A stretch of DNA of 64,000 nucleotides from Martelella sp. AD-3. GTDB taxonomy: Bacteria; Pseudomonadota; Alphaproteobacteria; Rhizobiales; Rhizobiaceae. This document shows, in pieces, positions 1 to 64,000 of the stretch. The translations under genes were made by a program, and so were the position numbers. The stretch covers positions 620,001 to 684,000 of the forward strand of contig NZ_CP014275.1 of NCBI RefSeq assembly GCF_001578105.1, read 5' to 3'. The notes beneath the pieces were generated by a model. It saw only the letters and a list, made by a program, of their open reading frames with translations, did no database searches and was not told where the DNA came from. The stretch's first letter is position 1. Each line of letters starts with the position of its first letter.

Positions 1-1686
1 GCGGGTTTCGATGTCCCAGGACGATTCGTCTGGTCCGCGGACTATGTCGTGGCCTCGCTTGTCCTGGGAGCGGTCATCGGCGTGGTTTCCAGTTCCGCTG
101 CGAACCGCATTCCCGGGCGCTGGAACCAGGCCCTGGCAACCGCACTCGTGGTGCTCGCGATCTTTGCCGTCCACATGGTAAGCCTCGCCGGGCTCACGGT
201 CGTCCCCGACGGCACGATCCATTTTCAAGGCGATGGACTGCAACCGCAGACAATGACCTTCTTCGCCGCGCAGGCGGCTGGCATGGTGATCGTGCTCGGC
301 CTCGGGCTGTTGATGCTCGATGCGAAGAATCGCAAGATCGTCTCCTCGCAACTGCACCGCGCCAGCGCGCACGATGCGCTCACCGGCCTGCCGAACCGGC
401 GCGCGCTGATCGAGGAATTGCAGCGCATGCTGGAGGAAAGCCGGAGCGACACGTCGTTCGCCGTCGGATTTCTCGACATCAAGGGCTTCAAGGAGATCAA
501 TGTCGTGCACGGCAATGCCGCCGGCGACTTCATTCTGGGCATTATCGCGCAGAAGATCGTCGGCGTCCTGCCGGGCGATGCCTTCGTCGCGCGAGCAGGC
601 AATGACGAGTTTGCGGTTCTCCTGCGCGGCTACCGGCATCGCCAGGACGTGCTGAAGGTCTGTCGCCGGGTGATGAGCGAGATCGCGCAGCCGCTTGAAT
701 GGCAGGGCAAGCGGATCGAGATCATTCTTCATGGCGGTTGCGCCCTTTTTCCGGGCGACGGTCGGATTGCAGATGAACTCGTGGCCAGGGTCGATGCCGC
801 GCTGCAGCGGGCAAAGCGGGGCAAGGCCGGGACGCTGGCCTTCTACGACGAGGCGCTGGACCATGGAGAGCGGCAGATGAACGCGCTGGCGCTCGACATG
901 CGCCGTGCGCTGGAGGACGGCGAGTTCCGGCTCTATTATCAGCAACAGCACCTGACGGACGATCGTTCGATTTTCGGTTTCGAGGTTCTGTTGCGCTGGT
1001 TCCACAAGGATCTCGGACTGATCCCGCCCGATGATTTCATTCCTCTTGCCGAAAGGACCGGCTTCATCGTTACGCTCGGGGAGTGGGTGCTGCGCGAGGC
1101 CTGTATGGATGCGGTGCACTGGAAACAGCCTTATCAGGTCGGGGTCAATGTCGCGCCCCAGCAGCTTGCGGATCTGCATTTTCCGGAAAAGGTGGGAGAT
1201 ATCCTGCGCGAGAGCGGGCTTCCGGCCGACCGGCTTGAGCTTGAATTCACCGAAAGCGGCATTGTCGAGAATGTCCACCGGGCCCATGAGACTTTCGCCC
1301 GGTTGCGGGCGCTCGGGGTCAAGATCGCCATGGATGATTTCGGAACCGGGTATTCGTCGCTGGCGACGCTGCAGCAGTTTCCCTTCCACAAGATCAAGGT
1401 CGATCGTTCCTTCGTGTCCGGCCTGCCGCATGACACTCTGTCGGCCGCAATCGTCCGCTCGACCGTCATCATCAGCGAAAGCCTCGGCCTACGCGTGCTC
1501 GCCGAAGGGGTGGAAACCGAAGAGCAACTGGAATTCCTGCGGCACGAAGGCTGTCCGCGCGCCCAAGGCTATTACTTCGGCAAGCCGAAACCACGCGCCG
1601 AGATCGAAACCATCGTCAATGACGACGGCGTCTTCGGCGCGCCTCAAAACGAAGCCGAACGCGCAACGGCGAAAAACACCATTTGA
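1..1686 (+). CDS. MHYT-GGDEF-EAL c-di-GMP signalling protein (5' end missing)
   Basis: The frame is open from the first base, so the true start lies upstream; the in-frame GTG at 49 is internal. The first ~90 residues are hydrophobic and include a VHMVSLAG stretch like the repeats of MHYT membrane sensor domains. A GGDEF domain follows (HDALTGLPNRRAL, then GNDEF where GGDEF is expected, about residue 184 counted from the GTG at 49), then an EAL domain with EVL for EAL, NVAPQQL, DDFGTGYSSL and QGYYFGKP. The altered GGDEF signature suggests weak or no cyclase activity. The EAL metal and catalytic motifs look intact, so phosphodiesterase activity is the better guess. It would act at the inner membrane on cyclic di-GMP. 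Domain assignment is firm; net enzyme activity is inference. Confidence 0.9.
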   Translation, partial: AGFDVPGRFVWSADYVVASLVLGAVIGVVSSSAANRIPGRWNQALATALVVLAIFAVHMVSLAGLTVVPDGTIHFQGDGLQPQTMTFFAAQAAGMVIVLGLGLLMLDAKNRKIVSSQLHRASAHDALTGLPNRRALIEELQRMLEESRSDTSFAVGFLDIKGFKEINVVHGNAAGDFILGIIAQKIVGVLPGDAFVARAGNDEFAVLLRGYRHRQDVLKVCRRVMSEIAQPLEWQGKRIEIILHGGCALFPGDGRIADELVARVDAALQRAKRGKAGTLAFYDEALDHGERQMNALALDMRRALEDGEFRLYYQQQHLTDDRSIFGFEVLLRWFHKDLGLIPPDDFIPLAERTGFIVTLGEWVLREACMDAVHWKQPYQVGVNVAPQQLADLHFPEKVGDILRESGLPADRLELEFTESGIVENVHRAHETFARLRALGVKIAMDDFGTGYSSLATLQQFPFHKIKVDRSFVSGLPHDTLSAAIVRSTVIISESLGLRVLAEGVETEEQLEFLRHEGCPRAQGYYFGKPKPRAEIETIVNDDGVFGAPQNEAERATAKNTI

Positions 1687-1805
1687 CGGCGGCGAGCCCG
1701 AAAGCCTGCTCGGCCGCGGAGCCTGCGCCGGTTGGCAGGAGGTGAGGCTTTCCTTAAGACGTGCCCCGGCCTATGCTTGTTCCAACGGGATCGAAGGAGG
1801 GGGCA

Positions 1806-2189
1806 ATGACGCTCGGCGTCAAGGATGCGCTGGATGCGTTTCAGGCGCAAAACAACGCTGTCGACAAGCTGTGGACCTATTTCTCGGCCGTCAGCTTGGC
1901 CGTGGCCGGCTATGTCATCTCCTACAGCAGCGGCGATGGGTTCAGCACGGCCCGCGTGATCGCCATTGCCGGCGCATACGCAATCTTCTGCATCAACAAC
2001 AATATGGCGCTCGGCACCGGGCAGACTTTGCTTGTGAGCCTGGCCCAGGCTACCCGAAACAGCGGCACCGCCGGCGGCGTGCCTTTGGATATCAAGGTGT
2101 TGAGCTGCCGGGCCGTGCGCTGGGGACAGGGCCTGATGGCTTCAGCGGTGGTCATCGGCACCTTGGTCTTCGGCCACGTATTAGGCTAA
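1806..2189 (+). CDS. small integral membrane protein of unknown function
   Basis: A 127-residue protein that I cannot assign to a family. The start at 1806 is chosen because a strong ribosome-binding site (AAGGAGGGGG) lies immediately before it; an in-frame ATG at 1761 has none. The sequence shows about three hydrophobic segments (residues ~25-42, ~49-65 and the C-terminal ~20), with a Gln/Asn-rich N terminus and a polar loop between the second and third. It runs convergently towards prs and is separated from it by a strong palindrome. Nothing in the neighbourhood fixes its role. Confidence 0.6.
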   Translation: MTLGVKDALDAFQAQNNAVDKLWTYFSAVSLAVAGYVISYSSGDGFSTARVIAIAGAYAIFCINNNMALGTGQTLLVSLAQATRNSGTAGGVPLDIKVLSCRAVRWGQGLMASAVVIGTLVFGHVLG

Positions 2190-2250
2190 AGTAATTCGCC
2201 AGCAGACGGGAACATCTGACGTCTGAGAAAATGCGTCACTACAAAGCGAT

Positions 2251-2289
2251 AGAGCGGTTCCGCGCGTCCGCGAAAGGCGGAACCGCTCT
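2251..2289. terminator. 13-bp-stem palindrome between convergent genes, likely bidirectional terminator
   Basis: AGAGCGGTTCCGC at 2251-2263 is exactly complementary to 2277-2289, with a 13-base loop. It lies between two convergent genes (stops at 2189 and 2297). No long T-run follows on either strand. The sequence resembles a dispersed palindrome common in Rhizobiaceae intergenic DNA, so it may equally be a repeat-family copy. Confidence 0.6.
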
Positions 2290-2296
2290 GGATGAG

Positions 2297-3229
2297 CTAG
2301 TCGAAAAGGCTCGAGACGGAGGATTCGTGGCTCGTCCTGTTGATCGCCTCGCCGATCAGCGCGGCTGTTGAGATCACCCGGATATTGCTGGCGGCGACCA
2401 TCTCCCCGCGCGGCTGGATCGAGTCGGTGATCACCAGTTCTTCGAGCTTGGAGGAACTGATGCGCTGGGTGGCGGACCCCGACAGGACGCCGTGGGTGAT
2501 GTAGGCGGTTACCGAGAGCGCGCCGTTGTTCAGGAGCGCCTCGGCGGCGTTGCAGAGCGTGCCGCCGGAATCGACGATATCGTCGATCAGGATGCATTCC
2601 TTGCCCTCGACCTCGCCGATGATGTTCATGACCTCGGATTCGCCCGGTCGCTCGCGCCGCTTGTCGACGATGGCGAGAAGACAGTCGAGCCGCTTGGCGA
2701 GCGCGCGGGCCCGTACAACGCCGCCGACATCGGGCGAGACCACCATGACATTGTCGAGGTTGCGTCGCGCCTTGATGTCGCGCGCGAGGATCGGCAGTGC
2801 ATAGAGGTTGTCGGTGGGAATGTCGAAAAAGCCCTGGATCTGGCCGGCATGAAGATCAAGCGTCATCACGCGGTTGGCCCCGGCCTGGGTGATCAGATTG
2901 GCCACCAGCTTGGCCGAGATCGGAGTGCGCGGGCCGGGTTTGCGATCCTGCCGTGCATAGCCGAAATAGGGAAGGACCGCCGTGATGCGGCGCGCCGAGG
3001 AGCGACGGAACGCGTCGATCATGATCAGCAGTTCCATCAGGTGGTCATTGGTCGGAAAAGAGGTCGACTGGACGACGAAGACGTCCTCGCCGCGCACGTT
3101 TTCCTGGATTTCCACGAAGATTTCCTGATCGGCGAACCGCCTGACGCTCGCCTTGCCCATCGGGACATTGAGATAGTTGCAGATCGCTTCGGCAAGCTGT
3201 CGATTGGAATTGCCCGCGAAAACCTTCAT
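2297..3229 (-). CDS. prs: ribose-phosphate pyrophosphokinase
   Basis: Makes phosphoribosyl pyrophosphate from ribose 5-phosphate and ATP for purine, pyrimidine, histidine and tryptophan synthesis in the cytoplasm. The 310-residue length is standard. The protein begins [14 protein letters not shown], shows the [11 protein letters not shown] metal/ATP region, the flexible-loop KRR segment, and the PRPP-binding loop [12 protein letters not shown]. An upstream in-frame ATG at 3319 would add a 30-residue basic extension not seen in the family, so 3229 is used. Transcription runs away from the lipoprotein gene at 3366, and the gene probably has its own promoter in 3230-3365. Confidence 0.97.
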
Positions 3230-3365
3230 GTCATACCGCCCGTTGCGTCTTCCTGCCCGCTTTTTAACCGGCCTGCCGGTGATTGCAAGGCGGTTGTTAC
3301 GGTCTTGTGACGGTTTCAACCGACTTTACCGTTTCAATGTGGCCAAAAGGAAAGGGCAGCGCGCA

Positions 3366-4238
3366 TCAACCCTGGCTGTCGAGCCAGGCAAGCAGCGATC
3401 CGACGGATTTCTGACCGACATCGGCCATCATCTCCGGCGTCACCGCCTCCCAGGGGTCGCTTCCGGAAAACTCGCCTGCCGGCGCGGCTTCGCTGCCCTG
3501 GATGCGGTGAAGACGCAGGCCGTCCGAGCCGATCACGTCCCAGACATAGACGACAGAGACCCGGCCGTCGTCGTTGACGACCGAAAAATAGCCCTTGAGC
3601 GAGAGGTCTGCCGCCGTCTCGCCCATCGGCACGATGGTGAGGCCGGCCGCGCGCACGCTGTCGCCGAGGCGGGCCGAGAGCGGCTCGAGCTTGTCGGAAG
3701 GGGCGCCGATGATCGGCAGGAAGCGGACCGACTGGACGGTGGTGACCGACGCCGGCTGCTTTGCGGCAGGCGCGGCGGATGCGGCCTGTTGCGGCGGTGC
3801 CTGTTGCGTCATGGTCTCGGGCGCCGGGGTCTGTCGGGTCATTGCCGCTTGCCGAGGCGCGGCAGCCGCGGGCGGGGTTGCAGGCGCCGTTCCTGCAGGA
3901 GCCGCTGTTGAAGGCGCCAGGCCGAGTTGGTCTGCCTGCTGGCCGAAGGTGGAAGGCGCGCGACCGCGTCCGGGCGTGGCATCAAGCGCGGTGGCGGCCT
4001 CGTCCGTCGTGACCCGGGGGCTGCCCGGATTGCCGTAGGAGGGCGAGGCAGGAGCGGCAAGGCTCCGGCGGGCGACGCTTGCCTGCGGTGCGGCGGCGAC
4101 CGGCGGCGGGTCTTGATAGGCTTGCGGCGCGGCATCGCCGACAGGGGCAGGGGGCGTCGACGCCACCGTCATCACGTCTGTGGCGGAACAGGCGGCAAGC
4201 AGGCCCGCAGCAAGGAGAATGCCTGCCATACGCATCAT
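3366..4238 (-). CDS. proline/alanine-rich lipoprotein of unknown function
   Basis: A 290-residue protein with a lipoprotein signal: MMRMAGILLAAGLLAAC places a lipobox Cys at residue 17. Residues ~20-165 are low-complexity and rich in Pro, Ala and Gln, probably an extended linker. The C-terminal ~115 residues look folded and contain alternating hydrophobic strands around SLKGYFSVV and VSVVYVWDVIG. It should be lipid-anchored in the envelope after processing by Lgt, whose gene is nearby (7488-8348). I do not recognise a characterised function. It follows the M24-fold gene on the same strand after 82 bases. Confidence 0.75.
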   Translation of the reverse strand: MMRMAGILLAAGLLAACSATDVMTVASTPPAPVGDAAPQAYQDPPPVAAAPQASVARRSLAAPASPSYGNPGSPRVTTDEAATALDATPGRGRAPSTFGQQADQLGLAPSTAAPAGTAPATPPAAAAPRQAAMTRQTPAPETMTQQAPPQQAASAAPAAKQPASVTTVQSVRFLPIIGAPSDKLEPLSARLGDSVRAAGLTIVPMGETAADLSLKGYFSVVNDDGRVSVVYVWDVIGSDGLRLHRIQGSEAAPAGEFSGSDPWEAVTPEMMADVGQKSVGSLLAWLDSQG

Positions 4239-4320
4239 CTGACCACGCCCTTTCCGTTGAAAATACTGGCGATTTTCGGGAGAGGGGGCGGGTTTGTCAA
4301 ACGCTGGCGACGATCATGCT

Positions 4321-5472
4321 TTATTTTGCGTAAAGGTCGAGGCCAAGCCTGGAAAGCGGTTTGGGATCGTCCTCGCCGGTCAGATAGGTGCGGCCGAGCG
4401 TCATTGCCGTTCCGCTGTCTGAATCCATGATGATGATGTGCACGAACAGCGACATGGACGGCAGGATCGGGTTCGGATTTCCGGCATGGAACATCTGGTG
4501 TTCCATCCAAGACGGGGCGAACCGCGCGCCGAGCGAATAGCCGCAGGCGTTCAGCCGGTGGCGCGAAAGACCGCGGGCATCCATGATCTCGGCGTGCTTG
4601 TCGAAGACGTCGCCGAAACTGTGTCCCGGCCGCAGCAATTCCTCGATCGCTTCCAGCGTTGCCTTCGCCGCGCCGAACAGCGCGTGATGACGGTCGCTCG
4701 GCTCACCGATCACCAGCGTGCGCATGGCCGCAACATGGTAATGCCCGGACACGCCCGCCCATTCGAGCGTCAGCTGGTCGTTCTCCGAGAGCCGGCGCCG
4801 GCCCGATTTGGCGCGGCACAAAAGTGCGCTCTCGCCCGAGCCGATGATGAAGTTGTTGGCCGGATAATCACCGCCGCCGGAAAGCACGGCGCCCTGCATC
4901 GCCGAAAGGATTTCGGCCTCGTCCGCGCCGGGCTTGACCAGCGGTAGCGCCGCATCGAAGGCGTCATCGCAAAGCACTGCGGCCTTTTCGATATGGGTGA
5001 TCTCGGCCGGGCTCTTGATCAGGCGCAGATTCGAAACGAGATAGGACGCGTCCTCGAGCTGGCAGAACGTGGAGAGTTGCTGGTCGAGCAGATGGGCGGA
5101 GCGCCCGGTCATGCCGTGGGTGTCATACTCGACGCCGATGCGGCAGCCGAGCAGGTCGAGATCGGCCAGCATCTCCTTCAGGTCGCGGCTCGGGTCCGTC
5201 TGGCCTCGATCGACCCAGATGCGGATATCGGAGATGTTGGAGGTCTGGCGCGCCTGGCGGACGTCTGCCGAGCGGGTCAAAAGCGTCATCTTGCCGTCGG
5301 CTGTCACCGCAAGGCACTGGAAGAAGACGAAGCCGAACGTGTCGTAGCCGGTCAGCCAGTACATGCTTTCCTGCGCGAACAGAAGCACGGCATCGAGCTT
5401 CTTGGCGGCCATCGCGCTCTTCAGCCGCTCCAGCCTGTCGGCATATTCCTCATTGTCAAAGATCAGCGCCAT
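4321..5472 (-). CDS. M24-fold (creatinase/prolidase superfamily) protein, metal ligands apparently lost
   Basis: A 383-residue protein with the two-domain layout of the M24 pita-bread superfamily: an N-terminal creatinase-N domain (residues ~10-150, MYWLTGYDTFGF) and a C-terminal catalytic fold. In metallo-members the motif near residue 240 contains two Asp ligands; here it reads LEWAGVSGHYHVAAMRT, with Glu and Ala at those places. The later region around GYSLGARFAPSW and PSMSLFVHIIIMD also lacks clear metal ligands. This is like creatinase, which works without metal. The substrate is unknown; Xaa-Pro peptidase is the name automatic annotation would give. The start at 5472 has a GGGGAG site; an ATG at 5499 is possible. 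Confidence 0.85.
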   Translation of the reverse strand: MALIFDNEEYADRLERLKSAMAAKKLDAVLLFAQESMYWLTGYDTFGFVFFQCLAVTADGKMTLLTRSADVRQARQTSNISDIRIWVDRGQTDPSRDLKEMLADLDLLGCRIGVEYDTHGMTGRSAHLLDQQLSTFCQLEDASYLVSNLRLIKSPAEITHIEKAAVLCDDAFDAALPLVKPGADEAEILSAMQGAVLSGGGDYPANNFIIGSGESALLCRAKSGRRRLSENDQLTLEWAGVSGHYHVAAMRTLVIGEPSDRHHALFGAAKATLEAIEELLRPGHSFGDVFDKHAEIMDARGLSRHRLNACGYSLGARFAPSWMEHQMFHAGNPNPILPSMSLFVHIIIMDSDSGTAMTLGRTYLTGEDDPKPLSRLGLDLYAK

Positions 5473-5517
5473 ATCTGTCTCCCCGGGCGTGCCTGGCACG
5501 CGATTGACGTTTAGGGC

Positions 5518-6387
5518 TCATGAAGCCGTTATCGAGATCGCCGAGATCTGGCGGCCGTAATCCGGCTCGCCGCGATGGGTGGAACGGCGATAGGAAAAGA
5601 AATCCTGCTCATTCTCATAGGTGCATTGCCCGATGATGTCGTGCGCAATTCCGGCGCGGTCAAGCCTCAGGCCTATGAAGCCGGCAAGGTCGAACAGGGC
5701 GTGGCCTTCCCGTCCGGAGGGCGAAAACAAGCGCGAAAACGCTGTGTCCGTCTCGGTGAAGCGGGCGACGAATTCCGGACCGACCTCGTAGGCGCGCCTG
5801 CCGATGCAGGGACCAAGGCTCGCGATTGTCGTGTCGCGGTTTGCGCCGAGCTTCGCCATGGCTGCAAGGGTCGCCTCGAGAACGCCGCTGAGCGCGCCGC
5901 GCCAGCCCGCATGGGCGGCGCCAATGATGCCGGCCTCCGTGTCGGCAAAGAGCACCGGGCCGCAATCGGCCGTCAGCACGCCGAGCACGAGACCCGGCGT
6001 TTTCGTCACCAGCGCATCGGCGCGCGGCCGCTCGCCGGCAAAGGGCACGTCGACGGCAATCGCCTCGGCCGAATGGCACTGGTGCAGATTGACGAGCCGG
6101 GCGGTCTCTTCACCGAACCAGCCGGCGACGCGGGCGCGGTTTTCCGAAACGTTTTCAGCCCGGTCGTCCGAACCCGCGCCACAATTGAGGCTCTCGTAGA
6201 TGCCGGCGGATAGGCCGCCCCGGCGCGTGAAAAAACCGTGACGCACCGAGGTGCCGGCAAGCCTTGCGCCAAGGAGCGGGCTTTGAACCGGGGTAAGGTC
6301 TGCGGCGGTCTCGGCTGTATGGCCGGGCTGGAGCATCGGGCTATCCTGTCTCGCGTTTGGGCGGATGGTGGTGCGCGCGAAGCGCAT
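5518..6387 (-). CDS. pgeF: purine nucleoside phosphorylase / peptidoglycan editing factor (laccase-domain, YfiH family)
   Basis: YfiH/PgeF-family enzyme. The family carries a Zn or Cu site and has been linked both to adenosine/inosine phosphorolysis and to preventing L-Ser misincorporation into peptidoglycan. Signatures are HGFFTRRGG, a histidine pair in LVNLHQCHS, LTADCGPVLF and AHAGWRGAL, plus the SLGPCIG and YRR segments near the C terminus. The start at 6387 has GAGGA eight bases upstream and lies three bases after the stop of the preceding methyltransferase, suggesting coupling; an internal ATG at 6336 gives a more typical N terminus. It is the third gene of a run lgt, methyltransferase, pgeF on the minus strand. 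Confidence 0.93.
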   Translation of the reverse strand: MRFARTTIRPNARQDSPMLQPGHTAETAADLTPVQSPLLGARLAGTSVRHGFFTRRGGLSAGIYESLNCGAGSDDRAENVSENRARVAGWFGEETARLVNLHQCHSAEAIAVDVPFAGERPRADALVTKTPGLVLGVLTADCGPVLFADTEAGIIGAAHAGWRGALSGVLEATLAAMAKLGANRDTTIASLGPCIGRRAYEVGPEFVARFTETDTAFSRLFSPSGREGHALFDLAGFIGLRLDRAGIAHDIIGQCTYENEQDFFSYRRSTHRGEPDYGRQISAISITAS

Positions 6388-6390
6388 TTG

Positions 6391-7491
6391 TCAATCCTCG
6401 CCGTCAAAGGGCAAGAGCGGCAACGGTCGGTTGGAGACGCATAATACTTTGAAAAGATTACCCATTTCTCCTTGTTTGTCACCGGCCAGCCGGCGCGCGG
6501 CTGCGACGATCTGCTGCTGGGTGACGAGGTCCTTGCCGCGGCCGAGGGCGGATGCGCGAGGACCAAGACCAAGTCCTGCCAGAAAAGCGCCCTGCATCAT
6601 CATCGGATGAACATGAAGCCCTTCCTGCCGGGCGACAGCGGCAAGGGCGCCAAAATCCACATGGCTTGTCAGGTCCGCCTCGCCGGGATGCGCCAGGGGC
6701 GGATCAAAGGCGTGGTTGCGGATTGCCTGCAGCGTATCGCCGAAGCCGCTTGTCAGATGCCCGTAATCGATGATCAGCGCGCTGCCGCCCCCGGCCTTCA
6801 GCCTCTCGGCGAGTTGCGCCATCAGCGCCTCGCGCGCCGGCGCGGTCTCGAAGATCGCGCCGTCGGGCTGCGCCCGCCAGTCCGGCGGAAGGGCAGCCGG
6901 ATCGAGCTTGGCCGGCGATATGCCGAAGCAAAGCGCGCCGTCATCGTCGAGCGTGACCACGCGCTCGAACAGACCGGACCTGGCCTTGACGAACTGGCGC
7001 GGCGCGATGGCGTCGAACAGTTCATTGGCGACGAACAGGGCAAAGCCTTCCGGCGCTTCGGCAAGACCGTCGATCCAGCAGATCTTGCCGACGTGCCGCT
7101 CAAGCCTTTCGGCCTGGCGCGCGCGGAGCGCCGGGCTCGTCTCCATCAAGGCGACGGCAAGCCCCGAATAGAGATCGGGGGCCAGCTTCAAAATGACATT
7201 CAGGATGTCCGCCATCATCGTGCCGCGTCCCGGTCCGCCTTCGATCAGCACCGTCTCCGGCGGCCGGCCGTGACGCTGCCAGGCCTGGATCAGGAAAATG
7301 CCGACGAGTTCGCCGAACAACTGGGAAATTTCGGGCGCGGTGGTGAAGTCGCCGCTGCGCCCCAGCGGGTCGCGGGTGATGTAGTAGCCATGATCGGGAT
7401 CGGCGAGGCAGATGTTGAAATAGGTGCTGACCGGCATCGGGCCGCCGGTCTCGATGATCGTCCGGATCTTGCCGGCGAGCCTCGTCGTCAC
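6391..7491 (-). CDS. MidA/NDUFAF7-family SAM-dependent methyltransferase
   Basis: A 366-residue member of the NDUFAF7/MidA (DUF185) family. In mitochondria this protein methylates an arginine of a complex I subunit during assembly, and bacterial homologues are presumed protein arginine methyltransferases. Visible are the family N-terminal motif YFNICLADPDHGYYITRDPL, the SAM-binding segment IEGGPGRGTMMADIL, and the acidic loop ALMETSPALR. Its start codon overlaps the stop of lgt in the arrangement ATGA, so the two are translationally coupled. The same lgt-methyltransferase-pgeF order is common in Hyphomicrobiales. The substrate here is inference. Confidence 0.92.
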   Translation of the reverse strand: MTTRLAGKIRTIIETGGPMPVSTYFNICLADPDHGYYITRDPLGRSGDFTTAPEISQLFGELVGIFLIQAWQRHGRPPETVLIEGGPGRGTMMADILNVILKLAPDLYSGLAVALMETSPALRARQAERLERHVGKICWIDGLAEAPEGFALFVANELFDAIAPRQFVKARSGLFERVVTLDDDGALCFGISPAKLDPAALPPDWRAQPDGAIFETAPAREALMAQLAERLKAGGGSALIIDYGHLTSGFGDTLQAIRNHAFDPPLAHPGEADLTSHVDFGALAAVARQEGLHVHPMMMQGAFLAGLGLGPRASALGRGKDLVTQQQIVAAARRLAGDKQGEMGNLFKVLCVSNRPLPLLPFDGED

Positions 7492-8348
7492 GATGCCTTG
7501 CCCGCGCCGTTCCGCGCCGCCATGCGGCCGGAATACCAGATGCCCCAGAGTCCGACGAGCAGCATGGGCAGGGACAGCACCATGCCCATGGTCAACCAGC
7601 CGCCGAAGAGATAGCCGATCTGCGGATCCGGCTCGCGGAAGAATTCAACGAAGATGCGCGACAGGGCATAAAGGCAGATGAAGAGGCTGCCGGTCAGGCC
7701 CGGACGCTTCAGCGTCAGAAAGGCCTGTGTCGCGATGAACAGTATGACAAGCGTCAGAAGGCCTTCGAGGCCGGCCTCGTAGAGCTGGCTCGGGTGGCGC
7801 GGCAGCGGTCCGGCGCCGGGAAAAACCATCGCCCAGGGAACGTCGCTTGACCGTCCCCAGAGTTCCGCATTGATGAAATTGGCGATGCGCCCGAAGAACA
7901 GGCCGACCGGCGTCACCGTCGCGACCAGGTCAAGCAGCGACCAGGTGTTGATGTCGTGTCTGCGCGAAAAGACGATCATCGCGACGATCATGCCGATCAG
8001 TCCGCCGTGGAAGGACATGCCGCCGTCCCAGACCTTGAAGAGCGCCAGAGGATGGGAAAGGAAGAAACCGGGGGCGTAAAAAAGCGCATAGCCCAGCCTC
8101 CCGCCGACGATGATCGCCAGCACCGACCAGGTGATGAAGTCGTCGAGCTTCGCGAGCGTCATCGGCCGCCGGCCGGCGGGCCAGAGCGCGTCCTTCCTCA
8201 AAAGCCAGCGGGCATAAAGCCAGCCGAGCAGAATGCCCGCGACATAGGCAAGTCCGTACCAGTGGACCTGCAGGGGGCCGAGGCGCACCGCCACCGGATC
8301 GATGGCGGGGAAGGGCATGGCGGCGAGCATGATATGGTCTGGCAGCAA
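7488..8348 (-). CDS. lgt: prolipoprotein diacylglyceryl transferase
   Basis: Transfers diacylglycerol from phosphatidylglycerol to the lipobox cysteine of prolipoproteins, the first step of bacterial lipoprotein maturation in the inner membrane. The 286-residue protein has about seven hydrophobic segments, the Lgt signature GRIANFINAELWGR and the HPSQLYEAGLEG motif, with HGGLIG earlier. The start at 8348 is used; ATG codons at 8330 and 8318 are alternatives. It heads the minus-strand run lgt, methyltransferase, pgeF and is divergent from ubiK. The window contains several likely clients (lipoproteins at 3366, 13543 and 52366). Confidence 0.97.
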   Translation of the reverse strand: MLPDHIMLAAMPFPAIDPVAVRLGPLQVHWYGLAYVAGILLGWLYARWLLRKDALWPAGRRPMTLAKLDDFITWSVLAIIVGGRLGYALFYAPGFFLSHPLALFKVWDGGMSFHGGLIGMIVAMIVFSRRHDINTWSLLDLVATVTPVGLFFGRIANFINAELWGRSSDVPWAMVFPGAGPLPRHPSQLYEAGLEGLLTLVILFIATQAFLTLKRPGLTGSLFICLYALSRIFVEFFREPDPQIGYLFGGWLTMGMVLSLPMLLVGLWGIWYSGRMAARNGAGKAS

Positions 8349-8530
8349 GGCGTTAATTCCTCTATGGTCGGCGCGAAGATGGCGACATAATCCGGCGCGG
8401 TCAAGCTCGCCCGCGGCCAGGGCGCATGCAGATTCGCCGCGACCGGACTTGCGCCTTCAGCGCGGGCCCACTACCTCAGAGGAAAGCACCGCAGATGGTG
8501 CGTTAGGGCATTTTCCAAGGAGAAACCGAC

Positions 8531-8794
8531 ATGACATCCGGCACCACGCGCATCCTCGATGATCTGGCGAAACTGATGACCGATGCCGCCGGCTCGGTTC
8601 AAAGTGCCGGGAAAGACCTTGAAACGGCGGTCAAGGCGCAGGTGGAACGCTGGCTGAACAGCATGGACGTCGTCCAGCGCGAGGAATTCGACGCCGTGCG
8701 CGACATGGCGATCAAGGCGCGCGACGAGAATGACGCGCTGCGCGCCCGTATCGACGCGCTCGAGGCGAAGCTGGACGGGAAGGCCGGAGAATAA
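8531..8794 (+). CDS. ubiK: UbiK-family accessory factor (BMFP coiled-coil protein)
   Basis: An 87-residue protein of the UbiK/YqiC family, which in Enterobacteria supports ubiquinone synthesis as an accessory factor and trimerises through a C-terminal coiled coil. The N-terminal half is amphipathic (ILDDLAKLMTDAAGSVQSAG). The C-terminal half carries the family segment VQREEFDAVRDMA followed by a heptad-rich helix (RARIDALEAKLD). A clear AAGGAG site precedes the ATG. A strong terminator at 8921 follows. The role in alphaproteobacteria is taken from the family. Confidence 0.88.
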   Translation: MTSGTTRILDDLAKLMTDAAGSVQSAGKDLETAVKAQVERWLNSMDVVQREEFDAVRDMAIKARDENDALRARIDALEAKLDGKAGE

Positions 8795-8920
8795 CAAGGC
8801 GCTTTACGGCGTTCGTTCCGAAGGCGGGCTTCAGGTAGGTCGGTCTCGTCCGAGACTGACAGGACGACCGTCCGATCTGTCCGCAACGGCGGCGTTTTCG
8901 TCGGTCGTGGTCCGAGGAGG

Positions 8921-8954
8921 CAGGCAGCGCGCCCGCGCGCCGTTGCCTGTTTTT
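8921..8954 (+). terminator. Rho-independent terminator downstream of ubiK
   Basis: CAGGCA (8921-8926) pairs with TGCCTG (8944-8949). An inner GCGCG/CGCGC stem and a three-base bulge complete the hairpin, and TTTTT follows at once. It ends transcripts from ubiK before the IS110 element. The rest of 8795-9062 holds no supported gene. Confidence 0.75.
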
Positions 8955-9062
8955 CTGCGGATGGTTTTGCCCCGTGTTTTGTTCCTGCCCGCTGCCGTGC
9001 ACAGCTTCGGTCACCAGACAGGCCTCGGGACCGGACGAAAGCACGATGCGTAGATAAAATAG

Positions 9063-10110
9063 GTTAGAGTATCCGTTTTGCTCAAGCCCTCATTTGCGCC
9101 CATTTTCTGTCGTCGCGGATGAGTGCGTTTGCCAGTTCGATAAGCTTTCGCATGATTGCTGTCAGGGCGACTTTGGCGGGTTTTCCGGCGCCTTTCAGCG
9201 CCTCGTATTTTGCCCTCATCTGCGTGTTGAAGCGCATGGCGACGAGGGCGGGCATATAGAGGGCGTCGCGCAGGAACTTTCGTCCACCCTGAATGAAGGC
9301 CTTGCCGCGCCATTGGCCCGATTGTCGGGTCATGGGCGCCAAACCCGCAAGGCTGGCGATCTGCTTTCGGCCAAGCATGCCGATCTCGGGGCATTCGATC
9401 AGGATCGTTGACGCCGTCACCGGACCGATGCCGGGGATGGAGGTGAGGATGTCGCGCTTTCTCGCCTTGCCGTCATCCGCGCGCAGGCGCGTTTCGATCT
9501 CGTCCTGGATTGCCGCGAGCTGGCGCTCGATCTGGGCGATGCGCGCCTTTGAGTGCCGCTTCGTCAGGGAAAGCGTTTGCGTCTTGATGCGGTTGAGCAG
9601 CCGTGTGCGGTCCCTGACGAGAGCGGTGCGCTCGATCTGCAACTCCTTGAGTTCATGATCGGTTTCCTCCACTGGCGGGTCAGGCTGAAGGTCAAATGCA
9701 TCCCCCATCAGCGCCAGCATGCGCGCATCGACGCGATCGGTCTTGGCGCGGCTGCCGCGTGCCTGGGCAAACCGTCGCGCCTGCAGCGGGTTGACCTTGA
9801 CGAGCGGAAGATCAGAAGCGAGCGCGCATTCAAAGGCGCCGTGATAAGGACCGGTAGCCTCATAGACAATCCGGCTGATCGGGCTATCGCCAAGCCATCG
9901 CCGCAGGTCGTCAAAGCCTGCCTGTGTGTTGGCGAAAGCCCGATGCGCCCTGTCACTCAGGCGAAAGGCGTCGAGACGGCCTTTTGAAATATCGATACCG
10001 ATGCTATCATTCATCATCTTCGCGTGTCCTATGCTTGTCATGCAGAGCCCAAAAGCTGCTGCGTATCCGTTCAGGCCTTGAGCGAAGACGGTGGCCGATC
10101 ACACTCTAAC
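9063..10110 (-). mobile_element. IS110-family insertion sequence (ends approximate)
   Basis: The element holds one transposase gene. Candidate subterminal inverted repeats flank it: GTTAGAGT at 9063-9070 against ACTCTAAC at 10103-10110, and GCTCAAG at 9080-9086 against CTTGAGC at 10077-10083. The internal pair is spaced differently at the two ends. GTATCCGTT also occurs at both ends in the same orientation (9069, 10063). IS110 elements make no target duplication, so the exact ends cannot be fixed here. It lies between ubiK and the bcsK-like gene and interrupts no recognisable gene. Confidence 0.65.
9082..10014 (-). CDS. IS110-family transposase
   Basis: A 310-residue DEDD-type recombinase. 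The N-terminal RuvC-like domain shows IGIDISKGRLD, VYEATGPYHG and KTDRVDARMLA, which carry the DEDD acidic residues. A central coiled-coil stretch (residues ~115-180) joins the C-terminal Tnp2 domain with LTSIPGIGPVTASTIL and the serine-containing LAGLAPMTRQSGQWRG. In this family a non-coding bridge RNA encoded by the element guides target and donor recognition. ATG codons at 10017 and 10041 are alternative starts. The gene looks intact. Confidence 0.95.
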   Translation of the reverse strand: MNDSIGIDISKGRLDAFRLSDRAHRAFANTQAGFDDLRRWLGDSPISRIVYEATGPYHGAFECALASDLPLVKVNPLQARRFAQARGSRAKTDRVDARMLALMGDAFDLQPDPPVEETDHELKELQIERTALVRDRTRLLNRIKTQTLSLTKRHSKARIAQIERQLAAIQDEIETRLRADDGKARKRDILTSIPGIGPVTASTILIECPEIGMLGRKQIASLAGLAPMTRQSGQWRGKAFIQGGRKFLRDALYMPALVAMRFNTQMRAKYEALKGAGKPAKVALTAIMRKLIELANALIRDDRKWAQMRA

Positions 10111-10162
10111 ACGGTCCATGTTCCTTGCGGTTCATGACCAACCCCCTACCGATCCGACCACC

Positions 10163-10199
10163 GCCACTGACCGCCGCGTGGAAGGCGGCTGTCAGTGGC
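10163..10199. other. strong hairpin between the IS110 element and the bcsK-like gene
   Basis: GCCACTGA at 10163-10170 pairs with TCAGTGGC near 10192-10199, and an inner CCGCC/GGCGG stem is separated by a three-base bulge on the 3' side. There is no T-run on either strand, so a classical terminator is not shown. It may stop or stabilise the 3' end of the bcsK-like mRNA, or it may belong to the non-coding end of the IS110 element. Apart from it, 10111-10272 shows nothing. Confidence 0.4.
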
Positions 10200-10272
10200 T
10201 CTTCTTCGCAGAAAAGCCGGGAAAAATCATAAGACAAGCGTCCTTTGTGCATCCGAATGGAAGCACGGCGCT

Positions 10273-13149
10273 CTAGTTGCTGCCCGGCAGGCCAAGCTGG
10301 CCGCGCACGAGGGCGATGCCTTCCATACCCTTGCGGTTCCCCATTTCGGCCAGCGCCTCGAACACTTTCTGCGCGTCGAAATAGCGTCCGAGATTATAGT
10401 AGGCGTAGCCTCGGATGACCATCAGACCGGTCTCTTCCGGCGCAAGCTGGCTGCGCTGGTTGAGGATGAGCAGCGCATCCTGGTAGTGACCGCCCTGATA
10501 GGCGGCGATCGCGCGCTTCGTTAGGATCTGGACCTGCAGATTGAGCTGCCGCTCCGAACTCAGCGGCTCTTCGGCGGCGGCGACGGCGGCCTTGCTGGTC
10601 AGGCCCATGCGCAGATAGGCAAGCGACTGGCCGTAGGCGGCTTCTTCGCGGTTCTTCGCCGAGCTGGAGCCGAGCGCCGTCTCGAAGGCGCGCGCGGCTT
10701 CCATCGGCCGTTCCATGTCCATCAGGCACCAGCCCTGCCTGAGCGCCGCGTCGGGCGAAAGCCCTACGGCGGATCGGCCGCTCCAGCAGCTCCCCCCGGA
10801 CGAGGATGACGATGTGGTCGTTCGCCGCGTCGTCGTTGTCGCAGGCGCTGCCGCGCGTGTCGTGGCTGCCGGCGTTGCGGTTGCGACCTGCGTCCCCGCA
10901 GGCAGTTGCGTGCCCGCCGGCAGGGTCGAGATGGTGACATTGTCACCGGCAGCGTTTGCCTGATTGAGGTAATAGGTGATCTCGAACTGTCTCAGATAGT
11001 CGCGGTTGATATAGGCCTGCTCGTCGAAGCGGTAGATCACGGTCTTGTCCGAAGGCTGACCGGTTGTGTAGAACGCGGCCTGCACCTGGGCCGCGGAGAC
11101 GTTAAAACGGGTCTGCTCGGGCTCGAGCGCGGAGTTCAGCACCGTGACGGTCTGAACGCCGGTGATCGGGTCCGTCTGGATCATGGAGCGCGGTATGGTC
11201 AGTCGCTCTATCGCGCGCATGCGCGAGGCCGCCGTGCCGTCGCCGGCGATCGGCGGCGTTCCTGCTGCGGCGTTGCCGTAATAATACTCGTAATATTCCG
11301 GCACGTAATTGACCGGCGCGGTCTCGGCGTCCGCGCCTGCGAGCGGCTGCATGCCGGGCCCGTAAAGCGGGGCCGTCAGCGAAACGCCCGTTCCGGTCTG
11401 GCCCGGCGCGCCGGGCGCCGGAGCGGCGGCGCCGAGCGGCGTCTGCTGGCCGGTGGAAAGGTCGATTTCGGCAACGGGAACCGCGACGGTGCGCGTCGTG
11501 CCGTCCGTTTGCTCGAGCGCCGTCAGTTCGAACACGGTCGCCATCACGTTTTCGATCGTGGTGACCGGGGCGTTCGGATCGTTCAGCCAGGCGATGCGCT
11601 CCGAATAGGGGGCCCAGATGCGCTGCATCAGGTAGACGCCGGGCTTGTAGTTCATCCTGTTGAGCATCAGGGTCACGCCATAGGCCGCCGGCTCGTAATC
11701 GGGCTCCCACGAAAGGGCCGCCTCGAACCATTGCAGGGCCGCCAGCGGATCGCCGTAGTCGTTTGAATACCAGCCGAACTGCTGGGCCGCGGTCATGCTC
11801 TTGGCCTCGGTGACGACGTCGGCCATGCGCGAGAGCACCTCCTGGCTGTAGTCCTTGCGCGGAATGCGGCCGAGCATGTTGACGACGGCGTTCAGATAGG
11901 TGTCCATCGCCTCGGCAGAATCATTGCGCCAGGGATACATCACCGCCTCGGCTTCCTCGGCATTGTCCTGCTCGATCAGGATCAGGGCGAGGCCTTGCGA
12001 AATCTCGGCCGAATCCTCTTCCGATCGCGCCTTGCGGAACCATTCCTCCGCAGCGGACTCGCTGCCGCGCACGAGGAAGTACCAGGCCAGGAGTTCGCTA
12101 TCCTTGGCATCCTGGCTGTCATTGGCAAGCTTTTCCATATGGGCGAGGTCATCGGGGGAGACCACGATCGTCTTGTCTTCTCCCGCCTGGGCGAAGCGGT
12201 CGCGCAGCAATGCGTCGCGGATTTCCTGGAACTCGCCCTTGCCGTCATCGTCCTGGCGCTCGAAGCCCAGAAGGGTCTTCATGTCGTCATAGGGCATGAA
12301 GGCCATGGCCTTCTGCATGGTGGCCAGGCGCTCTTCCGGGTTGTCGCAGTTTTTCAGGATATAGGTGTAGGCATCCATGGCCCGCGAGAGCTTGTCGGTC
12401 TGGGCGAAAGCCTCGCCGACCTGCCAGAGAACGTTGATCTCGGCGCAGGTCAGAAGGCTCGGCGCCTGGGAGGCGTAGTCGATGACGTCCTCCCAATTCC
12501 CGTCTTCGGCCGCGGCGAGCAGCTTGGTCCGGGTCTCGGCGATGTGCAGGCGGTTGACGAGGTCGGCCGGCGGCGACCAGTCTGGCTCTTCGGCCCTGCG
12601 GTCCCGGATCAACTGGTGAACCTCGGCGTAGTCGCCCTTGGCATAGGCCGCCCACATGGCGTTCAGCTGCTCGTCCTCGCCGTCCTCGACGGCCAGAGGA
12701 TTGGCCGGCGGCGTCCAGTTGGGGTAGAGCGAGCGCAGGCGCGAGATTTCGGCCTGCAGCCGTTGCAGGTCCCCCTGCTGGGCAAAGTAACGAAGCGCGC
12801 TCTCATCCACCGCCGGCGTTGCCGGTTCCTGCGGCGGGGCCGTCTCGGTCTGGCCGCGCGTGATCTCGGTGACGGCGTCGCCCTGCGGCGGCTGCGCGTT
12901 GCTGGAAAGATTTCTGAGGTTTTCGGACGGCTCCTGGGCCTGCGCCTCTGTGACGGGGGTAAAGCGCGGCTCGGGCGGGGCGGCGGCGGGCGTGTCGTTT
13001 TCGATGATCTGGTCGTAGGCCTGCTGGAAGCCGTCGGCAGACTGGGCCTTGGCCCTTGTCAGGGGCAGTTCCCGGCCGGGGCCGCTCATGCCGATTGCAC
13101 CGATCAGGGCGATCGCGCCGGCGGTCAGTGCAATATAAGTCAGTCTCAT
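10273..13149 (-). CDS. large exported TPR protein of the cellulose cluster (BcsK-like)
   Basis: A 958-residue protein with an N-terminal signal peptide (MRLTYIALTAGAIALIGAIG), a Pro/Ala/Gln-rich segment to about residue 120, and many helical repeats with TPR character. Around residues 755-785 is a Thr/Ser-rich linker, then a further TPR block (LRQGWCLMDMERPMEAARAFETAL; EETGLMVIRGYAYYNLGRYFDAQKVFEAL). It is divergent from bcsN-bcsA-bcsB. In type III bcs clusters of rhizobia and Agrobacterium a TPR protein called BcsK is thought to replace the TPR part of BcsC, guiding cellulose through the periplasm. The BcsK name rests on context and repeats; no outer-membrane barrel is visible. The start at 13149 has AAGGAT upstream. 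Confidence 0.75.
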   Translation of the reverse strand: MRLTYIALTAGAIALIGAIGMSGPGRELPLTRAKAQSADGFQQAYDQIIENDTPAAAPPEPRFTPVTEAQAQEPSENLRNLSSNAQPPQGDAVTEITRGQTETAPPQEPATPAVDESALRYFAQQGDLQRLQAEISRLRSLYPNWTPPANPLAVEDGEDEQLNAMWAAYAKGDYAEVHQLIRDRRAEEPDWSPPADLVNRLHIAETRTKLLAAAEDGNWEDVIDYASQAPSLLTCAEINVLWQVGEAFAQTDKLSRAMDAYTYILKNCDNPEERLATMQKAMAFMPYDDMKTLLGFERQDDDGKGEFQEIRDALLRDRFAQAGEDKTIVVSPDDLAHMEKLANDSQDAKDSELLAWYFLVRGSESAAEEWFRKARSEEDSAEISQGLALILIEQDNAEEAEAVMYPWRNDSAEAMDTYLNAVVNMLGRIPRKDYSQEVLSRMADVVTEAKSMTAAQQFGWYSNDYGDPLAALQWFEAALSWEPDYEPAAYGVTLMLNRMNYKPGVYLMQRIWAPYSERIAWLNDPNAPVTTIENVMATVFELTALEQTDGTTRTVAVPVAEIDLSTGQQTPLGAAAPAPGAPGQTGTGVSLTAPLYGPGMQPLAGADAETAPVNYVPEYYEYYYGNAAAGTPPIAGDGTAASRMRAIERLTIPRSMIQTDPITGVQTVTVLNSALEPEQTRFNVSAAQVQAAFYTTGQPSDKTVIYRFDEQAYINRDYLRQFEITYYLNQANAAGDNVTISTLPAGTQLPAGTQVATATPAATTRAAAPATTTTRRTTTSSSSSGGSCWSGRSAVGLSPDAALRQGWCLMDMERPMEAARAFETALGSSSAKNREEAAYGQSLAYLRMGLTSKAAVAAAEEPLSSERQLNLQVQILTKRAIAAYQGGHYQDALLILNQRSQLAPEETGLMVIRGYAYYNLGRYFDAQKVFEALAEMGNRKGMEGIALVRGQLGLPGSN

Positions 13150-13542
13150 AACATCCTTACTCCGGCCAAGCACACGGTCGCCAAGACCCGCAACCACGCC
13201 CGTTCATCATTGCCCGCTGTTCCAAATCCTTCCCGGAACGACCGTTCTTCGCCGGTCGCGCCCGATTACGACTGCGGCAGAAAGGTCCGGCATAAAGCGT
13301 TCCCGCCGATGAGCACAGCTTAGGACACTACAAATCCATATTGTCGTTAAGAAATATTAAAAATCGAGACAGCTTGCCGCATTTGGGCGTGAAATGTGGT
13401 TTTTCATGCGTCGGCGCCCGCTGAAGCTGAACCGGTTTGTTAGTCGTTTGTTTACCTAAATCTGAAAAACATGATTGGGAAATCCTGCGCGATGAGGTCC
13501 AGCAACCGCCTGCCTCGCGCCGAAGCCGAGGTGTGCCGTACC

Positions 13543-14766
13543 ATGATGAACGCGATTGCCTATCAGATCAGGACCGGATGCCGCACGGCTCTGGCCCTCA
13601 TTGGGGTAGGCTTGCTCGCGGGCTGCGCCGGCAATCTCATGCCCTATACGTCGAATGTGCGCAATCTCATGCCCGAGGAAGCGGTGGTCATGCCGCCGCC
13701 GGGCGGGCCGGCGATCATCTCCGTTCTGGAAACGCAGTATTCGAACGCCATCGACCAGCGCATCCTGTTGCGCACCGACGCGCGCACCCCGGGCCAGAAC
13801 TATATCAACGCCGTCTTCTTCGGCACCCGCAACTATTCTCCGATGAACGGCCGGTCGCTCGACTATCGCTCGGTGACCGATCTGCGCGTCGATGAGGAGA
13901 TGCGCGAGGAACTGCCGGGCGTGAAGATGGTGCAGTCGCCTTATTACGTGCAGAACAATTACGGTCCGTTCGGCTATGCCTTCGGTTACGGGCGCGGCGA
14001 CGATCTTTGCATTTATGGCTGGCAGCAGATCAGGCCCGGGCGCGACACGCGCGCCGCCTTCGGCCAGGCCGGCACGATCCAGATCAGGCTTCGTTTCTGC
14101 GAGAGCGGCGCCAGCGAGGACGATCTGCTCGGCATCATGTATGGCTATACCGTCAATGCGGCCGTCGAGGCCTATGGGTGGAACCCCTATGGCGAACAGG
14201 CCTCTCCGCCGCCGCTCCTTGGCGAGACCGGCGCGCCGGTCTATCCCCGCCGGGCCTATGACGACCGCGCCGAACGCGTCGCCGATACCGAAAAGGTTCT
14301 GCCGGGCTCGACCCCCCGTTCAACGACGACGACGCGGACCCGCACCACGACGACGGCCCGTACGGCCGCTCCGACGGCGACCGGGGATGAGATCAGCGTC
14401 GATGTCGTGCGTCTTCCTCCCGGAAGCCTGCCGTCGGGCGGTTATGTCAACGTTCCGCCGGCGCCGGGACTTTCGCCCTCTTCCGTCACGGCGCGGCCCG
14501 GCGCTCTGCCGACAACGAGCTCTTCCTTGCCGACGCCCGGCCGCCAGACGCCTGCAGCCTCCGCGGCGCCGGCCGCCACGCCCGCGGCCTCTTCCGCCGC
14601 GACACCGGCCGCCACGCGCTCCATTCCCGTGCCGGCGCGCCCGGCCGCGTCTGCCGGGTCTGCCACGCCTGCGGCCGTCACCCGCGCACCTGCGTCCGCC
14701 ACGCGCTCCGTGCCGTCACCGCCCTGCCGTCTTCTGCCCGGCTCGACGACCGTGAGCTGCGAATAG
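13543..14766 (+). CDS. bcsN: cellulose biosynthesis lipoprotein BcsN
   Basis: A ~407-residue lipoprotein: ALALIGVGLLAGC places a lipobox Cys near residue 28 from the start at 13543, which has GAGGTG upstream; an ATG at 13471 is an alternative. The folded N-terminal ~230 residues carry YTSNVRNLMPEEAVVMPPP, ILLRTDARTPGQNYINA and a Cys-containing RIRF-like segment typical of BcsN. The C-terminal ~150 residues are low-complexity Pro/Ala/Thr/Ser and end in CRLLPGSTTVSCE. BcsN is found only in rhizobial bcs loci; its biochemical job is not established. It is followed by bcsA after 268 bases. Confidence 0.85.
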   Translation: MMNAIAYQIRTGCRTALALIGVGLLAGCAGNLMPYTSNVRNLMPEEAVVMPPPGGPAIISVLETQYSNAIDQRILLRTDARTPGQNYINAVFFGTRNYSPMNGRSLDYRSVTDLRVDEEMREELPGVKMVQSPYYVQNNYGPFGYAFGYGRGDDLCIYGWQQIRPGRDTRAAFGQAGTIQIRLRFCESGASEDDLLGIMYGYTVNAAVEAYGWNPYGEQASPPPLLGETGAPVYPRRAYDDRAERVADTEKVLPGSTPRSTTTTRTRTTTTARTAAPTATGDEISVDVVRLPPGSLPSGGYVNVPPAPGLSPSSVTARPGALPTTSSSLPTPGRQTPAASAAPAATPAASSAATPAATRSIPVPARPAASAGSATPAAVTRAPASATRSVPSPPCRLLPGSTTVSCE

Positions 14767-14972
14767 GCGCGCTTCGAATGCCGCGCGCACGGGCGAACAA
14801 GGTTCCGTGCGGGTTGGACCGCGACGGGGTTGCGTGCATAGTGGCGCACAAGAAACGAAAGGGTGCCTTCAGGTGATAACTTGCGCAGACAGCTTTCATT
14901 GAGGTACGGAACCGGCTGGCCGGGCCGCGCACCGTCATTTTCCGGAAAAAAGGCGCGACGGAAAACAATTCT

Positions 14973-14989
14973 TAGGGTTCTTTGCCCTA
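14973..14989 (+). promoter_or_regulatory. short palindrome in the bcsA leader
   Basis: TAGGG at 14973-14977 and CCCTA at 14985-14989 form an inverted repeat (TAGGGttctttgCCCTA) about 45 bases before the bcsA start. It could be an operator half-site pair or a leader hairpin. The rest of 14767-15034 shows no gene. Confidence 0.3.
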
Positions 14990-15034
14990 GGGTGGAAAGA
15001 AGTCCATGCCAGCCTTTAGGAAGGGTGTCGCCTG

Positions 15035-17224
15035 ATGCGTAGGGCCGCAATCGTCATCGCCTGGATGATCACGTCGATCTTCGTCCTGGGTCTCGTCACC
15101 CTGCCGATCGACCTGCGCACCCAGATCGTCGTCAGCGTCGTCGCCGTTGCTGTCATGATGGTGCTCAAGCAGATGCATGCGGAGGGCAACTGGCGGCTGA
15201 TCGCGCTGGCTTTCGGCACCTCGATCGTGTTGCGCTATGTTTTCTGGCGCACCACCAGCACCCTGCCGCCGATCACCGAATTGCAGAATTTCATCCCGGG
15301 CGTCCTGCTTTATTGCGCCGAAATGTTCTCGGTCTGCATGCTGGCGCTCAGCCTGTTCGTGGTCTCCTTTCCGCTGCCGGTGCGTCCGCGCTGGGGCAAG
15401 CTCGAGGGCGACCTGCCCTATGTCGATGTCTACGTCCCTTCCTATAACGAGGATGCAACGCTTCTTTCCAACACGCTGGCGGCCGCAAAGGCGATGGACT
15501 ATCCGCCGGAGAAGCTGAAGGTCTACCTTCTCGACGACGGCGGGTCCGAGCAGAAGCGCAATTCCAAGAACCTTGTGGAGGCAAGCCTCGCGCAGACGCG
15601 TCATCGCGAGCTCCGGCAGATCTGCGCCGAGCTCGGCGTCGGCTATATCACCCGGCCGCGCAACGAGCACGCCAAGGCCGGCAACATGAACCACGCGCTG
15701 CAATACACCACGGGCGACCTGATCGTGGTATTCGACGCCGACCACGCGCCGACCAATGATTTCCTGCAGGAGACGGTGGGATATTTCCTCGAGGATCCCA
15801 AGCTCTTCCTCGTCCAGACCCCGCACTTCTTCATCAACCCGGATCCGCTGGAGCGCAATCTGAGGACCTATGAGATCATGCCGAGCGAGAACGAGATGTT
15901 CTACGGCATCATCCAGCGCGGCCTCGACAAGTGGAACGCCTCGTTCTTCTGCGGCTCGGCCGCCGTTCTGAGGCGCGAGGCGCTCAATTCCGTGAACGGC
16001 TTTTCCGGCGTCTCGATCACGGAAGACTGCGAAACCGCCGTTGAACTTCACTCCAACGGCTGGAACAGCGTCTATGTCGACCGGCCGCTGATTGCCGGCC
16101 TGCAGCCCGCGACCTTCTCGAGCTTCATCGGCCAGCGCAGCCGCTGGGCCCAGGGCATGATGCAGATCCTGCGCTTCAAGTTCCCGATCCTGCTGCGCGG
16201 GCTGACGCTGCCGCAGCGGCTTTGCTACATGTCCTCCAACCTGTTCTGGCTTTTTCCCTTCGCGCGCGCTTCGTTCATGATTGCGCCCTTGTGCTATCTG
16301 TTCTTCGGCCTGCAGATATTCGACGCGTCCGGCGGCGAGTTTCTTGCCTATACGCTCTCCTATCTGATCGTGAACATGTTGATCCAGAACTACCTTTTCG
16401 GCCAGTTCCGGTGGCCGTGGATTTCAGAGCTCTACGAATATATCCAGACCATCCACCTGATGCCCGCCGTGGTCTCGGCCATCATCAATCCGAAGAAACC
16501 GTCCTTCAAGGTGACGGCGAAGGACGAGTCGATCGAGCAGAGCCGGCTGTCCGAGATCAGTCGGCCGTTCTTCATCATCTTTTTCATCTTCGTCGCCGCC
16601 ATGGTGATGATGGCCTACAGGCTCTACGCGGAACCCTATCTCGCGGGCGTGACCTGGGTTGTCGGCGGGTGGAACTTCCTCAACCTGTTCCTGACGGCCG
16701 CGGCCCTCGGCGTGGTCTCGGAGGTCGGCGAGCGGCAGAAGGCGCGTCGGGTGAAGATGTCGCGGCGCTGCGAACTGGTGATCGGCGACAGCGTCTATCG
16801 CGGCACCATCGAGGATGTCTCGACCGACGGCGCCGGCCTGCAGGTGCAGGTGCGCGATCTTGACAGGCTGCGCCCCGGCACGCACGCTCTCCTGCGGGTC
16901 GAGCCGCACAAGGGCGGTGATCCGGGCGAGGTGCCGGTGATGATCCGCCACGCGCGGTCTCTGGGCGAACTCGCCATGGTCGGTTGCCGCTACGCGCCGG
17001 TCTGCAGCCTGCATCATTCCATGGTCTCGGATCTGATGTTCGCCAATTCCGAGCGTTGGCAGCAGTTGCTTCAGTCGCGCAAGAACGACCCCGGAACGCT
17101 TGGCGGCACGTTCTGGTTCATCAAGATGTCGATCCGGCAGATGGGGCGCGGCCTCAGCTACTTTATCGGCAAATACCAGCCGAATACCGGCGGAGTCGTG
17201 GTCAGGGGCAAGGGCAAGAGCTGA
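15035..17224 (+). CDS. bcsA: cellulose synthase catalytic subunit with PilZ domain
   Basis: A 729-residue inner-membrane family 2 glycosyltransferase that polymerises UDP-glucose into beta-1,4-glucan and passes it through its own channel. The N-terminal membrane helices are followed by the GT domain with DDG (~166), DAD (~235), TED (~330) and the QRSRW motif (~367). After further membrane helices comes a PilZ domain with the arginine motif in RQKARRVKMSRR (~568) and DVSTDGAGLQV, the c-di-GMP site that activates synthesis. bcsB begins one base inside its stop codon. UDP-glucose would come from the GalU encoded at 44783. Confidence 0.97.
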   Translation: MRRAAIVIAWMITSIFVLGLVTLPIDLRTQIVVSVVAVAVMMVLKQMHAEGNWRLIALAFGTSIVLRYVFWRTTSTLPPITELQNFIPGVLLYCAEMFSVCMLALSLFVVSFPLPVRPRWGKLEGDLPYVDVYVPSYNEDATLLSNTLAAAKAMDYPPEKLKVYLLDDGGSEQKRNSKNLVEASLAQTRHRELRQICAELGVGYITRPRNEHAKAGNMNHALQYTTGDLIVVFDADHAPTNDFLQETVGYFLEDPKLFLVQTPHFFINPDPLERNLRTYEIMPSENEMFYGIIQRGLDKWNASFFCGSAAVLRREALNSVNGFSGVSITEDCETAVELHSNGWNSVYVDRPLIAGLQPATFSSFIGQRSRWAQGMMQILRFKFPILLRGLTLPQRLCYMSSNLFWLFPFARASFMIAPLCYLFFGLQIFDASGGEFLAYTLSYLIVNMLIQNYLFGQFRWPWISELYEYIQTIHLMPAVVSAIINPKKPSFKVTAKDESIEQSRLSEISRPFFIIFFIFVAAMVMMAYRLYAEPYLAGVTWVVGGWNFLNLFLTAAALGVVSEVGERQKARRVKMSRRCELVIGDSVYRGTIEDVSTDGAGLQVQVRDLDRLRPGTHALLRVEPHKGGDPGEVPVMIRHARSLGELAMVGCRYAPVCSLHHSMVSDLMFANSERWQQLLQSRKNDPGTLGGTFWFIKMSIRQMGRGLSYFIGKYQPNTGGVVVRGKGKS

Positions 17225-19566
17225 TGGGACGGATCCTGCTTTTCATTGTTTTCCTGCTTGCCGGCCCGGCGGTCGCCGCGGCGCAGACCGCGCCGGACGC
17301 CGCCGCGCCCTTCGACATGGGCTCCGACGGCTCGGGCCCGCCGCCGCAGGCGGTCGATCCCGCAACGCCGCAGCCGGCAACGGCAGCGCCCGCGACGCCG
17401 GAGACCGCCGAGCGACTGCCCTTCTTCCGCTATGTCATCCCCGCCGACGAGATGCGCATCGAGGGCGAGAATGTCGAACGGTCCTGGTCGATGTACCTGA
17501 CCGAGGAACAGGCGCGCTCTGCGGCCAAGTTCAACATCGGCTACCAGAATTCGATCTTCGTTGCGCCCGAATTTTCGAGACTGACGATTTCCTTCAACAA
17601 TGTCGAGGTGGCAAGCCCGCCGCTGTCGTCGTCCGAGCGCAAGTCCGACCTGCGCTTCGATGTACCTGACGGCGTGCTCAAGCCCGGCTACAACATCGTC
17701 TCCTTCAAGATCAAGCAACGCCACCGCACAGACTGCGACCTCGAATCCACCTATGATCTGTGGACGGATATCGATCCGGAACGGACCTTCCTGATGTTCG
17801 ACAATCCCGATGCAGGGTTGATGTCGACCACCGACGATATCCGCGCGGTTGGCGTCGATGCTCTCGGCCGCACCCGGTTCCATATCGTCGCGCCGGGCCT
17901 CTCCGATACGATCGCCGCCGATCCGCTCCTCGAACTGGCACAGGGACTGGCGCTCCTGGCCGACATGCCGAACACCCTGTTTACCTATTCGAAGAGCGAG
18001 CCGGTGAAATTCGCCTCCGGCGTCCTGCCGGTTTATGTCGGCACGCCCGCCGAACTGCGGCCGCTGCTCGGCGACGCGCTTCCGGATATCGGCACCACCC
18101 AATCGGCGCGCTTCGTCTCCACCAACGCGCTCGGCCAGAGCGTGCTCGTGCTGGTGGCGCCGTCGTGGCAGCGCATCGGTCCGCTGATTGACGGCATCAC
18201 CGCGCCGGCGGCACGCTCGGCCGCGCAGAAGGACGAGGCCTATTCCACCCATTCGTGGCGCAAGCAGGATACCCAGCTCCTGACCGGTCACCGCACGCTG
18301 ACCTTCGAGCAGCTCGGCATTCCGACCCAGGAATTCTCCGGCCGCGTTTTCCGCGCCGAATTCGCCATCGGCCTGCCCGCCGATTTCTATGCCGACGCCT
18401 ATGGCGAGGCGCGGCTTCTGCTTGACGCCGCCTACGGCCCGATCGTGCTGCCCGGCAGCCGCCTGCATGTCTTCGTCAACGACCAGCTCGCCGCGACATG
18501 GCCGATCAGCACGGTCAACGGCGCGGTTCTGCGCCGCACGCCGGTCAGGTTCACCATGCGCCACATGCGTCCGGGCGTGAACAAGATCGTTCTCGAGGCC
18601 GCGCTTCTCACCAAGGAGGACGCCGCCTGCCTGCCCGGCCAGACCGCCGACGACACGCCGCGCTTCGCCGTTTTCGACACCAGCGAATTCGAGATGCCCA
18701 ATTTCGGCCGGGTGGCGCAGGTGCCCAATCTGTGGGCGACGAGCGGGACGGGTTTTCCCTATTCGCGCCACGAGGACCGCATCCCCTTATATATGGACAG
18801 CCTGAACGGCGACACGATGAGCGCGGCCTCCGACTTTGTCGCCAAGCTCGCCAACGCCGCGCGCCACCAGATTCCGGTCGACGTGGTGAATTCCGTCGAC
18901 GATGTCGGTGACGGCGACGCAATCTTTCTCGGCGCGATCGGCACGTTGCCGGCTCAGGCGCTGCGCGAGACCAAGGTGTCCCAGACAAGCCGGAGCGTCT
19001 GGACGCAGCAGGTCGGCGGCGAGGCCAATTACAACGAAGCGCCGGAAACCACGATCGAGGAATGGGACGAGGCGGTGACGGCCGGCTGGTACAACTGGAT
19101 CTTCGAGGTGGAAAAATACTTAAAGCGCAATTACGACCTCTCCTTCGAGACCTTGCGCTTCCTGCCGCGGCCGGACACCGATTATCTGCCGCCCAACTCG
19201 ATTTCGATGATCATTGCGCAGGAACCAAGCCCCAATGACGACGGGGCGTGGACGATGATCGCGGCTCCGACCCATGAAAACCTGGAAAACGGCATGACGG
19301 CGTTGACCAAGCGCCAGCACTGGGATGCCGTGCAGGGGCGCATAACAACCTATAACCGCAATACCGGGGTGATCGACAATATCGGCATCGGCGCGACTGT
19401 GTTCATCTTCGACACGCCGTTCTCGGTCAACAATATCCGCCTGGTGCTGACCAACTGGTTTTCGACCAACACCATGTCCTTTTCGCTGGCGCTGGTGATC
19501 GGCACCGTTCTGCTCGGCATCGCGACCAAACAGATGCTGACCCGGTTCGGCCGCTACGACGAATAG
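17224..19566 (+). CDS. bcsB: cellulose synthase periplasmic subunit BcsB
   Basis: A 780-residue membrane-anchored periplasmic partner of BcsA that guides the glucan through the periplasm. It has a signal peptide (MGRILLFIVFLLAGPAVAAAQ), a Pro/Ala-rich linker, two jelly-roll/flavodoxin-like repeats (RFHIVAPGLSDT; LPVYVGTPAEL) and a single C-terminal membrane anchor (SLALVIGTVLLGIATKQM). The start ATG overlaps the bcsA stop by one base, so translation is coupled. In many rhizobia an endoglucanase gene (bcsZ/celC) follows; here a ROK kinase gene on the other strand begins seven bases later, so bcsZ is absent from this locus. Confidence 0.95.
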   Translation: MGRILLFIVFLLAGPAVAAAQTAPDAAAPFDMGSDGSGPPPQAVDPATPQPATAAPATPETAERLPFFRYVIPADEMRIEGENVERSWSMYLTEEQARSAAKFNIGYQNSIFVAPEFSRLTISFNNVEVASPPLSSSERKSDLRFDVPDGVLKPGYNIVSFKIKQRHRTDCDLESTYDLWTDIDPERTFLMFDNPDAGLMSTTDDIRAVGVDALGRTRFHIVAPGLSDTIAADPLLELAQGLALLADMPNTLFTYSKSEPVKFASGVLPVYVGTPAELRPLLGDALPDIGTTQSARFVSTNALGQSVLVLVAPSWQRIGPLIDGITAPAARSAAQKDEAYSTHSWRKQDTQLLTGHRTLTFEQLGIPTQEFSGRVFRAEFAIGLPADFYADAYGEARLLLDAAYGPIVLPGSRLHVFVNDQLAATWPISTVNGAVLRRTPVRFTMRHMRPGVNKIVLEAALLTKEDAACLPGQTADDTPRFAVFDTSEFEMPNFGRVAQVPNLWATSGTGFPYSRHEDRIPLYMDSLNGDTMSAASDFVAKLANAARHQIPVDVVNSVDDVGDGDAIFLGAIGTLPAQALRETKVSQTSRSVWTQQVGGEANYNEAPETTIEEWDEAVTAGWYNWIFEVEKYLKRNYDLSFETLRFLPRPDTDYLPPNSISMIIAQEPSPNDDGAWTMIAAPTHENLENGMTALTKRQHWDAVQGRITTYNRNTGVIDNIGIGATVFIFDTPFSVNNIRLVLTNWFSTNTMSFSLALVIGTVLLGIATKQMLTRFGRYDE

Positions 19567-19572
19567 GCCGGA

Positions 19573-20502
19573 TCAGGCCGGTTGCGCGGCAATCCCCAGC
19601 GTCTGGAAGCCGATTGCCGCCGCTCCGGCAAGGCCGGGCTCCGCGCCGCTTGTCGCCGGAACGACCAGTCTGTGCCGCGGCCTTGCCAGGGTGAGCGGGC
19701 GCACGGTCTCATCGATCGCCGCGACAAGCGCGTGATCGCGGGCAAGGCCGCCGCCCGCCGGCACGATTGTGGCGCCGGTCAGGTTGATGGCCATGGCGAG
19801 CGGCCCGGCCAGGAGCTGAAGGCAGGTTTCGACCGTCTCGGCGGCCCGCGCCTCGCCCGCATGCCAGGCTGACAGTATCGCGGGTGCGGGCTTCTTCTCC
19901 CCATGCAGAAAGGCGTGGAGGCGCTGCAGGCCGGGCGCGCCGGCGACGGTATCGACGCAGCCCGAAAGGCCGCAACCGCAGGCAAAATGCGGGATGGACC
20001 GTTCGCCCACGGCAAGCGGCGCCACGGGGCCATGCCCCCATTCGCCGGCAAAACCGCCGGTCCGGTTGATCAGCCGCTTTCCCGAGACGAGGCCGCCGCC
20101 GACGCCCGTTCCGAAAATCACTCCGAAAACGATCTCATGATCCCGTCCGGCGCCGTATACCGCCTCGGATACGGCGAAGCAGTCGGCGTCATTGGCGATG
20201 ATGACGGGAAGCTGCGTCCGGTCCTCGAGGTCGGCCTTGAGGTTGGTGCCGTGGATTGCCGGAATATTGGCGACGACCAGATTGCCCGTTTCCGGATTGA
20301 CGATGCCGGCGAGCGAAATGGCGAGCGCAGCCGGGCGTTGCCTCAGGTCATGGATGATGGAGGAGACAAGGGCGAGGAAGGCGTTGCGATCGCCGGCGGG
20401 GGTCTGGAAGCGGGCGACCTTGCCCGGCTGCGCGCCGCCCGTCGCTGTCGCCGCACGGATTGCGGTTCCGCCGATATCGAAACAGAGGATCGTGTCGGTC
20501 AT
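19573..20502 (-). CDS. ROK-family sugar kinase, probably N-acetylglucosamine kinase type
   Basis: A 309-residue cytoplasmic kinase of the ROK family. It shows the N-terminal phosphate loop FDIGGTAIRAA, IANDADCFAVSEA with the catalytic Asp, FGTGVGGG, GEWGH, and the zinc-binding motif CGCGLSGCVD. The motif set and length match NagK-like N-acetylglucosamine kinases, but fructokinase or glucokinase activity cannot be excluded by reading. It ends seven bases from the bcsB stop (convergent) and lies 27 bases downstream of the diguanylate cyclase gene on the same strand. Confidence 0.85.
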   Translation of the reverse strand: MTDTILCFDIGGTAIRAATATGGAQPGKVARFQTPAGDRNAFLALVSSIIHDLRQRPAALAISLAGIVNPETGNLVVANIPAIHGTNLKADLEDRTQLPVIIANDADCFAVSEAVYGAGRDHEIVFGVIFGTGVGGGLVSGKRLINRTGGFAGEWGHGPVAPLAVGERSIPHFACGCGLSGCVDTVAGAPGLQRLHAFLHGEKKPAPAILSAWHAGEARAAETVETCLQLLAGPLAMAINLTGATIVPAGGGLARDHALVAAIDETVRPLTLARPRHRLVVPATSGAEPGLAGAAAIGFQTLGIAAQPA

Positions 20503-20529
20503 CGCAAACTCCCTTCAGTGGCAAGGGGG

Positions 20530-21837
20530 TTATGCGGTGACCTTCACGCGGTTGCGCCCCTCGGTCTTTGCGGTGTAGAGCGCCTTGTCCGCCAAATCAA
20601 CGATATCCGGCTGGCTTGCCTGCGGATTGAACACCGAGACGCCGATGCTGATCGTCAGGTGGCGTTCGTCGCCGTCCGGCAGGATCATCACCTGTTCGGC
20701 CACTGCCTTTCGGACCCGCTCGGCGATTGCCGCGGCCTCGTAGGCGCGCAGGCCCGGCATGATCATCACGAATTCCTCGCCCCCGTAGCGATAGGCGCGA
20801 TCCTCCTTGCGGGCGTTTTTCGAAATCACGTCCGCGACCTGGCGCAGCACGTCATCGCCGGCTAGGTGGCCGTAGGTGTCGTTGAACGTCTTGAAATGGT
20901 CGACGTCGATCAAGAGCAGGGCAAAGGGCTGGTTGGTCTCGCGCGAAGCCTGGATGCGGGCATCGAGGGCCCGGTCGAATTCGCGGCGGTTGTCGAGCCC
21001 GGTCAGCCCGTCGGCGCGCGCGGCGGCGGCGAGCTTGTTCTCCTGCAGGATGATCTGCTTCAGCATGGCGTTGAAGGCTCCGGCGACCGATGCGAGTTCC
21101 GGCGGAACGCGGACGTCGATCTCCCGGTCGCGTTCGCCATCGGCGATGCGCATGGCGCCCTCGACCAGCTTGTCGGTGCTGCGGATCAGCGCCTGATCGA
21201 TGATATAGATGCCGGCGCCGGCGAAGATGATGGCCATAAGACCCGCGATGATGGCGAAGACTTCAAGCCGCCGCATCACCTCGAGGGCGCGGGCGTGGCT
21301 TTCCTCGTTCATCAGACGCATGGTCTCGGCAATGTCCTCGACTCGCTTGCCGGTTTCCGCGATCACGCTTTCGAAGCGCATCAGCGTCGGGTTGACGGCA
21401 TCGTCCTCGGGCTCCACGGAGGCGGCGACCTGAAGAAGGGCTGACCATTGCTGCTCCACGCCCTGGAGGATCGGGGCAAAGGCCGGATAGGCCGCGGTCG
21501 TCTGTTCCAGATCGCGCAGATGCGTCGCGACATCGCGTTCGGCCGCCTCGAATGCGCTGCGGTAGTGTTCATCGCCGCTGTTGGCATAGTCATTGACCGA
21601 AGCGGCGATGTCCCAGAGATTGGACTGAATCCGCTCAAGCGAAACGAGCACCCTGTGCTGGGTGTGGAGCACGTGGCGGAAAGGTTCGGCGACCTGCTGA
21701 CGGTATTGCGTGTACCAGACCACCGAGAAAAGCAGGACCGGCAACAGGGCGAGCAGAAAGCCGAAGACGAGCCAGGCCCTGAGCGAAAGGCTCTGAAGCC
21801 ATCGCCTTGCCGCTCCGGTCTTGATTTGCTCATCCAT
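20530..21837 (-). CDS. membrane diguanylate cyclase (CHASE-like/HAMP-GGDEF)
   Basis: A 435-residue protein: one membrane helix near residues 20-42, a ~150-residue periplasmic helical domain, a second helix around residues 195-215, a HAMP-like segment, then a GGDEF domain with LTGLDNRREFDRAL and an intact GGEEF motif near residue 350. An inhibitory RxxD is not obvious. It should make c-di-GMP from GTP in response to a periplasmic or membrane signal. Its closeness to bcsA, whose PilZ domain binds c-di-GMP, suggests it may drive cellulose synthesis; that link is inference. Confidence 0.92.
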   Translation of the reverse strand: MDEQIKTGAARRWLQSLSLRAWLVFGFLLALLPVLLFSVVWYTQYRQQVAEPFRHVLHTQHRVLVSLERIQSNLWDIAASVNDYANSGDEHYRSAFEAAERDVATHLRDLEQTTAAYPAFAPILQGVEQQWSALLQVAASVEPEDDAVNPTLMRFESVIAETGKRVEDIAETMRLMNEESHARALEVMRRLEVFAIIAGLMAIIFAGAGIYIIDQALIRSTDKLVEGAMRIADGERDREIDVRVPPELASVAGAFNAMLKQIILQENKLAAAARADGLTGLDNRREFDRALDARIQASRETNQPFALLLIDVDHFKTFNDTYGHLAGDDVLRQVADVISKNARKEDRAYRYGGEEFVMIMPGLRAYEAAAIAERVRKAVAEQVMILPDGDERHLTISIGVSVFNPQASQPDIVDLADKALYTAKTEGRNRVKVTA

Positions 21838-22194
21838 TCGCGTCGTCTCCAGATATCTCGCCGGTCTTCACGCCGGCGTGCAAGGGCTTGCTGGGTTCAT
21901 GTCGGCGCCGCCTCAACGATGCGTCCTGCGGGGATCGTTCATTTGCAAGCGGGCCATGTCTCCGGGCGTCTTGGCCGGACCGGAAGAACCTCGAGGCGGG
22001 CGCCTCGGCGTTGTTTCGGTTGAAACATCCGCGGTCGCGGGACAGGACGCGTCTTCCCTTTGCCCGGTTTTACTAAAACGCCGCCGCGCAAAAAGGTACA
22101 ACCATCCGCAAGTTGTTTTCCGTGCCGCCGGTTGCGTCAAAGCCCGTGTCAGCCGGCCGGTTCGCCGGACACAGCAAGACCGACTTTCAATCAA

Positions 22195-22223
22195 AAGGGC
22201 CTCCGCCATTAGCGAAAGCCCTT
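22195..22223 (-). terminator. probable original terminator of tRNA-Val, now 7 kb away
   Basis: AAGGGC at 22195-22200 pairs with GCCCTT at 22218-22223, with an inner CGC/GCG pairing. Read on the minus strand the stem is followed by TTTTGATT. Without the island, this hairpin would lie just 3' of the tRNA-Val gene, which is what is expected of its terminator. The rest of 21838-22238 shows no gene. Confidence 0.55.
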
Positions 22224-22238
22224 GCAAATCAATGAATT

Positions 22239-22287
22239 GGATGGTGGGCGTGACAAGGATCGAACTTGTGACCCCTACGATGTCAAC
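22239..22287. repeat. attL: 49-bp copy of the tRNA-Val 3' part
   Basis: Identical over 49 bases to 29218-29266. It begins GGATGGTGGGCG and ends in GATGTCAAC, the anticodon-loop region, after which the copies diverge (ACAGC against GTAGT). It is only the 3' part of a tRNA gene and is not functional. Confidence 0.92.
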
Positions 22288-22383
22288 ACAGCTTTGCACC
22301 TGAAACCCCTTTCCGCGTCGGGTGCCGACCTGATTGGAAAGGGTTCATGTTCTGCTGATGTTCCACCGAATGGTGGGCATATC

Positions 22384-22557
22384 TTGGGCGCGGAAGAATC
22401 ACCGATTTTTGACGCCGCACAGTGGCTTCATGAGCACCGTTCTGAGGTCGGCAGTGCGATCATTCCGACCCTGCGTGAACGCTTCCACCTGAGCGCCCTT
22501 GAAGCCATCGAAGCGGCCAAGCTGGCCCACGAGATCGAGCAGGGGAGGCAGGCATGA
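22384..22557 (+). CDS. small island protein upstream of the winged-helix gene
   Basis: A short frame ending IEAAKLAHEIEQGRQA, helical and charged, of the kind often found before replication-like genes in rhizobial prophages and islands. The start is uncertain: TTG at 22384 follows GGTGGG, while the only ATG in frame (22222) lies outside the island and would read through the att repeat, so I reject it. Its stop overlaps the next start codon as ATGA, which supports it being translated. No function can be named. Confidence 0.5.
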   Translation: MGAEESPIFDAAQWLHEHRSEVGSAIIPTLRERFHLSALEAIEAAKLAHEIEQGRQA

Positions 22558-23594
22558 GCGTTGACGACTACACCCGCCTGCGCATGACCTGGCTTGATCA
22601 GGTTTTCGAGGATGAAGCCCTCAGCAAGAGCGCGGCCACCAATGTGGCGTTCTTCATCTCCAAGCACTTCAACCGCCAGCGTTTCAAGGACAGCGGCATT
22701 TTCAGCGCATGGCCCAGCTATGCCACGCTGGCCGAAAAGGTCGGCTGCACAGAGCGCACGGTTCAAAACGCCGTCCGCCTGCTGGCCAAGCGCGGTCACC
22801 TGAAGACGAAGGGCAAGGGCGGCCGCAATTGCACCCTGACATACTTCGCCGTGCTGAAGCGCCAAGCACAAGAGGAAGCCCCGGAAATGGCCGAAATCAC
22901 CCCTCAGAAAGGTGGAAACACATTTCCACGTTTTGTGCAGGACGATGAAATCGAGCTTGAAAAAGGTGGAAAGCCGACGACCGAAACGTGGAAATCTGAA
23001 GGTGCAAAAGGTGGAAAGCAGTTTCCTACAAACTCTTTGAATAAATCTTTGAATGAAATCTCTGATATCGGCGCACGGACAGAAAACGAACCGACACCGC
23101 AAACGCTGCACCCAGACGACTGGCAGAAGGCTCGGGAGGAAGGGAGCGAGCTGGACGTTCAGCGCATCACACCGGCGGCAGCGGCCGTTGCTGTGCTGTC
23201 TGCCCTGATCAAGGGACCGGGACCGTTGCCACCGCCACCGCCTATCGTTCGAAGAGATCCAAGACCCGAATGGCTGATGGATCATCAGGCGCAGCATGGC
23301 TGGCCGAACGTCTACGAGAACCTCGGCAACCCCGAACGCTGGGCAGACGCTTTCGATGATCTGGCTTATGAGATGGAGCCTGTTGCGGCTTCGAAGGACA
23401 ATCGCCTGTGGCGTGAATGGGCAGCGGTCTATCGTGATAGAGGCTGGCCGCTGCCGCCTGCGCACGGTCAGCTCGTCCATTTCCCCGATTGTGGCCCGAA
23501 GGGCTTTGACGGCTTCCTCAAGCGCCTTGAGGCCGCTTTGACCGATCAGGCCATCAGCGAGGCGGGAAACGTGCTGAGGATCGCGTCACGATGA
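22554..23594 (+). CDS. winged-helix island protein, replication-initiator-like
   Basis: A 346-residue protein whose first ~100 residues form a helix-turn-helix domain (YATLAEKVGCTERTVQNAVRLLAKRGHL) like that of phage and plasmid replication proteins. The middle (residues ~115-160) repeats KGGK/KGGN segments and is low-complexity, followed by a Pro-rich run (GPGPLPPPPP near residue 222). The C-terminal ~110 residues are aromatic-rich (WPNVYENLGNPERWADAFDDL). The most likely role is recognition of the island origin or regulation. It is coupled at both ends by ATGA overlaps. Confidence 0.7.
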   Translation: MSVDDYTRLRMTWLDQVFEDEALSKSAATNVAFFISKHFNRQRFKDSGIFSAWPSYATLAEKVGCTERTVQNAVRLLAKRGHLKTKGKGGRNCTLTYFAVLKRQAQEEAPEMAEITPQKGGNTFPRFVQDDEIELEKGGKPTTETWKSEGAKGGKQFPTNSLNKSLNEISDIGARTENEPTPQTLHPDDWQKAREEGSELDVQRITPAAAAVAVLSALIKGPGPLPPPPPIVRRDPRPEWLMDHQAQHGWPNVYENLGNPERWADAFDDLAYEMEPVAASKDNRLWREWAAVYRDRGWPLPPAHGQLVHFPDCGPKGFDGFLKRLEAALTDQAISEAGNVLRIASR

Positions 23595-23734
23595 CGGACG
23601 GCAGCGATACAGCGAAGGCTTGCGGGATGCTGCTACGGGTAACTCGACCGGGCGAATTGGCAGGCCGGTTTTCGAGGATGCCGGACGCTGGCGACACCGG
23701 GAAGAAACCGGACGCTGGGGGCCGGGGGTGTTGA
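23591..23734 (+). pseudogene. ORF fragment cut by the IS21 element
   Basis: An ATG at 23591 overlaps the preceding stop (ATGA). The frame runs 47 codons and ends at a TGA supplied by the first bases of the IS21 element (TGTTGA). The natural 3' end is not found on the far side of the element. It is probably the stub of an island gene lost when the IS inserted. Confidence 0.45.
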
Positions 23735-23760
23735 TTTGCGCTGAGAACTGACCCGGGATT
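23729..23760. repeat. left terminal inverted repeat of the IS21 element
   Basis: 32 bases exactly complementary to 26192-26223. A second internal copy of the motif, with two C/T differences over 23 bases, follows from 23757. Confidence 0.9.
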
Positions 23761-23794
23761 TGCGCCGAGAATTGACCCGCCTTTATATAACGTT

Positions 23795-24595
23795 CTATTC
23801 GGTTGTCGTGGTCAAGTTCCTCCGTCTCTCCTTTGTTGTTTTGGTTTCATGAGCTGAGCTGTTCTTGAAGCGAAAGCTGTCGTTTCCGGTCTCGAGGATA
23901 TGGCAGTGGTGGGTAAGGCGGTCGAGCAGCGCGGTGGTCATCTTGGCATCGCCGAACACGCTGGCCCATTCACTGAAGCTGAGGTTGGTGGTGATGATTA
24001 CGCTGGTGTGCTCGTAGAGTTTGCTCAGCAAATGGAAGAGCAGTGCGCCACCTGAGGCACTAAACGGCAGATATCCCAGTTCATCCAGAATGACGAGATC
24101 GGAATGAGCCAGGCGATTGGCGATCTGACCCGGGCGGCCTTGGGCCTTCTCCTGTTCCAGCGCGTTGACCAGTTCGACTGTTGAGAAGAACCGAACCCGC
24201 TTGTGGTGATGCTCAATGGCCTGAACGCCGATCGCGGTGGCAATGTGCGTTTTACCTGTACCGGGACCGCCGACCAGAACGATATTGTTGGCGGCGTCGA
24301 GGAACTCGCAGCGATGGAGCTGGCGCACAAGCGCTTCGTTGACCTCACTGCTGGCAAAGTCGAAGCCGTTCAGATCACGGTAGGCTGGAAAGCGTGCGGT
24401 CTTGAGCTGATAGGCAGTCGAACGGACTTCCCTCTCGGCGGTTTCGGCCTTGAGGAGTTGTGACAGGACGGGGATTGCCGCTTCGAATGCCGGCGATCCT
24501 TGTTCGGTGAGCTCGCCGACGGCTTGGGCCATGCCATGCATCTTCAATTGACGCAGCATGATGACGATCGCGCCGCTTGCGGGGTTATGGCGCAT
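23795..24595 (-). CDS. istB: IS21 transposition helper ATPase IstB
   Basis: A 266-residue AAA+ ATPase that assembles on target DNA and activates the IstA transposase. It has an N-terminal helical domain ([17 protein letters not shown]), Walker A GGPGTGKT at residues 109-116, Walker [14 protein letters not shown] near 171, and sensor segment IITTNLSF. The start at 24595 overlaps the end of istA by 11 bases, the usual istAB arrangement. No frameshift is visible. Confidence 0.96.
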
Positions 24596-26120
24596 GGCGA
24601 GCCTCCGTCTTTCTCAGGGTGTCGTATCGTTCAACATTGGCCTTGGGCTCATTGGTGAGCGTCAGGGCTTGTGGTGCATCAATGGTGAGGGGCGTACAGG
24701 GTTTACCGTCGACGAGGCGATGCAGCAGGTTCAGTACATGCGTCTTGGTCGGAACGCCTGACTTCAGCGCCAGGTCCACGGCCGAGAGCACCGCTTGTTC
24801 ATCGTGCTGAAGGACCAGCGCCAGAATATCGACCATCTCACGATCACCACCCGGCCTCTTGAGCAGGTATTGCTGTAAGGATCGGAATGCACCGGGGAGT
24901 TCGGCGAATGGCGCGCCATTGCGCAGGGCACCTGGCTTGCGTTGCACCACCGCCAGATAATGCCGCCAGTCGTAAATCGTCTGTCCCGGCCGGTCATGGG
25001 ATCGATCGATGACGCGGCGATGCTCGCAAACGATCTGACCTTCTGCAGCGATCACAACACGTTCCGGGTAAACCCGCATGCTCACCGGCCGGTTGGCGAA
25101 GGATGCCGGGACGCTGTAGCGATTGCGTTCCAGATGCACGAGGCAGGTCGGTGTGACCCGTTTCGTATATTCGACAAACCCGTCGAATGGCCGGGAGAGA
25201 GGCATCAATACCTGAGCCTCCTCAGCCCAGATGTCGGCGATGGTGCCGCGCATCTGACCATGCGGGGTCTTGGTCCAGAACTCCTTGCAGCGAAGCTCAA
25301 GCCAATCGTTCAGGGCTTCCAATGACGGGAAGCGGGGTATGGGTTGGAAGAATCGATGGCGTGCATCCTGCACATTCTTCTCGACCTGTCCCTTCTCCCA
25401 GCCGGATGCAGGATTGCAGAACTCGGGCTCAAACACATAGTGGCTGGCCATCGCCAGGAAACGGACGTTGACGTCGCGATCCTTGCCACGGCCGACCTTG
25501 TCGATCGCCGTGCGCATATTGTCGTAGATCCCACGTCCTGGAATGCCGCCGAAGACGCGGAATGCATGATTGTGGGCGTCGAACAGCATCTCGTGCGTCT
25601 GCAGGAGGTAGGCCCGGACGATAAAGGCGCGGCTATAACTCAGCTTGGTATGCGCTACCTGCAGCTTGGTGCGCTCATTGTCGATGATGGCCCAATCTTC
25701 AGACCAGTCGAACTGGAAGGCTTCGCCCGGCTCAAATGCCAGAGGCACGAACGTTCCGCGCCCTGTCGTCTGGAATTCCCTTTGCCGGTCCGCCTTCCAT
25801 TCCCGGGCAAAGGCTGCAACACGGCAATAGGAACCCTCATAGCCGAGGCTCATCAGGTCGGCATGGAGTTGCTTCAAGGTGCGCTTTTGCTTGCGGCCCT
25901 TCTTTGACTCCGTCTTCAGCCAGGCCGACAGCCGATCCGCATACGGATCAAGCTTGCTCGGCCGCTCCGGGACTTTGAACTTCGGTTCAACGCCGTCAAG
26001 TCGCAGATATTTCCGGACGGTATTCCGGGATAGGCCGGTCCTGCGACAAATCTCCCGGATCGATAAATGCTCTCGAAAATGCCAGCGCCGAATTACGCTC
26101 AATAACGCCATGTCGATCAC
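24585..26120 (-). CDS. istA: IS21 transposase IstA
   Basis: A 511-residue DDE transposase. The N terminus holds a helix-turn-helix ([22 protein letters not shown]) for binding the terminal repeats. The catalytic triad is visible as D138 in FDWSED, D200 in YDNMRTA and E247 in QVEKNV. A beta-barrel Mu-like C-terminal domain follows. ATG at 26120 is used; ATG at 26111 also fits. With istB and the perfect ends, the element appears complete and potentially active. Confidence 0.95.
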
Positions 26121-26191
26121 TCCAGAACCCCCGCTTGAACCTCGCGAGGGGTGATTGAAACATGGGTCAAATCTCAGTGATAATTTCCCGC

Positions 26192-26223
26192 AATCCCGGG
26201 TCAGTTCTCAGCGCAAATCAACA
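26192..26223. repeat. right terminal inverted repeat of the IS21 element
   Basis: 32 bases exactly complementary to 23729-23760; a weaker second transposase site is seen at about 26164-26190. Confidence 0.9.
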
Positions 26224-26249
26224 CACACTGTATCGGAAGGGGAAGGGAT

Positions 26250-26879
26250 ATGAGCGGACAGTTTTCAACGCAGGACGATTTCACCCGCCTTGTCGAGCTG
26301 ACGCCGGAACTGCGCAACAAGATCGAGACAGCGGTAGAGCGGCTTCTGGATATTCTGGATGTCTACGACGGCGACGAGAACGCGGAAGACGATGGCACCG
26401 ACGAGCCGGTGAATGGCTGGCCGAATGAGGGACAGCGGGCCGTAAACGCCATGTCCTGCGATGACGACCGGGAAGTCGATAACGCCGATTATGAGGATGG
26501 CGGTGACCGTGAGCCAACGCTTGGCTGGTCTTCTACCCCGCTTCAGGACCGCGAATACAGCCCTGAAGAGCTGAGCGCGGCCGATAATGAATGCGAGGCT
26601 GACGTGGCCGACGAACCGCATGACGAGGCGGATGAAGGCAATGACGAGCCTTGGCTGGGCTGGATAGCCGGAGGCGACCAGACCAACGTTCACCGCTTTG
26701 GGGATAAAAACATGATCGACGGCGAGCTTGATGCAACCGTGTCGGATGGGCAGGGCCTTCGCTTTGAGCGTGGCAATATCGTCCCTGTGCATCGACTTGT
26801 CCGATCAGTGGCCAAGCGTGGGACTGTCCAATGCTACGCTTCGAAGGTTACGCGTGGCGGCTTGGGGCTTGAGCGGTAG
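26250..26879 (+). CDS. acidic island protein with repeated E-P-x-x-G-W motif
   Basis: A 209-residue, strongly acidic protein. Residues 1-45 form a helical head (LTPELRNKIETAVERLLDILD). Three repeats follow in which an Asp/Glu-rich spacer leads to EPVNGW, EPTLGW and EPWLGW. Similar proteins are common in rhizobial prophages and islands; no function is known to me. A strong GAAGGGGAAGGG site precedes the ATG, which begins 26 bases after the IS21 end, so the IS may have removed its natural promoter. The last ~45 residues are less acidic and may be frame run-on. Confidence 0.6.
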   Translation: MSGQFSTQDDFTRLVELTPELRNKIETAVERLLDILDVYDGDENAEDDGTDEPVNGWPNEGQRAVNAMSCDDDREVDNADYEDGGDREPTLGWSSTPLQDREYSPEELSAADNECEADVADEPHDEADEGNDEPWLGWIAGGDQTNVHRFGDKNMIDGELDATVSDGQGLRFERGNIVPVHRLVRSVAKRGTVQCYASKVTRGGLGLER

Positions 26880-26939
26880 GGGCTTTTCGGCGTGGGACAT
26901 GGCGGAAGCCTCGGCCTTAATGGTCGAAGGTGTACGCTT

Positions 26940-26987
26940 GCCAACTTAATGCAAATTTGCCATAAGTGGTCAAACGCCAACTTATGG
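26940..26987 (+). promoter_or_regulatory. putative operator array before the MerR-type regulator
   Basis: Three related sites occur in 48 bases: GCCAACTTAATG (26940), the inverted GCCATAAGTGG (26959) and GCCAACTTATGG (26976). The last two form a near-perfect inverted repeat with a seven-base centre. The array ends nine bases before the likely GTG start at 26996, a position suited to autorepression. Confidence 0.5.
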
Positions 26988-26995
26988 AGCAATCA

Positions 26996-27547
26996 GTGAC
27001 GATTTTTCAGGAAAAGTTTTCGACCGGACAGGTCATCAAGGCCGCAGGCATCAGCAACGCCACGCTGCAAAGCTGGATGAAGCGCGATGTCATTTCGGGT
27101 GAGCGCGAAGACAAGATCGAGGGCGGCGGTTCGCCGGGCCGTTATCGCAGCTTCGGCTTTCATACGCTGATGGAGATTGCGGTTGCCAAGGCGATGATCG
27201 ATGCGGGCGTGAAAGACCTTTCCAATGCCTTCAAGGCGGCAAGGGGCTTCGCATACACGGGAACAGAGCAGACCGAATTGTATCCGGAACGCAATCCGAG
27301 CCTGCCTTTCAGCAACCGGGGCAAGCTTCTCGGCCGCACGCTTCTTGCCGCTGCAGACGACAAAAGCCACGTCGCCTTCTGGCAATCCGGCGCTGATGCG
27401 CTGGCCGATATCCGCCAAGCCCTCGGCCAGCCCGAAGGCTTTGCCATGGTTTTCATCAACGAGGTTTTCGACCGCGTGATGGCTTCTCTCAATCACCACC
27501 CCGAAGAGGTTCTTGAGGCCGCTTACGGGGCCGACACGAACGCATAA
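26996..27547 (+). CDS. MerR-type helix-turn-helix regulator of the island
   Basis: About 183 residues. The N terminus carries a MerR-like DNA-binding domain (FSTGQVIKAAGISNATLQSWMKRDVI, then RYRSFGFHTLMEIAVAKAMIDAG). The rest is a helical/mixed domain with no cysteine cluster for metal sensing, so a phage-type repressor or replication regulator is more likely than a metal sensor. The start GTG at 26996 has GGAG six bases upstream; ATG at 26984 lies inside the operator-like repeats and lacks a ribosome site. Confidence 0.7.
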   Translation: MTIFQEKFSTGQVIKAAGISNATLQSWMKRDVISGEREDKIEGGGSPGRYRSFGFHTLMEIAVAKAMIDAGVKDLSNAFKAARGFAYTGTEQTELYPERNPSLPFSNRGKLLGRTLLAAADDKSHVAFWQSGADALADIRQALGQPEGFAMVFINEVFDRVMASLNHHPEEVLEAAYGADTNA

Positions 27548-27628
27548 CGGGCCGATCAAAGGGGATCGGTTCAGGTGTTTTCGAAGGTCGGCTGGCGGCC
27601 CGGCTTTCAGGTTTGGTGAGGATGGAGA

Positions 27629-27820
27629 ATGAAGACTGAGAACATCATGACGCGCAAGCAGATCGCGCATGAGCTTGATGTTTCCGAGAAGACGGTTTCC
27701 CGGCTGTTCAAGCAAGGACGCTTGCCGGGGGCTTACAAGCTGGGCGGGGCAACCTCCGCCATTCGCATGACGAGGGCCGATCTTAGCCGGGTCGGCCGAA
27801 ACGACGAAAGGAAGGGCTGA
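27629..27820 (+). CDS. excisionase/AlpA-like helix-turn-helix protein
   Basis: A 63-residue protein whose core (TRKQIAHELDVSEKTVSRLFKQGRLPGAYKLGG) is the winged helix of the excisionase/AlpA (HTH_17) class. Such proteins bend att DNA and steer integrase towards excision, or activate integrase transcription. Its stop overlaps the start of the next gene (TGATG), placing three genes from here to the integrase in one translationally coupled unit. The assignment comes from fold and position. Confidence 0.72.
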   Translation: MKTENIMTRKQIAHELDVSEKTVSRLFKQGRLPGAYKLGGATSAIRMTRADLSRVGRNDERKG

Positions 27821-28218
27821 TGGTGAAAATCGACCGTTCAGAAATCGAACCTGACACACCTTTACGCCTGAAGGTCGCCGCCAAGATCGCCTTTCCAGAT
27901 GGAAGCATGACGGACAGCGGCCTTCGCAGCGAGATCGCAAAAGGGCGCTTGGCCGTCGAGAGGATCGCAGGCCGCCAGTACGTGACGTTGAATGCAATTA
28001 AGGAAATGAGGGCGCTATGCCGCGAAGAGCGAAAGGACCGAGGCTCTATCTCAGAAGCCGCAAAGGCCGTCCGTCAGTCTGGGTCATCCTCGACGGCCCC
28101 GCTGAAGTCAGCACGGGATGCGGCGAGCATGATCGCGGAGAGGCTGAAAAGGCCCTCGAACGATACCTTACCGAAAAGCACCGTCCGGACTGGCACCGTG
28201 GAAGCCCGGATGAAGTAG
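27820..28218 (+). CDS. excisionase-family-like small protein overlapping the integrase
   Basis: A 132-residue basic protein. The N-terminal ~65 residues (LKVAAKIAFPDGSMTDSGLRSEIAKGRL, then VERIAGRQYVTLNAIKEM) resemble the substrate DNA-binding helix-turn-helix of rhizobial excisionase-like proteins. The last 67 codons overlap the integrase gene in another frame for 202 bases, and that C-terminal part is Ser/Thr/Lys-rich and probably less constrained. It starts by TGATG overlap with the preceding gene. Confidence 0.6.
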   Translation: MVKIDRSEIEPDTPLRLKVAAKIAFPDGSMTDSGLRSEIAKGRLAVERIAGRQYVTLNAIKEMRALCREERKDRGSISEAAKAVRQSGSSSTAPLKSARDAASMIAERLKRPSNDTLPKSTVRTGTVEARMK

Positions 28219-29180
28219 CCGTTGCAGACGTACTTGCCTTTTATGGCGAGCATCGTGCGCCGGAACTCACGCATCCCGAGCTTGTAGGCTATCACCTGAT
28301 GCCGCTGCTTGATTTCTTCGGTGACAAGCTTTGTGCTTTTATCGACGCTGGTTCATGCCGCACATACTGGCGTGGCCGTATGGAAGGTAAGATCGGCCGC
28401 AGAGCCGTCAAGCAGGGGACAGCGCGGCGCGAGCTTGAGACACTTCAAGCGGCGCTGCGTTTTGCGTATCAGAGCAACAAGCTTGCTTTTCCCGTGCCGG
28501 TGACCTTGCCTGAGAAGGCAGCGCCCCGTGAACGCTGGCTGACCCGTTCGGAAGCCGCAGCACTCATTGCCGGTGCGCTTGGCATCATGCCGGTTGCCTA
28601 TGACATTGAAAACCGCAAGCCGGTCAAATGGGGCAGGATGTTTCGGCCATCCTACCATGTCGCACGGTTTATCCTGATCGGCCTTTATTCCGGCACGCGT
28701 CACGATGCGATTTTGAACATGCGCTGGAAGCAGAATTCCAGGGGCGGATGGTTCGATCTGGATCACGGCATCATGTACCGGCGAGGGCAGGGGCAGACCG
28801 AAACCAACAAGCGCCGCCCGCCAGTGCCGATTCATGAAAACCTGATCGCGCATGTCGAACGCTGGAAGCAAATCACAATTCACGGGCCAGTCGAATACCA
28901 CGGGCAACTGATCGCCAAGGAAAAGAAGGGCTTTGCCCGTGCCCGCACACTGGCCGGACTGGACGAAAGCGTAACCCCGCACGTGCTGCGCCACACATGC
29001 GCGACATGGATGCTTCAGCGAGGCATTTCAACGTGGGAAGTCGCGGGTTTTCTCGGCACGTCTGAGAAGGTCATTCGAGACACTTATGGGCATCATTCGC
29101 CCAACCACTTACAGACCGCAAAAAGGCGGTTCCGTGGGCATAAATTGGGCAATGAGAAAATGAAGGAAGCAGCACAATGA
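28017..29180 (+). CDS. tyrosine recombinase (island integrase)
   Basis: A 387-residue phage-type integrase that would recombine the island into tRNA-Val. The N terminus (RGPRLYLR-like, then VWVILDGPAEVSTGCG) is the arm-binding region. The catalytic domain shows LYSGTRHDAILNMRW (first Arg), HVLRHTCATWMLQRG (His-x-x-Arg) and IRDTYGHHSP (nucleophile Tyr). Its start lies 202 bases inside the preceding gene. The stop is 37 bases before the att repeat and 40 before the tRNA, the normal place for such an enzyme. The gene looks intact. Confidence 0.93.
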   Translation: MPRRAKGPRLYLRSRKGRPSVWVILDGPAEVSTGCGEHDRGEAEKALERYLTEKHRPDWHRGSPDEVAVADVLAFYGEHRAPELTHPELVGYHLMPLLDFFGDKLCAFIDAGSCRTYWRGRMEGKIGRRAVKQGTARRELETLQAALRFAYQSNKLAFPVPVTLPEKAAPRERWLTRSEAAALIAGALGIMPVAYDIENRKPVKWGRMFRPSYHVARFILIGLYSGTRHDAILNMRWKQNSRGGWFDLDHGIMYRRGQGQTETNKRRPPVPIHENLIAHVERWKQITIHGPVEYHGQLIAKEKKGFARARTLAGLDESVTPHVLRHTCATWMLQRGISTWEVAGFLGTSEKVIRDTYGHHSPNHLQTAKRRFRGHKLGNEKMKEAAQ

Positions 29181-29217
29181 GCGCTGAACGCCTAATCCCT
29201 TATGACACAAGGGGAAC

Positions 29218-29295
<78 letters not shown>

Positions 29296-29389
29296 ATCCG
29301 TGGCGCGGTGTATTCCAAACTTTGGCGGTCGCGTCAACTGGTTTTTGAAGCTTTTTTGTCGCCTTTCGCTTTCGCTCCCGCGCGCCGGA

Positions 29390-29752
29390 CTAAACGCCGA
29401 GAACCTTTTCTACCTCGTCGACCAGATCGCGCAGGTGAAACGGCTTGGAAAGCACCTTGGCGTCCTTGGGGGCTGCCGAATCGGCGTTGAGCGCGACGGC
29501 GGCGAAGCCGGTGATGAAGATCACCTTGAGATCGGGGTCGAGCTCGGTCGCCCGGCGGGCAAGCTCGATGCCGTCCATCTCGGGCATGACGATGTCGGTC
29601 AGAAGCAGCGAAAAAGGTTCCTCTCGCAGCCTGTCATAGGCGCTTGCGCCATTATCGAAAGCGGCGACCTGATAACCGGCCTTTTCCAGCGCTTTTACCA
29701 GGAAACGGCGCATGTCGTCGTCATCTTCCGCCAGAAGAATTTTCAGTACCAT
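29390..29752 (-). CDS. cpdR: single-domain response regulator CpdR
   Basis: A 120-residue receiver domain with no output domain. It has the acidic pair near residue 10 (LLAEDDDDMRRFLVKALEKAGY), the phospho-acceptor Asp53 in LLTDIVMPEMDG, a conserved Thr in FITGFAA, and Lys in VLSKPFHLRDLVDEV. The sequence is close to rhizobial CpdR1. Unphosphorylated CpdR places the ClpXP protease at the cell pole and directs cell-cycle protein turnover, under CckA-ChpT control. ATG at 29764 is an alternative start. It is divergent from the amidohydrolase gene. Confidence 0.93.
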   Translation of the reverse strand: MVLKILLAEDDDDMRRFLVKALEKAGYQVAAFDNGASAYDRLREEPFSLLLTDIVMPEMDGIELARRATELDPDLKVIFITGFAAVALNADSAAPKDAKVLSKPFHLRDLVDEVEKVLGV

Positions 29753-29899
29753 CGGCTCAACCATATCGGCGCATTGGGCTTTCGCGTTTACCGGTCTGAT
29801 AGACCCTATGTCGTAAACAAGCAATAAAGAGGGCCTCAAACTTTCCGCCACCCGGGCGGCGGCCTTGGCAGGCAAGGCCGGAGCGCGTAAATCTCCGGT

Positions 29900-30814
29900 A
29901 TGAAGGAAGCGACAGTGACCGGCAGGGACGAACTGAGTTTTGACAGCGATGCGCGTTGGTTCGAGGTGATCCGCCCCGAGCGGCAGACGCTGCCGCTGGT
30001 CTTCAACTCGCCCCATTCCGGCCGGGTCTACAGCAACGCCTTTCTGTCGGAGACGCGGCTTGACGCCCACGAGATCAGGCGTTCGGAGGATCTCTACGTC
30101 GATGAACTGTTCGCCATGGCGCCGGCCTTCGGCGCGCCGCTGCAAAGGGCCTTCTTTCCGCGCGCCTTCCTCGACGTCAACCGCGAACCTTTCGAGCTCG
30201 ATCCGCGCATGTTTTCCGGTGCCCTGCCGTCGCATGTCAACATGACCTCCATGCGGGTCGCCGGCGGTCTCGGCACGATCCCGCGCATCGTCGCCGAGAA
30301 CATGCCGATCTATGACGCCCCGATCGATGCGGGCGCGGGGCTCAGGCGAATCGAGGAAATCTACCGGCCTTATCACCGGAGCCTCAAGCAACTGATGCAG
30401 GAGACAAAGCGACGGTTCGGGCGGGCGGTGCTGATCGACTGCCATTCCATGCCCGGCAGCGTGACCGTCGGCGGCCACCGCCGGAAGCCCGATATCGTTA
30501 TCGGCGACCGGTTCTCCACCAGCGCCTCGAGCGACATCGCCTATGCGGCGATCTCGATCCTCGAGCGGATGGGCTTCGTCACCGCCTACAACAAGCCCTA
30601 TGCGGGCGGTTTCATCACCGAGCACTACGGCCGTCCCGCCGCCGATTGCCATGCGCTCCAGATCGAGGTCTCGCGCAGACTATACGCCGACGAGCAGAGC
30701 TACGCGAAAAAGCCGGAATTCATCGCGCTGAAACAGGCGCTGACGCTGTTCATCCAGGAATTCTCCGCGTTTCTCGCCGGCAGCGAGGACAGTGCAGGCC
30801 TTGCTGCGGAGTGA
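29900..30814 (+). CDS. N-formylglutamate amidohydrolase family protein
   Basis: A 304-residue cytoplasmic hydrolase of the N-formylglutamate amidohydrolase family, which hydrolyses N-formyl-L-glutamate to glutamate and formate in histidine breakdown. Zinc-site motifs are visible: FNSPHSGRVY near the N terminus, RSEDLYVDELF, and LIDCHSMPG in the middle, with QIEVSRRLY towards the end. No other hut genes are nearby, so the substrate may be a different N-acyl amino acid. The start at 29900 lies 147 bases from the divergent cpdR start. Confidence 0.88.
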   Translation: MKEATVTGRDELSFDSDARWFEVIRPERQTLPLVFNSPHSGRVYSNAFLSETRLDAHEIRRSEDLYVDELFAMAPAFGAPLQRAFFPRAFLDVNREPFELDPRMFSGALPSHVNMTSMRVAGGLGTIPRIVAENMPIYDAPIDAGAGLRRIEEIYRPYHRSLKQLMQETKRRFGRAVLIDCHSMPGSVTVGGHRRKPDIVIGDRFSTSASSDIAYAAISILERMGFVTAYNKPYAGGFITEHYGRPAADCHALQIEVSRRLYADEQSYAKKPEFIALKQALTLFIQEFSAFLAGSEDSAGLAAE

Positions 30815-30843
30815 GGCGTTTCGTCCGGGTGCGCGGGGCGTTC

Positions 30844-30870
30844 AAAAAAAACCGCGCCGTGGGCGCGGTT
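30844..30870 (-). terminator. Rho-independent terminator of the small RNA
   Basis: On the minus strand AACCGCGCC and GGCGCGGTT form a nine-bp perfect stem with a three-base loop (30850-30870), followed by eight T residues (30844-30851, partly in the stem). Confidence 0.88.
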
Positions 30871-30921
30871 AAGTCTAGGGAGGAAACACCCAAGGAGGGT
30901 ATTCACAGTCGAGAGACTGTA
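30844..30921 (-). ncRNA. putative anti-Shine-Dalgarno small RNA (alpha-r14/cuckoo-like)
   Basis: A transcript of about 78 bases is bounded by a consensus sigma-70 promoter and a perfect terminator, and has no convincing ORF. From the 5' end it folds as ACAGTC/GACTGT with loop TCTC, then ATACCC/GGGTGT with loop TCCTT, then a single-stranded TTTCCTCCCT, then the terminator stem. The two CCTCC-type elements are complementary to ribosome-binding sites. Rhizobial small RNAs of the alpha-r14 or cuckoo group expose such anti-Shine-Dalgarno motifs and repress translation, usually with Hfq. Family membership is inferred from motif and architecture. Confidence 0.75.
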
Positions 30922-30927
30922 GTCCAG

Positions 30928-30956
30928 ACAATAGATGACCGTGCGAGGCCTGTCAA
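30928..30956 (-). promoter_or_regulatory. sigma-70-type promoter of the small RNA
   Basis: On the minus strand TTGACA (30951-30956) and TATTGT (30928-30933) are separated by exactly 17 bases. A start near 30920-30923 follows. Confidence 0.8.
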
Positions 30957-31177
30957 GTTAATTTGCCTGAATTTTGCGCAATAAGTACTATTGTCTAATT
31001 TTTACGCGTATTGCCCGCTTTTTAATTTCCTTTTGCCGCATGGGTGAGCGGAAATCTCCGGTCAGGACGCGTGTTCGGGGCGCGGGGCGTATTTTCTCGC
31101 CCGAGGCGATTCCCTTGAGGGCGGAAAGACTCTAGAAACTGGCGGAAACGTTTCCTCGTCTTGCCACAGGATCTGCC

Positions 31178-31954
31178 ATGCTTCCCGACCATGCCTTTTT
31201 CACAAGGCTCGCCGATGCCGCCGCCGCCGAGACCTTGCCGCGCTTCCGCTCGGGCCTTGATGTCGACAACAAGCTGAGCGGCGGTTTCGATCCTGTCACG
31301 GAAGGCGACAGGGCCGCCGAGAGCGCCATAAGGCGGCTGATCGAGGAGACCTATCCGGATCATGGCATCCTCGGCGAGGAGCATGGCGCAAGCGGGCTTG
31401 ATCGCGAATATGTCTGGGTGATCGATCCGATCGACGGCACGCGGGCCTTCATCTCCGGCGTGCCTGTATGGGGCACGCTGATCGGGCTTTACCGGAACGG
31501 CCGTGCGGTGATGGGGCTGATGGACCAGCCCTTTACCGGCGAGCGGTTCTTTGCCGATCCGGGGGGGAGCCTGTTTGCCGGACCGGGCGGGCCGCGGCGA
31601 CTGAAAACCCGCGATTGCCGGGAACTCGGCGCGGCAGTGCTGTTTACCACCTCGCCGCGGATCATGGGCACGGCTGCGCTGTCGCGCTACGACCGGCTGG
31701 AGCGGCAGGTCCGGCTCGCGCGCTACGGCATTGATTGCTATGCCTATTGCCTGCTGGCATCCGGTTTTGCCGATCTCGTCGTCGAAAGTGACCTGAAGCC
31801 CTATGATGTCGGGGCGTTGATTGCGATCATCGAAGGCGCCGGCGGCGTGATCTCCACCTGGACCGGCGAGCGGCCCGAGCATGGCGGCGATATCGTTGCC
31901 GCAGCGACGCCCGCACTTCACGAGGCTGCCCTTGCCGAGCTGAACGCCGCATAA
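31178..31954 (+). CDS. hisN: histidinol-phosphatase, inositol monophosphatase fold
   Basis: A 258-residue Mg-dependent phosphatase. Metal and phosphate motifs are VTEGDRAAE, ILGEEHG, VWVIDPIDGTRAFISG, and the C-terminal KPYDVGALIAIIEGAGG. GEEHG and DGTRAF fit the HisN branch (histidinol phosphate to histidinol) better than inositol or CysQ enzymes, though activity on other phosphates is possible. The stop is seven bases from the stop of the convergent hydrolase gene. Confidence 0.85.
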   Translation: MLPDHAFFTRLADAAAAETLPRFRSGLDVDNKLSGGFDPVTEGDRAAESAIRRLIEETYPDHGILGEEHGASGLDREYVWVIDPIDGTRAFISGVPVWGTLIGLYRNGRAVMGLMDQPFTGERFFADPGGSLFAGPGGPRRLKTRDCRELGAAVLFTTSPRIMGTAALSRYDRLERQVRLARYGIDCYAYCLLASGFADLVVESDLKPYDVGALIAIIEGAGGVISTWTGERPEHGGDIVAAATPALHEAALAELNAA

Positions 31955-31960
31955 GGCTTT

Positions 31961-32866
31961 TCAGCGCGCGGCCAGGCATTCATCGAAAAAGCCGAGGATG
32001 GCGTCCAGGGCAGGGCGGCGCACGGCGTCGACCTCCTGCAGGATCTCATGCCCGGATGACGGCAGCACAAGGTGGCGCGCGCCGAGCATTGCGGCCAGTT
32101 GCGCCTGCGACCCTGCCGGGATCAACGCGTCGCGGCCGGCGGAGAGGACAAGCGACGGGCAGCCGATCGCGGCAAGCGCCTTCGGGCGGGTGAGCCGGCG
32201 GATCGCGCCGAGACAGGCCGAGAGCCAGCCGAAGGTCACCGGCCCCAGCAGATAGGGCGGATCGGTTTTCGCCGCCGCGATATTGCGCGCGTAGCGAGCG
32301 CGGTCCGATGTGTGGGGCTGGTCCTCGAACCGCGCCGGTTGGCTGCGCGGCCGCGCGGTGCGCTGCCTTGCCCGGCCCGTGCGGCTGAAGAGCCAGGCCA
32401 TGGCGCGGACCACAAAGGTCGGGTAGCGGTCATGGCGGATGCCGACGAAGGGCGCGGAAAGCACAAGGCCCGCAAACCGGCCGGAAGCCTGTTCCGCAAC
32501 CGAAAGCGCGATCAGCCCGCCAAGCGAATGACCCAGAAGAAAATAAGGCCCGGGCATTCTGCCCTCGACCTTCTGGGCGAAGAAGTCGACAATGTCCCGA
32601 GGGTAGTCCGAGAAATGTTCGATATGGCCCATATTGCCGTCCTCGGGTCGGCGTTCGGATCCGCCCTGGCCGCGCAGGTCCAGGATTGCGACGGCAAAAC
32701 CGGCAATGCGGAAATCGCACACGGTCTCGGCATATTTCTCGATGAACTCCGCCCGGCCCGCGACAATGAGCACCGTGGCGCGTGCGTCTTCGCATGGGAA
32801 CAACCCGTAACGCAGCATGATGCCGTCAAAGGCGCGCATCATGCCGATCGTGTGGTTCGCGTCCAT
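31961..32866 (-). CDS. alpha/beta hydrolase, lysophospholipase/monoacylglycerol lipase type
   Basis: A 301-residue serine hydrolase of the Hydrolase_4 type. Visible are the oxyanion-region IVAGRAEFIEKYAE, DLRGQGGSERRPEDG, the nucleophile elbow LLGHSLGGLIAL, the acid in VLSAGRDALIPAG and a late catalytic His in LPSSGHEILQE. The family cleaves lysophospholipids or monoacylglycerols; the natural substrate is unknown. The start at 32866 gives a typical N terminus; the longer frame back to 33007 has no ribosome site and an atypical sequence. Confidence 0.88.
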   Translation of the reverse strand: MDANHTIGMMRAFDGIMLRYGLFPCEDARATVLIVAGRAEFIEKYAETVCDFRIAGFAVAILDLRGQGGSERRPEDGNMGHIEHFSDYPRDIVDFFAQKVEGRMPGPYFLLGHSLGGLIALSVAEQASGRFAGLVLSAPFVGIRHDRYPTFVVRAMAWLFSRTGRARQRTARPRSQPARFEDQPHTSDRARYARNIAAAKTDPPYLLGPVTFGWLSACLGAIRRLTRPKALAAIGCPSLVLSAGRDALIPAGSQAQLAAMLGARHLVLPSSGHEILQEVDAVRRPALDAILGFFDECLAAR

Positions 32867-33226
32867 TGCCTGTCGTCCATTGCCTCGTGATCCGCCCCTG
32901 ATGACGCCCGCGTGCGGCAAAGGCAATGGCCTGTTCGTGAATTGGGGCGTAAAAAGGACCGGAACCGGACACTTGAACAGGGGTAAAAGCGTCTCGGCTC
33001 CGGCCAAGATACCGCTATCACTGGGTCAAGAGTGACAACGGTGCCGGGACGGGTGCGCCGTAGTTCCCGGCAAAAGCTGAATGGCGCATTACGCCTGAAC
33101 GTGAGTTCAATAGCGCATTCATATTGCGTTCATTCTCAATATAGTGGCGACGAATGCGGGACAAAACTGCGTCAGCGCGCCCTGTCAACGCGAGTGCGCG
33201 GTGATGATTTTGCCAGCGCAGGCCCT

Positions 33227-33255
33227 CTTGAAATCGGTGCAGACTTTTCCCAAAT
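33227..33255 (+). promoter_or_regulatory. RpoH-like heat-shock promoter of hsp20
   Basis: CTTGAAA at 33227-33233 and CCCAAAT at 33249-33255 are 15 bases apart, close to the sigma-32 consensus. The start of transcription would fall near 33262 and give a leader of about 100 bases, as in ROSE-controlled genes. Confidence 0.6.
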
Positions 33256-33345
33256 CTTCAAACGTGGACGCCGACTACCGGGTCCGCAACCGTTTTCCGC
33301 GATCGCCTGTTTCGGGATCGCCGGGAAATGTCATCGCAACCATAC

Positions 33346-33362
33346 GTCGCTCAAAGGAGGAC
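33346..33362 (+). promoter_or_regulatory. ROSE-type RNA thermometer hairpin covering the hsp20 ribosome site
   Basis: GTC(G)CTC pairs with GAGGAC, closing a six-bp stem over loop AAAG, with one G bulged on the 5' side. The 3' arm is the hsp20 Shine-Dalgarno sequence. A TCGCT element matches the TYGCT hallmark of ROSE thermometers, in which the bulged G sets the melting temperature. Confidence 0.7.
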
Positions 33363-33365
33363 ATT

Positions 33366-33848
33366 ATGCGTAACGTCGATTTTTCGCCCCTTTATCGTTC
33401 TACCGTCGGTTTTGACCGGCTTTTCAATCTCCTCGACTCGATGGGCCAGCCCGAACAGGCGCCTGCCTATCCGCCCTATAATATCGAGCGCACCGGCGAG
33501 AATGCCTATCGCATCTCGATGGCCGTCGCCGGCTTCAGCGAAAGCGAGCTTTCCATTGAGGCCCATGCCAACGTGCTGACCGTGAAAGGCGAGAAGGCCG
33601 AGGAAGATGACGAAGGCAACAGCGAATACCTCTATCGGGGTATCGCAAAGCGCGCATTCGAACGCCGCTTCCAGCTGGCCGACCACATGGAAGTCCAGGG
33701 TGCAACACTGAAGAATGGTCTACTTTATGTTGAGCTGCTGCGCAACATTCCCGAGGCTATGAAACCGCGCCGAATTGCAATCGAGACGCGATCCGGCGAG
33801 CCGAAAACGATTTCGGCGCAGAAGAATGTGGAGATGGATGCCGCCTGA
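33366..33848 (+). CDS. small heat-shock protein Hsp20
   Basis: A 160-residue alpha-crystallin-domain chaperone that holds unfolding proteins during heat stress. The N terminus [20 protein letters not shown] is typical of rhizobial IbpA-like class A proteins. The crystallin domain spans residues ~35-130 with [10 protein letters not shown] and LTVKGEK, and ends with [15 protein letters not shown] carrying the I-x-I motif. The ATG is preceded by AGGAGGACATT and by an RNA thermometer. A strong terminator follows. Confidence 0.95.
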
Positions 33849-33875
33849 CGGCAGACCCCCACTAGCAGAAATTGT

Positions 33876-33904
33876 AACGGCGCCTCTCGGGGCGCCGTTT
33901 TTTC
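33876..33904 (+). terminator. Rho-independent terminator of hsp20
   Basis: AACGGCGCC (33876-33884) and GGCGCCGTT (33891-33899) form a nine-bp stem with six-base loop, followed by a T-run. It touches the stop of the convergent DoxX gene. Confidence 0.85.
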
Positions 33905-34478
33905 ATCCGTGCCAGCGCCGTGTGATTCGCGCGGCCAGGTGATCCAGGGAAATTCTGCCGGGTCCGTAGATGACCAGCAGGACCAGCGGCACTGTCCAGA
34001 GAAGGCGCTGGTCGAGGATGACGCTGTCGGGGAAGCGGTCGAACAGCGCGCCAATGGTCTCGCCGCCGACCTGATGTACCGTGATGTCCACCAAGGTCTG
34101 GACCGCGATGAAGCCGAGCATGCCGAGGGCGCTCAGCCGGGTGGCGAGGCCGAAGATGATCAGCAGCGGCAGGGCGAATTCGGCATAGGTTCCCAGATGA
34201 ACGATCAGCCCCCAGGGCAGGAAGGACACCGAGGAGACATCGCCGCCGGCGGCCTCGACGGCGGGAAGCGCGATCTGGTAGTAGGCGGAGCTTCGAACCA
34301 TGAAGAAGCCGGCAAGGCCGGGCTCGACCTTGGTCAATGCCGAGTTCAGGAAGTAGAGCCAGAGGGTGGAGGCAAACACCAGCCTGGCGAAAAGCCCCGG
34401 AAACCATGGCGCCAGGAAGGTCTGGAGGCGTGCAAAGACACGGTCATGGAGACGCGCGATCGTGCAGATGAAATGCAT
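33903..34478 (-). CDS. DoxX-family membrane protein of the bufferin-type operon
   Basis: A 191-residue inner-membrane protein of the DoxX family with four hydrophobic segments (around residues 27-45, 85-110, 112-132 and 160-178) and the family Arg/Glu features (FARLVFASTLWLYFLNSALTKVEPG; YAEFALPLLIIFGLATR). It is the last gene of a four-gene operon with a DUF2282 precursor, an MNIO oxidase and a DUF2063 protein, five bases after the DUF2063 gene. DoxX proteins accompany bufferin loci; a redox or transport role is proposed but not established. Confidence 0.85.
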   Translation of the reverse strand: MHFICTIARLHDRVFARLQTFLAPWFPGLFARLVFASTLWLYFLNSALTKVEPGLAGFFMVRSSAYYQIALPAVEAAGGDVSSVSFLPWGLIVHLGTYAEFALPLLIIFGLATRLSALGMLGFIAVQTLVDITVHQVGGETIGALFDRFPDSVILDQRLLWTVPLVLLVIYGPGRISLDHLAARITRRWHG

Positions 34479-34483
34479 GGTGA

Positions 34484-35269
34484 CTACTCCCGTGCAGCCG
34501 AAAGGCGCGTGAAGGCGCCCGAGGTGATCAATATCGAAAACGCGGCGCCGAGGTCGAAGGCGGGGTCGAGCGCCGTCGCGGCCTCGGCCGCCTCGCAGAT
34601 CGGCATGCCCTCGATCAGTTTGCCGAAGAAGACGGCCTGTCCGTCTGTAAGCGAAAGCACCGCAACGTCATAGTGCGGCCGGGTTACCAGCGCGGTCTCG
34701 GCCGGTGACGGGTCGAAGTCCCTGAGCCCGGTTCCGTTGCGGGCGCGCAGGAAAATGCTCACCGCCGCGCTGTCGAAGCGCCGCAGCCGTGTGGCCGGGT
34801 GCGGAACGAGGGCTGCCGCCATCAGGCCGTCCGGCGAAAGCGTCTGGAGCTCGTCGGGTGATAGCGGATCCGCATCTTCCGCGTGATAGGCATCGAGCCA
34901 GGCCCGCTCCAGACGGGCAATATCGGACAGGAAGAACAGATGTTCGGCAGGCTCGAACGTGGCGATGAAATCGGCAAAGCCGTGGCCGTATTCGGCAATC
35001 ACAGGCGTCCGCGGCGGTTCGCGGGCGATATAGTCGCCGGCCATGGCGGAGAAGAACCGTTCCCCCACAAGGTCGCGCGTCACGGGAAAGATATCCGCGA
35101 GCGCGCCTTTGAGTCCGACAGCGACATTGTTGCGGTAAACGCCGAAGCGTTTGACGGCAGGTCCGCCGAACGGGTTGGAAACGCCATCCGGCGCGGTTTC
35201 GGCCGGCGGTCCGAGAAGGGCCGCTGCGAATCCTTCGAGCGTTGCGGCAGCGGAGCGAGGGTCAGCCAT
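34484..35269 (-). CDS. bufC: DUF2063 partner protein of the MNIO oxidase (BufC type)
   Basis: A 261-residue protein with an N-terminal DUF2063 domain (FGVYRNNVAVGLKGALADIFPVTRDLVGERFF; FLSDIARLERAWLDAYHAED). In MNIO-dependent RiPP systems this protein acts as the recognition partner that presents the precursor peptide to the oxidase. The C-terminal ~120 residues (FDSAAVSIFLRARNG; FGKLIEGMPICEAAEAA) form a second small domain. It overlaps bufB by eight bases, pointing to coupled synthesis of a 1:1 complex. Confidence 0.88.
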   Translation of the reverse strand: MADPRSAAATLEGFAAALLGPPAETAPDGVSNPFGGPAVKRFGVYRNNVAVGLKGALADIFPVTRDLVGERFFSAMAGDYIAREPPRTPVIAEYGHGFADFIATFEPAEHLFFLSDIARLERAWLDAYHAEDADPLSPDELQTLSPDGLMAAALVPHPATRLRRFDSAAVSIFLRARNGTGLRDFDPSPAETALVTRPHYDVAVLSLTDGQAVFFGKLIEGMPICEAAEAATALDPAFDLGAAFSILITSGAFTRLSAARE

Positions 35270-36155
35270 GGCGGCTGCCGAGCAGAAAGCGCTCGCCCTC
35301 CCGGTTCATGATCTCCTCGGCCAGTTGCGCCTCGCGCTTCAGGATCGGCCATTCGGGCACGTCATTGTCCCATTCGATCAGCGTCGGAAGCGGGCCGGTC
35401 TTCTGGATGACGAAGGCATAAAGCGCCCAGACGGCGTCATCGACGGGTCGGTCATGGGCGTCGATCAGAAGCGGCGCGCCCGTATCGTCAACATCCTCTG
35501 CGTGGCCGGCGAGGTGGATCTCGCCGACCCGCTCCAGCGGAAAACTCTTCAGGTATGACAGGGCGTCAAAGCCGTTATTGGTCGCTGACACATGGACATT
35601 GTTGACGTCGAGCAGCAGGCCGCAGCCGCTCCTGCGCGCAATCTCGTCGAGGAAGATCGTCTCCGGGATCGTGCTTTCGGAAAACGCGACATAGGTGGAC
35701 GGGTTTTCCAGCAGGATCGGCCTCTTGAGCCTGTTCTGCACCCGGTCGATATGGTCGACGATATGGCAGAGCGTCTCATCGGTATAGGGCAGCGGCAGAA
35801 GGTCGTTGTAATAGGCGTCGTCATGGGTCGACCACGCCAGGTGTTCGGAAACGAGGCCTGGTTCATAGCGCTCGACAACGCCCGCCAGCCGTTCCAGATG
35901 GCCCGGATCAATCCCGCGCGGCGAGCCGATCGAAAGGCCGACGCCGTGGACGGACAGGGGGAAGTCCTGGCGCATGCGCGTCAGGATGCGGTGCGGGTGG
36001 CCGCCCGCGCCCATATAGTTTTCGGCATGCACTTCGAGAAAGCCGATTGCGTAATCATCGTTCAGGATGGCGTCGGCATGGGCGGTCTTGAAGCCGGCGC
36101 CGGCCCGCTGCGGGACCTGTCGCCGCGCAAGCAAGGCAGTCATTTCGCTGGACAT
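35262..36155 (-). CDS. bufB: multinuclear non-heme iron oxidase, DUF692 (BufB type)
   Basis: A 297-residue TIM-barrel metalloenzyme of the MNIO family (MbnB relatives), which oxidise cysteines of a precursor peptide to heterocycles. Conserved metal-binding segments are FLEVHAENYMG, LSVHGVGLSIG, LVSEHLAWS, ILLENPSTY, LLDVNNVHVSA, EIHLAGH and LIEWDNDVPEW. Bufferin MNIOs convert Cys residues of DUF2282 peptides to thiooxazoles that bind copper. It is translated between the precursor gene (74 bases upstream) and bufC. Confidence 0.93.
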   Translation of the reverse strand: MSSEMTALLARRQVPQRAGAGFKTAHADAILNDDYAIGFLEVHAENYMGAGGHPHRILTRMRQDFPLSVHGVGLSIGSPRGIDPGHLERLAGVVERYEPGLVSEHLAWSTHDDAYYNDLLPLPYTDETLCHIVDHIDRVQNRLKRPILLENPSTYVAFSESTIPETIFLDEIARRSGCGLLLDVNNVHVSATNNGFDALSYLKSFPLERVGEIHLAGHAEDVDDTGAPLLIDAHDRPVDDAVWALYAFVIQKTGPLPTLIEWDNDVPEWPILKREAQLAEEIMNREGERFLLGSRHG

Positions 36156-36188
36156 GTGTGGCGCTCCCGCTCACTGGATGACGCAAGA

Positions 36189-36215
36189 CCGCCGGCGCGC
36201 CGAGGGCACCGGCGG
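36189..36215 (-). terminator. hairpin between the precursor gene and the MNIO gene
   Basis: CCGCCGG and CCGGCGG form a seven-bp stem around a 13-base loop. There is only TCTT after it, so it may be a partial terminator or RNA-stabilising hairpin that raises precursor over enzyme expression. Confidence 0.45.
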
Positions 36216-36228
36216 CGTTGACGCGCAA

Positions 36229-36528
36229 TCACATTGCGGGAAGGTCGCGATCGAGCGGCTCGAGCGAACCCATGCGGTCGCCCGGAAGCTTCATGTCCGT
36301 GCAGGAGCCTTCGGCCACATATTTCCAGGCATTGCCCTGGTAGTCGACCTTGGACGTGCCTGCGCAGGTCGTGCCCGGTCCGGCGGCGCAATCGTTCTGG
36401 CCGGCCATGGCGACGCCGTAGCACTTGACATTGGCGGCCTGGGCGGGGGCGGTGGCCGCAAGGCTGCCGACAGCCACGGCGAGCGCGCCGGCAAGCGTTG
36501 CTGCGCTGATCTTGTTGGTCTTCGACAT
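36229..36528 (-). CDS. bufA: DUF2282 bufferin-type precursor peptide (BufA1 type)
   Basis: A 99-residue secreted precursor. Residues 1-31 are a signal peptide ending in the cleavage motif AQA. The mature part has four cysteines (C36 in [11 protein letters not shown]47 in QNDCAAG, C55 in TTCAGTS and C76 in EGSCTDM), the pattern of DUF2282 bufferins. After modification by the MNIO the periplasmic peptide should bind copper or a related metal and protect the cell. GAGGAG precedes the ATG. A repeat array lies 100-150 bases upstream. Metal and modification are inferred from characterised relatives. Confidence 0.92.
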
Positions 36529-36631
36529 GCTATTCTCCTCATTGATCGAGACGGGTTCGATTGTTGTGCAAGTCTTGTTCTTGCACGCAGGAGTTTTGCA
36601 AAATCGGCCTTCACTTGGAAATCAATCGAGC

Positions 36632-36678
36632 GTCACCCGGCAGTCACGCCGCGTCACCGGCCTGTGAGGCGCCGTTAC
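36632..36678 (-). promoter_or_regulatory. tandem ~10-bp repeats upstream of the bufferin operon
   Basis: On the plus strand GTCAC occurs at 36632, 36643 and 36653 and GTTAC at 36674, spacings of 11, 10 and 21, with an inverted TGTGA at 36664 in register. On the minus strand this is a GTGAC-type array facing bufA. One-turn direct repeats suit an OmpR-type response regulator. The last unit reaches the final codons of the aldolase gene. Confidence 0.5.
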
Positions 36679-37745
36679 CCGTTTGTGAGCGGCTCGGCCT
36701 CAAGGAAGGAGACAAAGCGATCGACCTCGGCCTCCGTCGAGGCGAAGCTGGTCACGCAGCGCGCCAGAACCTCGTCTTCAGCCACAAGTCCGGGCTGGTC
36801 TGCCGGCGTCAGCCAGTCGTAGAACTCAGCGCCGGCCTTGCGCGCGGCTTCGGCCGCGGCCTTCGGCAGGATGATGAAGACCTCGTTCGATTGGGTCTCC
36901 CAGGCAAGCCGCGCCTTTGCCGATTTGCGAAAGGCAATGCGCATCCGCTCGGCCATGGCGTTTGAGTGGCGGGCAAGGTCGAGCCAGAGGTCGTCGGTCA
37001 GGTAGGCGTCGAGCTGGGCGGAGATGAAGCGGGTCTTGGAGAAGAGATGGGCGGCGCGCTTGCGGATGAAGGGCATCTCCCGCGCCTGGTCCGGGTTCAT
37101 GAACACGATTGCCTCCGCGCACCAGCAGCCGTTCTTGGTGCCGCCGAAGGAGAGAATGTCGACGCCGCGCTTCCACGTCATTTCGGCCGGCGTCGCATCG
37201 AGCGCGACAAGCGCATTGGCAAAGCGCGCGCCATCCATGTGAACCGGAAGGCCGCCTTCCTTTGCGACAGCGGTAAGCGCATCAATTTCGTCAAGTCCGT
37301 AGACGGTGCCGACCTCCGTCGATTGCGTCAGCGACAGCGCCATGGGCTGGCCGTGATGGATGAAATCCGCCGGATAGCGCGCGGCGATGCGCCTCAGCTC
37401 CGACGGCGTCATCTTGCCTTCCGGGCCCGAAACGGTGGCGAGCCTGCCGCCGCCGGTGAAATATTCCGGCGCGCCGCCCTCGTCATTGGCGATGTGGGCG
37501 TCCTTGTGGCAGAAGACCACGCCGCCCGGCCGCCCGACGGAGGAAAGCGCCAGCGAATTGGCCGCCGTGCCCGTGCCGACGAAGAAGACGGCGACCTCGC
37601 GCTCGAAGAGATCGTTGAACCGCGCCTCGATCTTCCGGTCCAGCGGGCTTGTGCCATAGGCATTGGCATAGCCCGACTGTTCGCGCAGCAGCGCCTCGCC
37701 GATTGCGGGATGGGCGCCGGACCAGTTGTCGGAAGCAAAAAACAT
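36675..37745 (-). CDS. ltaE: low-specificity L-threonine aldolase
   Basis: A 356-residue PLP enzyme that splits threonine or allo-threonine to glycine and acetaldehyde. It shows MFFASDNWSGAHP at the start, the glycine-rich FVGTGTAANSLAL, the Asp-containing LPVHMDGARFANALVAL, and the PLP lysine in LSFGGTKNG. The start at 37745 has GAGG upstream; ATG at 37760 would add five residues. It runs in the same direction as the bufferin operon but is likely a separate unit because of the 146-base gap with repeats. Confidence 0.92.
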   Translation of the reverse strand: MFFASDNWSGAHPAIGEALLREQSGYANAYGTSPLDRKIEARFNDLFEREVAVFFVGTGTAANSLALSSVGRPGGVVFCHKDAHIANDEGGAPEYFTGGGRLATVSGPEGKMTPSELRRIAARYPADFIHHGQPMALSLTQSTEVGTVYGLDEIDALTAVAKEGGLPVHMDGARFANALVALDATPAEMTWKRGVDILSFGGTKNGCWCAEAIVFMNPDQAREMPFIRKRAAHLFSKTRFISAQLDAYLTDDLWLDLARHSNAMAERMRIAFRKSAKARLAWETQSNEVFIILPKAAAEAARKAGAEFYDWLTPADQPGLVAEDEVLARCVTSFASTEAEVDRFVSFLEAEPLTNG

Positions 37746-38052
37746 GGATAAAGACCTCAAAAGCGTTCTGGAAATGCGGTTAGCGGGATATCAGGGAAAA
37801 GGTCGCCGCCTGTAAAGGGGCATTCCCGATGTCCGGTGCGAGGTGCTGTCTTCGCAGGAGTTTGCGCCTGTCGGCTTGATGGGCGTGGATTCTGCCTATA
37901 AATTGCCGTTTTCTTTCACGTCTGTCGAAAGAACCTTGAAATGGGTAACTTTGTTGCGCTGGCCGGTCATCCGGCGTAATTTTCTCTCGCCTTCGGACGC
38001 GCGATTTCATTATTTGCTTGCCACTTTGCGTGGTTTCTGGCATGAACGGCAG

Positions 38053-38079
38053 ATAGGACAGTTATGCTGTCCTATTTTT
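38053..38079 (+). promoter_or_regulatory. perfect 23-bp palindrome: orphan terminator or operator upstream of gltB
   Basis: ATAGGACAG (38053-38061) and CTGTCCTAT (38067-38075) flank TTATG, and TTTTTA follows. It has the form of a plus-strand terminator, yet no plus-strand gene precedes it within 5 kb. Its centre is about 50 bases before the gltB -35 element, so it could instead be an operator. The rest of 37746-38052 shows no gene. Confidence 0.5.
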
Positions 38080-38113
38080 ATGTCCGGCTGTGTCGTGTGC
38101 CGGTCGCAAGGGG

Positions 38114-38143
38114 CTGACGCGTTCCCGCTTTTTGGTCTATAAT
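38114..38143 (+). promoter_or_regulatory. promoter of gltB
   Basis: CTGACG at 38114-38119 and a perfect TATAAT at 38138-38143 are 18 bases apart. This would give a leader of about 190 bases before the gltB ATG. Confidence 0.6.
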
Positions 38144-38341
38144 GACCGCACAAGCGGAAGGCCGCGCTCCTGCCTCGCTCACGACAAGAGCCATCGGCTG
38201 GAGCGCCCGTTGTATGGTCGTCCCGGTTTTAAATGAGAGAGAGGTCTGCAGGCGGCGGGGCGCGACAGCGTCTTCACGCATTTGCCTGCTCCCCACGATC
38301 CGGTTTCGCCTGCATTCCGGCAGGTTTTAAGGAGATCTTGT

Positions 38342-43066
<4,725 letters not shown>

Positions 43067-43169
43067 GAGGCAACAGACATCTGTCGGCGTCCCGGCTTTT
43101 GAGTGCGGGACGCTTTCTTGCGCGCGCCACGAGCGCGTAACGTCAGCTTGAAGTAGTCAGGATTACGAA

Positions 43170-44624
43170 ATGGGCAAGGTTACTGGGTTTATGGAAATCG
43201 ACCGGCAGGTCGCGAAGTATCAGCCGGCCTCCGATCGCATCCGTCATTTCCGCGAATTCACCATTCCGATGTCGGACCCGGAAGTGCAGAAGCAGGCGGC
43301 CCGCTGCATGGATTGCGGCATTCCCTATTGCCATGGTCCGACCGGCTGTCCGATCCACAACCAGATTCCGGACTGGAACGATCTGGTCTATAGCGGCAAC
43401 TGGAAAGAGGCGATCGCAAACCTGCATTCGACCAACAATTTTCCGGAATTCACCGGTCGGGTATGCCCGGCGCCCTGCGAGGAGGCCTGCACGCTGAACC
43501 TCGAGGACATTCCGGTCTCGATCAAGACGATCGAGCAGGCGATCGCCGACAAGGCCTACGAACTGGGCTTCATCGTGCCGAAGCCGGCAACGACCAAGAC
43601 CGGCAAGAAGGTTGCCGTGATCGGTTCCGGACCGGCCGGCATGTCGGCGGCCCAGCAGCTTGGCCGCGCCGGCCATGATGTCGTTGTGTTCGAGCGGGAG
43701 GCCAAGCCCGGCGGACTGCTGCGTTACGGCATCCCGGATTTCAAGATGGAGAAGAACTTCATCGATCGCCGCGTCGAACAGATGCGCGGCGAAGGGGTCG
43801 AGTTCCGTTGCGGCGTCAATGTCGGCGTCGACGTCAAGATCGACGACCTGCTCGCCGAGTATGATGCGGTGCTCTATTGCGGCGGCTCGGAAACGCCGCG
43901 CGCTTCCGGCATCGGCGGCGGCGATCTGCACGGCGTCTACGATGCCATGCCCTTCCTCGTTCAGCAGAACAAGCGGGTGGGCCGCGAGAGCATAGACAGC
44001 ACCGGCTGGCCCTCGGAGCCTATCCTGGCCGGCGGCAAGCATGTCGTGGTCGTCGGCGGCGGCGATACCGCGTCCGACTGCGTCGGCACGGCCTTCCGCC
44101 AGGGCGCCGTCAAGGTGACCCAGCTCGATATCCGCCCGCAGCCGCCGGAAAAGGAAGACAAGCTCGCCGTCTGGCCGTTCTGGGCCACCAAGATGCGCAC
44201 CTCCTCTTCCCAGGCCGAAGGCGCAATTCGCGAGTTCCAGGTGGCGACGCTGGAATTCGTCGGCGAGGAGGGCGTGCTCACTGGCGTCAAATGCTGCCAT
44301 GTGGACGAGAAGCGCCAGCCGATCGCCGGCACGGAGTTTGTCATCAAGGCCGACCTCGCCTTCATCGCCATCGGTTTCCGCGGCCCCCTGAAGACCGGCG
44401 TGCTGTCCGATCTGGAAGGACGGCTGACGCTGAATACGGACCGTCGCGGTTCGGTCAATGTTGTCGCCAATGATGATGACTACAAGACGTCGGTCGACAG
44501 GTTCTGGACCGCCGGCGATGTCCGGCGCGGCCAGTCGCTCGTCGTCTGGGCGATCCGCGAGGGCCGTCAGGCCGCCCGTTCGATCGACCTCGCCCTGATG
44601 GGCGAGACCCTGTTGCCGCGCTGA
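43170..44624 (+). CDS. gltD: glutamate synthase (NADPH) small subunit
   Basis: A 484-residue flavoprotein that passes electrons from NADPH to GltB. The N terminus holds two cysteine clusters for 4Fe-4S centres (RCMDCGIPYCHGPTGCP; CPAPCEEACTLN). The FAD site is VIGSGPAGMSAAQQL and the NADPH site VVGGGDTASDC, with ATG-like WTAGDVRRGQSLVVWAI near the C terminus. It follows gltB after 103 bases on the same strand and is probably co-transcribed. A perfect terminator closes the unit. Confidence 0.97.
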   Translation: MGKVTGFMEIDRQVAKYQPASDRIRHFREFTIPMSDPEVQKQAARCMDCGIPYCHGPTGCPIHNQIPDWNDLVYSGNWKEAIANLHSTNNFPEFTGRVCPAPCEEACTLNLEDIPVSIKTIEQAIADKAYELGFIVPKPATTKTGKKVAVIGSGPAGMSAAQQLGRAGHDVVVFEREAKPGGLLRYGIPDFKMEKNFIDRRVEQMRGEGVEFRCGVNVGVDVKIDDLLAEYDAVLYCGGSETPRASGIGGGDLHGVYDAMPFLVQQNKRVGRESIDSTGWPSEPILAGGKHVVVVGGGDTASDCVGTAFRQGAVKVTQLDIRPQPPEKEDKLAVWPFWATKMRTSSSQAEGAIREFQVATLEFVGEEGVLTGVKCCHVDEKRQPIAGTEFVIKADLAFIAIGFRGPLKTGVLSDLEGRLTLNTDRRGSVNVVANDDDYKTSVDRFWTAGDVRRGQSLVVWAIREGRQAARSIDLALMGETLLPR

Positions 44625-44642
44625 AATCGCTGATGAAATTGC

Positions 44643-44669
44643 AGGCTGCGGCGTGACGCCGCAGCCTTT
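44643..44669 (+). terminator. terminator of gltBD
   Basis: AGGCTGCGGCG and CGCCGCAGCCT form an 11-bp perfect stem with loop TGA, followed by a short TTTC. Confidence 0.75.
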
Positions 44670-44782
44670 CCCGGAAAAAGCGTGAAAGGGTCGTTGCCTT
44701 GATTGCGCTCGCTATTGCTTCTTGTTAGACCTTACTCATACTTGAGTGAAACTTAGTTTATTTTTCAATAGAGGAGAGGGTC

Positions 44783-45670
44783 TTGGCTCAGCACAAGAAG
44801 GTTCGCAAGGCGGTTCTGCCGGTTGCAGGTCTGGGAACGCGGTTCCTGCCCGCCACGAAGGTCGTGCCGAAGGAATTGCTCCCGGTTGTCGACAAGCCGA
44901 TCGTCCAGTATGTCGTCGATGAGGCGATCGAGGCGGGGATCGAGCATTTCGTTTTCGTCACCGGCCGCAACAAGCATGTGATCGAAGACTACTTCGACAT
45001 TCAGTACGAGCTGGAAAGCACGTTGAAGGCGCGTAACAAGCATGCCGAGCTCAGCCTTCTCGCCGACATGCTGCCGGCCGCGGGCACCGCCACCTTCACC
45101 CGCCAGCAGGAGCCGCACGGGCTCGGCCATGCCGTCTGGTGCGCGCGCGAAGTCGTGGGTCCCGAGCCGTTTGCGCTGATCCTGCCGGATATGGTGATGG
45201 AGGCGGAAAAGCCCTGCCTGAAGGGTATGATGGAAGTCTATGACGTTGCCGGGGGCAATGTCGTTTCCGTCGAGGAGTGCGATCCCGAACTTGCGCACAA
45301 ATACGGCATCGTCGGCGTCGGCGAGGCTGTCGGAAGCGGCTTCAGGATCACCGAGATGGTCGAGAAGCCGGAAAAGGGCACTGCGCCCTCGAACTATTTC
45401 ATCAATGGCCGTTACATTCTGCAGCCGGAAATCTTCCCGATTCTCGAAGTGCTCGAACGCGGCGCCGGCAATGAGATCCAGCTGACCGACGGCATGCTGA
45501 AACTGGCGCAGGAGCAGGATTTCTACGGCTACAAGTTCGACGGCCAGACCTTCGACTGCGGCTCCAAGGAAGGCTTCATCATTGCCAATGTGGCGCTGGC
45601 GCTGAAGCGCGACGACATCCGTCCGAAGGTTGAGGACGAGCTCAAGGCGCTGATCTCCGCGCTGAAATGA
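44783..45670 (+). CDS. galU: UTP-glucose-1-phosphate uridylyltransferase
   Basis: A 295-residue nucleotidyltransferase making UDP-glucose, the donor for cellulose, exopolysaccharide, LPS and cyclic glucan (ExoN/GalU in rhizobia). Signatures are [35 protein letters not shown] and the C-terminal [17 protein letters not shown]. The start is an unusual TTG at 44783, chosen because GAGGAGAGG lies just upstream and the N terminus matches the family. The leader holds an ACTCA/TGAGT inverted repeat near 44734-44747. It supplies substrate for BcsA. Confidence 0.96.
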
Positions 45671-45716
45671 CGGGAGACTTCCGGGAGGCGCTGCGGCGCC
45701 TTGCGACCGATACCGG

Positions 45717-45742
45717 GCGGCGCTTCGAGGCGCCGCTTTTTT
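45717..45742 (+). terminator. Rho-independent terminator of galU
   Basis: GCGGCGC (45717-45723) pairs with GCGCCGC (45730-45736), loop TTCGAG, followed by six T. Confidence 0.88.
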
Positions 45743-45754
45743 ATTGCCGAAAGT

Positions 45755-46588
45755 ATGAACGTGTCATCATCCAGCCTAATCGACCCCGTGGTCATTCCAC
45801 TTGTCGATGGTCCCAGGAACGAGCTCGAAGGCGAGCGCCCGGACCGTCAGTTCACCGTGGTTCACCGCCCCGAATTGCATGTCTGGCGCGTGGACGCAGC
45901 CCGAGCGCGGGTGCTGCTCTATGCCGGCGGCGGATATACCAGGATCGTCTATGACAAGGAGGGGCCGGAGGTCGCCGCCTGGCTGAACGGGCTCGGCATC
46001 GAGGTCAATCTCCTCATTCACCGGCTGCCGGGCGCTGATGACGGCAAGGGCGGGCGCTATCCGAAGGGCATCGCGCTCGAAGACGGAATGCTGGCGCTTG
46101 ATCACCTCGCTGGTGCGCAAAGCGACTTGCCGCTCTTTCATTTCGGCCTGTCCTCCGGCGGACATCTGGCCGGCGTCATGGCCTGCCAGCCGCATCGGCT
46201 GAAAGCGGCGGGCGCCTTGATCTGTTATGCGCCGATCAACGCCAACCACCGCGCCCACAAGTTTCCCGAAGACAAGCCGGACTATCCCCCGCTCGAAAAA
46301 CAGGACTTCTATGACGCCTGGCCGATCGGGCTTGCCGAGCACCCCCACGGCCTGCCGAAGGTTCCGGTGTTTCTCGCCTATGCGGCGCATGATCGCTCGG
46401 TTCCGCTGCAACACGCGCTCAACTATGTTGGGACAGCGGCCGCCCTCGGACTTGATGTTGACCTGCATGTCTTTGCCGATGCGCCGCACGGCTTCGCGCT
46501 GCGGTCGCTCAACGGCACGCAAGCGGCCTGGCCCGGCCTTGCCGGCGACTGGATGCGGCGAAAGGCGGACCTTGCGGGCCCCGTATGA
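45755..46588 (+). CDS. alpha/beta hydrolase-fold esterase
   Basis: A 277-residue hydrolase of the acetyl-xylan-esterase/BD-FAE type. It shows the oxyanion segment VLLYAGGGYTRIVYD, the nucleophile motif FGLSSGGHLAG, an Asp in AYAAHDRSVPLQH and the catalytic His in FADAPHGFALR. An upstream in-frame ATG at 45701 lies before the galU terminator, so 45755 is used, with only a weak ribosome site. The natural substrate cannot be named; short-chain acyl or sugar esters are usual in the family. Confidence 0.8.
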   Translation: MNVSSSSLIDPVVIPLVDGPRNELEGERPDRQFTVVHRPELHVWRVDAARARVLLYAGGGYTRIVYDKEGPEVAAWLNGLGIEVNLLIHRLPGADDGKGGRYPKGIALEDGMLALDHLAGAQSDLPLFHFGLSSGGHLAGVMACQPHRLKAAGALICYAPINANHRAHKFPEDKPDYPPLEKQDFYDAWPIGLAEHPHGLPKVPVFLAYAAHDRSVPLQHALNYVGTAAALGLDVDLHVFADAPHGFALRSLNGTQAAWPGLAGDWMRRKADLAGPV

Positions 46589-46661
46589 TGGATGCCTCCT
46601 GCCGCTCGCCCGAAGCGATTGTTCTATTGATTGCAAAACCCAAAGGCGCTAACAGCGGAGC

Positions 46662-47657
46662 ATGGACGAGACGACCGACACGACACATGCGGGTGATGCG
46701 ACCCTTTCAGCCCTGAGAACGCTGGCGTTCGAGAAAAAGGGTCTCGACGCGCTTGCCGCGGCGCTTGAGAACGGGCTGGGCGAGCCCTTTGAAAAGGCCG
46801 TTGCCTTGCTCAGGCAAACGCAGGGCCATGTGATTGTCTCCGGCGTCGGCAAGAGCGGCCATGTTGGCACCAAGATCGCCGCCACCTTCGCCTCCACCGG
46901 AACGCCGGCCTTCTTCGTGCATCCGGCCGAGGCCAATCACGGCGATATGGGCATGATCGCGCAGAAGGATGCCGTTGTCGCGCTGTCTTGGAGCGGGGAA
47001 AGCAGCGAACTGACCGCGCTGGTCGCCTATACCCGCCGCTTCGCCATTCCGCTGATCGCGATTACCGCCGGGACGCAATCCTCGCTGGCGCTGGCCGCCG
47101 ATATCGTGCTGTCGCTGCCCAAGGCGGAGGAGGCGTGTCCGCTGGGACTGGCGCCCACCACGTCGACAACCATGCAGCTTGCCATCGGCGACGCGCTGGC
47201 GATAGCGCTACTCGAGGTGCGTGGCTTTTCCGCCGTTGACTTCAAGGTCTATCACCCCGGCGGCAAGCTCGGCGCGCTGCTCTCGCATGTGGCCGACATC
47301 ATGCATGTGGGTGAGGAAATCCCGCTGGTGCGTTCGGGCACGCCCTTGCCGGCGGCGATCATGGAGCTTTCCAAGCGCCGCTTCGGCTGCGTCGGCGTCG
47401 TCGGCGATGACGGGCGTCTGGCGGGCATCGTCACCGATGGTGACCTGGCGCGCAATCTCTCCCGCGACATGAGCGCGCTCGCCGTCGATGACGTGATGAC
47501 GCCCGGCCCGAAAACCGTCAGGAAATCGATGATGGTCTCCGGCGCGCTGGCGCTGATTCACAAGCACAATATCTCGGCGCTCATGGTGGTCGACGATGAC
47601 AATCGGCCGGTGGGGATCGTTCACTTCCACGATTTTCTCAGGATTGGCGCGGCCTGA
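46662..47657 (+). CDS. kdsD: D-arabinose-5-phosphate isomerase (KpsF/GutQ family)
   Basis: A 331-residue enzyme converting ribulose 5-phosphate to arabinose 5-phosphate, the first step to Kdo of lipopolysaccharide. It has a SIS sugar-isomerase domain (VIVSGVGKSGHVGTKIAATF; ALSWSGESSELTAL; ACPLGLAPTTSTTMQLA) followed by two CBS domains (MELSKRRFGCVGVV; LIHKHNISALMVVDDD). The length and order are standard. It converges with the NfeD gene, the two stops being six bases apart. Confidence 0.95.
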   Translation: MDETTDTTHAGDATLSALRTLAFEKKGLDALAAALENGLGEPFEKAVALLRQTQGHVIVSGVGKSGHVGTKIAATFASTGTPAFFVHPAEANHGDMGMIAQKDAVVALSWSGESSELTALVAYTRRFAIPLIAITAGTQSSLALAADIVLSLPKAEEACPLGLAPTTSTTMQLAIGDALAIALLEVRGFSAVDFKVYHPGGKLGALLSHVADIMHVGEEIPLVRSGTPLPAAIMELSKRRFGCVGVVGDDGRLAGIVTDGDLARNLSRDMSALAVDDVMTPGPKTVRKSMMVSGALALIHKHNISALMVVDDDNRPVGIVHFHDFLRIGAA

Positions 47658-47663
47658 CGCGTC

Positions 47664-48137
47664 TCACGGGGTTTCGAGCGGCGCGACCGTCAGCCTGCGT
47701 CCATCGCCGGAAACGATGCGCACATGCGCGCCTTCCGGCAGGTCCGGCCCTTCCACGACCCAGAGCGTATCATCGAGCTTGATGCGCCCGCGCCCGTCGG
47801 TGATGGTGTCGACAACGACGGCGGTGCGGCCGACAAGGCTTGCCGCGCGCTGGTTGAGCAGCGGCTGGTCCGATGTCGTTTCCCGGTTTTTCAGGATCTT
47901 CCGTCCCGCCAGAATGGCGACGACGGAAAGGATGGCGAAGAGCAGCACCTGCAATTGCCACCCCCAGAACCCAAAGGGCCAGAAGGCGAGGGACAGCGCT
48001 CCGAGAATGAGCGCCGCGATGCCGACCCACATCAGGAAGACGCCAGGCAGGATCAGCTCCGCGACCAGCAGCAGCAGGCCGGCGATGAACCAGCCCCACG
48101 GGCCTGCAGCGGCGAAGAAGTCAAGCATCGGCTCCAT
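47664..48137 (-). CDS. NfeD-family membrane protein
   Basis: A 157-residue protein with three hydrophobic segments (residues ~13-70) and a C-terminal OB-fold domain (LVGRTAVVVDTITDGRGRIKLDDTLWVVEG). Short NfeD proteins partner the SPFH protein encoded just upstream (six-base gap), and the pair organises membrane microdomains or membrane-protein quality control. The first ATG and an internal one four codons on are both possible starts. Confidence 0.92.
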   Translation of the reverse strand: MEPMLDFFAAAGPWGWFIAGLLLLVAELILPGVFLMWVGIAALILGALSLAFWPFGFWGWQLQVLLFAILSVVAILAGRKILKNRETTSDQPLLNQRAASLVGRTAVVVDTITDGRGRIKLDDTLWVVEGPDLPEGAHVRIVSGDGRRLTVAPLETP

Positions 48138-48143
48138 CGGCGG

Positions 48144-49145
48144 TCAGCTTTCCTGATTTCTGGAACCGGTCGTGACCGAGGGAGTCGAGCGGCGCGCAGC
48201 CGGCTCATTCGAGCCGCCGCCATCTGTGCCGAAGACCTCCTTGGCAATCGCACCGATACCGCCGAGCGAACCGATCAGCGATGACGCCTCCATCGGCATC
48301 AGCACCACCTTGGAATTCTTCGCCGTGCCGATCGAGGCCATGGCCTCCGTATATTTCTGGGCAATGAAGTAGTTGATGGCTGCAACATCGCCTTCGGCGA
48401 TCGCAAGGGATACCGAGCGGGTCGCATTGGCTTCGGCTTCCGCCAGTCTTTCCCGGGCTTCCGCCTCGCGGAAGGCGGCTTCCCGCTCGCCTTCGGCTTC
48501 AAGAATGGCGGACTGCTTGGAGCCTTCCGAACGCAGGATCTGCGCCGTCTTGCTGCCCTCGGCCTCAAGGATCTGGGCGCGCTTTTCGCGCTCGGCCTTC
48601 ATTTGCCGGCCCATGGCCTCCACGAGATCGGTCGGCGGGCGGATGTCCTTGATCTCGATACGGGTGACCTTCACACCCCAGGGCTCGACCGCAAGGTCGA
48701 CGACGCGCAGCAGTCGCTCATTGATCGAATCGCGGTTGGACAGCAGTTCGTCGAGATCCATCGAGCCCATGACCGAGCGGATATTGGTCATGGTCAGGTT
48801 GAGGATCGCCATCTCCAGATTGGCGACCTGATAGGCCGCACTCGCCGGATTGAGGATCTGGTAGAAGGCGACCGCGTCGGCCTCGACGCTGGCATTGTCG
48901 CGGGTGATCACCTCCTGCTCCGGCACATCGAGCACCTGCTCCATGATGTTGATGCGTTTGCCGATGCGGTCGATGAAGGGGATGATCAGGTTGAGGCCGG
49001 GGGTAAGCGTGCGGGTATAGCGGCCGAAGCGCTCCACCGTATAGCCATAGCCCTGCGGCACGGTCTTGATCCCGGCAAACAGCGTCAGGAGGATCAGGAC
49101 CACCAGAATGATGATGGTCACGGAAAATCCGGTCAGTATGTCCAT
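48144..49145 (-). CDS. SPFH/stomatin-family membrane protein (QmcA/paraslipin type)
   Basis: A 333-residue protein with one N-terminal membrane helix ([20 protein letters not shown]), an SPFH domain ([33 protein letters not shown]), a long coiled coil rich in Glu/Ala (residues ~190-245) and a C-terminal tail. It forms large ring or cage oligomers in the inner membrane. The pairing with a short NfeD gene is the classical bacterial arrangement. The start at 49145 has AGGAGG upstream. Confidence 0.95.
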
Positions 49146-49213
49146 GTCGTTTCCTCCTATTCACCGGCCGAAACTGGTGGTGTCTTATCGTTCTTATAGT
49201 ATGAAAACACGCT

Positions 49214-50284
49214 TTACGTGTCGTTTATTACTGCTCGCGCGATTTCCGGTTCCAGCCAGCCGCGAAGCTCGCGGTTTACCACATGTTCGATCACTCGCAT
49301 GCCGAGAGGCGTGTCGTTGAGACAGGGAATATGGGTGAATTTCTCGCCGCCATGCTCGAGAAAGCTCTCGCGCGCCTGTTCGCCGATTTCCTCCAGCGTC
49401 TCCAGACAGTCGGAGACGAAGCCGGGATTGATCACGGCGATCCGCTTCACGCCCTTCTTGGGTAAGCCTTCGACCGTCTTGTCCGTATAGGGCTGCAGCC
49501 ATTCCTCCGGGCCGAAGCGGGACTGGAAGGTGATCATCAGCCGCTCCTTGGAAAGACCGAGCCTCTCGCGCAGAAGCCGCGCTGTCTTCTGGCACTGGCA
49601 GTGATAGGGGTCGCCCTTCTTGAAATAGGACTGCGGAATGCCGTGGAAGGAGGTGATGATGAGTTCCGGCTCCCAGTCGAGCGTCGCCAGATGATCGGTC
49701 ACCGACTGCGCCAGCGCGTCGATATAGACCGGATCGTCGTGATAGGGCGGCACGGTTCGAAGCGCCGGCTGCCAGCGCATGTCGAGCAATGTCTGGAACG
49801 CCTTGTCGTTGACCGTGGCTGTCGTCGAGGCGGCATATTGCGGATAGAGCGGAAAGAGAAGGATGCGTTCGCAGCCCGCCGCCTTCAGCGCCTCGATGCG
49901 GGCGGGGATCGAGGGCTGGCCGTAGCGCATCGCCCAGTCGATCACGAGGTTCTCGGTGCCTGCGTAATGTCCCGCGAGCTTTTCCGCCTGGCTCCTTGTG
50001 TAGGTGCGCAGAAAGCTCTCGTTCTGCTCCTTGTTCCAGATCAGCTCATAGGCCTCGCCCACCTTGGCCGGACGGCGATTGAGAACGATGCCGTAGAGGA
50101 TCGGATACCAGAGCGCCTTCGGCCATTCGATCACGCGCTTGTCGGTCAGGAATTCTTCCAGATAGCGGCGCATGGATTTCTTGTCCGTGCCGTCCGGCGT
50201 CCCGAGATTGACGAGGAGAACGCCGACCTTGCCGAAGGCGACGCTTGGGTGGTTATCCGGCCAGGCGGCATGCATTTCAGACAT
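49214..50284 (-). CDS. hemH: ferrochelatase
   Basis: A 356-residue enzyme inserting Fe2+ into protoporphyrin IX, the last step of protohaem synthesis. It carries VGVLLVNLGTPDG, the catalytic SFHGIP with the metal His, YHCQCQKTARLL, FQSRFGPEEWLQPYT and a C-terminal VINPGFVSDCLETLEEI. The start at 50284 has GGAAAG upstream; an ATG at 50299 would add five residues. The gene precedes the SPFH-NfeD pair on the same strand after 68 bases. Confidence 0.97.
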   Translation of the reverse strand: MSEMHAAWPDNHPSVAFGKVGVLLVNLGTPDGTDKKSMRRYLEEFLTDKRVIEWPKALWYPILYGIVLNRRPAKVGEAYELIWNKEQNESFLRTYTRSQAEKLAGHYAGTENLVIDWAMRYGQPSIPARIEALKAAGCERILLFPLYPQYAASTTATVNDKAFQTLLDMRWQPALRTVPPYHDDPVYIDALAQSVTDHLATLDWEPELIITSFHGIPQSYFKKGDPYHCQCQKTARLLRERLGLSKERLMITFQSRFGPEEWLQPYTDKTVEGLPKKGVKRIAVINPGFVSDCLETLEEIGEQARESFLEHGGEKFTHIPCLNDTPLGMRVIEHVVNRELRGWLEPEIARAVINDT

Positions 50285-50427
50285 CGGCAGTCTTTCCATT
50301 GTTGTCGTTGTCGGGTTTCATATAACAACGCAAACAAGGCTTCGCCAGATTATAGGGTGTCGCAGGCGGATCGGAGGATATGCTGTCTGCTGTTGACATT
50401 GAAGGGCGGGGAAACAGGGCAGCAAAC

Positions 50428-50564
50428 AATCTCTCCCCTTGAGGGGGAGATGTCGCGAAAGCGACAGAGAGGGGGAAGGGCATAAGCCTCGTACCCCGAG
50501 TTTACTGAGAAGGTTCACCCCCCTCTGCCCCTGCCGGGGCATCTCCCCCTCAAGGGGGGAGATT
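50428..50564. repeat. rhizobial intergenic mosaic repeat, 137 bp
   Basis: The ends are imperfect inverted copies: AATCTCTCCCCTTGAGGGGG at the left and its near-complement ending CAAGGGGGGAGATT at the right. Each arm is itself palindromic (CCCCTTGAGGGG; CCCCTGCCGGGG), and a TCGCGAAAGCGA hairpin follows the left arm. The form matches the RIME-type mosaic elements dispersed in rhizobial genomes. It lies between hemH and the downstream end of the 5'-nucleotidase gene. Confidence 0.8.
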
Positions 50565-50583
50565 GTGGGCTGAGAGGCTTCAG

Positions 50584-52197
50584 TTACTTCGCCACATTGG
50601 TGATGCGGCCGTCCACATAGGGCGTATAGGGGCTGTTCTCGCCGAGATATTCGGCAACGGCTTCTTCCAGGTTCGGGCCGAAATCATAGGCTTTCATGCC
50701 CTTGTCAGCGAAGACCGCATAGCCGTCGCCGCCGCCGCGCATGTAGTTGTTGGTGACGACGCCGTAGACCGTCTCGGGATCGATCGGGGCGAACTCGTCC
50801 TCGCCGGTTTCAACCTCGACCGAAACGACCCGGCTGCCCGGCTCCTTGCTGGCATCATAGGTGTATTTGAGCCCGGAAACCTGCGGATAACGCCCGGCGC
50901 CTTCCTCGATCTTCGAGAGGCCGTTTTCAAGCGCGGCAACGATGTCGGAGCCCTTGAGCTGGAACGTGGCGATCGTGTTCTGGAACGGAAGCACGGTCAG
51001 GACCTCGCCCATGGTGACGACGCCTTCATCGATCGAGGCGCGCACGCCGCCGCCGTTCTGGATGGCGATGGTAATGCCCTGGCCGGCGACGCGCTCCAGC
51101 ATGGCGTCGGCAACGAGATTGCCCATCGGGCACTCCTCGGCGCGGCACATATTGCGGTCGCCGACGACGACGGCGGTGGTCTCGCCGACTTCCTGCTGCT
51201 TGAGTTCCTCAAGCGGGGCATCAAGCTCCTCGACCCGCGCCGCAAAGGCCTCGTCGGGCGTGACCGATGCATCAAGCAGAATCGGCGCGCCGGAAACGTC
51301 GGTCACCTTGCCGTCATCATCGAAGGTGACGGCGAGATCGCCGAGATATTTGGAATAGGCATAGGCGGTAACGACCGGAACCTCTTCGCCCGACGGATTG
51401 GCAACCATCGTCGGATAGGGACCGGCGGCGTCCTCGTCCGTGCTGGAGAGCAGGGTGTGGCTGTGGCCGCCGACGATGACGTCGATCCCGTCAACCGCGG
51501 CGGCGATTTCCTGGTCACGCTTGTAGCCGACATGGGAAAGCAGGATGATCTTGTTCACCCCTTCCGCCTCGATTTCCGGCACGGCCTTGTTCAGATACTC
51601 TATTTCGTCCTGGAACGAGATCTTTGCGCCGGGAGAGGATGTCTCGCCGGTGTCGGTGGCGAGAACCGAAACCACGGCCACCTTCTCGCCGTCGAAATCG
51701 AAGATCGTGTAACCGTCGAACTTGCCGGCGACGACGCTGTCATCCGCGGCGATCGTGTTGCCTGAAAGGATCGGAAATTCGATGGCGTTGATGAAGTTCA
51801 GCAGTTCTTCCGGCCCGTCATCGAATTCGTGGTTGCCGATCGCCATGGCGTCGAAGCCGATGCCGTTCATGAATTCGGCGATCGGAGCGCCCTTGTATTC
51901 GGTATAGAACAGAGAGCCCTGAAACTGGTCGCCGGCATCGAGCACCAGAAGGTTCCCGCCCTCGAGCTCTCCGCGCTTTCCGTCGATCGCTGCCTTGACC
52001 CGCGCAATGCCGCCGAAGCACTCGCCGGCATCGGCTTCCTCGGCCGAGCAGGTCGAATCATACTTGTTTATCGGTTCGATGCGGGAGTGAAGATCGTTGA
52101 TGTGCAGGATGTTCAACTGAAAATCGGCAAGAGCGCTGCCGGCGGAAAGCGACAGCACGGAAGCCGCGAGCAGGGCGGCTTTGGAAAGGGAATGCAT
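50584..52197 (-). CDS. periplasmic 5'-nucleotidase/UshA-like metallophosphatase
   Basis: A 537-residue secreted enzyme with a signal peptide (SKAALLAASVLSLSAGSALA). The N-terminal metallophosphatase domain has ILHINDLHSRIEP, LVLDAGDQFQGS, AIGNHEFDDG and VIVGGHSHTLL, the dinuclear metal site. The C-terminal nucleotidase domain shows NLVADAMLERV, IQNGGGVRASI, LPFQNTIATFQLKG and MRGGGDGYAVFADKG. It should release phosphate and nucleosides from nucleotides in the periplasm. Length and order are standard. Confidence 0.95.
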   Translation of the reverse strand: MHSLSKAALLAASVLSLSAGSALADFQLNILHINDLHSRIEPINKYDSTCSAEEADAGECFGGIARVKAAIDGKRGELEGGNLLVLDAGDQFQGSLFYTEYKGAPIAEFMNGIGFDAMAIGNHEFDDGPEELLNFINAIEFPILSGNTIAADDSVVAGKFDGYTIFDFDGEKVAVVSVLATDTGETSSPGAKISFQDEIEYLNKAVPEIEAEGVNKIILLSHVGYKRDQEIAAAVDGIDVIVGGHSHTLLSSTDEDAAGPYPTMVANPSGEEVPVVTAYAYSKYLGDLAVTFDDDGKVTDVSGAPILLDASVTPDEAFAARVEELDAPLEELKQQEVGETTAVVVGDRNMCRAEECPMGNLVADAMLERVAGQGITIAIQNGGGVRASIDEGVVTMGEVLTVLPFQNTIATFQLKGSDIVAALENGLSKIEEGAGRYPQVSGLKYTYDASKEPGSRVVSVEVETGEDEFAPIDPETVYGVVTNNYMRGGGDGYAVFADKGMKAYDFGPNLEEAVAEYLGENSPYTPYVDGRITNVAK

Positions 52198-52365
52198 GGC
52201 AGACTCCTAGTTCGAAGAAAGGGCGCGGCGCTTAGGCCCCGATGCCGAGTATAGCCATGGAATGTGACGATGATTTTAGGCTGGTCGTCAAGCCTCGAAT
52301 TGATGTTTGAGAGGCGTTTTGCAGCTAGCCAGCCTCTCAAGGAGCCGTTTTTGACGCGCCTGGTC

Positions 52366-52974
52366 CTAGTAGTTGGAACTACTTTGCATCGTGGAGAAGT
52401 TGACGCCGGGGGTCGCGGATGCCGGGTAGGTGCTTGACGGATTGGTGGTCGAATAGGTCTGGCTACCCATTTGCGGCTGGGCCGACCCCATCTGCTGGGA
52501 CGGCATGGCGGATCCGGGCGCGATCGGCTGCTGGGCCGCATTTGCCGTCATGGCTGCCGCATCATCCAGGGTGAAGCCGATCGGGGCTGCTGCCGGCTTG
52601 TAGAGCGAGAAGCGGGCGCCCTGGCTCGGCGTGCAGTTCAGAAGATAGGGCGCGGCTATGGCGCAGTTGACGCGCGAACGGGTCTGTCGCAGCACCGAGG
52701 TGACATCGATCTCGACCACATTACCATTGACGATGTAGCTGCCGACGGCGAGCACTTGGTTGGAATCCGTCGTGCGGGTTTCGAACTTTCCGGCGGAGAA
52801 GCTGGAGATAATGCCGTCCTTGTCCCGCCACTGGCCGTCGACGGCCGTGCGCGGGGCCTGCGGCTGGGTGGGCGCGGGCAGGCTGCGCGGCTGCTCATAG
52901 GTGGTGCAACCCGCCAGGAGCAGGGCGCAGGCGGTAAAGGTCGTGGCGAGGAACGGTTTCACTTTGGTACTCAT
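52366..52974 (-). CDS. Omp10-type outer-membrane lipoprotein
   Basis: A 202-residue lipoprotein (lipobox LLAGC, Cys22 or close). Residues ~45-125 match the Brucella Omp10 domain: GQWRDKDGIISSFSAGKFET, then RTTDSNQVLAVGSYI, RSRVNCAIAAPYLLNCTPSQ and GARFSLYKP, including the Cys pair. The last ~75 residues are a Gln/Ser/Pro-rich tail that Brucella Omp10 lacks. The function is unknown, though Omp10 affects envelope integrity and virulence in Brucella. Confidence 0.88.
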   Translation of the reverse strand: MSTKVKPFLATTFTACALLLAGCTTYEQPRSLPAPTQPQAPRTAVDGQWRDKDGIISSFSAGKFETRTTDSNQVLAVGSYIVNGNVVEIDVTSVLRQTRSRVNCAIAAPYLLNCTPSQGARFSLYKPAAAPIGFTLDDAAAMTANAAQQPIAPGSAMPSQQMGSAQPQMGSQTYSTTNPSSTYPASATPGVNFSTMQSSSNY

Positions 52975-53061
52975 CTGCGGTCCTGTCTTTGCGCTAGAAA
53001 GGCCTATTTTACCTGAAAAGGCAACCGTTGAGCAGGCTTTTGGTTCCCGCCGCAGCGCAGA

Positions 53062-53562
53062 TCAGGCCGGATTGCCGCCCGCCTTCGCCGCCCGCGCCCG
53101 CGCCGAACGTCGCCTTTCCGTGCTTTCCGCCGGCCATTCGGCATTCATGTCGTAATAATGGGGAAAAGTGCGGGCGCCGGAGGGCAGCGGCACCCAGGGG
53201 AGTTTCGAGACCGTGTAGATATGGACATCCGGCGTGAAGCGCTCCGGCGCATCAAGCGTCGCCAGCCGCACGAAAAGCATCCAGCCGCGCCGGCCGTAAT
53301 CGCTCCACAATGGCGAGCCGCAATCCGCGCAAAAGAACAGATCGTGCGGATAGCCGCTGTCGGTGGCAAGCGTGCGGCAGGCCGGCGCGCCTTCAGAAAG
53401 AGAAATCCGGTCCGCCTCGATCAGTCCATTGATCACGAAGGGGCCGCCCGATTGCCGGCGGCAGTCCTTGCAGTGGCAGGCGTGAATGAACATCGGTCGC
53501 CCGCGCATGGCAAAGCGCACTGCGCCGCAGAAACAGCCGCCCTCGAAGGTTTCGTCGGTCAT
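53062..53562 (-). CDS. GFA/CENP-V-domain zinc protein
   Basis: A 166-residue protein of the GFA family, related to glutathione-dependent formaldehyde-activating enzyme. Zinc cysteines appear as GGCFCGAVRF, HACHCKDCRRQSGG and FFCADCGSPLW. Most members have no known substrate and formaldehyde activity should not be assumed. The C-terminal ~25 residues are Arg/Ala-rich. Confidence 0.9.
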   Translation of the reverse strand: MTDETFEGGCFCGAVRFAMRGRPMFIHACHCKDCRRQSGGPFVINGLIEADRISLSEGAPACRTLATDSGYPHDLFFCADCGSPLWSDYGRRGWMLFVRLATLDAPERFTPDVHIYTVSKLPWVPLPSGARTFPHYYDMNAEWPAESTERRRSARARAAKAGGNPA

Positions 53563-53704
53563 GATGTGCTCCTTTCGTGCAGACCGGCCAGTTTATCGCG
53601 GAAAGAATGAAAATGAGGATAATTGCCGCATGCCGGTATTGCCTTGCGTTCCGTCATGCGCCTAAGGAACGCGGAAGCGATATTGCGGAACAGCGGAGCG
53701 CCCG

Positions 53705-54007
53705 ATGAGCGAAAAACCGACGGTGACCATCGAGTATTGCAGCATGTGCAACTGGCTGATGCGTTCGGCCTGGATGGCGCAGGAACTGTTGTCGACCTTT
53801 TCGCACGAACTTGGCGCGGTGACGCTGAAGCCGGGAACGGGCGGCATTTTCGAAATCCGGATCGATGGCGCGCTCGTCTGGGAGCGCAAGCGCAACGGCG
53901 GCTTTCCCGGGCCGAAGGAACTGAAGCAGCTCATCCGCGACGTCATCGATCCTGAACGCGATCTCGGCCACGTTGACCGGGCGAAGGCGCCGAAGGCCGC
54001 GGACTGA
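53705..54007 (+). CDS. SelW/SelT/SelH-type Rdx redox protein
   Basis: A 100-residue thioredoxin-like protein of the Rdx family, with the N-terminal strand and redox motif VTIEYCSMCNWLMRSAWMAQ (C-x-x-C, cysteine in place of selenocysteine) and the family segment GTGGIFEIRIDGALVWERK then GGFPGPKELKQLIRD. It probably acts in thiol redox chemistry in the cytoplasm; partners are unknown. It precedes tRNA-Leu. Confidence 0.9.
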   Translation: MSEKPTVTIEYCSMCNWLMRSAWMAQELLSTFSHELGAVTLKPGTGGIFEIRIDGALVWERKRNGGFPGPKELKQLIRDVIDPERDLGHVDRAKAPKAAD

Positions 54008-54066
54008 AGACCGGATCGACGACGGCGGGCGGGCGAAATTTTTGTCGTCAAAACGTCAAATACCCG

Positions 54067-54094
54067 TTGACGAAACCCGCCGCGTCTCTTAAAC
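54067..54094 (+). promoter_or_regulatory. promoter of tRNA-Leu
   Basis: TTGACG (54067) and TTAAAC (54089) are 16 bases apart, with the tRNA 5' end 12 bases beyond. Confidence 0.6.
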
Positions 54095-54105
54095 GAGCGG
54101 TCGTT

Positions 54106-54192
54106 GCCCAGATGGCGGAATTGGTAGACGCGCCAGCTTCAGGTGCTGGTACTCGCAAGGGTGTGGAGGTTCGAGTCCTCTTCTGGGCACCA
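54106..54192 (+). tRNA. tRNA-Leu (anticodon CAG)
   Basis: An 87-base class II tRNA with encoded CCA. The acceptor stem is GCCCAGA/TCTGGGC, the anticodon arm CCAGC/GCTGG holds loop TTCAGGT (anticodon CAG), a long variable arm follows, and the T-arm GAGG/CCTC encloses TTCGAGT. Confidence 0.97.
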
Positions 54193-54233
54193 ATCATTTT
54201 TCTGAACGTCCGTGGATGTTCTGAAAACGCCGC

Positions 54234-54260
54234 AAAAAGCCCGGTCGTCCGGGCTTTTTT
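54234..54260 (+). terminator. terminator of tRNA-Leu
   Basis: AAGCCCGG and CCGGGCTT form an eight-bp stem with loop TCGT, flanked by A-run and T-run. Confidence 0.85.
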
Positions 54261-54417
54261 GTTTTCCGGCCCCCCTCCCGACCGCTTGCAGCCTGTTACT
54301 TCGCCGGTCCATGGACCATGGACCCGATCACAAGCACAGTCCGGCACGCGCTGCAGGCTGCGGGTTGACAATCGCGAGGCTCGGCAAAGACGACGCCCTG
54401 CCGCGCGCCGGGGCGGC

Positions 54418-54437
54418 AACTGTCAGCCCTGACAGTT
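54418..54437 (+). promoter_or_regulatory. lux-box-type operator A
   Basis: AACTGTCAGCCCTGACAGTT is a perfect nine-bp inverted repeat with a two-base centre, the geometry of LuxR-type binding sites. It lies 130 bases before the amidase gene. The following ~35 bases resemble those after box C, suggesting a shared promoter orientation. Confidence 0.75.
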
Positions 54438-54567
54438 CAAAAGGGCGCCGGTTCCGTTTACGAGATGTCGCCTCGGCGCGCGGCATTTCAGTCGGGTCAG
54501 TCGGTGCATGGGAAACCGGTCACGCATTCCTGCTCCCGGCCCAGGGCGAACAACGGAGGACAAGGGT

Positions 54568-55659
54568 ATGTGCACGTCGCTTCTTTACTTCGACGCTCAA
54601 AACCGGGCCTATCTGGGCCGAACGCTCGAACTCAGCATCGATCTTCCCTACCAGGTTTCCGTCTTTCCGGCAGGTCTGGCCATGGCGTCGGCCGTCGAGG
54701 GATGCAAACCCGTGACATGGACGTCGTCCCACCATTTTGTCGCGGTCACCATGCCGTCGGCCGTCCCCCGGGACGACGCCCCGTTCACATCCGAGGGCCT
54801 GAAAGTGCTCGAGGGGTTGAACGGCGCAGGCCTGACCTTCAGCGTTCAGTCCTATCCGCAGGCAGCAGGCGAGGATGGTATTCCTGACGGCGCCGCATTC
54901 GCGCTCTCCGCCGCCGATCTGGGAGCCTGGGTGCTTGGTCAGTTCGAGACAGTGGAAGAAGTGAAGGCGGCTATCGCCTCGCAGCCTGTTGCGCTGGAGC
55001 GCGTTCCGATCCTGGGCGGGCTGCGAATGCCGTTTCATTTCGCCGTCCATGATGCCCAAGGCAAGAGTATTGTCATCGAGTTTCATCATGGCGCGCGAAC
55101 CGTCTATGACAACCCGGTCGGCGTCATGACCAACGCGCCGCAGTTTTCCTGGCATCTCACCAATCTCAACAATTATACCTTCCTTGACAATATCGACCGC
55201 TCGAAGGCAAACTTCGGCTCCTATGCGGCACAGCAGTCCGGCGCGGGGATCGCGAAGGCCGGGTTGCCTGCCTCGGATACATCCGTGGACCGTTTCGTCA
55301 GAGCTGCTTTCTATGCCGAATTCGCGGAGAAGCAGGCGGAGCCCGACCGGGCGGTGCAGATGGTGGCGCATATCATGAACAATTTCGACCGCCCGCGCGG
55401 CATTGCCGTCGATTATCCGGACCAGGGGAGCAGTCATCTGCAGGTACAGGGGCAGGTCAGCGAGGAGATCGCGACGGAGTTCACCACATGGACAAGCCTT
55501 TCCGATCTGGACAGAAAGCTGTTTTTCCTGCGCGACAGCGGGGGCATGAATTACACCCGCCTCGATGTCGGCGCGCTTGCGCAGACGCCTGAGTTCCGCT
55601 CGCGCCCAATGGCGCAAATGCTGGCGGGGATGAAGGACATGACGGCGTCCTTTGCTTAG
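54568..55659 (+). CDS. choloylglycine hydrolase / penicillin V acylase family Ntn amidase
   Basis: A 363-residue N-terminal-nucleophile amidase; Cys2 (MCTSLLYF) becomes the catalytic nucleophile after Met removal. Family positions are visible as GRTLE near 18, LEGLNGAGLTF (~90), NAPQFSWHLTNLNNYT (~195) and SVDRFVRAAF. Relatives cleave bile salts or penicillin V, and Gram-negative penicillin V acylases also cleave long-chain acyl-homoserine lactones. No signal peptide precedes the Cys, so the protein seems cytoplasmic. ATG 54568 has GGAGG upstream. With a lux box before it and luxR nearby, a quorum-signal or N-acyl amide substrate is attractive but unproven. Confidence 0.88.
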   Translation: MCTSLLYFDAQNRAYLGRTLELSIDLPYQVSVFPAGLAMASAVEGCKPVTWTSSHHFVAVTMPSAVPRDDAPFTSEGLKVLEGLNGAGLTFSVQSYPQAAGEDGIPDGAAFALSAADLGAWVLGQFETVEEVKAAIASQPVALERVPILGGLRMPFHFAVHDAQGKSIVIEFHHGARTVYDNPVGVMTNAPQFSWHLTNLNNYTFLDNIDRSKANFGSYAAQQSGAGIAKAGLPASDTSVDRFVRAAFYAEFAEKQAEPDRAVQMVAHIMNNFDRPRGIAVDYPDQGSSHLQVQGQVSEEIATEFTTWTSLSDLDRKLFFLRDSGGMNYTRLDVGALAQTPEFRSRPMAQMLAGMKDMTASFA

Positions 55660-55672
55660 CGCCTCGGCCTGG

Positions 55673-55717
55673 AAATCGGAATCGATTTTCGGAAAGCACG
55701 ATGTGTCGATTCAATAG
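55673..55717. repeat. possible dispersed rhizobial intergenic repeat
   Basis: The segment around ATCGGAATCGATTTTCGG and AGCACGATGTGTCGATTCAA resembles a short element seen often between rhizobial genes; ATCGATT and the later TCGATTC half-sites recur. ACGATGTG also recurs at 55801. Recognition is from memory of such repeats and is weak. The rest of 55660-55839 shows no gene. Confidence 0.3.
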
Positions 55718-55839
55718 GTGAGAGCATGTTCGCGATTCAAGGAAACGCGGACATGCTGCGGCGCGCCGGGCCCGGAAGACGGGTTCTGTTTTCGGCACGC
55801 ACGATGTGCCGGGCGCGGTTATGACGGAGTATCCTTTTC

Positions 55840-57528
55840 ATGCTGGACTGGCTGTTCACAACGCTGCGGATGAATGTCGAAATTCCGCTGTTTCTGTCCT
55901 TGCTGCTGGGCTATTCCCTGGGACGCGTGAAAATTGCAGGCATCTCCCTCGGAGACGTGACGGCCACCTTGCTGGCCGCTCTGGTGATCGGGCAGATCGG
56001 CATTCATATCTCTCCGGACGTGAAGATCATTTTCTTCATGTTCTATCTTTTCGCTGTGGGATACAGCGCCGGCCCGCAATTTGTCCGCGGTCTGTTCTCA
56101 GGCGGCCTGCAACAGGCCCTGTTCGCGGTCCTCGTCTGCGGTCTCAGTCTTGGTTCCGTCTATCTTGCGGTCAGGATTGCCGGATACGACGTGGGTATTG
56201 CCGCGGGTCTTTATGCCGGTTCGACGACAACGTCTTCCGCACTTGGCCTTTCGCAAACCGCCATTGAGCAGTCTTCGCTCGCGGCTTCCGCGAAAGCTGC
56301 GAGCGCGCAGATACTGCCGGCGGCCTTTTCGATCAGCTATGTTATCGGGACGTTCGGATCGGTCGTCATGCTCGGCATTCTGGGGCCGAGGCTCCTGAAT
56401 ATCGATCTTCCCGCGGCTTGCCGCGACTATGCCAGGCGGATCGGCGGCGCGGACGACGATCGCGGCAGCCCGAAGGCGTGGCACCAGTATGTCGCGCGCG
56501 CCTTTCTCATCGACCCCCAGTCGGCAATAGCCGGACTTACGGTGGGGCAGACCGAGCACTTTTTCCACAATCACCGCATGTATATCGGCCGGGTCCGGCG
56601 AAACGGCGCGGTTGTCGAGGCCACGGTCGATATGGTTCTGGAGGCCGGCGATGTCGTTGCGATTGCGGGTGCGCGCGAGGTTCTGCTGGAGGAGGTCGGC
56701 AAGGCGCTTCGGGAGGTTGATGATCCCGAACTGCTCGGCGTTTCGATCGAGGGCACGGATATCCTGATCACGGCAAGGAGCATTCATCGCAAAACGCTGA
56801 GAGAGCTTGCGCAGATGCCGGAAACCCGGGGGATATTCCTGACCGAGATCCGCCGCGGGGCGATGTCCGTCGCAATTCCGATCCTGCCCGAAACGCAGCT
56901 TTTTCGCGGCGATGTGGTCCGGGTGACGGGACGTCCGGCCGACATCAGCGCCGCGGCGGGGAGGTTCGGCTACCTCGATCGCGAAACGGAACGCGCGGAC
57001 ATTGCCTTCATCGGCGCGGCCATCGTCATTGGCGCCCTGATCGGATCTCTGACGCTGAAGATCGGCGAGGTCCCGCTGACGCTTTCGACGGCTGGCGGCG
57101 TTCTCCTGGTCGGACTGCTGCTTGGCTGGCTGCGCTCGATCCGTCCCGCCTTCGGTCGCGTTCCGCGCGCGACGAGCTGGTTTATGAACTCGATCGGCCT
57201 CAACATGTTTATCGCGGTGGTCGGTCTGACAGCCGGACCCGGCATCGTTGCGGGGTTGAAGGAGCTTGGCGTCGTGTTTGTCGCGTGGACCGTTTTTGCC
57301 GCCGCTCTTCCGATGCTGCTGTCGCTCTACATCGGAAAATACCTGTTCCGGTTTGACGATGCCATCGTGCTTGGCTGCTGCGCCGGTTCGCGCACGGCAG
57401 CCGCCGCCCTGAGCATGATTACCGACCGCGCCGGAAGCCAGATCCCCGCGATCGGCTATTCTGTCGGCTATGCCACATCCAGCACGATCCTGACCCTGCT
57501 TGGGATCGTTATCGTCTTGATCAGTTGA
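55840..57528 (+). CDS. AspT/YidE-type antiporter with two TrkA-C domains
   Basis: A 562-residue inner-membrane transporter of the aspartate:alanine exchanger family. About five membrane helices (residues 1-190, with GLYAGSTTTSSALGLSQ) are followed by a soluble part (~205-385) holding two TrkA-C ligand-binding domains (GLTVGQTEHFF; ELAQMPETRGIFLTEI), then five or six helices with a second copy of the pore motif (VLGCCAGSRTAAAALSMITD). It follows the amidase after 180 bases on the same strand and may export or exchange a product of that enzyme. The substrate is unknown. Confidence 0.9.
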   Translation: MLDWLFTTLRMNVEIPLFLSLLLGYSLGRVKIAGISLGDVTATLLAALVIGQIGIHISPDVKIIFFMFYLFAVGYSAGPQFVRGLFSGGLQQALFAVLVCGLSLGSVYLAVRIAGYDVGIAAGLYAGSTTTSSALGLSQTAIEQSSLAASAKAASAQILPAAFSISYVIGTFGSVVMLGILGPRLLNIDLPAACRDYARRIGGADDDRGSPKAWHQYVARAFLIDPQSAIAGLTVGQTEHFFHNHRMYIGRVRRNGAVVEATVDMVLEAGDVVAIAGAREVLLEEVGKALREVDDPELLGVSIEGTDILITARSIHRKTLRELAQMPETRGIFLTEIRRGAMSVAIPILPETQLFRGDVVRVTGRPADISAAAGRFGYLDRETERADIAFIGAAIVIGALIGSLTLKIGEVPLTLSTAGGVLLVGLLLGWLRSIRPAFGRVPRATSWFMNSIGLNMFIAVVGLTAGPGIVAGLKELGVVFVAWTVFAAALPMLLSLYIGKYLFRFDDAIVLGCCAGSRTAAAALSMITDRAGSQIPAIGYSVGYATSSTILTLLGIVIVLIS

Positions 57529-57635
57529 GCGTTTTGCCGCTGGCGCCGGAAGCTTGACAGGTCATGCCGCCGTCGCCGTTTCGGTCTCTCGGCAAGTCGG
57601 TTCGCGCCCTCGCTGCTCCTTTGCCGCGTTTCGGC

Positions 57636-57655
57636 GACTGTCAGAACTGACAGTT
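57636..57655 (+). promoter_or_regulatory. lux-box-type operator B
   Basis: GACTGTCAGAACTGACAGTT has a perfect eight-bp inverted repeat (ACTGTCAG/CTGACAGT) with centre AA, matching box A at 17 of 20 positions. It lies 145 bases before crcB. Confidence 0.72.
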
Positions 57656-57800
57656 GCCGAAATGGCGGCATATGTTTTGATGCAGCGGAAAAGCAGGGCT
57701 GTCAGGATGGCCTGACCCATGCCGGCCGGGATGCGCTCTCGATGCCGGGACCTGCACTCTTCCACCGCACCCGAACGGCAAAACATGATGAGCGTGATCT

Positions 57801-58190
57801 TTGGTTAACTTTCTGTCTCTCGCCTTGCTGACGGCAACAGGCGGCGCCATCGGCTCGGTCTGCCGCTGGCTGGTCGGTCTGGCTTCGACCCGCCTTTGGA
57901 ACGATCATCTTCCCTGGGGGACCCTGATCGTGAATATCATGGGTTCGTTCATCATCGGCTTCGCCGTGGAACTGATCACCCACAAGCTTGACAGCTCACC
58001 TGAAATCCGCGCGCTGGTCGTAACCGGATTTCTCGGGGGCTTCACGACATTCTCGTCCTTCTCCCTCGACAACATGAATCTCGTGGCGCGGGGCGACTCC
58101 GTTCTTGCAATTGCCTATATACTCGTCAGCGTGCTGGTTTCGCTTGTCTTCGTTTTTTCAGGGTTTCATGTTGCCAGACATCTTTCGTGA
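57801..58190 (+). CDS. crcB: fluoride channel CrcB/FluC
   Basis: A 129-residue four-helix membrane protein that exports fluoride as a dual-topology dimer. The family signature GGFTTFSSFSLDN is present, with GGAIGSVCRWLV at the start and PWGTLIVNIMGSFIIGF in helix 2. The start is TTG at 57801 with a weak ribosome site; no better in-frame start is seen. No fluoride riboswitch was recognised in 57529-57800; instead a lux-type box lies there. Its stop overlaps a GTG start of the next gene. Confidence 0.9.
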   Translation: MVNFLSLALLTATGGAIGSVCRWLVGLASTRLWNDHLPWGTLIVNIMGSFIIGFAVELITHKLDSSPEIRALVVTGFLGGFTTFSSFSLDNMNLVARGDSVLAIAYILVSVLVSLVFVFSGFHVARHLS

Positions 58191-59260
58191 TCGCGAATGC
58201 GGCCTTGCCCCGGCAGGCAGCAGGCCCGATCATGTGCATTCGTCTGTCTTTGAACCCGCGAACCGGCACAATGCTTTTGAAACCATCTCCTGACCTCACG
58301 CCGATGAAACTCCTCGGCGCATTGTCAATGGCTCTCGGGGTCGTGCTGCCCTGGATGGCCGGGCTTGTGGCCGGTCAGGCAACGCACGGCGCGATCGCGT
58401 CCTTCGGCGCCTATCTGATGATGGTTTCATTTCCGCGCTTGCCCGAGGCGGGCAGAGCGAAAGTGCTGCTATCGGCCGCTTTTGTCATCAGCCTGTTCGC
58501 GATGGTCGGCGGTCGCGTCGAACTGGGCTCCGGTCCTTTCTTCGCCTGCGCGCTGGCGGCCGCCCTTGCGCAAGGCGCCGGAGAACTGAGGGGCGGCTAC
58601 CTTCGGCTGCCGGTTGCGCTTGCCGCGCTGGCGTTCTTCCTGTCCGTCGGCCAGGTTCCTGCCGGCGGTGACGTGGTCTACGGGTTGACCTTTCTCGCCG
58701 GCACGCTGTGGGCTCTGCTTTTCGTGCTCTTCTTCATCCCCGTTGCGAAAAAGGCTTTAGGTGTCGAGCGGCTCGATCTGTTGAAAAACGCCGCCCAAAG
58801 GCGCTTCCTCGCCGGTATCGCTTCGATATCTCTGCTGGGAAGCATCGCCGCCTGTTTCAGCCCGGGCTCGCACCCCTGCTGGCTGGCCGCCGCAGGCCTC
58901 AGGGTTACAAAACCGACCCGCAGGGAGACTTTGTACCGGATGAAGGCGCGGGGTCTTGGAACGCTTCTCGGGGCGGCGGCCGGCGGATTGATGCTCGGCT
59001 TCCTTGCCCCCGCTCCCTGGCTTCACGCCCTGCTGGTCGGCGCGCTGGTTTTCGTGATGCTGGTAATCGGCGCCAAACGGTACGGCATATGGTCCTTCTG
59101 TCTGACGGCTGTCGCGCTGACGTTCAACTTCTCGCCGGAAGCCGGGGCCCTGGCTATTGCCGCCAACCGGGTTCTTCTGACGATCGCAGGCATTGGCGTG
59201 GCCTGCCTGATGCTGCCGCTGTTGCCGCCTTCGCCCGATGCGGACCGGCAGGGCGGCTGA
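58187..59260 (+). CDS. FUSC-like multi-pass membrane protein
   Basis: Up to 357 residues with about ten hydrophobic segments in two halves (residues ~40-190 and ~215-345) around a short cytoplasmic loop, the plan of fusaric-acid-resistance (FUSC/YccS-type) inner-membrane proteins. The second half has PCWLAAAGLRVTKPTRRET and RGLGTLLGAAAGGLMLGF, like the FUSC repeat region. The start is uncertain: GTG 58187 overlaps the crcB stop, while ATG at 58232, 58271 or 58304 may be used. It is probably co-transcribed with crcB. The substrate is unknown. Confidence 0.7.
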   Translation: MIANAALPRQAAGPIMCIRLSLNPRTGTMLLKPSPDLTPMKLLGALSMALGVVLPWMAGLVAGQATHGAIASFGAYLMMVSFPRLPEAGRAKVLLSAAFVISLFAMVGGRVELGSGPFFACALAAALAQGAGELRGGYLRLPVALAALAFFLSVGQVPAGGDVVYGLTFLAGTLWALLFVLFFIPVAKKALGVERLDLLKNAAQRRFLAGIASISLLGSIAACFSPGSHPCWLAAAGLRVTKPTRRETLYRMKARGLGTLLGAAAGGLMLGFLAPAPWLHALLVGALVFVMLVIGAKRYGIWSFCLTAVALTFNFSPEAGALAIAANRVLLTIAGIGVACLMLPLLPPSPDADRQGG

Positions 59261-59275
59261 TCGATCGAAGAACGC

Positions 59276-59995
59276 TCAGTCGCGCAATCCGAGAGCGGCG
59301 TAGAATGCGGCGGCCTGCGCGCGGGAACTGACCGAGATCTTGGCCAGTATCTCGCTCACGTGATAGGCGATGGCGCGTTCGGTGCGCCCGACAATCAGAG
59401 CGATCTCGCTGTTGGTTTTCCCTTTCGCGATCCAGCTGAGGATTTCCACCTGCAGTCCGGAAAGCTGCTTGAAGCCGTGAACATTGTATTGGCAAGGCAG
59501 GCCTTCCGTGAAGGCCGACATCCGCGCGGTCGCCACGCTGGTGAGGATGGAGATTGCATGTGCCGTATCGGGAACATGAACTGACTTGTCGATTGTCAGC
59601 AGGGTGATCGCGCTGAACTTGCCCGGCGCGGCGAACAGCGGCAGTGTCGCGCCGCCGGCAATGCCCTGATAGCGCACATATTCGCTATAGTCCTGACGGG
59701 GCGTGCCATCCCACAAGCCGGGCTTCCAGAAGAGGGGAGCCGTGTTTGCCTTGAGGTGTGACATCAGCGGATCACGGTCGAACCACCCGTCATTCACATA
59801 GATATCGAGGTCGCGCGTCGTCCATGTCGTCAAAAGCGGCCGTTCCATGAACTGCAAAGGATCGCTGCGGTTCAGGCTGATATTGTAACTGATGAACCCC
59901 AGTTCGTTGAGCGCCTTGGTAAGGCAGGCCTCCAAATCAGGCAGGCTTTCCGCGTTCGCGATTGTGGCGCAAGCCTTTGCAAGGTGTTTGAGCAT
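59276..59995 (-). CDS. LuxR-type autoinducer-binding transcriptional regulator
   Basis: A 239-residue regulator with an N-terminal autoinducer-binding domain and a C-terminal LuxR helix-turn-helix (LSWIAKGKTNSEIALIVGRTERAIAYHVSEIL). Of the signal-pocket residues numbered as in TraR, Tyr61, Asp70, Pro71 and Trp85 align with Y66, D75, P76 and W90. Trp57 is replaced by Asp62, and Glu178 of the DNA-binding domain appears as Gln. No luxI gene is in the window, so it may be a LuxR solo or use a distant synthase. It is convergent with the FUSC-like gene; a lux-type box lies 51 bases upstream, suggesting autoregulation. Confidence 0.92.
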   Translation of the reverse strand: MLKHLAKACATIANAESLPDLEACLTKALNELGFISYNISLNRSDPLQFMERPLLTTWTTRDLDIYVNDGWFDRDPLMSHLKANTAPLFWKPGLWDGTPRQDYSEYVRYQGIAGGATLPLFAAPGKFSAITLLTIDKSVHVPDTAHAISILTSVATARMSAFTEGLPCQYNVHGFKQLSGLQVEILSWIAKGKTNSEIALIVGRTERAIAYHVSEILAKISVSSRAQAAAFYAALGLRD

Positions 59996-60046
59996 TGTCC
60001 CCGGTCATATGCCAATGATTGGTGCAACATGTCTTCCGGTGATGAC

Positions 60047-60066
60047 AACTGTCAATCCTGACAGTT
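60047..60066. promoter_or_regulatory. lux-box-type operator C between luxR and urease
   Basis: AACTGTCAATCCTGACAGTT differs from box A at two positions (one half-site base, one centre base). It lies 51 bases from the luxR start (minus strand) and 239 bases before ureA (plus strand). The rest of 60067-60305 holds a small CGACAT/ATGTCG hairpin (60222-60238) and no convincing gene. Confidence 0.72.
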
Positions 60067-60305
60067 CAAAAAACAGGCGGTTTCAGGTTACTGACAAAAG
60101 TCAAACGTGTTACCTTTTTTATCGACGTGCACCGGCAGGGTCAATCGGCGCATGCGGGTACGATGTGCCTATCCTCTCGCTCGCCTCGCGGGGCTGGGCA
60201 TAAGGGGTTCGGCGAGCCGGCCGACATTCAGGATGTCGCCCGCCGCCTGTTTTTGACGACGACGAACGGTCGGCAAGTTCAGCCATTCTGACAGGGGAGA
60301 CTTAT

Positions 60306-60608
60306 ATGCATTTCACGCCTCGAGAGATCGACAAGCTCTTGATCTACACGCTCGCGCAGGTCGCGCAGCAGCGCAAGGATCAGGGGTTGAAGCTCAACCA
60401 TCCAGAAACCGTCTCGCTCATTTCCGTGGCCGCGCTGAACGGCGCCCGCGCGGGCAAGACCGTCGAGGAGGTCATGGAAATCGCGCGCAAGGAAATCACG
60501 CGCGACGATGTGATGGAAGGGGTCGTCGACATGATCCCCTACGTCCAGGTGGAGGCCGTCTTTACCGATGGCAGCCGTCTCGTGACCATCCATGATCCGA
60601 TTCAGTGA
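60306..60608 (+). CDS. ureA: urease gamma subunit
   Basis: A 100-residue structural subunit of urease, starting [20 protein letters not shown] and ending in PIQ. It carries [21 protein letters not shown] and [20 protein letters not shown]. Urease hydrolyses urea to ammonia and carbamate, feeding the GltBD pathway. It is the first gene of the operon here; ureD, which often precedes ureA in rhizobia, is not upstream. AGGGGAG lies before the ATG. Confidence 0.97.
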
Positions 60609-60618
60609 GGGCTTGAAC

Positions 60619-61026
60619 ATGACGAGCGAGAAGAAAACCCCGGTCGGCGGCCTGGTCCTCGGCAAGGGCGATATCGAGATCAATGCGGGCTATCCGACGA
60701 CCACGCTCAAGGTGCGCAACACCGGTGACAGGCCAATCCAGGTCGGCTCGCATTTTCACTTCTTCGAGGTCAATTCCGCGCTGGAATTCGACCGCGAACA
60801 GGCGTTCGGCAAGCGCCTGAACATTCCTGCAACCACCGCCCTGCGTTTCGAGCCGGGCGATGAGAAAGAGGTCACCCTTGTTCCCTATCAGGGCAAGCAA
60901 CGGGTGCTCGGCTTCAATGGCCTCGTCAACGGCTGGGTCGGCGACGAGAGCTACAATGACAGCCGCCCGCGGCTGGTCGACGCGATGGAGCGCGCGGAAC
61001 GCTACGGCTTCAAGTCGTCCAAGTGA
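60619..61026 (+). CDS. ureB: urease beta subunit
   Basis: A 135-residue subunit with the family features [34 protein letters not shown] and [19 protein letters not shown]. The start at 60619 follows a GTGAGGG site ten bases after the ureA stop; an upstream ATG at 60592 would overlap ureA. UreB and UreA are separate proteins as in most bacteria. Confidence 0.97.
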
Positions 61027-61062
61027 CCGCCCGGTACAACCTCATTCGACAGGATTTCTGAA

Positions 61063-62781
61063 ATGGCCAAGATTTCAAGACAGCAGTATTCAGACCTCTA
61101 TGGTCCGACAACGGGCGACAAGATCCGCCTCGGCGACACCGATCTCTATATCGAGATCGAAAAGGACCTCCGGGTCTATGGCGAGGAAGCCGTCTATGGC
61201 GGCGGCAAGACGCTGCGCGACGGCATGGGCTATGATAACGAGCTCACCAGCGCCGCAGGCGCACCCGACCTCGTCATCACCAACGTCACCATCCTCGACG
61301 CCGTGCAGGGCGTCATCAAGGCTGATGTCGGCGTCAAGAACGGCAATATCTGCGCCATCGGCAAGGCCGGCAACCCGTCCACCATGTCGGGCGTGACGCC
61401 CGGACTGGCGCTTGGGCCGGGCACCGACGCGATCTCGGGCGAGCACCTGATCCTGACCGCCGGCGGCATCGACGCCCACGTCCACTTCATCTCGCCCCAG
61501 CAGGCGGAAGCCGCGCTTTCCAACGGCGTCACCACGCTGTTCGGCGGCGGCATCGGCCCGACCGACGGCACCAACGGCACCACCATCACCCCCGGCACCT
61601 GGAATGTCGAGATGATGCTGCGTTCCTTTGACGGCTGGCCGGTCAATGCCGGCGTGCTCGGCAAGGGCAATGTCTCCGCCCGTCTGCCGATCGAGGAGCA
61701 GCTCCGCGCCGGCGTCATGGGGCTGAAGATCCACGAGGACTGGGGCAGCACGCCGGAAGCGATCCGCACCTCGCTGCGCGTCGCCGATGAGTTCGACGTC
61801 CAGGTCTGCATCCATACCGATACGCTGAACGAGGCCGGCTTCGTCGAAAACACGATCGCCGCCTTCGAGGGCCGCACCATCCACACCTACCATACGGAAG
61901 GTGCGGGCGGCGGTCACGCGCCGGACATTATCCGGGTCGCCGGCCAGTCCAACGTCATTCCGAGCTCGACCAATCCGACGCTGCCCTATGGCATCAATTC
62001 GCAGGCCGAATTGTTCGACATGACGATGATCTGCCACAATCTCAGCCCCAAGATCCCGACCGACGTCGCGTTCGCCGAAAGCCGCGTGCGCCCGGAAACC
62101 ATCGCGGCTGAAAACGTGCTGCACGATCTCGGCGCGATCTCGATCCTTTCCAGCGACAGCCAGGCCATGGGCCGCGTCGGCGAGAACTGGGCGCGCACCA
62201 TCCAGACCGCGCATTTGATGAAGGACCGGATGGGCGCCTATGACGGCGATAGGTCGGGCAATGACAACGAACGCGTTCTGCGCTTCGTCGCCAAGGTTAC
62301 GATCAATCCGGCGATCGCCCAGGGCGTCAGCCATGTGATCGGCTCGGTCGAAGTCGGCAAGATGGCCGATCTCGTGCTCTGGGAGCCAGCCTTCTTCGGC
62401 GCCAAGCCGAAAATGGTGATCAAGGGCGGCCTCATCTCCTGGGCGCTGATGGGCGATCCGAACGCATCGCTGCCGACGCCGCAGCCGGTTCTCTACCGTC
62501 CGATGTTCGGCGCCTACGGTTCGGCGCTGCCGAAGACCCGCGTCACCTTCACATCGCTGGCAGGCTATGAGGACGGCATCGTCGACCGCTACCAGCTCCA
62601 GTCGCAGGTGGTGCCGGTCTATGGCACGCGCACGATCAGCAAGAGCTCGATGGTGCGCAACAGCACGCTGCCGGAGATTGAGGTCAACCCGGAAACCTTC
62701 GCGGTGACGGTCAACGGCAAGCACGCGACCGTCGAGCCGGCGACCACGATCCCGCTGAACCAGCTTCACTTCTTCAGCTGA
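61063..62781 (+). CDS. ureC: urease alpha (catalytic) subunit
   Basis: A 572-residue nickel amidohydrolase. Ni ligands and active-site motifs are intact: the HVHFISPQQ histidines, carbamylated Lys222 in [34 protein letters not shown], the flap-region [11 protein letters not shown] with its catalytic His, and [12 protein letters not shown]. It ends LHFFS. Thirty-six bases separate it from ureB. A perfect 11-bp hairpin follows the stop. Confidence 0.98.
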
Positions 62782-62788
62782 TTGCGAT

Positions 62789-62815
62789 GCCGGGCGAAGC
62801 AAACCTTCGCCCGGC
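62789..62815 (+). terminator. intercistronic hairpin after ureC
   Basis: GCCGGGCGAAG and CTTCGCCCGGC form an 11-bp perfect stem with loop CAAAC eight bases after the ureC stop. With no T-run it may attenuate rather than end transcription, lowering accessory-gene expression, or protect the ureABC message. Confidence 0.55.
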
Positions 62816-62929
62816 CCGTCCAACAACAACGACGCCGGGGACGTTCAGCCGGAAAGCGGCATCGAGGGCCAGACAGGCTCCGGTGCATTTCGGCTCTTCT
62901 TTCCAGGCGCACAGAATGCGGCGAACACC

Positions 62930-63517
62930 ATGATCCTTGTCGAAAAAATCCTTGGCAACCTGAAGGATGCCGACTGGCACAAACGCTCCCACGAGGCGAC
63001 GGTCGACTACCTCGCGCTCGAACAGTGGGAAGCGCCGAAGAACCGCCTGCGCAAGGCCAGCGAGGGCGGAACCGAACTCGCGATCTCGCTGGCGCGCTCG
63101 GAACATCTCCACAATGGCGATGTCCTTTATTACGACGAGGCCAGCAACACCATCATCGCTGCGAAGATTGCCCTGAAAGAGGTCATGGTGATCGAGCTCG
63201 AAGGGCTCGAAACCCTGGCGCCGCAGGAGATTCTTCGGGTGTGCTTCGAGCTGGGCCACGGGCTCGGAAACCAGCACTGGCCTGCGGTGATCAAGGGCAG
63301 CACCGTCTATGTGCCGCTCTCCGTCGATCAGAAGGTCATGGCCTCGGTGATGAAGACCCATGCCTTCGAGGGCGTGAAGAGCCATTTCGCGCCGGGCGAG
63401 GAGATCGCCGCCAAGCTCGACGCGCGCGAGGTGCGCATGCTGTTCGCCGGGGCCGACGCGACGCCGCATCACCACCATGACCATGGTCACGCCCATGGCG
63501 ACCATCACCACCACTGA
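62930..63517 (+). CDS. ureE: urease nickel metallochaperone UreE
   Basis: A 195-residue homodimeric nickel carrier that delivers Ni2+ to the urease apoprotein. The N-terminal peptide-binding domain is followed by the metal-binding domain with FELGHGLGNQHWPAVIKG and a conserved His. The C terminus is a His/Asp-rich tail (TPHHHHDHGHAHGDHHHH-like) that stores nickel. It starts 148 bases after ureC, beyond the hairpin, and precedes ureF. Confidence 0.96.
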   Translation: MILVEKILGNLKDADWHKRSHEATVDYLALEQWEAPKNRLRKASEGGTELAISLARSEHLHNGDVLYYDEASNTIIAAKIALKEVMVIELEGLETLAPQEILRVCFELGHGLGNQHWPAVIKGSTVYVPLSVDQKVMASVMKTHAFEGVKSHFAPGEEIAAKLDAREVRMLFAGADATPHHHHDHGHAHGDHHHH

Positions 63518-63532
63518 TCGCGAGGCAGGGGC

Positions 63533-64000
63533 ATGGCAGATGAGAACAGCAGACGGATGCGATCGGCAGACGACATGATCCTGCTTGCGCGTCTTCTGCA
63601 GTTTTCCGATTCGACGCTTCCTGTCGGTGCATTCGCCTTTTCCAACGGGCTGGAATCGGCGATCCAGACCGGCGTCGTCGCCGATGCGGCAAGCCTGGAG
63701 CGCTTCGTCGAAACGGTGGTGCGGCAGGCCTCGGGCATGGATGGCATCGCTTTCCTCCATGCCCATCGCGCGGCCCGCCGCGGTGCCTATGACTCCGTGC
63801 TCGAGGCCGACCGGGAATTGTGGAACCGGCGCGTGGGCGAGGAACAGCAGATGATGCTCGCCCGCATGGGCCGCAAGTTCGCGGAGCTTTCCCTGAAGAT
63901 CAGCACGTTTCCCGTTCTCGAACGCTGGCTGGCCGACATCAAGGAGGGCACGACGCCCGGCTGCTTTCCGGTCGGCCAGGCGGTCGCGCTGGCGCATATG
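63533..64000 (+). CDS. ureF: urease accessory protein UreF (3' end beyond the window)
   Basis: The first 156 codons of UreF, the helical protein that, with UreD and UreG, gates nickel and carbamate loading into urease. The family start LLARLLQFSDSTLPVGAFAFSNGLESA is clear, and MMLARMGRKFAELSLKI and PGCFPVGQAVALAH follow. ATG 63533 has GAGGCAGGG upstream and lies 16 bases after ureE. The frame is open at the window end. Confidence 0.95.
   Translation, partial: MADENSRRMRSADDMILLARLLQFSDSTLPVGAFAFSNGLESAIQTGVVADAASLERFVETVVRQASGMDGIAFLHAHRAARRGAYDSVLEADRELWNRRVGEEQQMMLARMGRKFAELSLKISTFPVLERWLADIKEGTTPGCFPVGQAVALAHM

Follow-up and report, generated by a model that had tools for sequence, protein, structure and literature searches.

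A LuxR solo of Martelella that probably controls a dispersed acid-homeostasis regulon through lux-type boxes

We propose, with a probability of roughly 0.78, that a LuxR solo of Martelella sp. AD-3 controls a dispersed acid and pH homeostasis regulon, probably as an activator, through lux-type boxes. The regulator is probably tuned to something other than ordinary acyl-homoserine lactones (AHLs). LuxR (59276-59995) would bind AACTGTCAGNNCTGACAGTT as a dimer and would activate a dedicated urease and its transporters for urea and ammonium, a nickel importer under NikR control, AspT together with an intracellular Ntn amidase, and CrcB and FUSC weak-acid export. In some relatives the regulon would add glutamate decarboxylase, an H+/Cl- exchanger, or oxalate decarboxylase. 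The sequence under study, here called the window, is 64 kb of the 5.04-Mb genome (NZ_CP014275.1, 620,001-684,000, forward strand; genome G000), and it was compared within 13 genomes of the genus, which are kin and not independent. Seven carry luxR (G000, G001, G002, G003, G005, G006, and G011) and six lack it. The Fisher values below treat these 13 genomes as independent though they are kin.

Results

Lux boxes are palindromes of 18 to 20 bp with the form NNCT-N12-AGNN, and three unstranded elements of that form are found in the window. Box 1 (AACTGTCAGCCCTGACAGTT, 54418..54437) lies 131 bp upstream of the amidase start codon, box 2 (GACTGTCAGAACTGACAGTT, 57636..57655) lies 146 bp upstream of crcB, and box 3 (AACTGTCAATCCTGACAGTT, 60047..60066) lies 52 bp upstream of luxR on the reverse strand and 240 bp upstream of ureA on the forward strand. 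An earlier note had described three intergenic palindromes confined to these places, and we agree on each count: all three match its pattern with 0 mismatches, all three fall between genes by our gene calls, and no other match at up to 3 mismatches is present in the window. It overlooked the second side of box 3, which faces the urease operon too. In 100 dinucleotide shuffles of the window, matches averaged 0.04 and never exceeded 2, compared with the 3 observed. Moreover, a sigma-70-like promoter (CTGACA-18-TATGTT, 9/12; 57647..57676, forward strand) has its -35 hexamer inside the right half of box 2; taken alone it is weak evidence, since four sigma-70-like sites were found in 54200-61000 and shuffles predict 1.2. 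The -10 elements at the other boxes are weak, which counts against our reading. A fluoride riboswitch was also considered as the control of crcB and rejected, as no Rfam match was found over 50000-64000 at E values up to 1.

Family scans confirmed the neighbors named in the note. The forward strand encodes an Ntn amidase of the choloylglycine hydrolase/penicillin V acylase family (54568..55659; PF02275, 152.8 bits, cut-off 20.4), an AspT-type aspartate-alanine antiporter (55840..57528; TIGR03802, 550.2 bits, cut-off 546.95), the fluoride exporter CrcB (57801..58190), and a FUSC_2 family protein of the weak-acid efflux type (58187..59260). The LuxR-type regulator follows on the reverse strand (59276..59995) with an autoinducer-binding domain (PF03472, 46.8 bits, cut-off 23) and a GerE helix-turn-helix (PF00196, 43.4 bits, cut-off 23.5). 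Beyond it, again on the forward strand, family scans identified ureA (urease gamma, 60306..60608) and ureB (urease beta, 60592..61026); 61063..62781 we take to be ureC by gene order and by its sequence, and ureE (62930..63517) was named by gene order. The operon runs beyond the window through ureF (from 63533), ureG, ureD (named by gene order alone), a urea transporter, amt, and a CitMHS/ArsB-like carrier (L012:3533-9506).

A whole-genome box scan, as the note had proposed, found eight places in 5.04 Mb, of which four are the boxes. The fourth box (G000:C1:690806-690825) lies 6.8 kb beyond the window, upstream of a nikABCDE-like nickel importer operon, and the remaining four places, each with 3 mismatches, lie scattered. 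The pattern read backwards, used as the control, matched three times in the genome. In the seven luxR-bearing genomes of the genus, every one of the 19 sites that differ from the pattern at no more than 2 positions adjoins a member of the following gene set: urease, nickel uptake under NikR control, AspT with an amidase, CrcB, and weak-acid efflux, joined in some relatives by glutamate decarboxylase, an H+/Cl- exchanger, or oxalate decarboxylase. The six luxR-less genomes hold a single such site, within an open reading frame (Fisher value for genomes with a box, 0.0047). Boxes arising by chance or as a dispersed repeat were rejected on the shuffles, the genome scan, and the genus-wide gene partners.

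Measured in G000, G001, G005, and G006, the distance from a box to the start of luxR itself is 51 to 54 bp. We infer that this LuxR is the box-binding protein. Several findings count against our reading. In G003 luxR is not preceded by any site reaching 8 bits, and the one site at the amidase scores just 9.6 bits. Boxes remain in G011, in which luxR is split over two frames, and in G002, in which LuxR lacks residues 1-72. Finally, G000 encodes two more autoinducer-domain proteins, which are alternative candidates for box binding. The weight matrix behind the bit scores was trained on sites that it also scores, so high scores there are circular, and it is useful for new sites and control loci. 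Of the 20 candidate sites listed, some in relatives depart from the NNCT-N12-AGNN form, with CC for CT, as does the ClcA site of G006. Eight unrelated places with 3 mismatches occur in luxR-bearing genomes, and three were inspected: those on G001 C1 and G002 C2 fall within predicted open reading frames, and that on G003 C1 falls between them. The scores at G002 C2 (22.7 bits) and G003 C1 (17.8 bits) suggest that further targets may exist beyond the gene set.

Urease and nickel uptake co-occur with luxR. One urease, with UreA 99% identical, is present in 5 of the 13 genomes, all of which carry luxR (Fisher, 0.021), and a box precedes ureA in all five; a second urease is found in 13/13 genomes with a box at 0/13 loci (Fisher for box at urease, 0.00012). 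The nik genes occur in six genomes, again all with luxR (Fisher, 0.0047), and are preceded by a box in 6/6. Each of the six nik loci has an exact GTATGA-N16-TCATAC operator, 34 to 37 bp from the lux box in 4/6, and NikR is encoded in the same six genomes plus G010. NikA scores under the nickel cut-off (117.7 versus 393 bits). GadB (639.5 bits in G001 and 650 in G003, cut-off 380.4), the urea transporter, Amt, the oxalate decarboxylase family, and AspT exceed curated cut-offs, as do NikR and ClcA of G006.

The acid role is read from gene families, and the urease could alternatively serve nitrogen supply. A regulator of urea nitrogen use, with the rest of the set as hitchhikers, would account for the boxes before ureABCEFGDT-amt and nik and for a urea transporter and amt within the urease operon. 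We consider it improbable, however, as G003 carries luxR with boxes yet lacks both this urease and nik; its two boxes lie between gadB and the amidohydrolase-efflux operon. Moreover, a link to nitrogen is not obvious for ClcA, GadB, and oxalate decarboxylase, and the urease common to all 13 genomes is unboxed. The gadB gene adjoins luxR in G001, G003, G005, and G006. Counting against our reading, gadB was not seen at the loci read of G000, G002, and G011. AspT alone represents the decarboxylase and exchanger genes in the window, and no decarboxylase is found in the stretch read.

What LuxR senses may be approached from its pocket. The AHL pocket comprises W57, Y61, D70, P71, W85, and G113 in TraR numbering (PMC10134790). 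A homolog search returned 18 proteins, including the window's own, among 8000 candidates scored, and the window LuxR was aligned with 10 of them (11 rows). Five pocket residues (Y66, D75, P76, W90, and G115) are invariant in 11/11 rows. The window LuxR departs from the six-residue pocket at the W57 position, where it has D62, and that position is D, E, or Q in 13/13 aligned proteins, namely, the 11 rows and two plasmid relatives with D. Moreover, LuxI (PF00765) had 0 matches in G000 and in all seven luxR-bearing genomes, and the same probe found four in two luxR-less relatives, G004 and G007 (Fisher, 0.19). With both domains present and no cognate LuxI by PF00765, the protein is a LuxR solo, and its ligand would not be a self-made AHL.

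A solo could still read the AHLs of neighbors and prearm acid resistance, like SdiA, which activates gad genes in an AHL-dependent manner (PMC2812512 and PMC7286202). The LuxR fold and most pocket residues match AHL receptors, and TraR, RhlR, LasR, and SdiA are among the top rows of the fold comparison, the residue-by-residue alignments of which did not include SdiA. The polar residue at the W57 position in every aligned protein speaks against such eavesdropping, and we regard it as rather unlikely.

The regulon was not found outside the genus among 61 relatives and 385 genomes of the class. Eight of the 61 relatives (13 of them of the genus) matched LuxR at an E value of 1e-20: the seven luxR-bearing genomes and one genome from a different genus, G028 (29% identity). 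At 1e-40, G000 was the sole match in the 385 genomes among the candidates scored (at most seven per genome) and the matches listed. The best two plasmid relatives, from Ponticoccus and Nitratireductor (about 40% identity), are not next to acid genes, and upstream one has only a 10.5-bit site and the other none; both points count against our reading.

The amidase start was set at 54568 (MCTSLL, with GGAGG upstream) in place of 54508 because this makes Cys2 N-terminal, and no signal peptide is apparent by eye. The CBAH domain and N-terminal nucleophile place the protein in the choloylglycine hydrolase/penicillin V acylase family, and it scores under the NCBIfam equivalog cut-offs for bile salt hydrolase (146.3 versus 350 bits) and penicillin V amidase (128.9 versus 600). 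It retains C2, R18, N85, N189, and R242, and it has E21 where 2oqc, the one solved relative aligned over that stretch, has Asp. The nucleophile and the conserved R, N, N, and R are present in 26/26 genus copies found, one of which (in G008) has an internal stop.

The earlier note suggested a self-limiting or cross-species quorum-quenching circuit, in which LuxR senses an AHL and the amidase destroys it. The catalytic residues, the 5/6 AHL-pocket residues kept by LuxR, and the position of the amidase, in a boxed operon (G000, G011, and G002) or no more than 16 kb from luxR (G001, G003, G005, and G006), speak for it, and the amidase may hydrolyze AHLs. As the main function, however, quenching was rejected and is very improbable. 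No self-made AHL is indicated by PF00765 in any luxR-bearing genome, the W57 position is altered in every aligned protein, and the amidase adjoins AspT and/or gadB in 4/6 luxR-less genomes (G004, G007, G009, and G012), in neighborhoods without a box. Thus, the amidase keeps more constant company with the acid-resistance module. All 13 genomes have at least one amidase of the family, and quenching leaves urease, nickel, and ClcA unexplained. The regulon itself survives in enlarged form: LuxR and the boxes mark a set to which the amidase, the transporter, and crcB-FUSC belong, as the note held, but the urease and nickel targets had gone unseen.

Eleven intergenic stretches from the islands that lack luxR (G004, G007, G009, and G012) contained no convincing common palindrome as an alternative operator. 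Upstream of the YrhK gene, G004 and G007 share a ATTGCAACTTGCAAT repeat, and YrhK relatives on plasmids gave no lead.

Discussion

Martelella sp. AD-3 resembles Brucella in carrying two urease clusters in one genome, and Brucella ure2 carries a urea transporter. The Brucella clusters (ure1/ure2) share one genome and urease genes are raised at pH 4.5, and the word "LuxR" is absent from the main text of that report (PMC8710502). The closest precedent for the regulator is E. coli SdiA, a LuxR solo acting on the acid fitness island. Unlike SdiA, to which it has 19% identity in structural alignment, the Martelella LuxR has D, E, or Q at the W57 position, and several effector operons, those for urease and nickel uptake among them, have boxes of their own. 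Plant-associated solos of the OryR/PsoR type also have an AHL pocket altered at W57, but with W57 replaced by M and Y61 by W (PMC10134790), whereas Martelella keeps Y61. The nik operator is that found before nikA of E. coli nikABCDE (PMC7055735), and Martelella differs in the lux box upstream of it. Our searches of the open-licence PMC literature turned up no account of LuxR boxes at genes for urease or nickel uptake.

How this arrangement arose is a matter for tentative proposal. Possibly, a LuxR branch became a dedicated acid-stress regulator when the lactone-binding W57 gave way to an acidic or amide residue, such that the pocket would read a non-AHL ligand or pH. Boxes might then have been placed at acid-island operons, which are present in relatives with neither LuxR nor boxes. 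The result at the nickel operon would be a two-input switch, in which the LuxR box requests urease capacity and the NikR operator checks nickel.

LuxR solos are common, but to our knowledge boxes have defined the regulon of few of them, and few of their ligands are known. The present regulon is readable from sequence, and its members share one theme. Moreover, the genus offers a natural experiment: some species carry much of the acid island together with LuxR and boxes, and others carry much of it with neither. Two questions become testable: which signal a LuxR that has lost W57 responds to, and how a family of receptors comes to be rewired to a different set of genes.

Results

Three lux-type palindromes in the window, proposed in an earlier note, were borne out (boxes 1 to 3, at 54418-54437, 57636-57655 and 60047-60066); the window held no further place at up to three mismatches, and shuffled versions gave a mean of 0.04 matches (n = 100). 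Scanned alike, the organism's own 5.04-Mb genome (G000) returned eight places: the three palindromes, a fourth box past the window (C1:690806-690825; two mismatches in one reading direction and one in the other), and four scattered places with three mismatches each. The control pattern, read backwards, gave three matches. Boxes 1 to 4 span 16.4 kb. Box 1 lies 131 bp before an Ntn amidase gene of the choloylglycine hydrolase family (54568-55659, + strand), after which an AspT-type antiporter gene comes next. Box 2 lies 146 bp before crcB and FUSC, and the -35 of a promoter-like site falls in its right half. Box 3 separates luxR (59276-59995, - strand; 52 bp) from ureA (240 bp), and box 4 is followed, after 111 bp, by an ABC importer of five genes. 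The urease operon extends past the window and includes ureC, E, F, G and D (named by gene order), transporters for urea and for ammonium, both above cut-offs, and a CitMHS/ArsB-like carrier. An Rfam match antisense within ureC (5_ureB_sRNA, RF02514; 61213-61510, - strand; 66.1 bits against a gathering score of 40) probably reflects coding-sequence conservation rather than a real antisense RNA. Elsewhere in the window, 50428-50564, flanked by ferrochelatase-like and 5'-nucleotidase-like genes (named by eye), drew sub-threshold Rfam matches (mir-2545 on both strands, MIR1858 and whalefall-1), suggesting a long inverted repeat, perhaps a dispersed repeat element.

Among 13 Martelella-genus genomes, G000 included, luxR was found in seven (G000, G001, G002, G003, G005, G006 and G011). 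The gene is split over two frames in G011 (fetched stretch L054:9217-9932) and lacks residues 1 to 72 in G002 (L046:10164-10664), and both genomes keep lux boxes. When a symmetrical consensus was searched at up to three mismatches, with distinct places counted by hand from the scan output, there were 39 in the seven luxR-carrying genomes versus 11 in the six others. Of the 39, 24 adjoin the candidate regulon gene set, including all 19 with at most two mismatches; 7 are one recurrent element, and 8 are other three-mismatch places, three of which were inspected. The luxR-less genomes have one place with at most two mismatches (G007), within a predicted ORF. The recurrent element, a conserved AACCGTCAG.TCAGA.AGTT, occurs in 11 of the 13 genomes irrespective of luxR; the G000 copy (C1:2913887-2913906, L058) coincides in part with the end of a small predicted ORF and has counterparts in 10 other genomes. 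Box-like places in G002 (C2, L057:4122-4141; 22.7 bits) and G003 (C1, L049:6733-6752; 17.8 bits) lie away from acid genes, one within an ORF and one between ORFs. LuxI synthase genes occur in luxR-less G004 and G007, two each (L078-L081).

Within this gene set, boxes accompany the urease operon in G000, G001, G005, G006 and G011, and the nik genes in those genomes and G002. In G001, G005 and G006, a box precedes YtcA of a YtcA-HlyD-FUSC-OEP-CaCA-AspT-YrhK-amidase operon, and a weaker site (16-17 bits) lies about 50-60 bp upstream of the amidase. G003 has two boxes between gadB and an amidohydrolase-efflux operon, and G002 has a boxed DUF1275-oxalate decarboxylase-MFS-amidase group. Glutamate decarboxylase adjoins luxR in G001, G003, G005 and G006 (above cut-off in G001 and G003). 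ClcA has a three-mismatch box in G006, and its sites in G001 and G005 score just 9.6 bits. A lipoprotein with a META/MliC/YscW domain also adjoins ClcA in these three genomes; in G006 (L053:13183-14478) it diverges from ClcA across the lux-like box (14605-14624).

Two sets of loci served as controls. Each box at the urease with 99% UreA identity (five genomes) scores 32.6-33.4 bits, and the second urease (UreA 52-55%), present in 13 of 13 genomes, has no site of at least 9 bits within 1.5 kb. A GadB-DUF900-amidohydrolase-efflux-YrhK-amidase island in luxR-less G004, G007 and G012 (L144, L143 and L142) and an amidase-AspT pair in luxR-less G009 have no lux box. Beside the amidases of G008 and G010, no such acid-module partners appeared in the stretch read, the G008 contig ending about 0.5 kb past the amidase. 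Because the amidase keeps acid partners at boxless loci of four luxR-less genomes, its tie with the acid module is closer than its tie with LuxR, and it is LuxR that varies.

Discussion

What the importer behind box 4 carries is probably nickel. NikA falls under the nickel cut-off (117.7 versus 393 bits), and independent support comes from the promoter, which contains GTATGA-N16-TCATAC with no mismatches, the operator described for Escherichia coli NikR (PMC7055735). The exact operator occurs in 7 of the 13 genomes, the same seven with a NikR_C match. Six have the importer; the seventh, G010, carries the operator some 250 bp away from that genome's nikR gene. The NikR proteins of G000, G010 and G011 are of a more distant kind (52-54 bits versus 93-95 in the others), and the G000 gene is far from nik (C1:2488089). 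At nikA, lux box and operator are 34-37 bp apart in four of six genomes and 132-133 bp apart in G001 and G005, a spacing that suggests an activator plus a nickel-dependent repressor.

CrcB fits an acid regulon because HF passes into cells under acidic conditions. ClcA supports amino-acid acid resistance. E. coli SdiA, which is described as acting on gad genes (PMC7286202; PMC2812512), offers a functional precedent for acid control by a LuxR protein. Our search of the open-licence literature turned up no account of LuxR boxes at genes for urease or nickel, and the words urease, acid resistance and Martelella are absent from the main text of one LuxR-solo review (PMC10134790).

The earlier note raised quorum quenching as a possibility. 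We consider control of acid-homeostasis genes by a LuxR solo most likely, a scheme built on box placement and gene content. LuxR, responding to some signal, with acid the presumed trigger, would bind the boxes and autoregulate. It may thereby raise ammonia production from urea, together with nickel supply, as well as amino-acid/proton cycling and weak-acid export.
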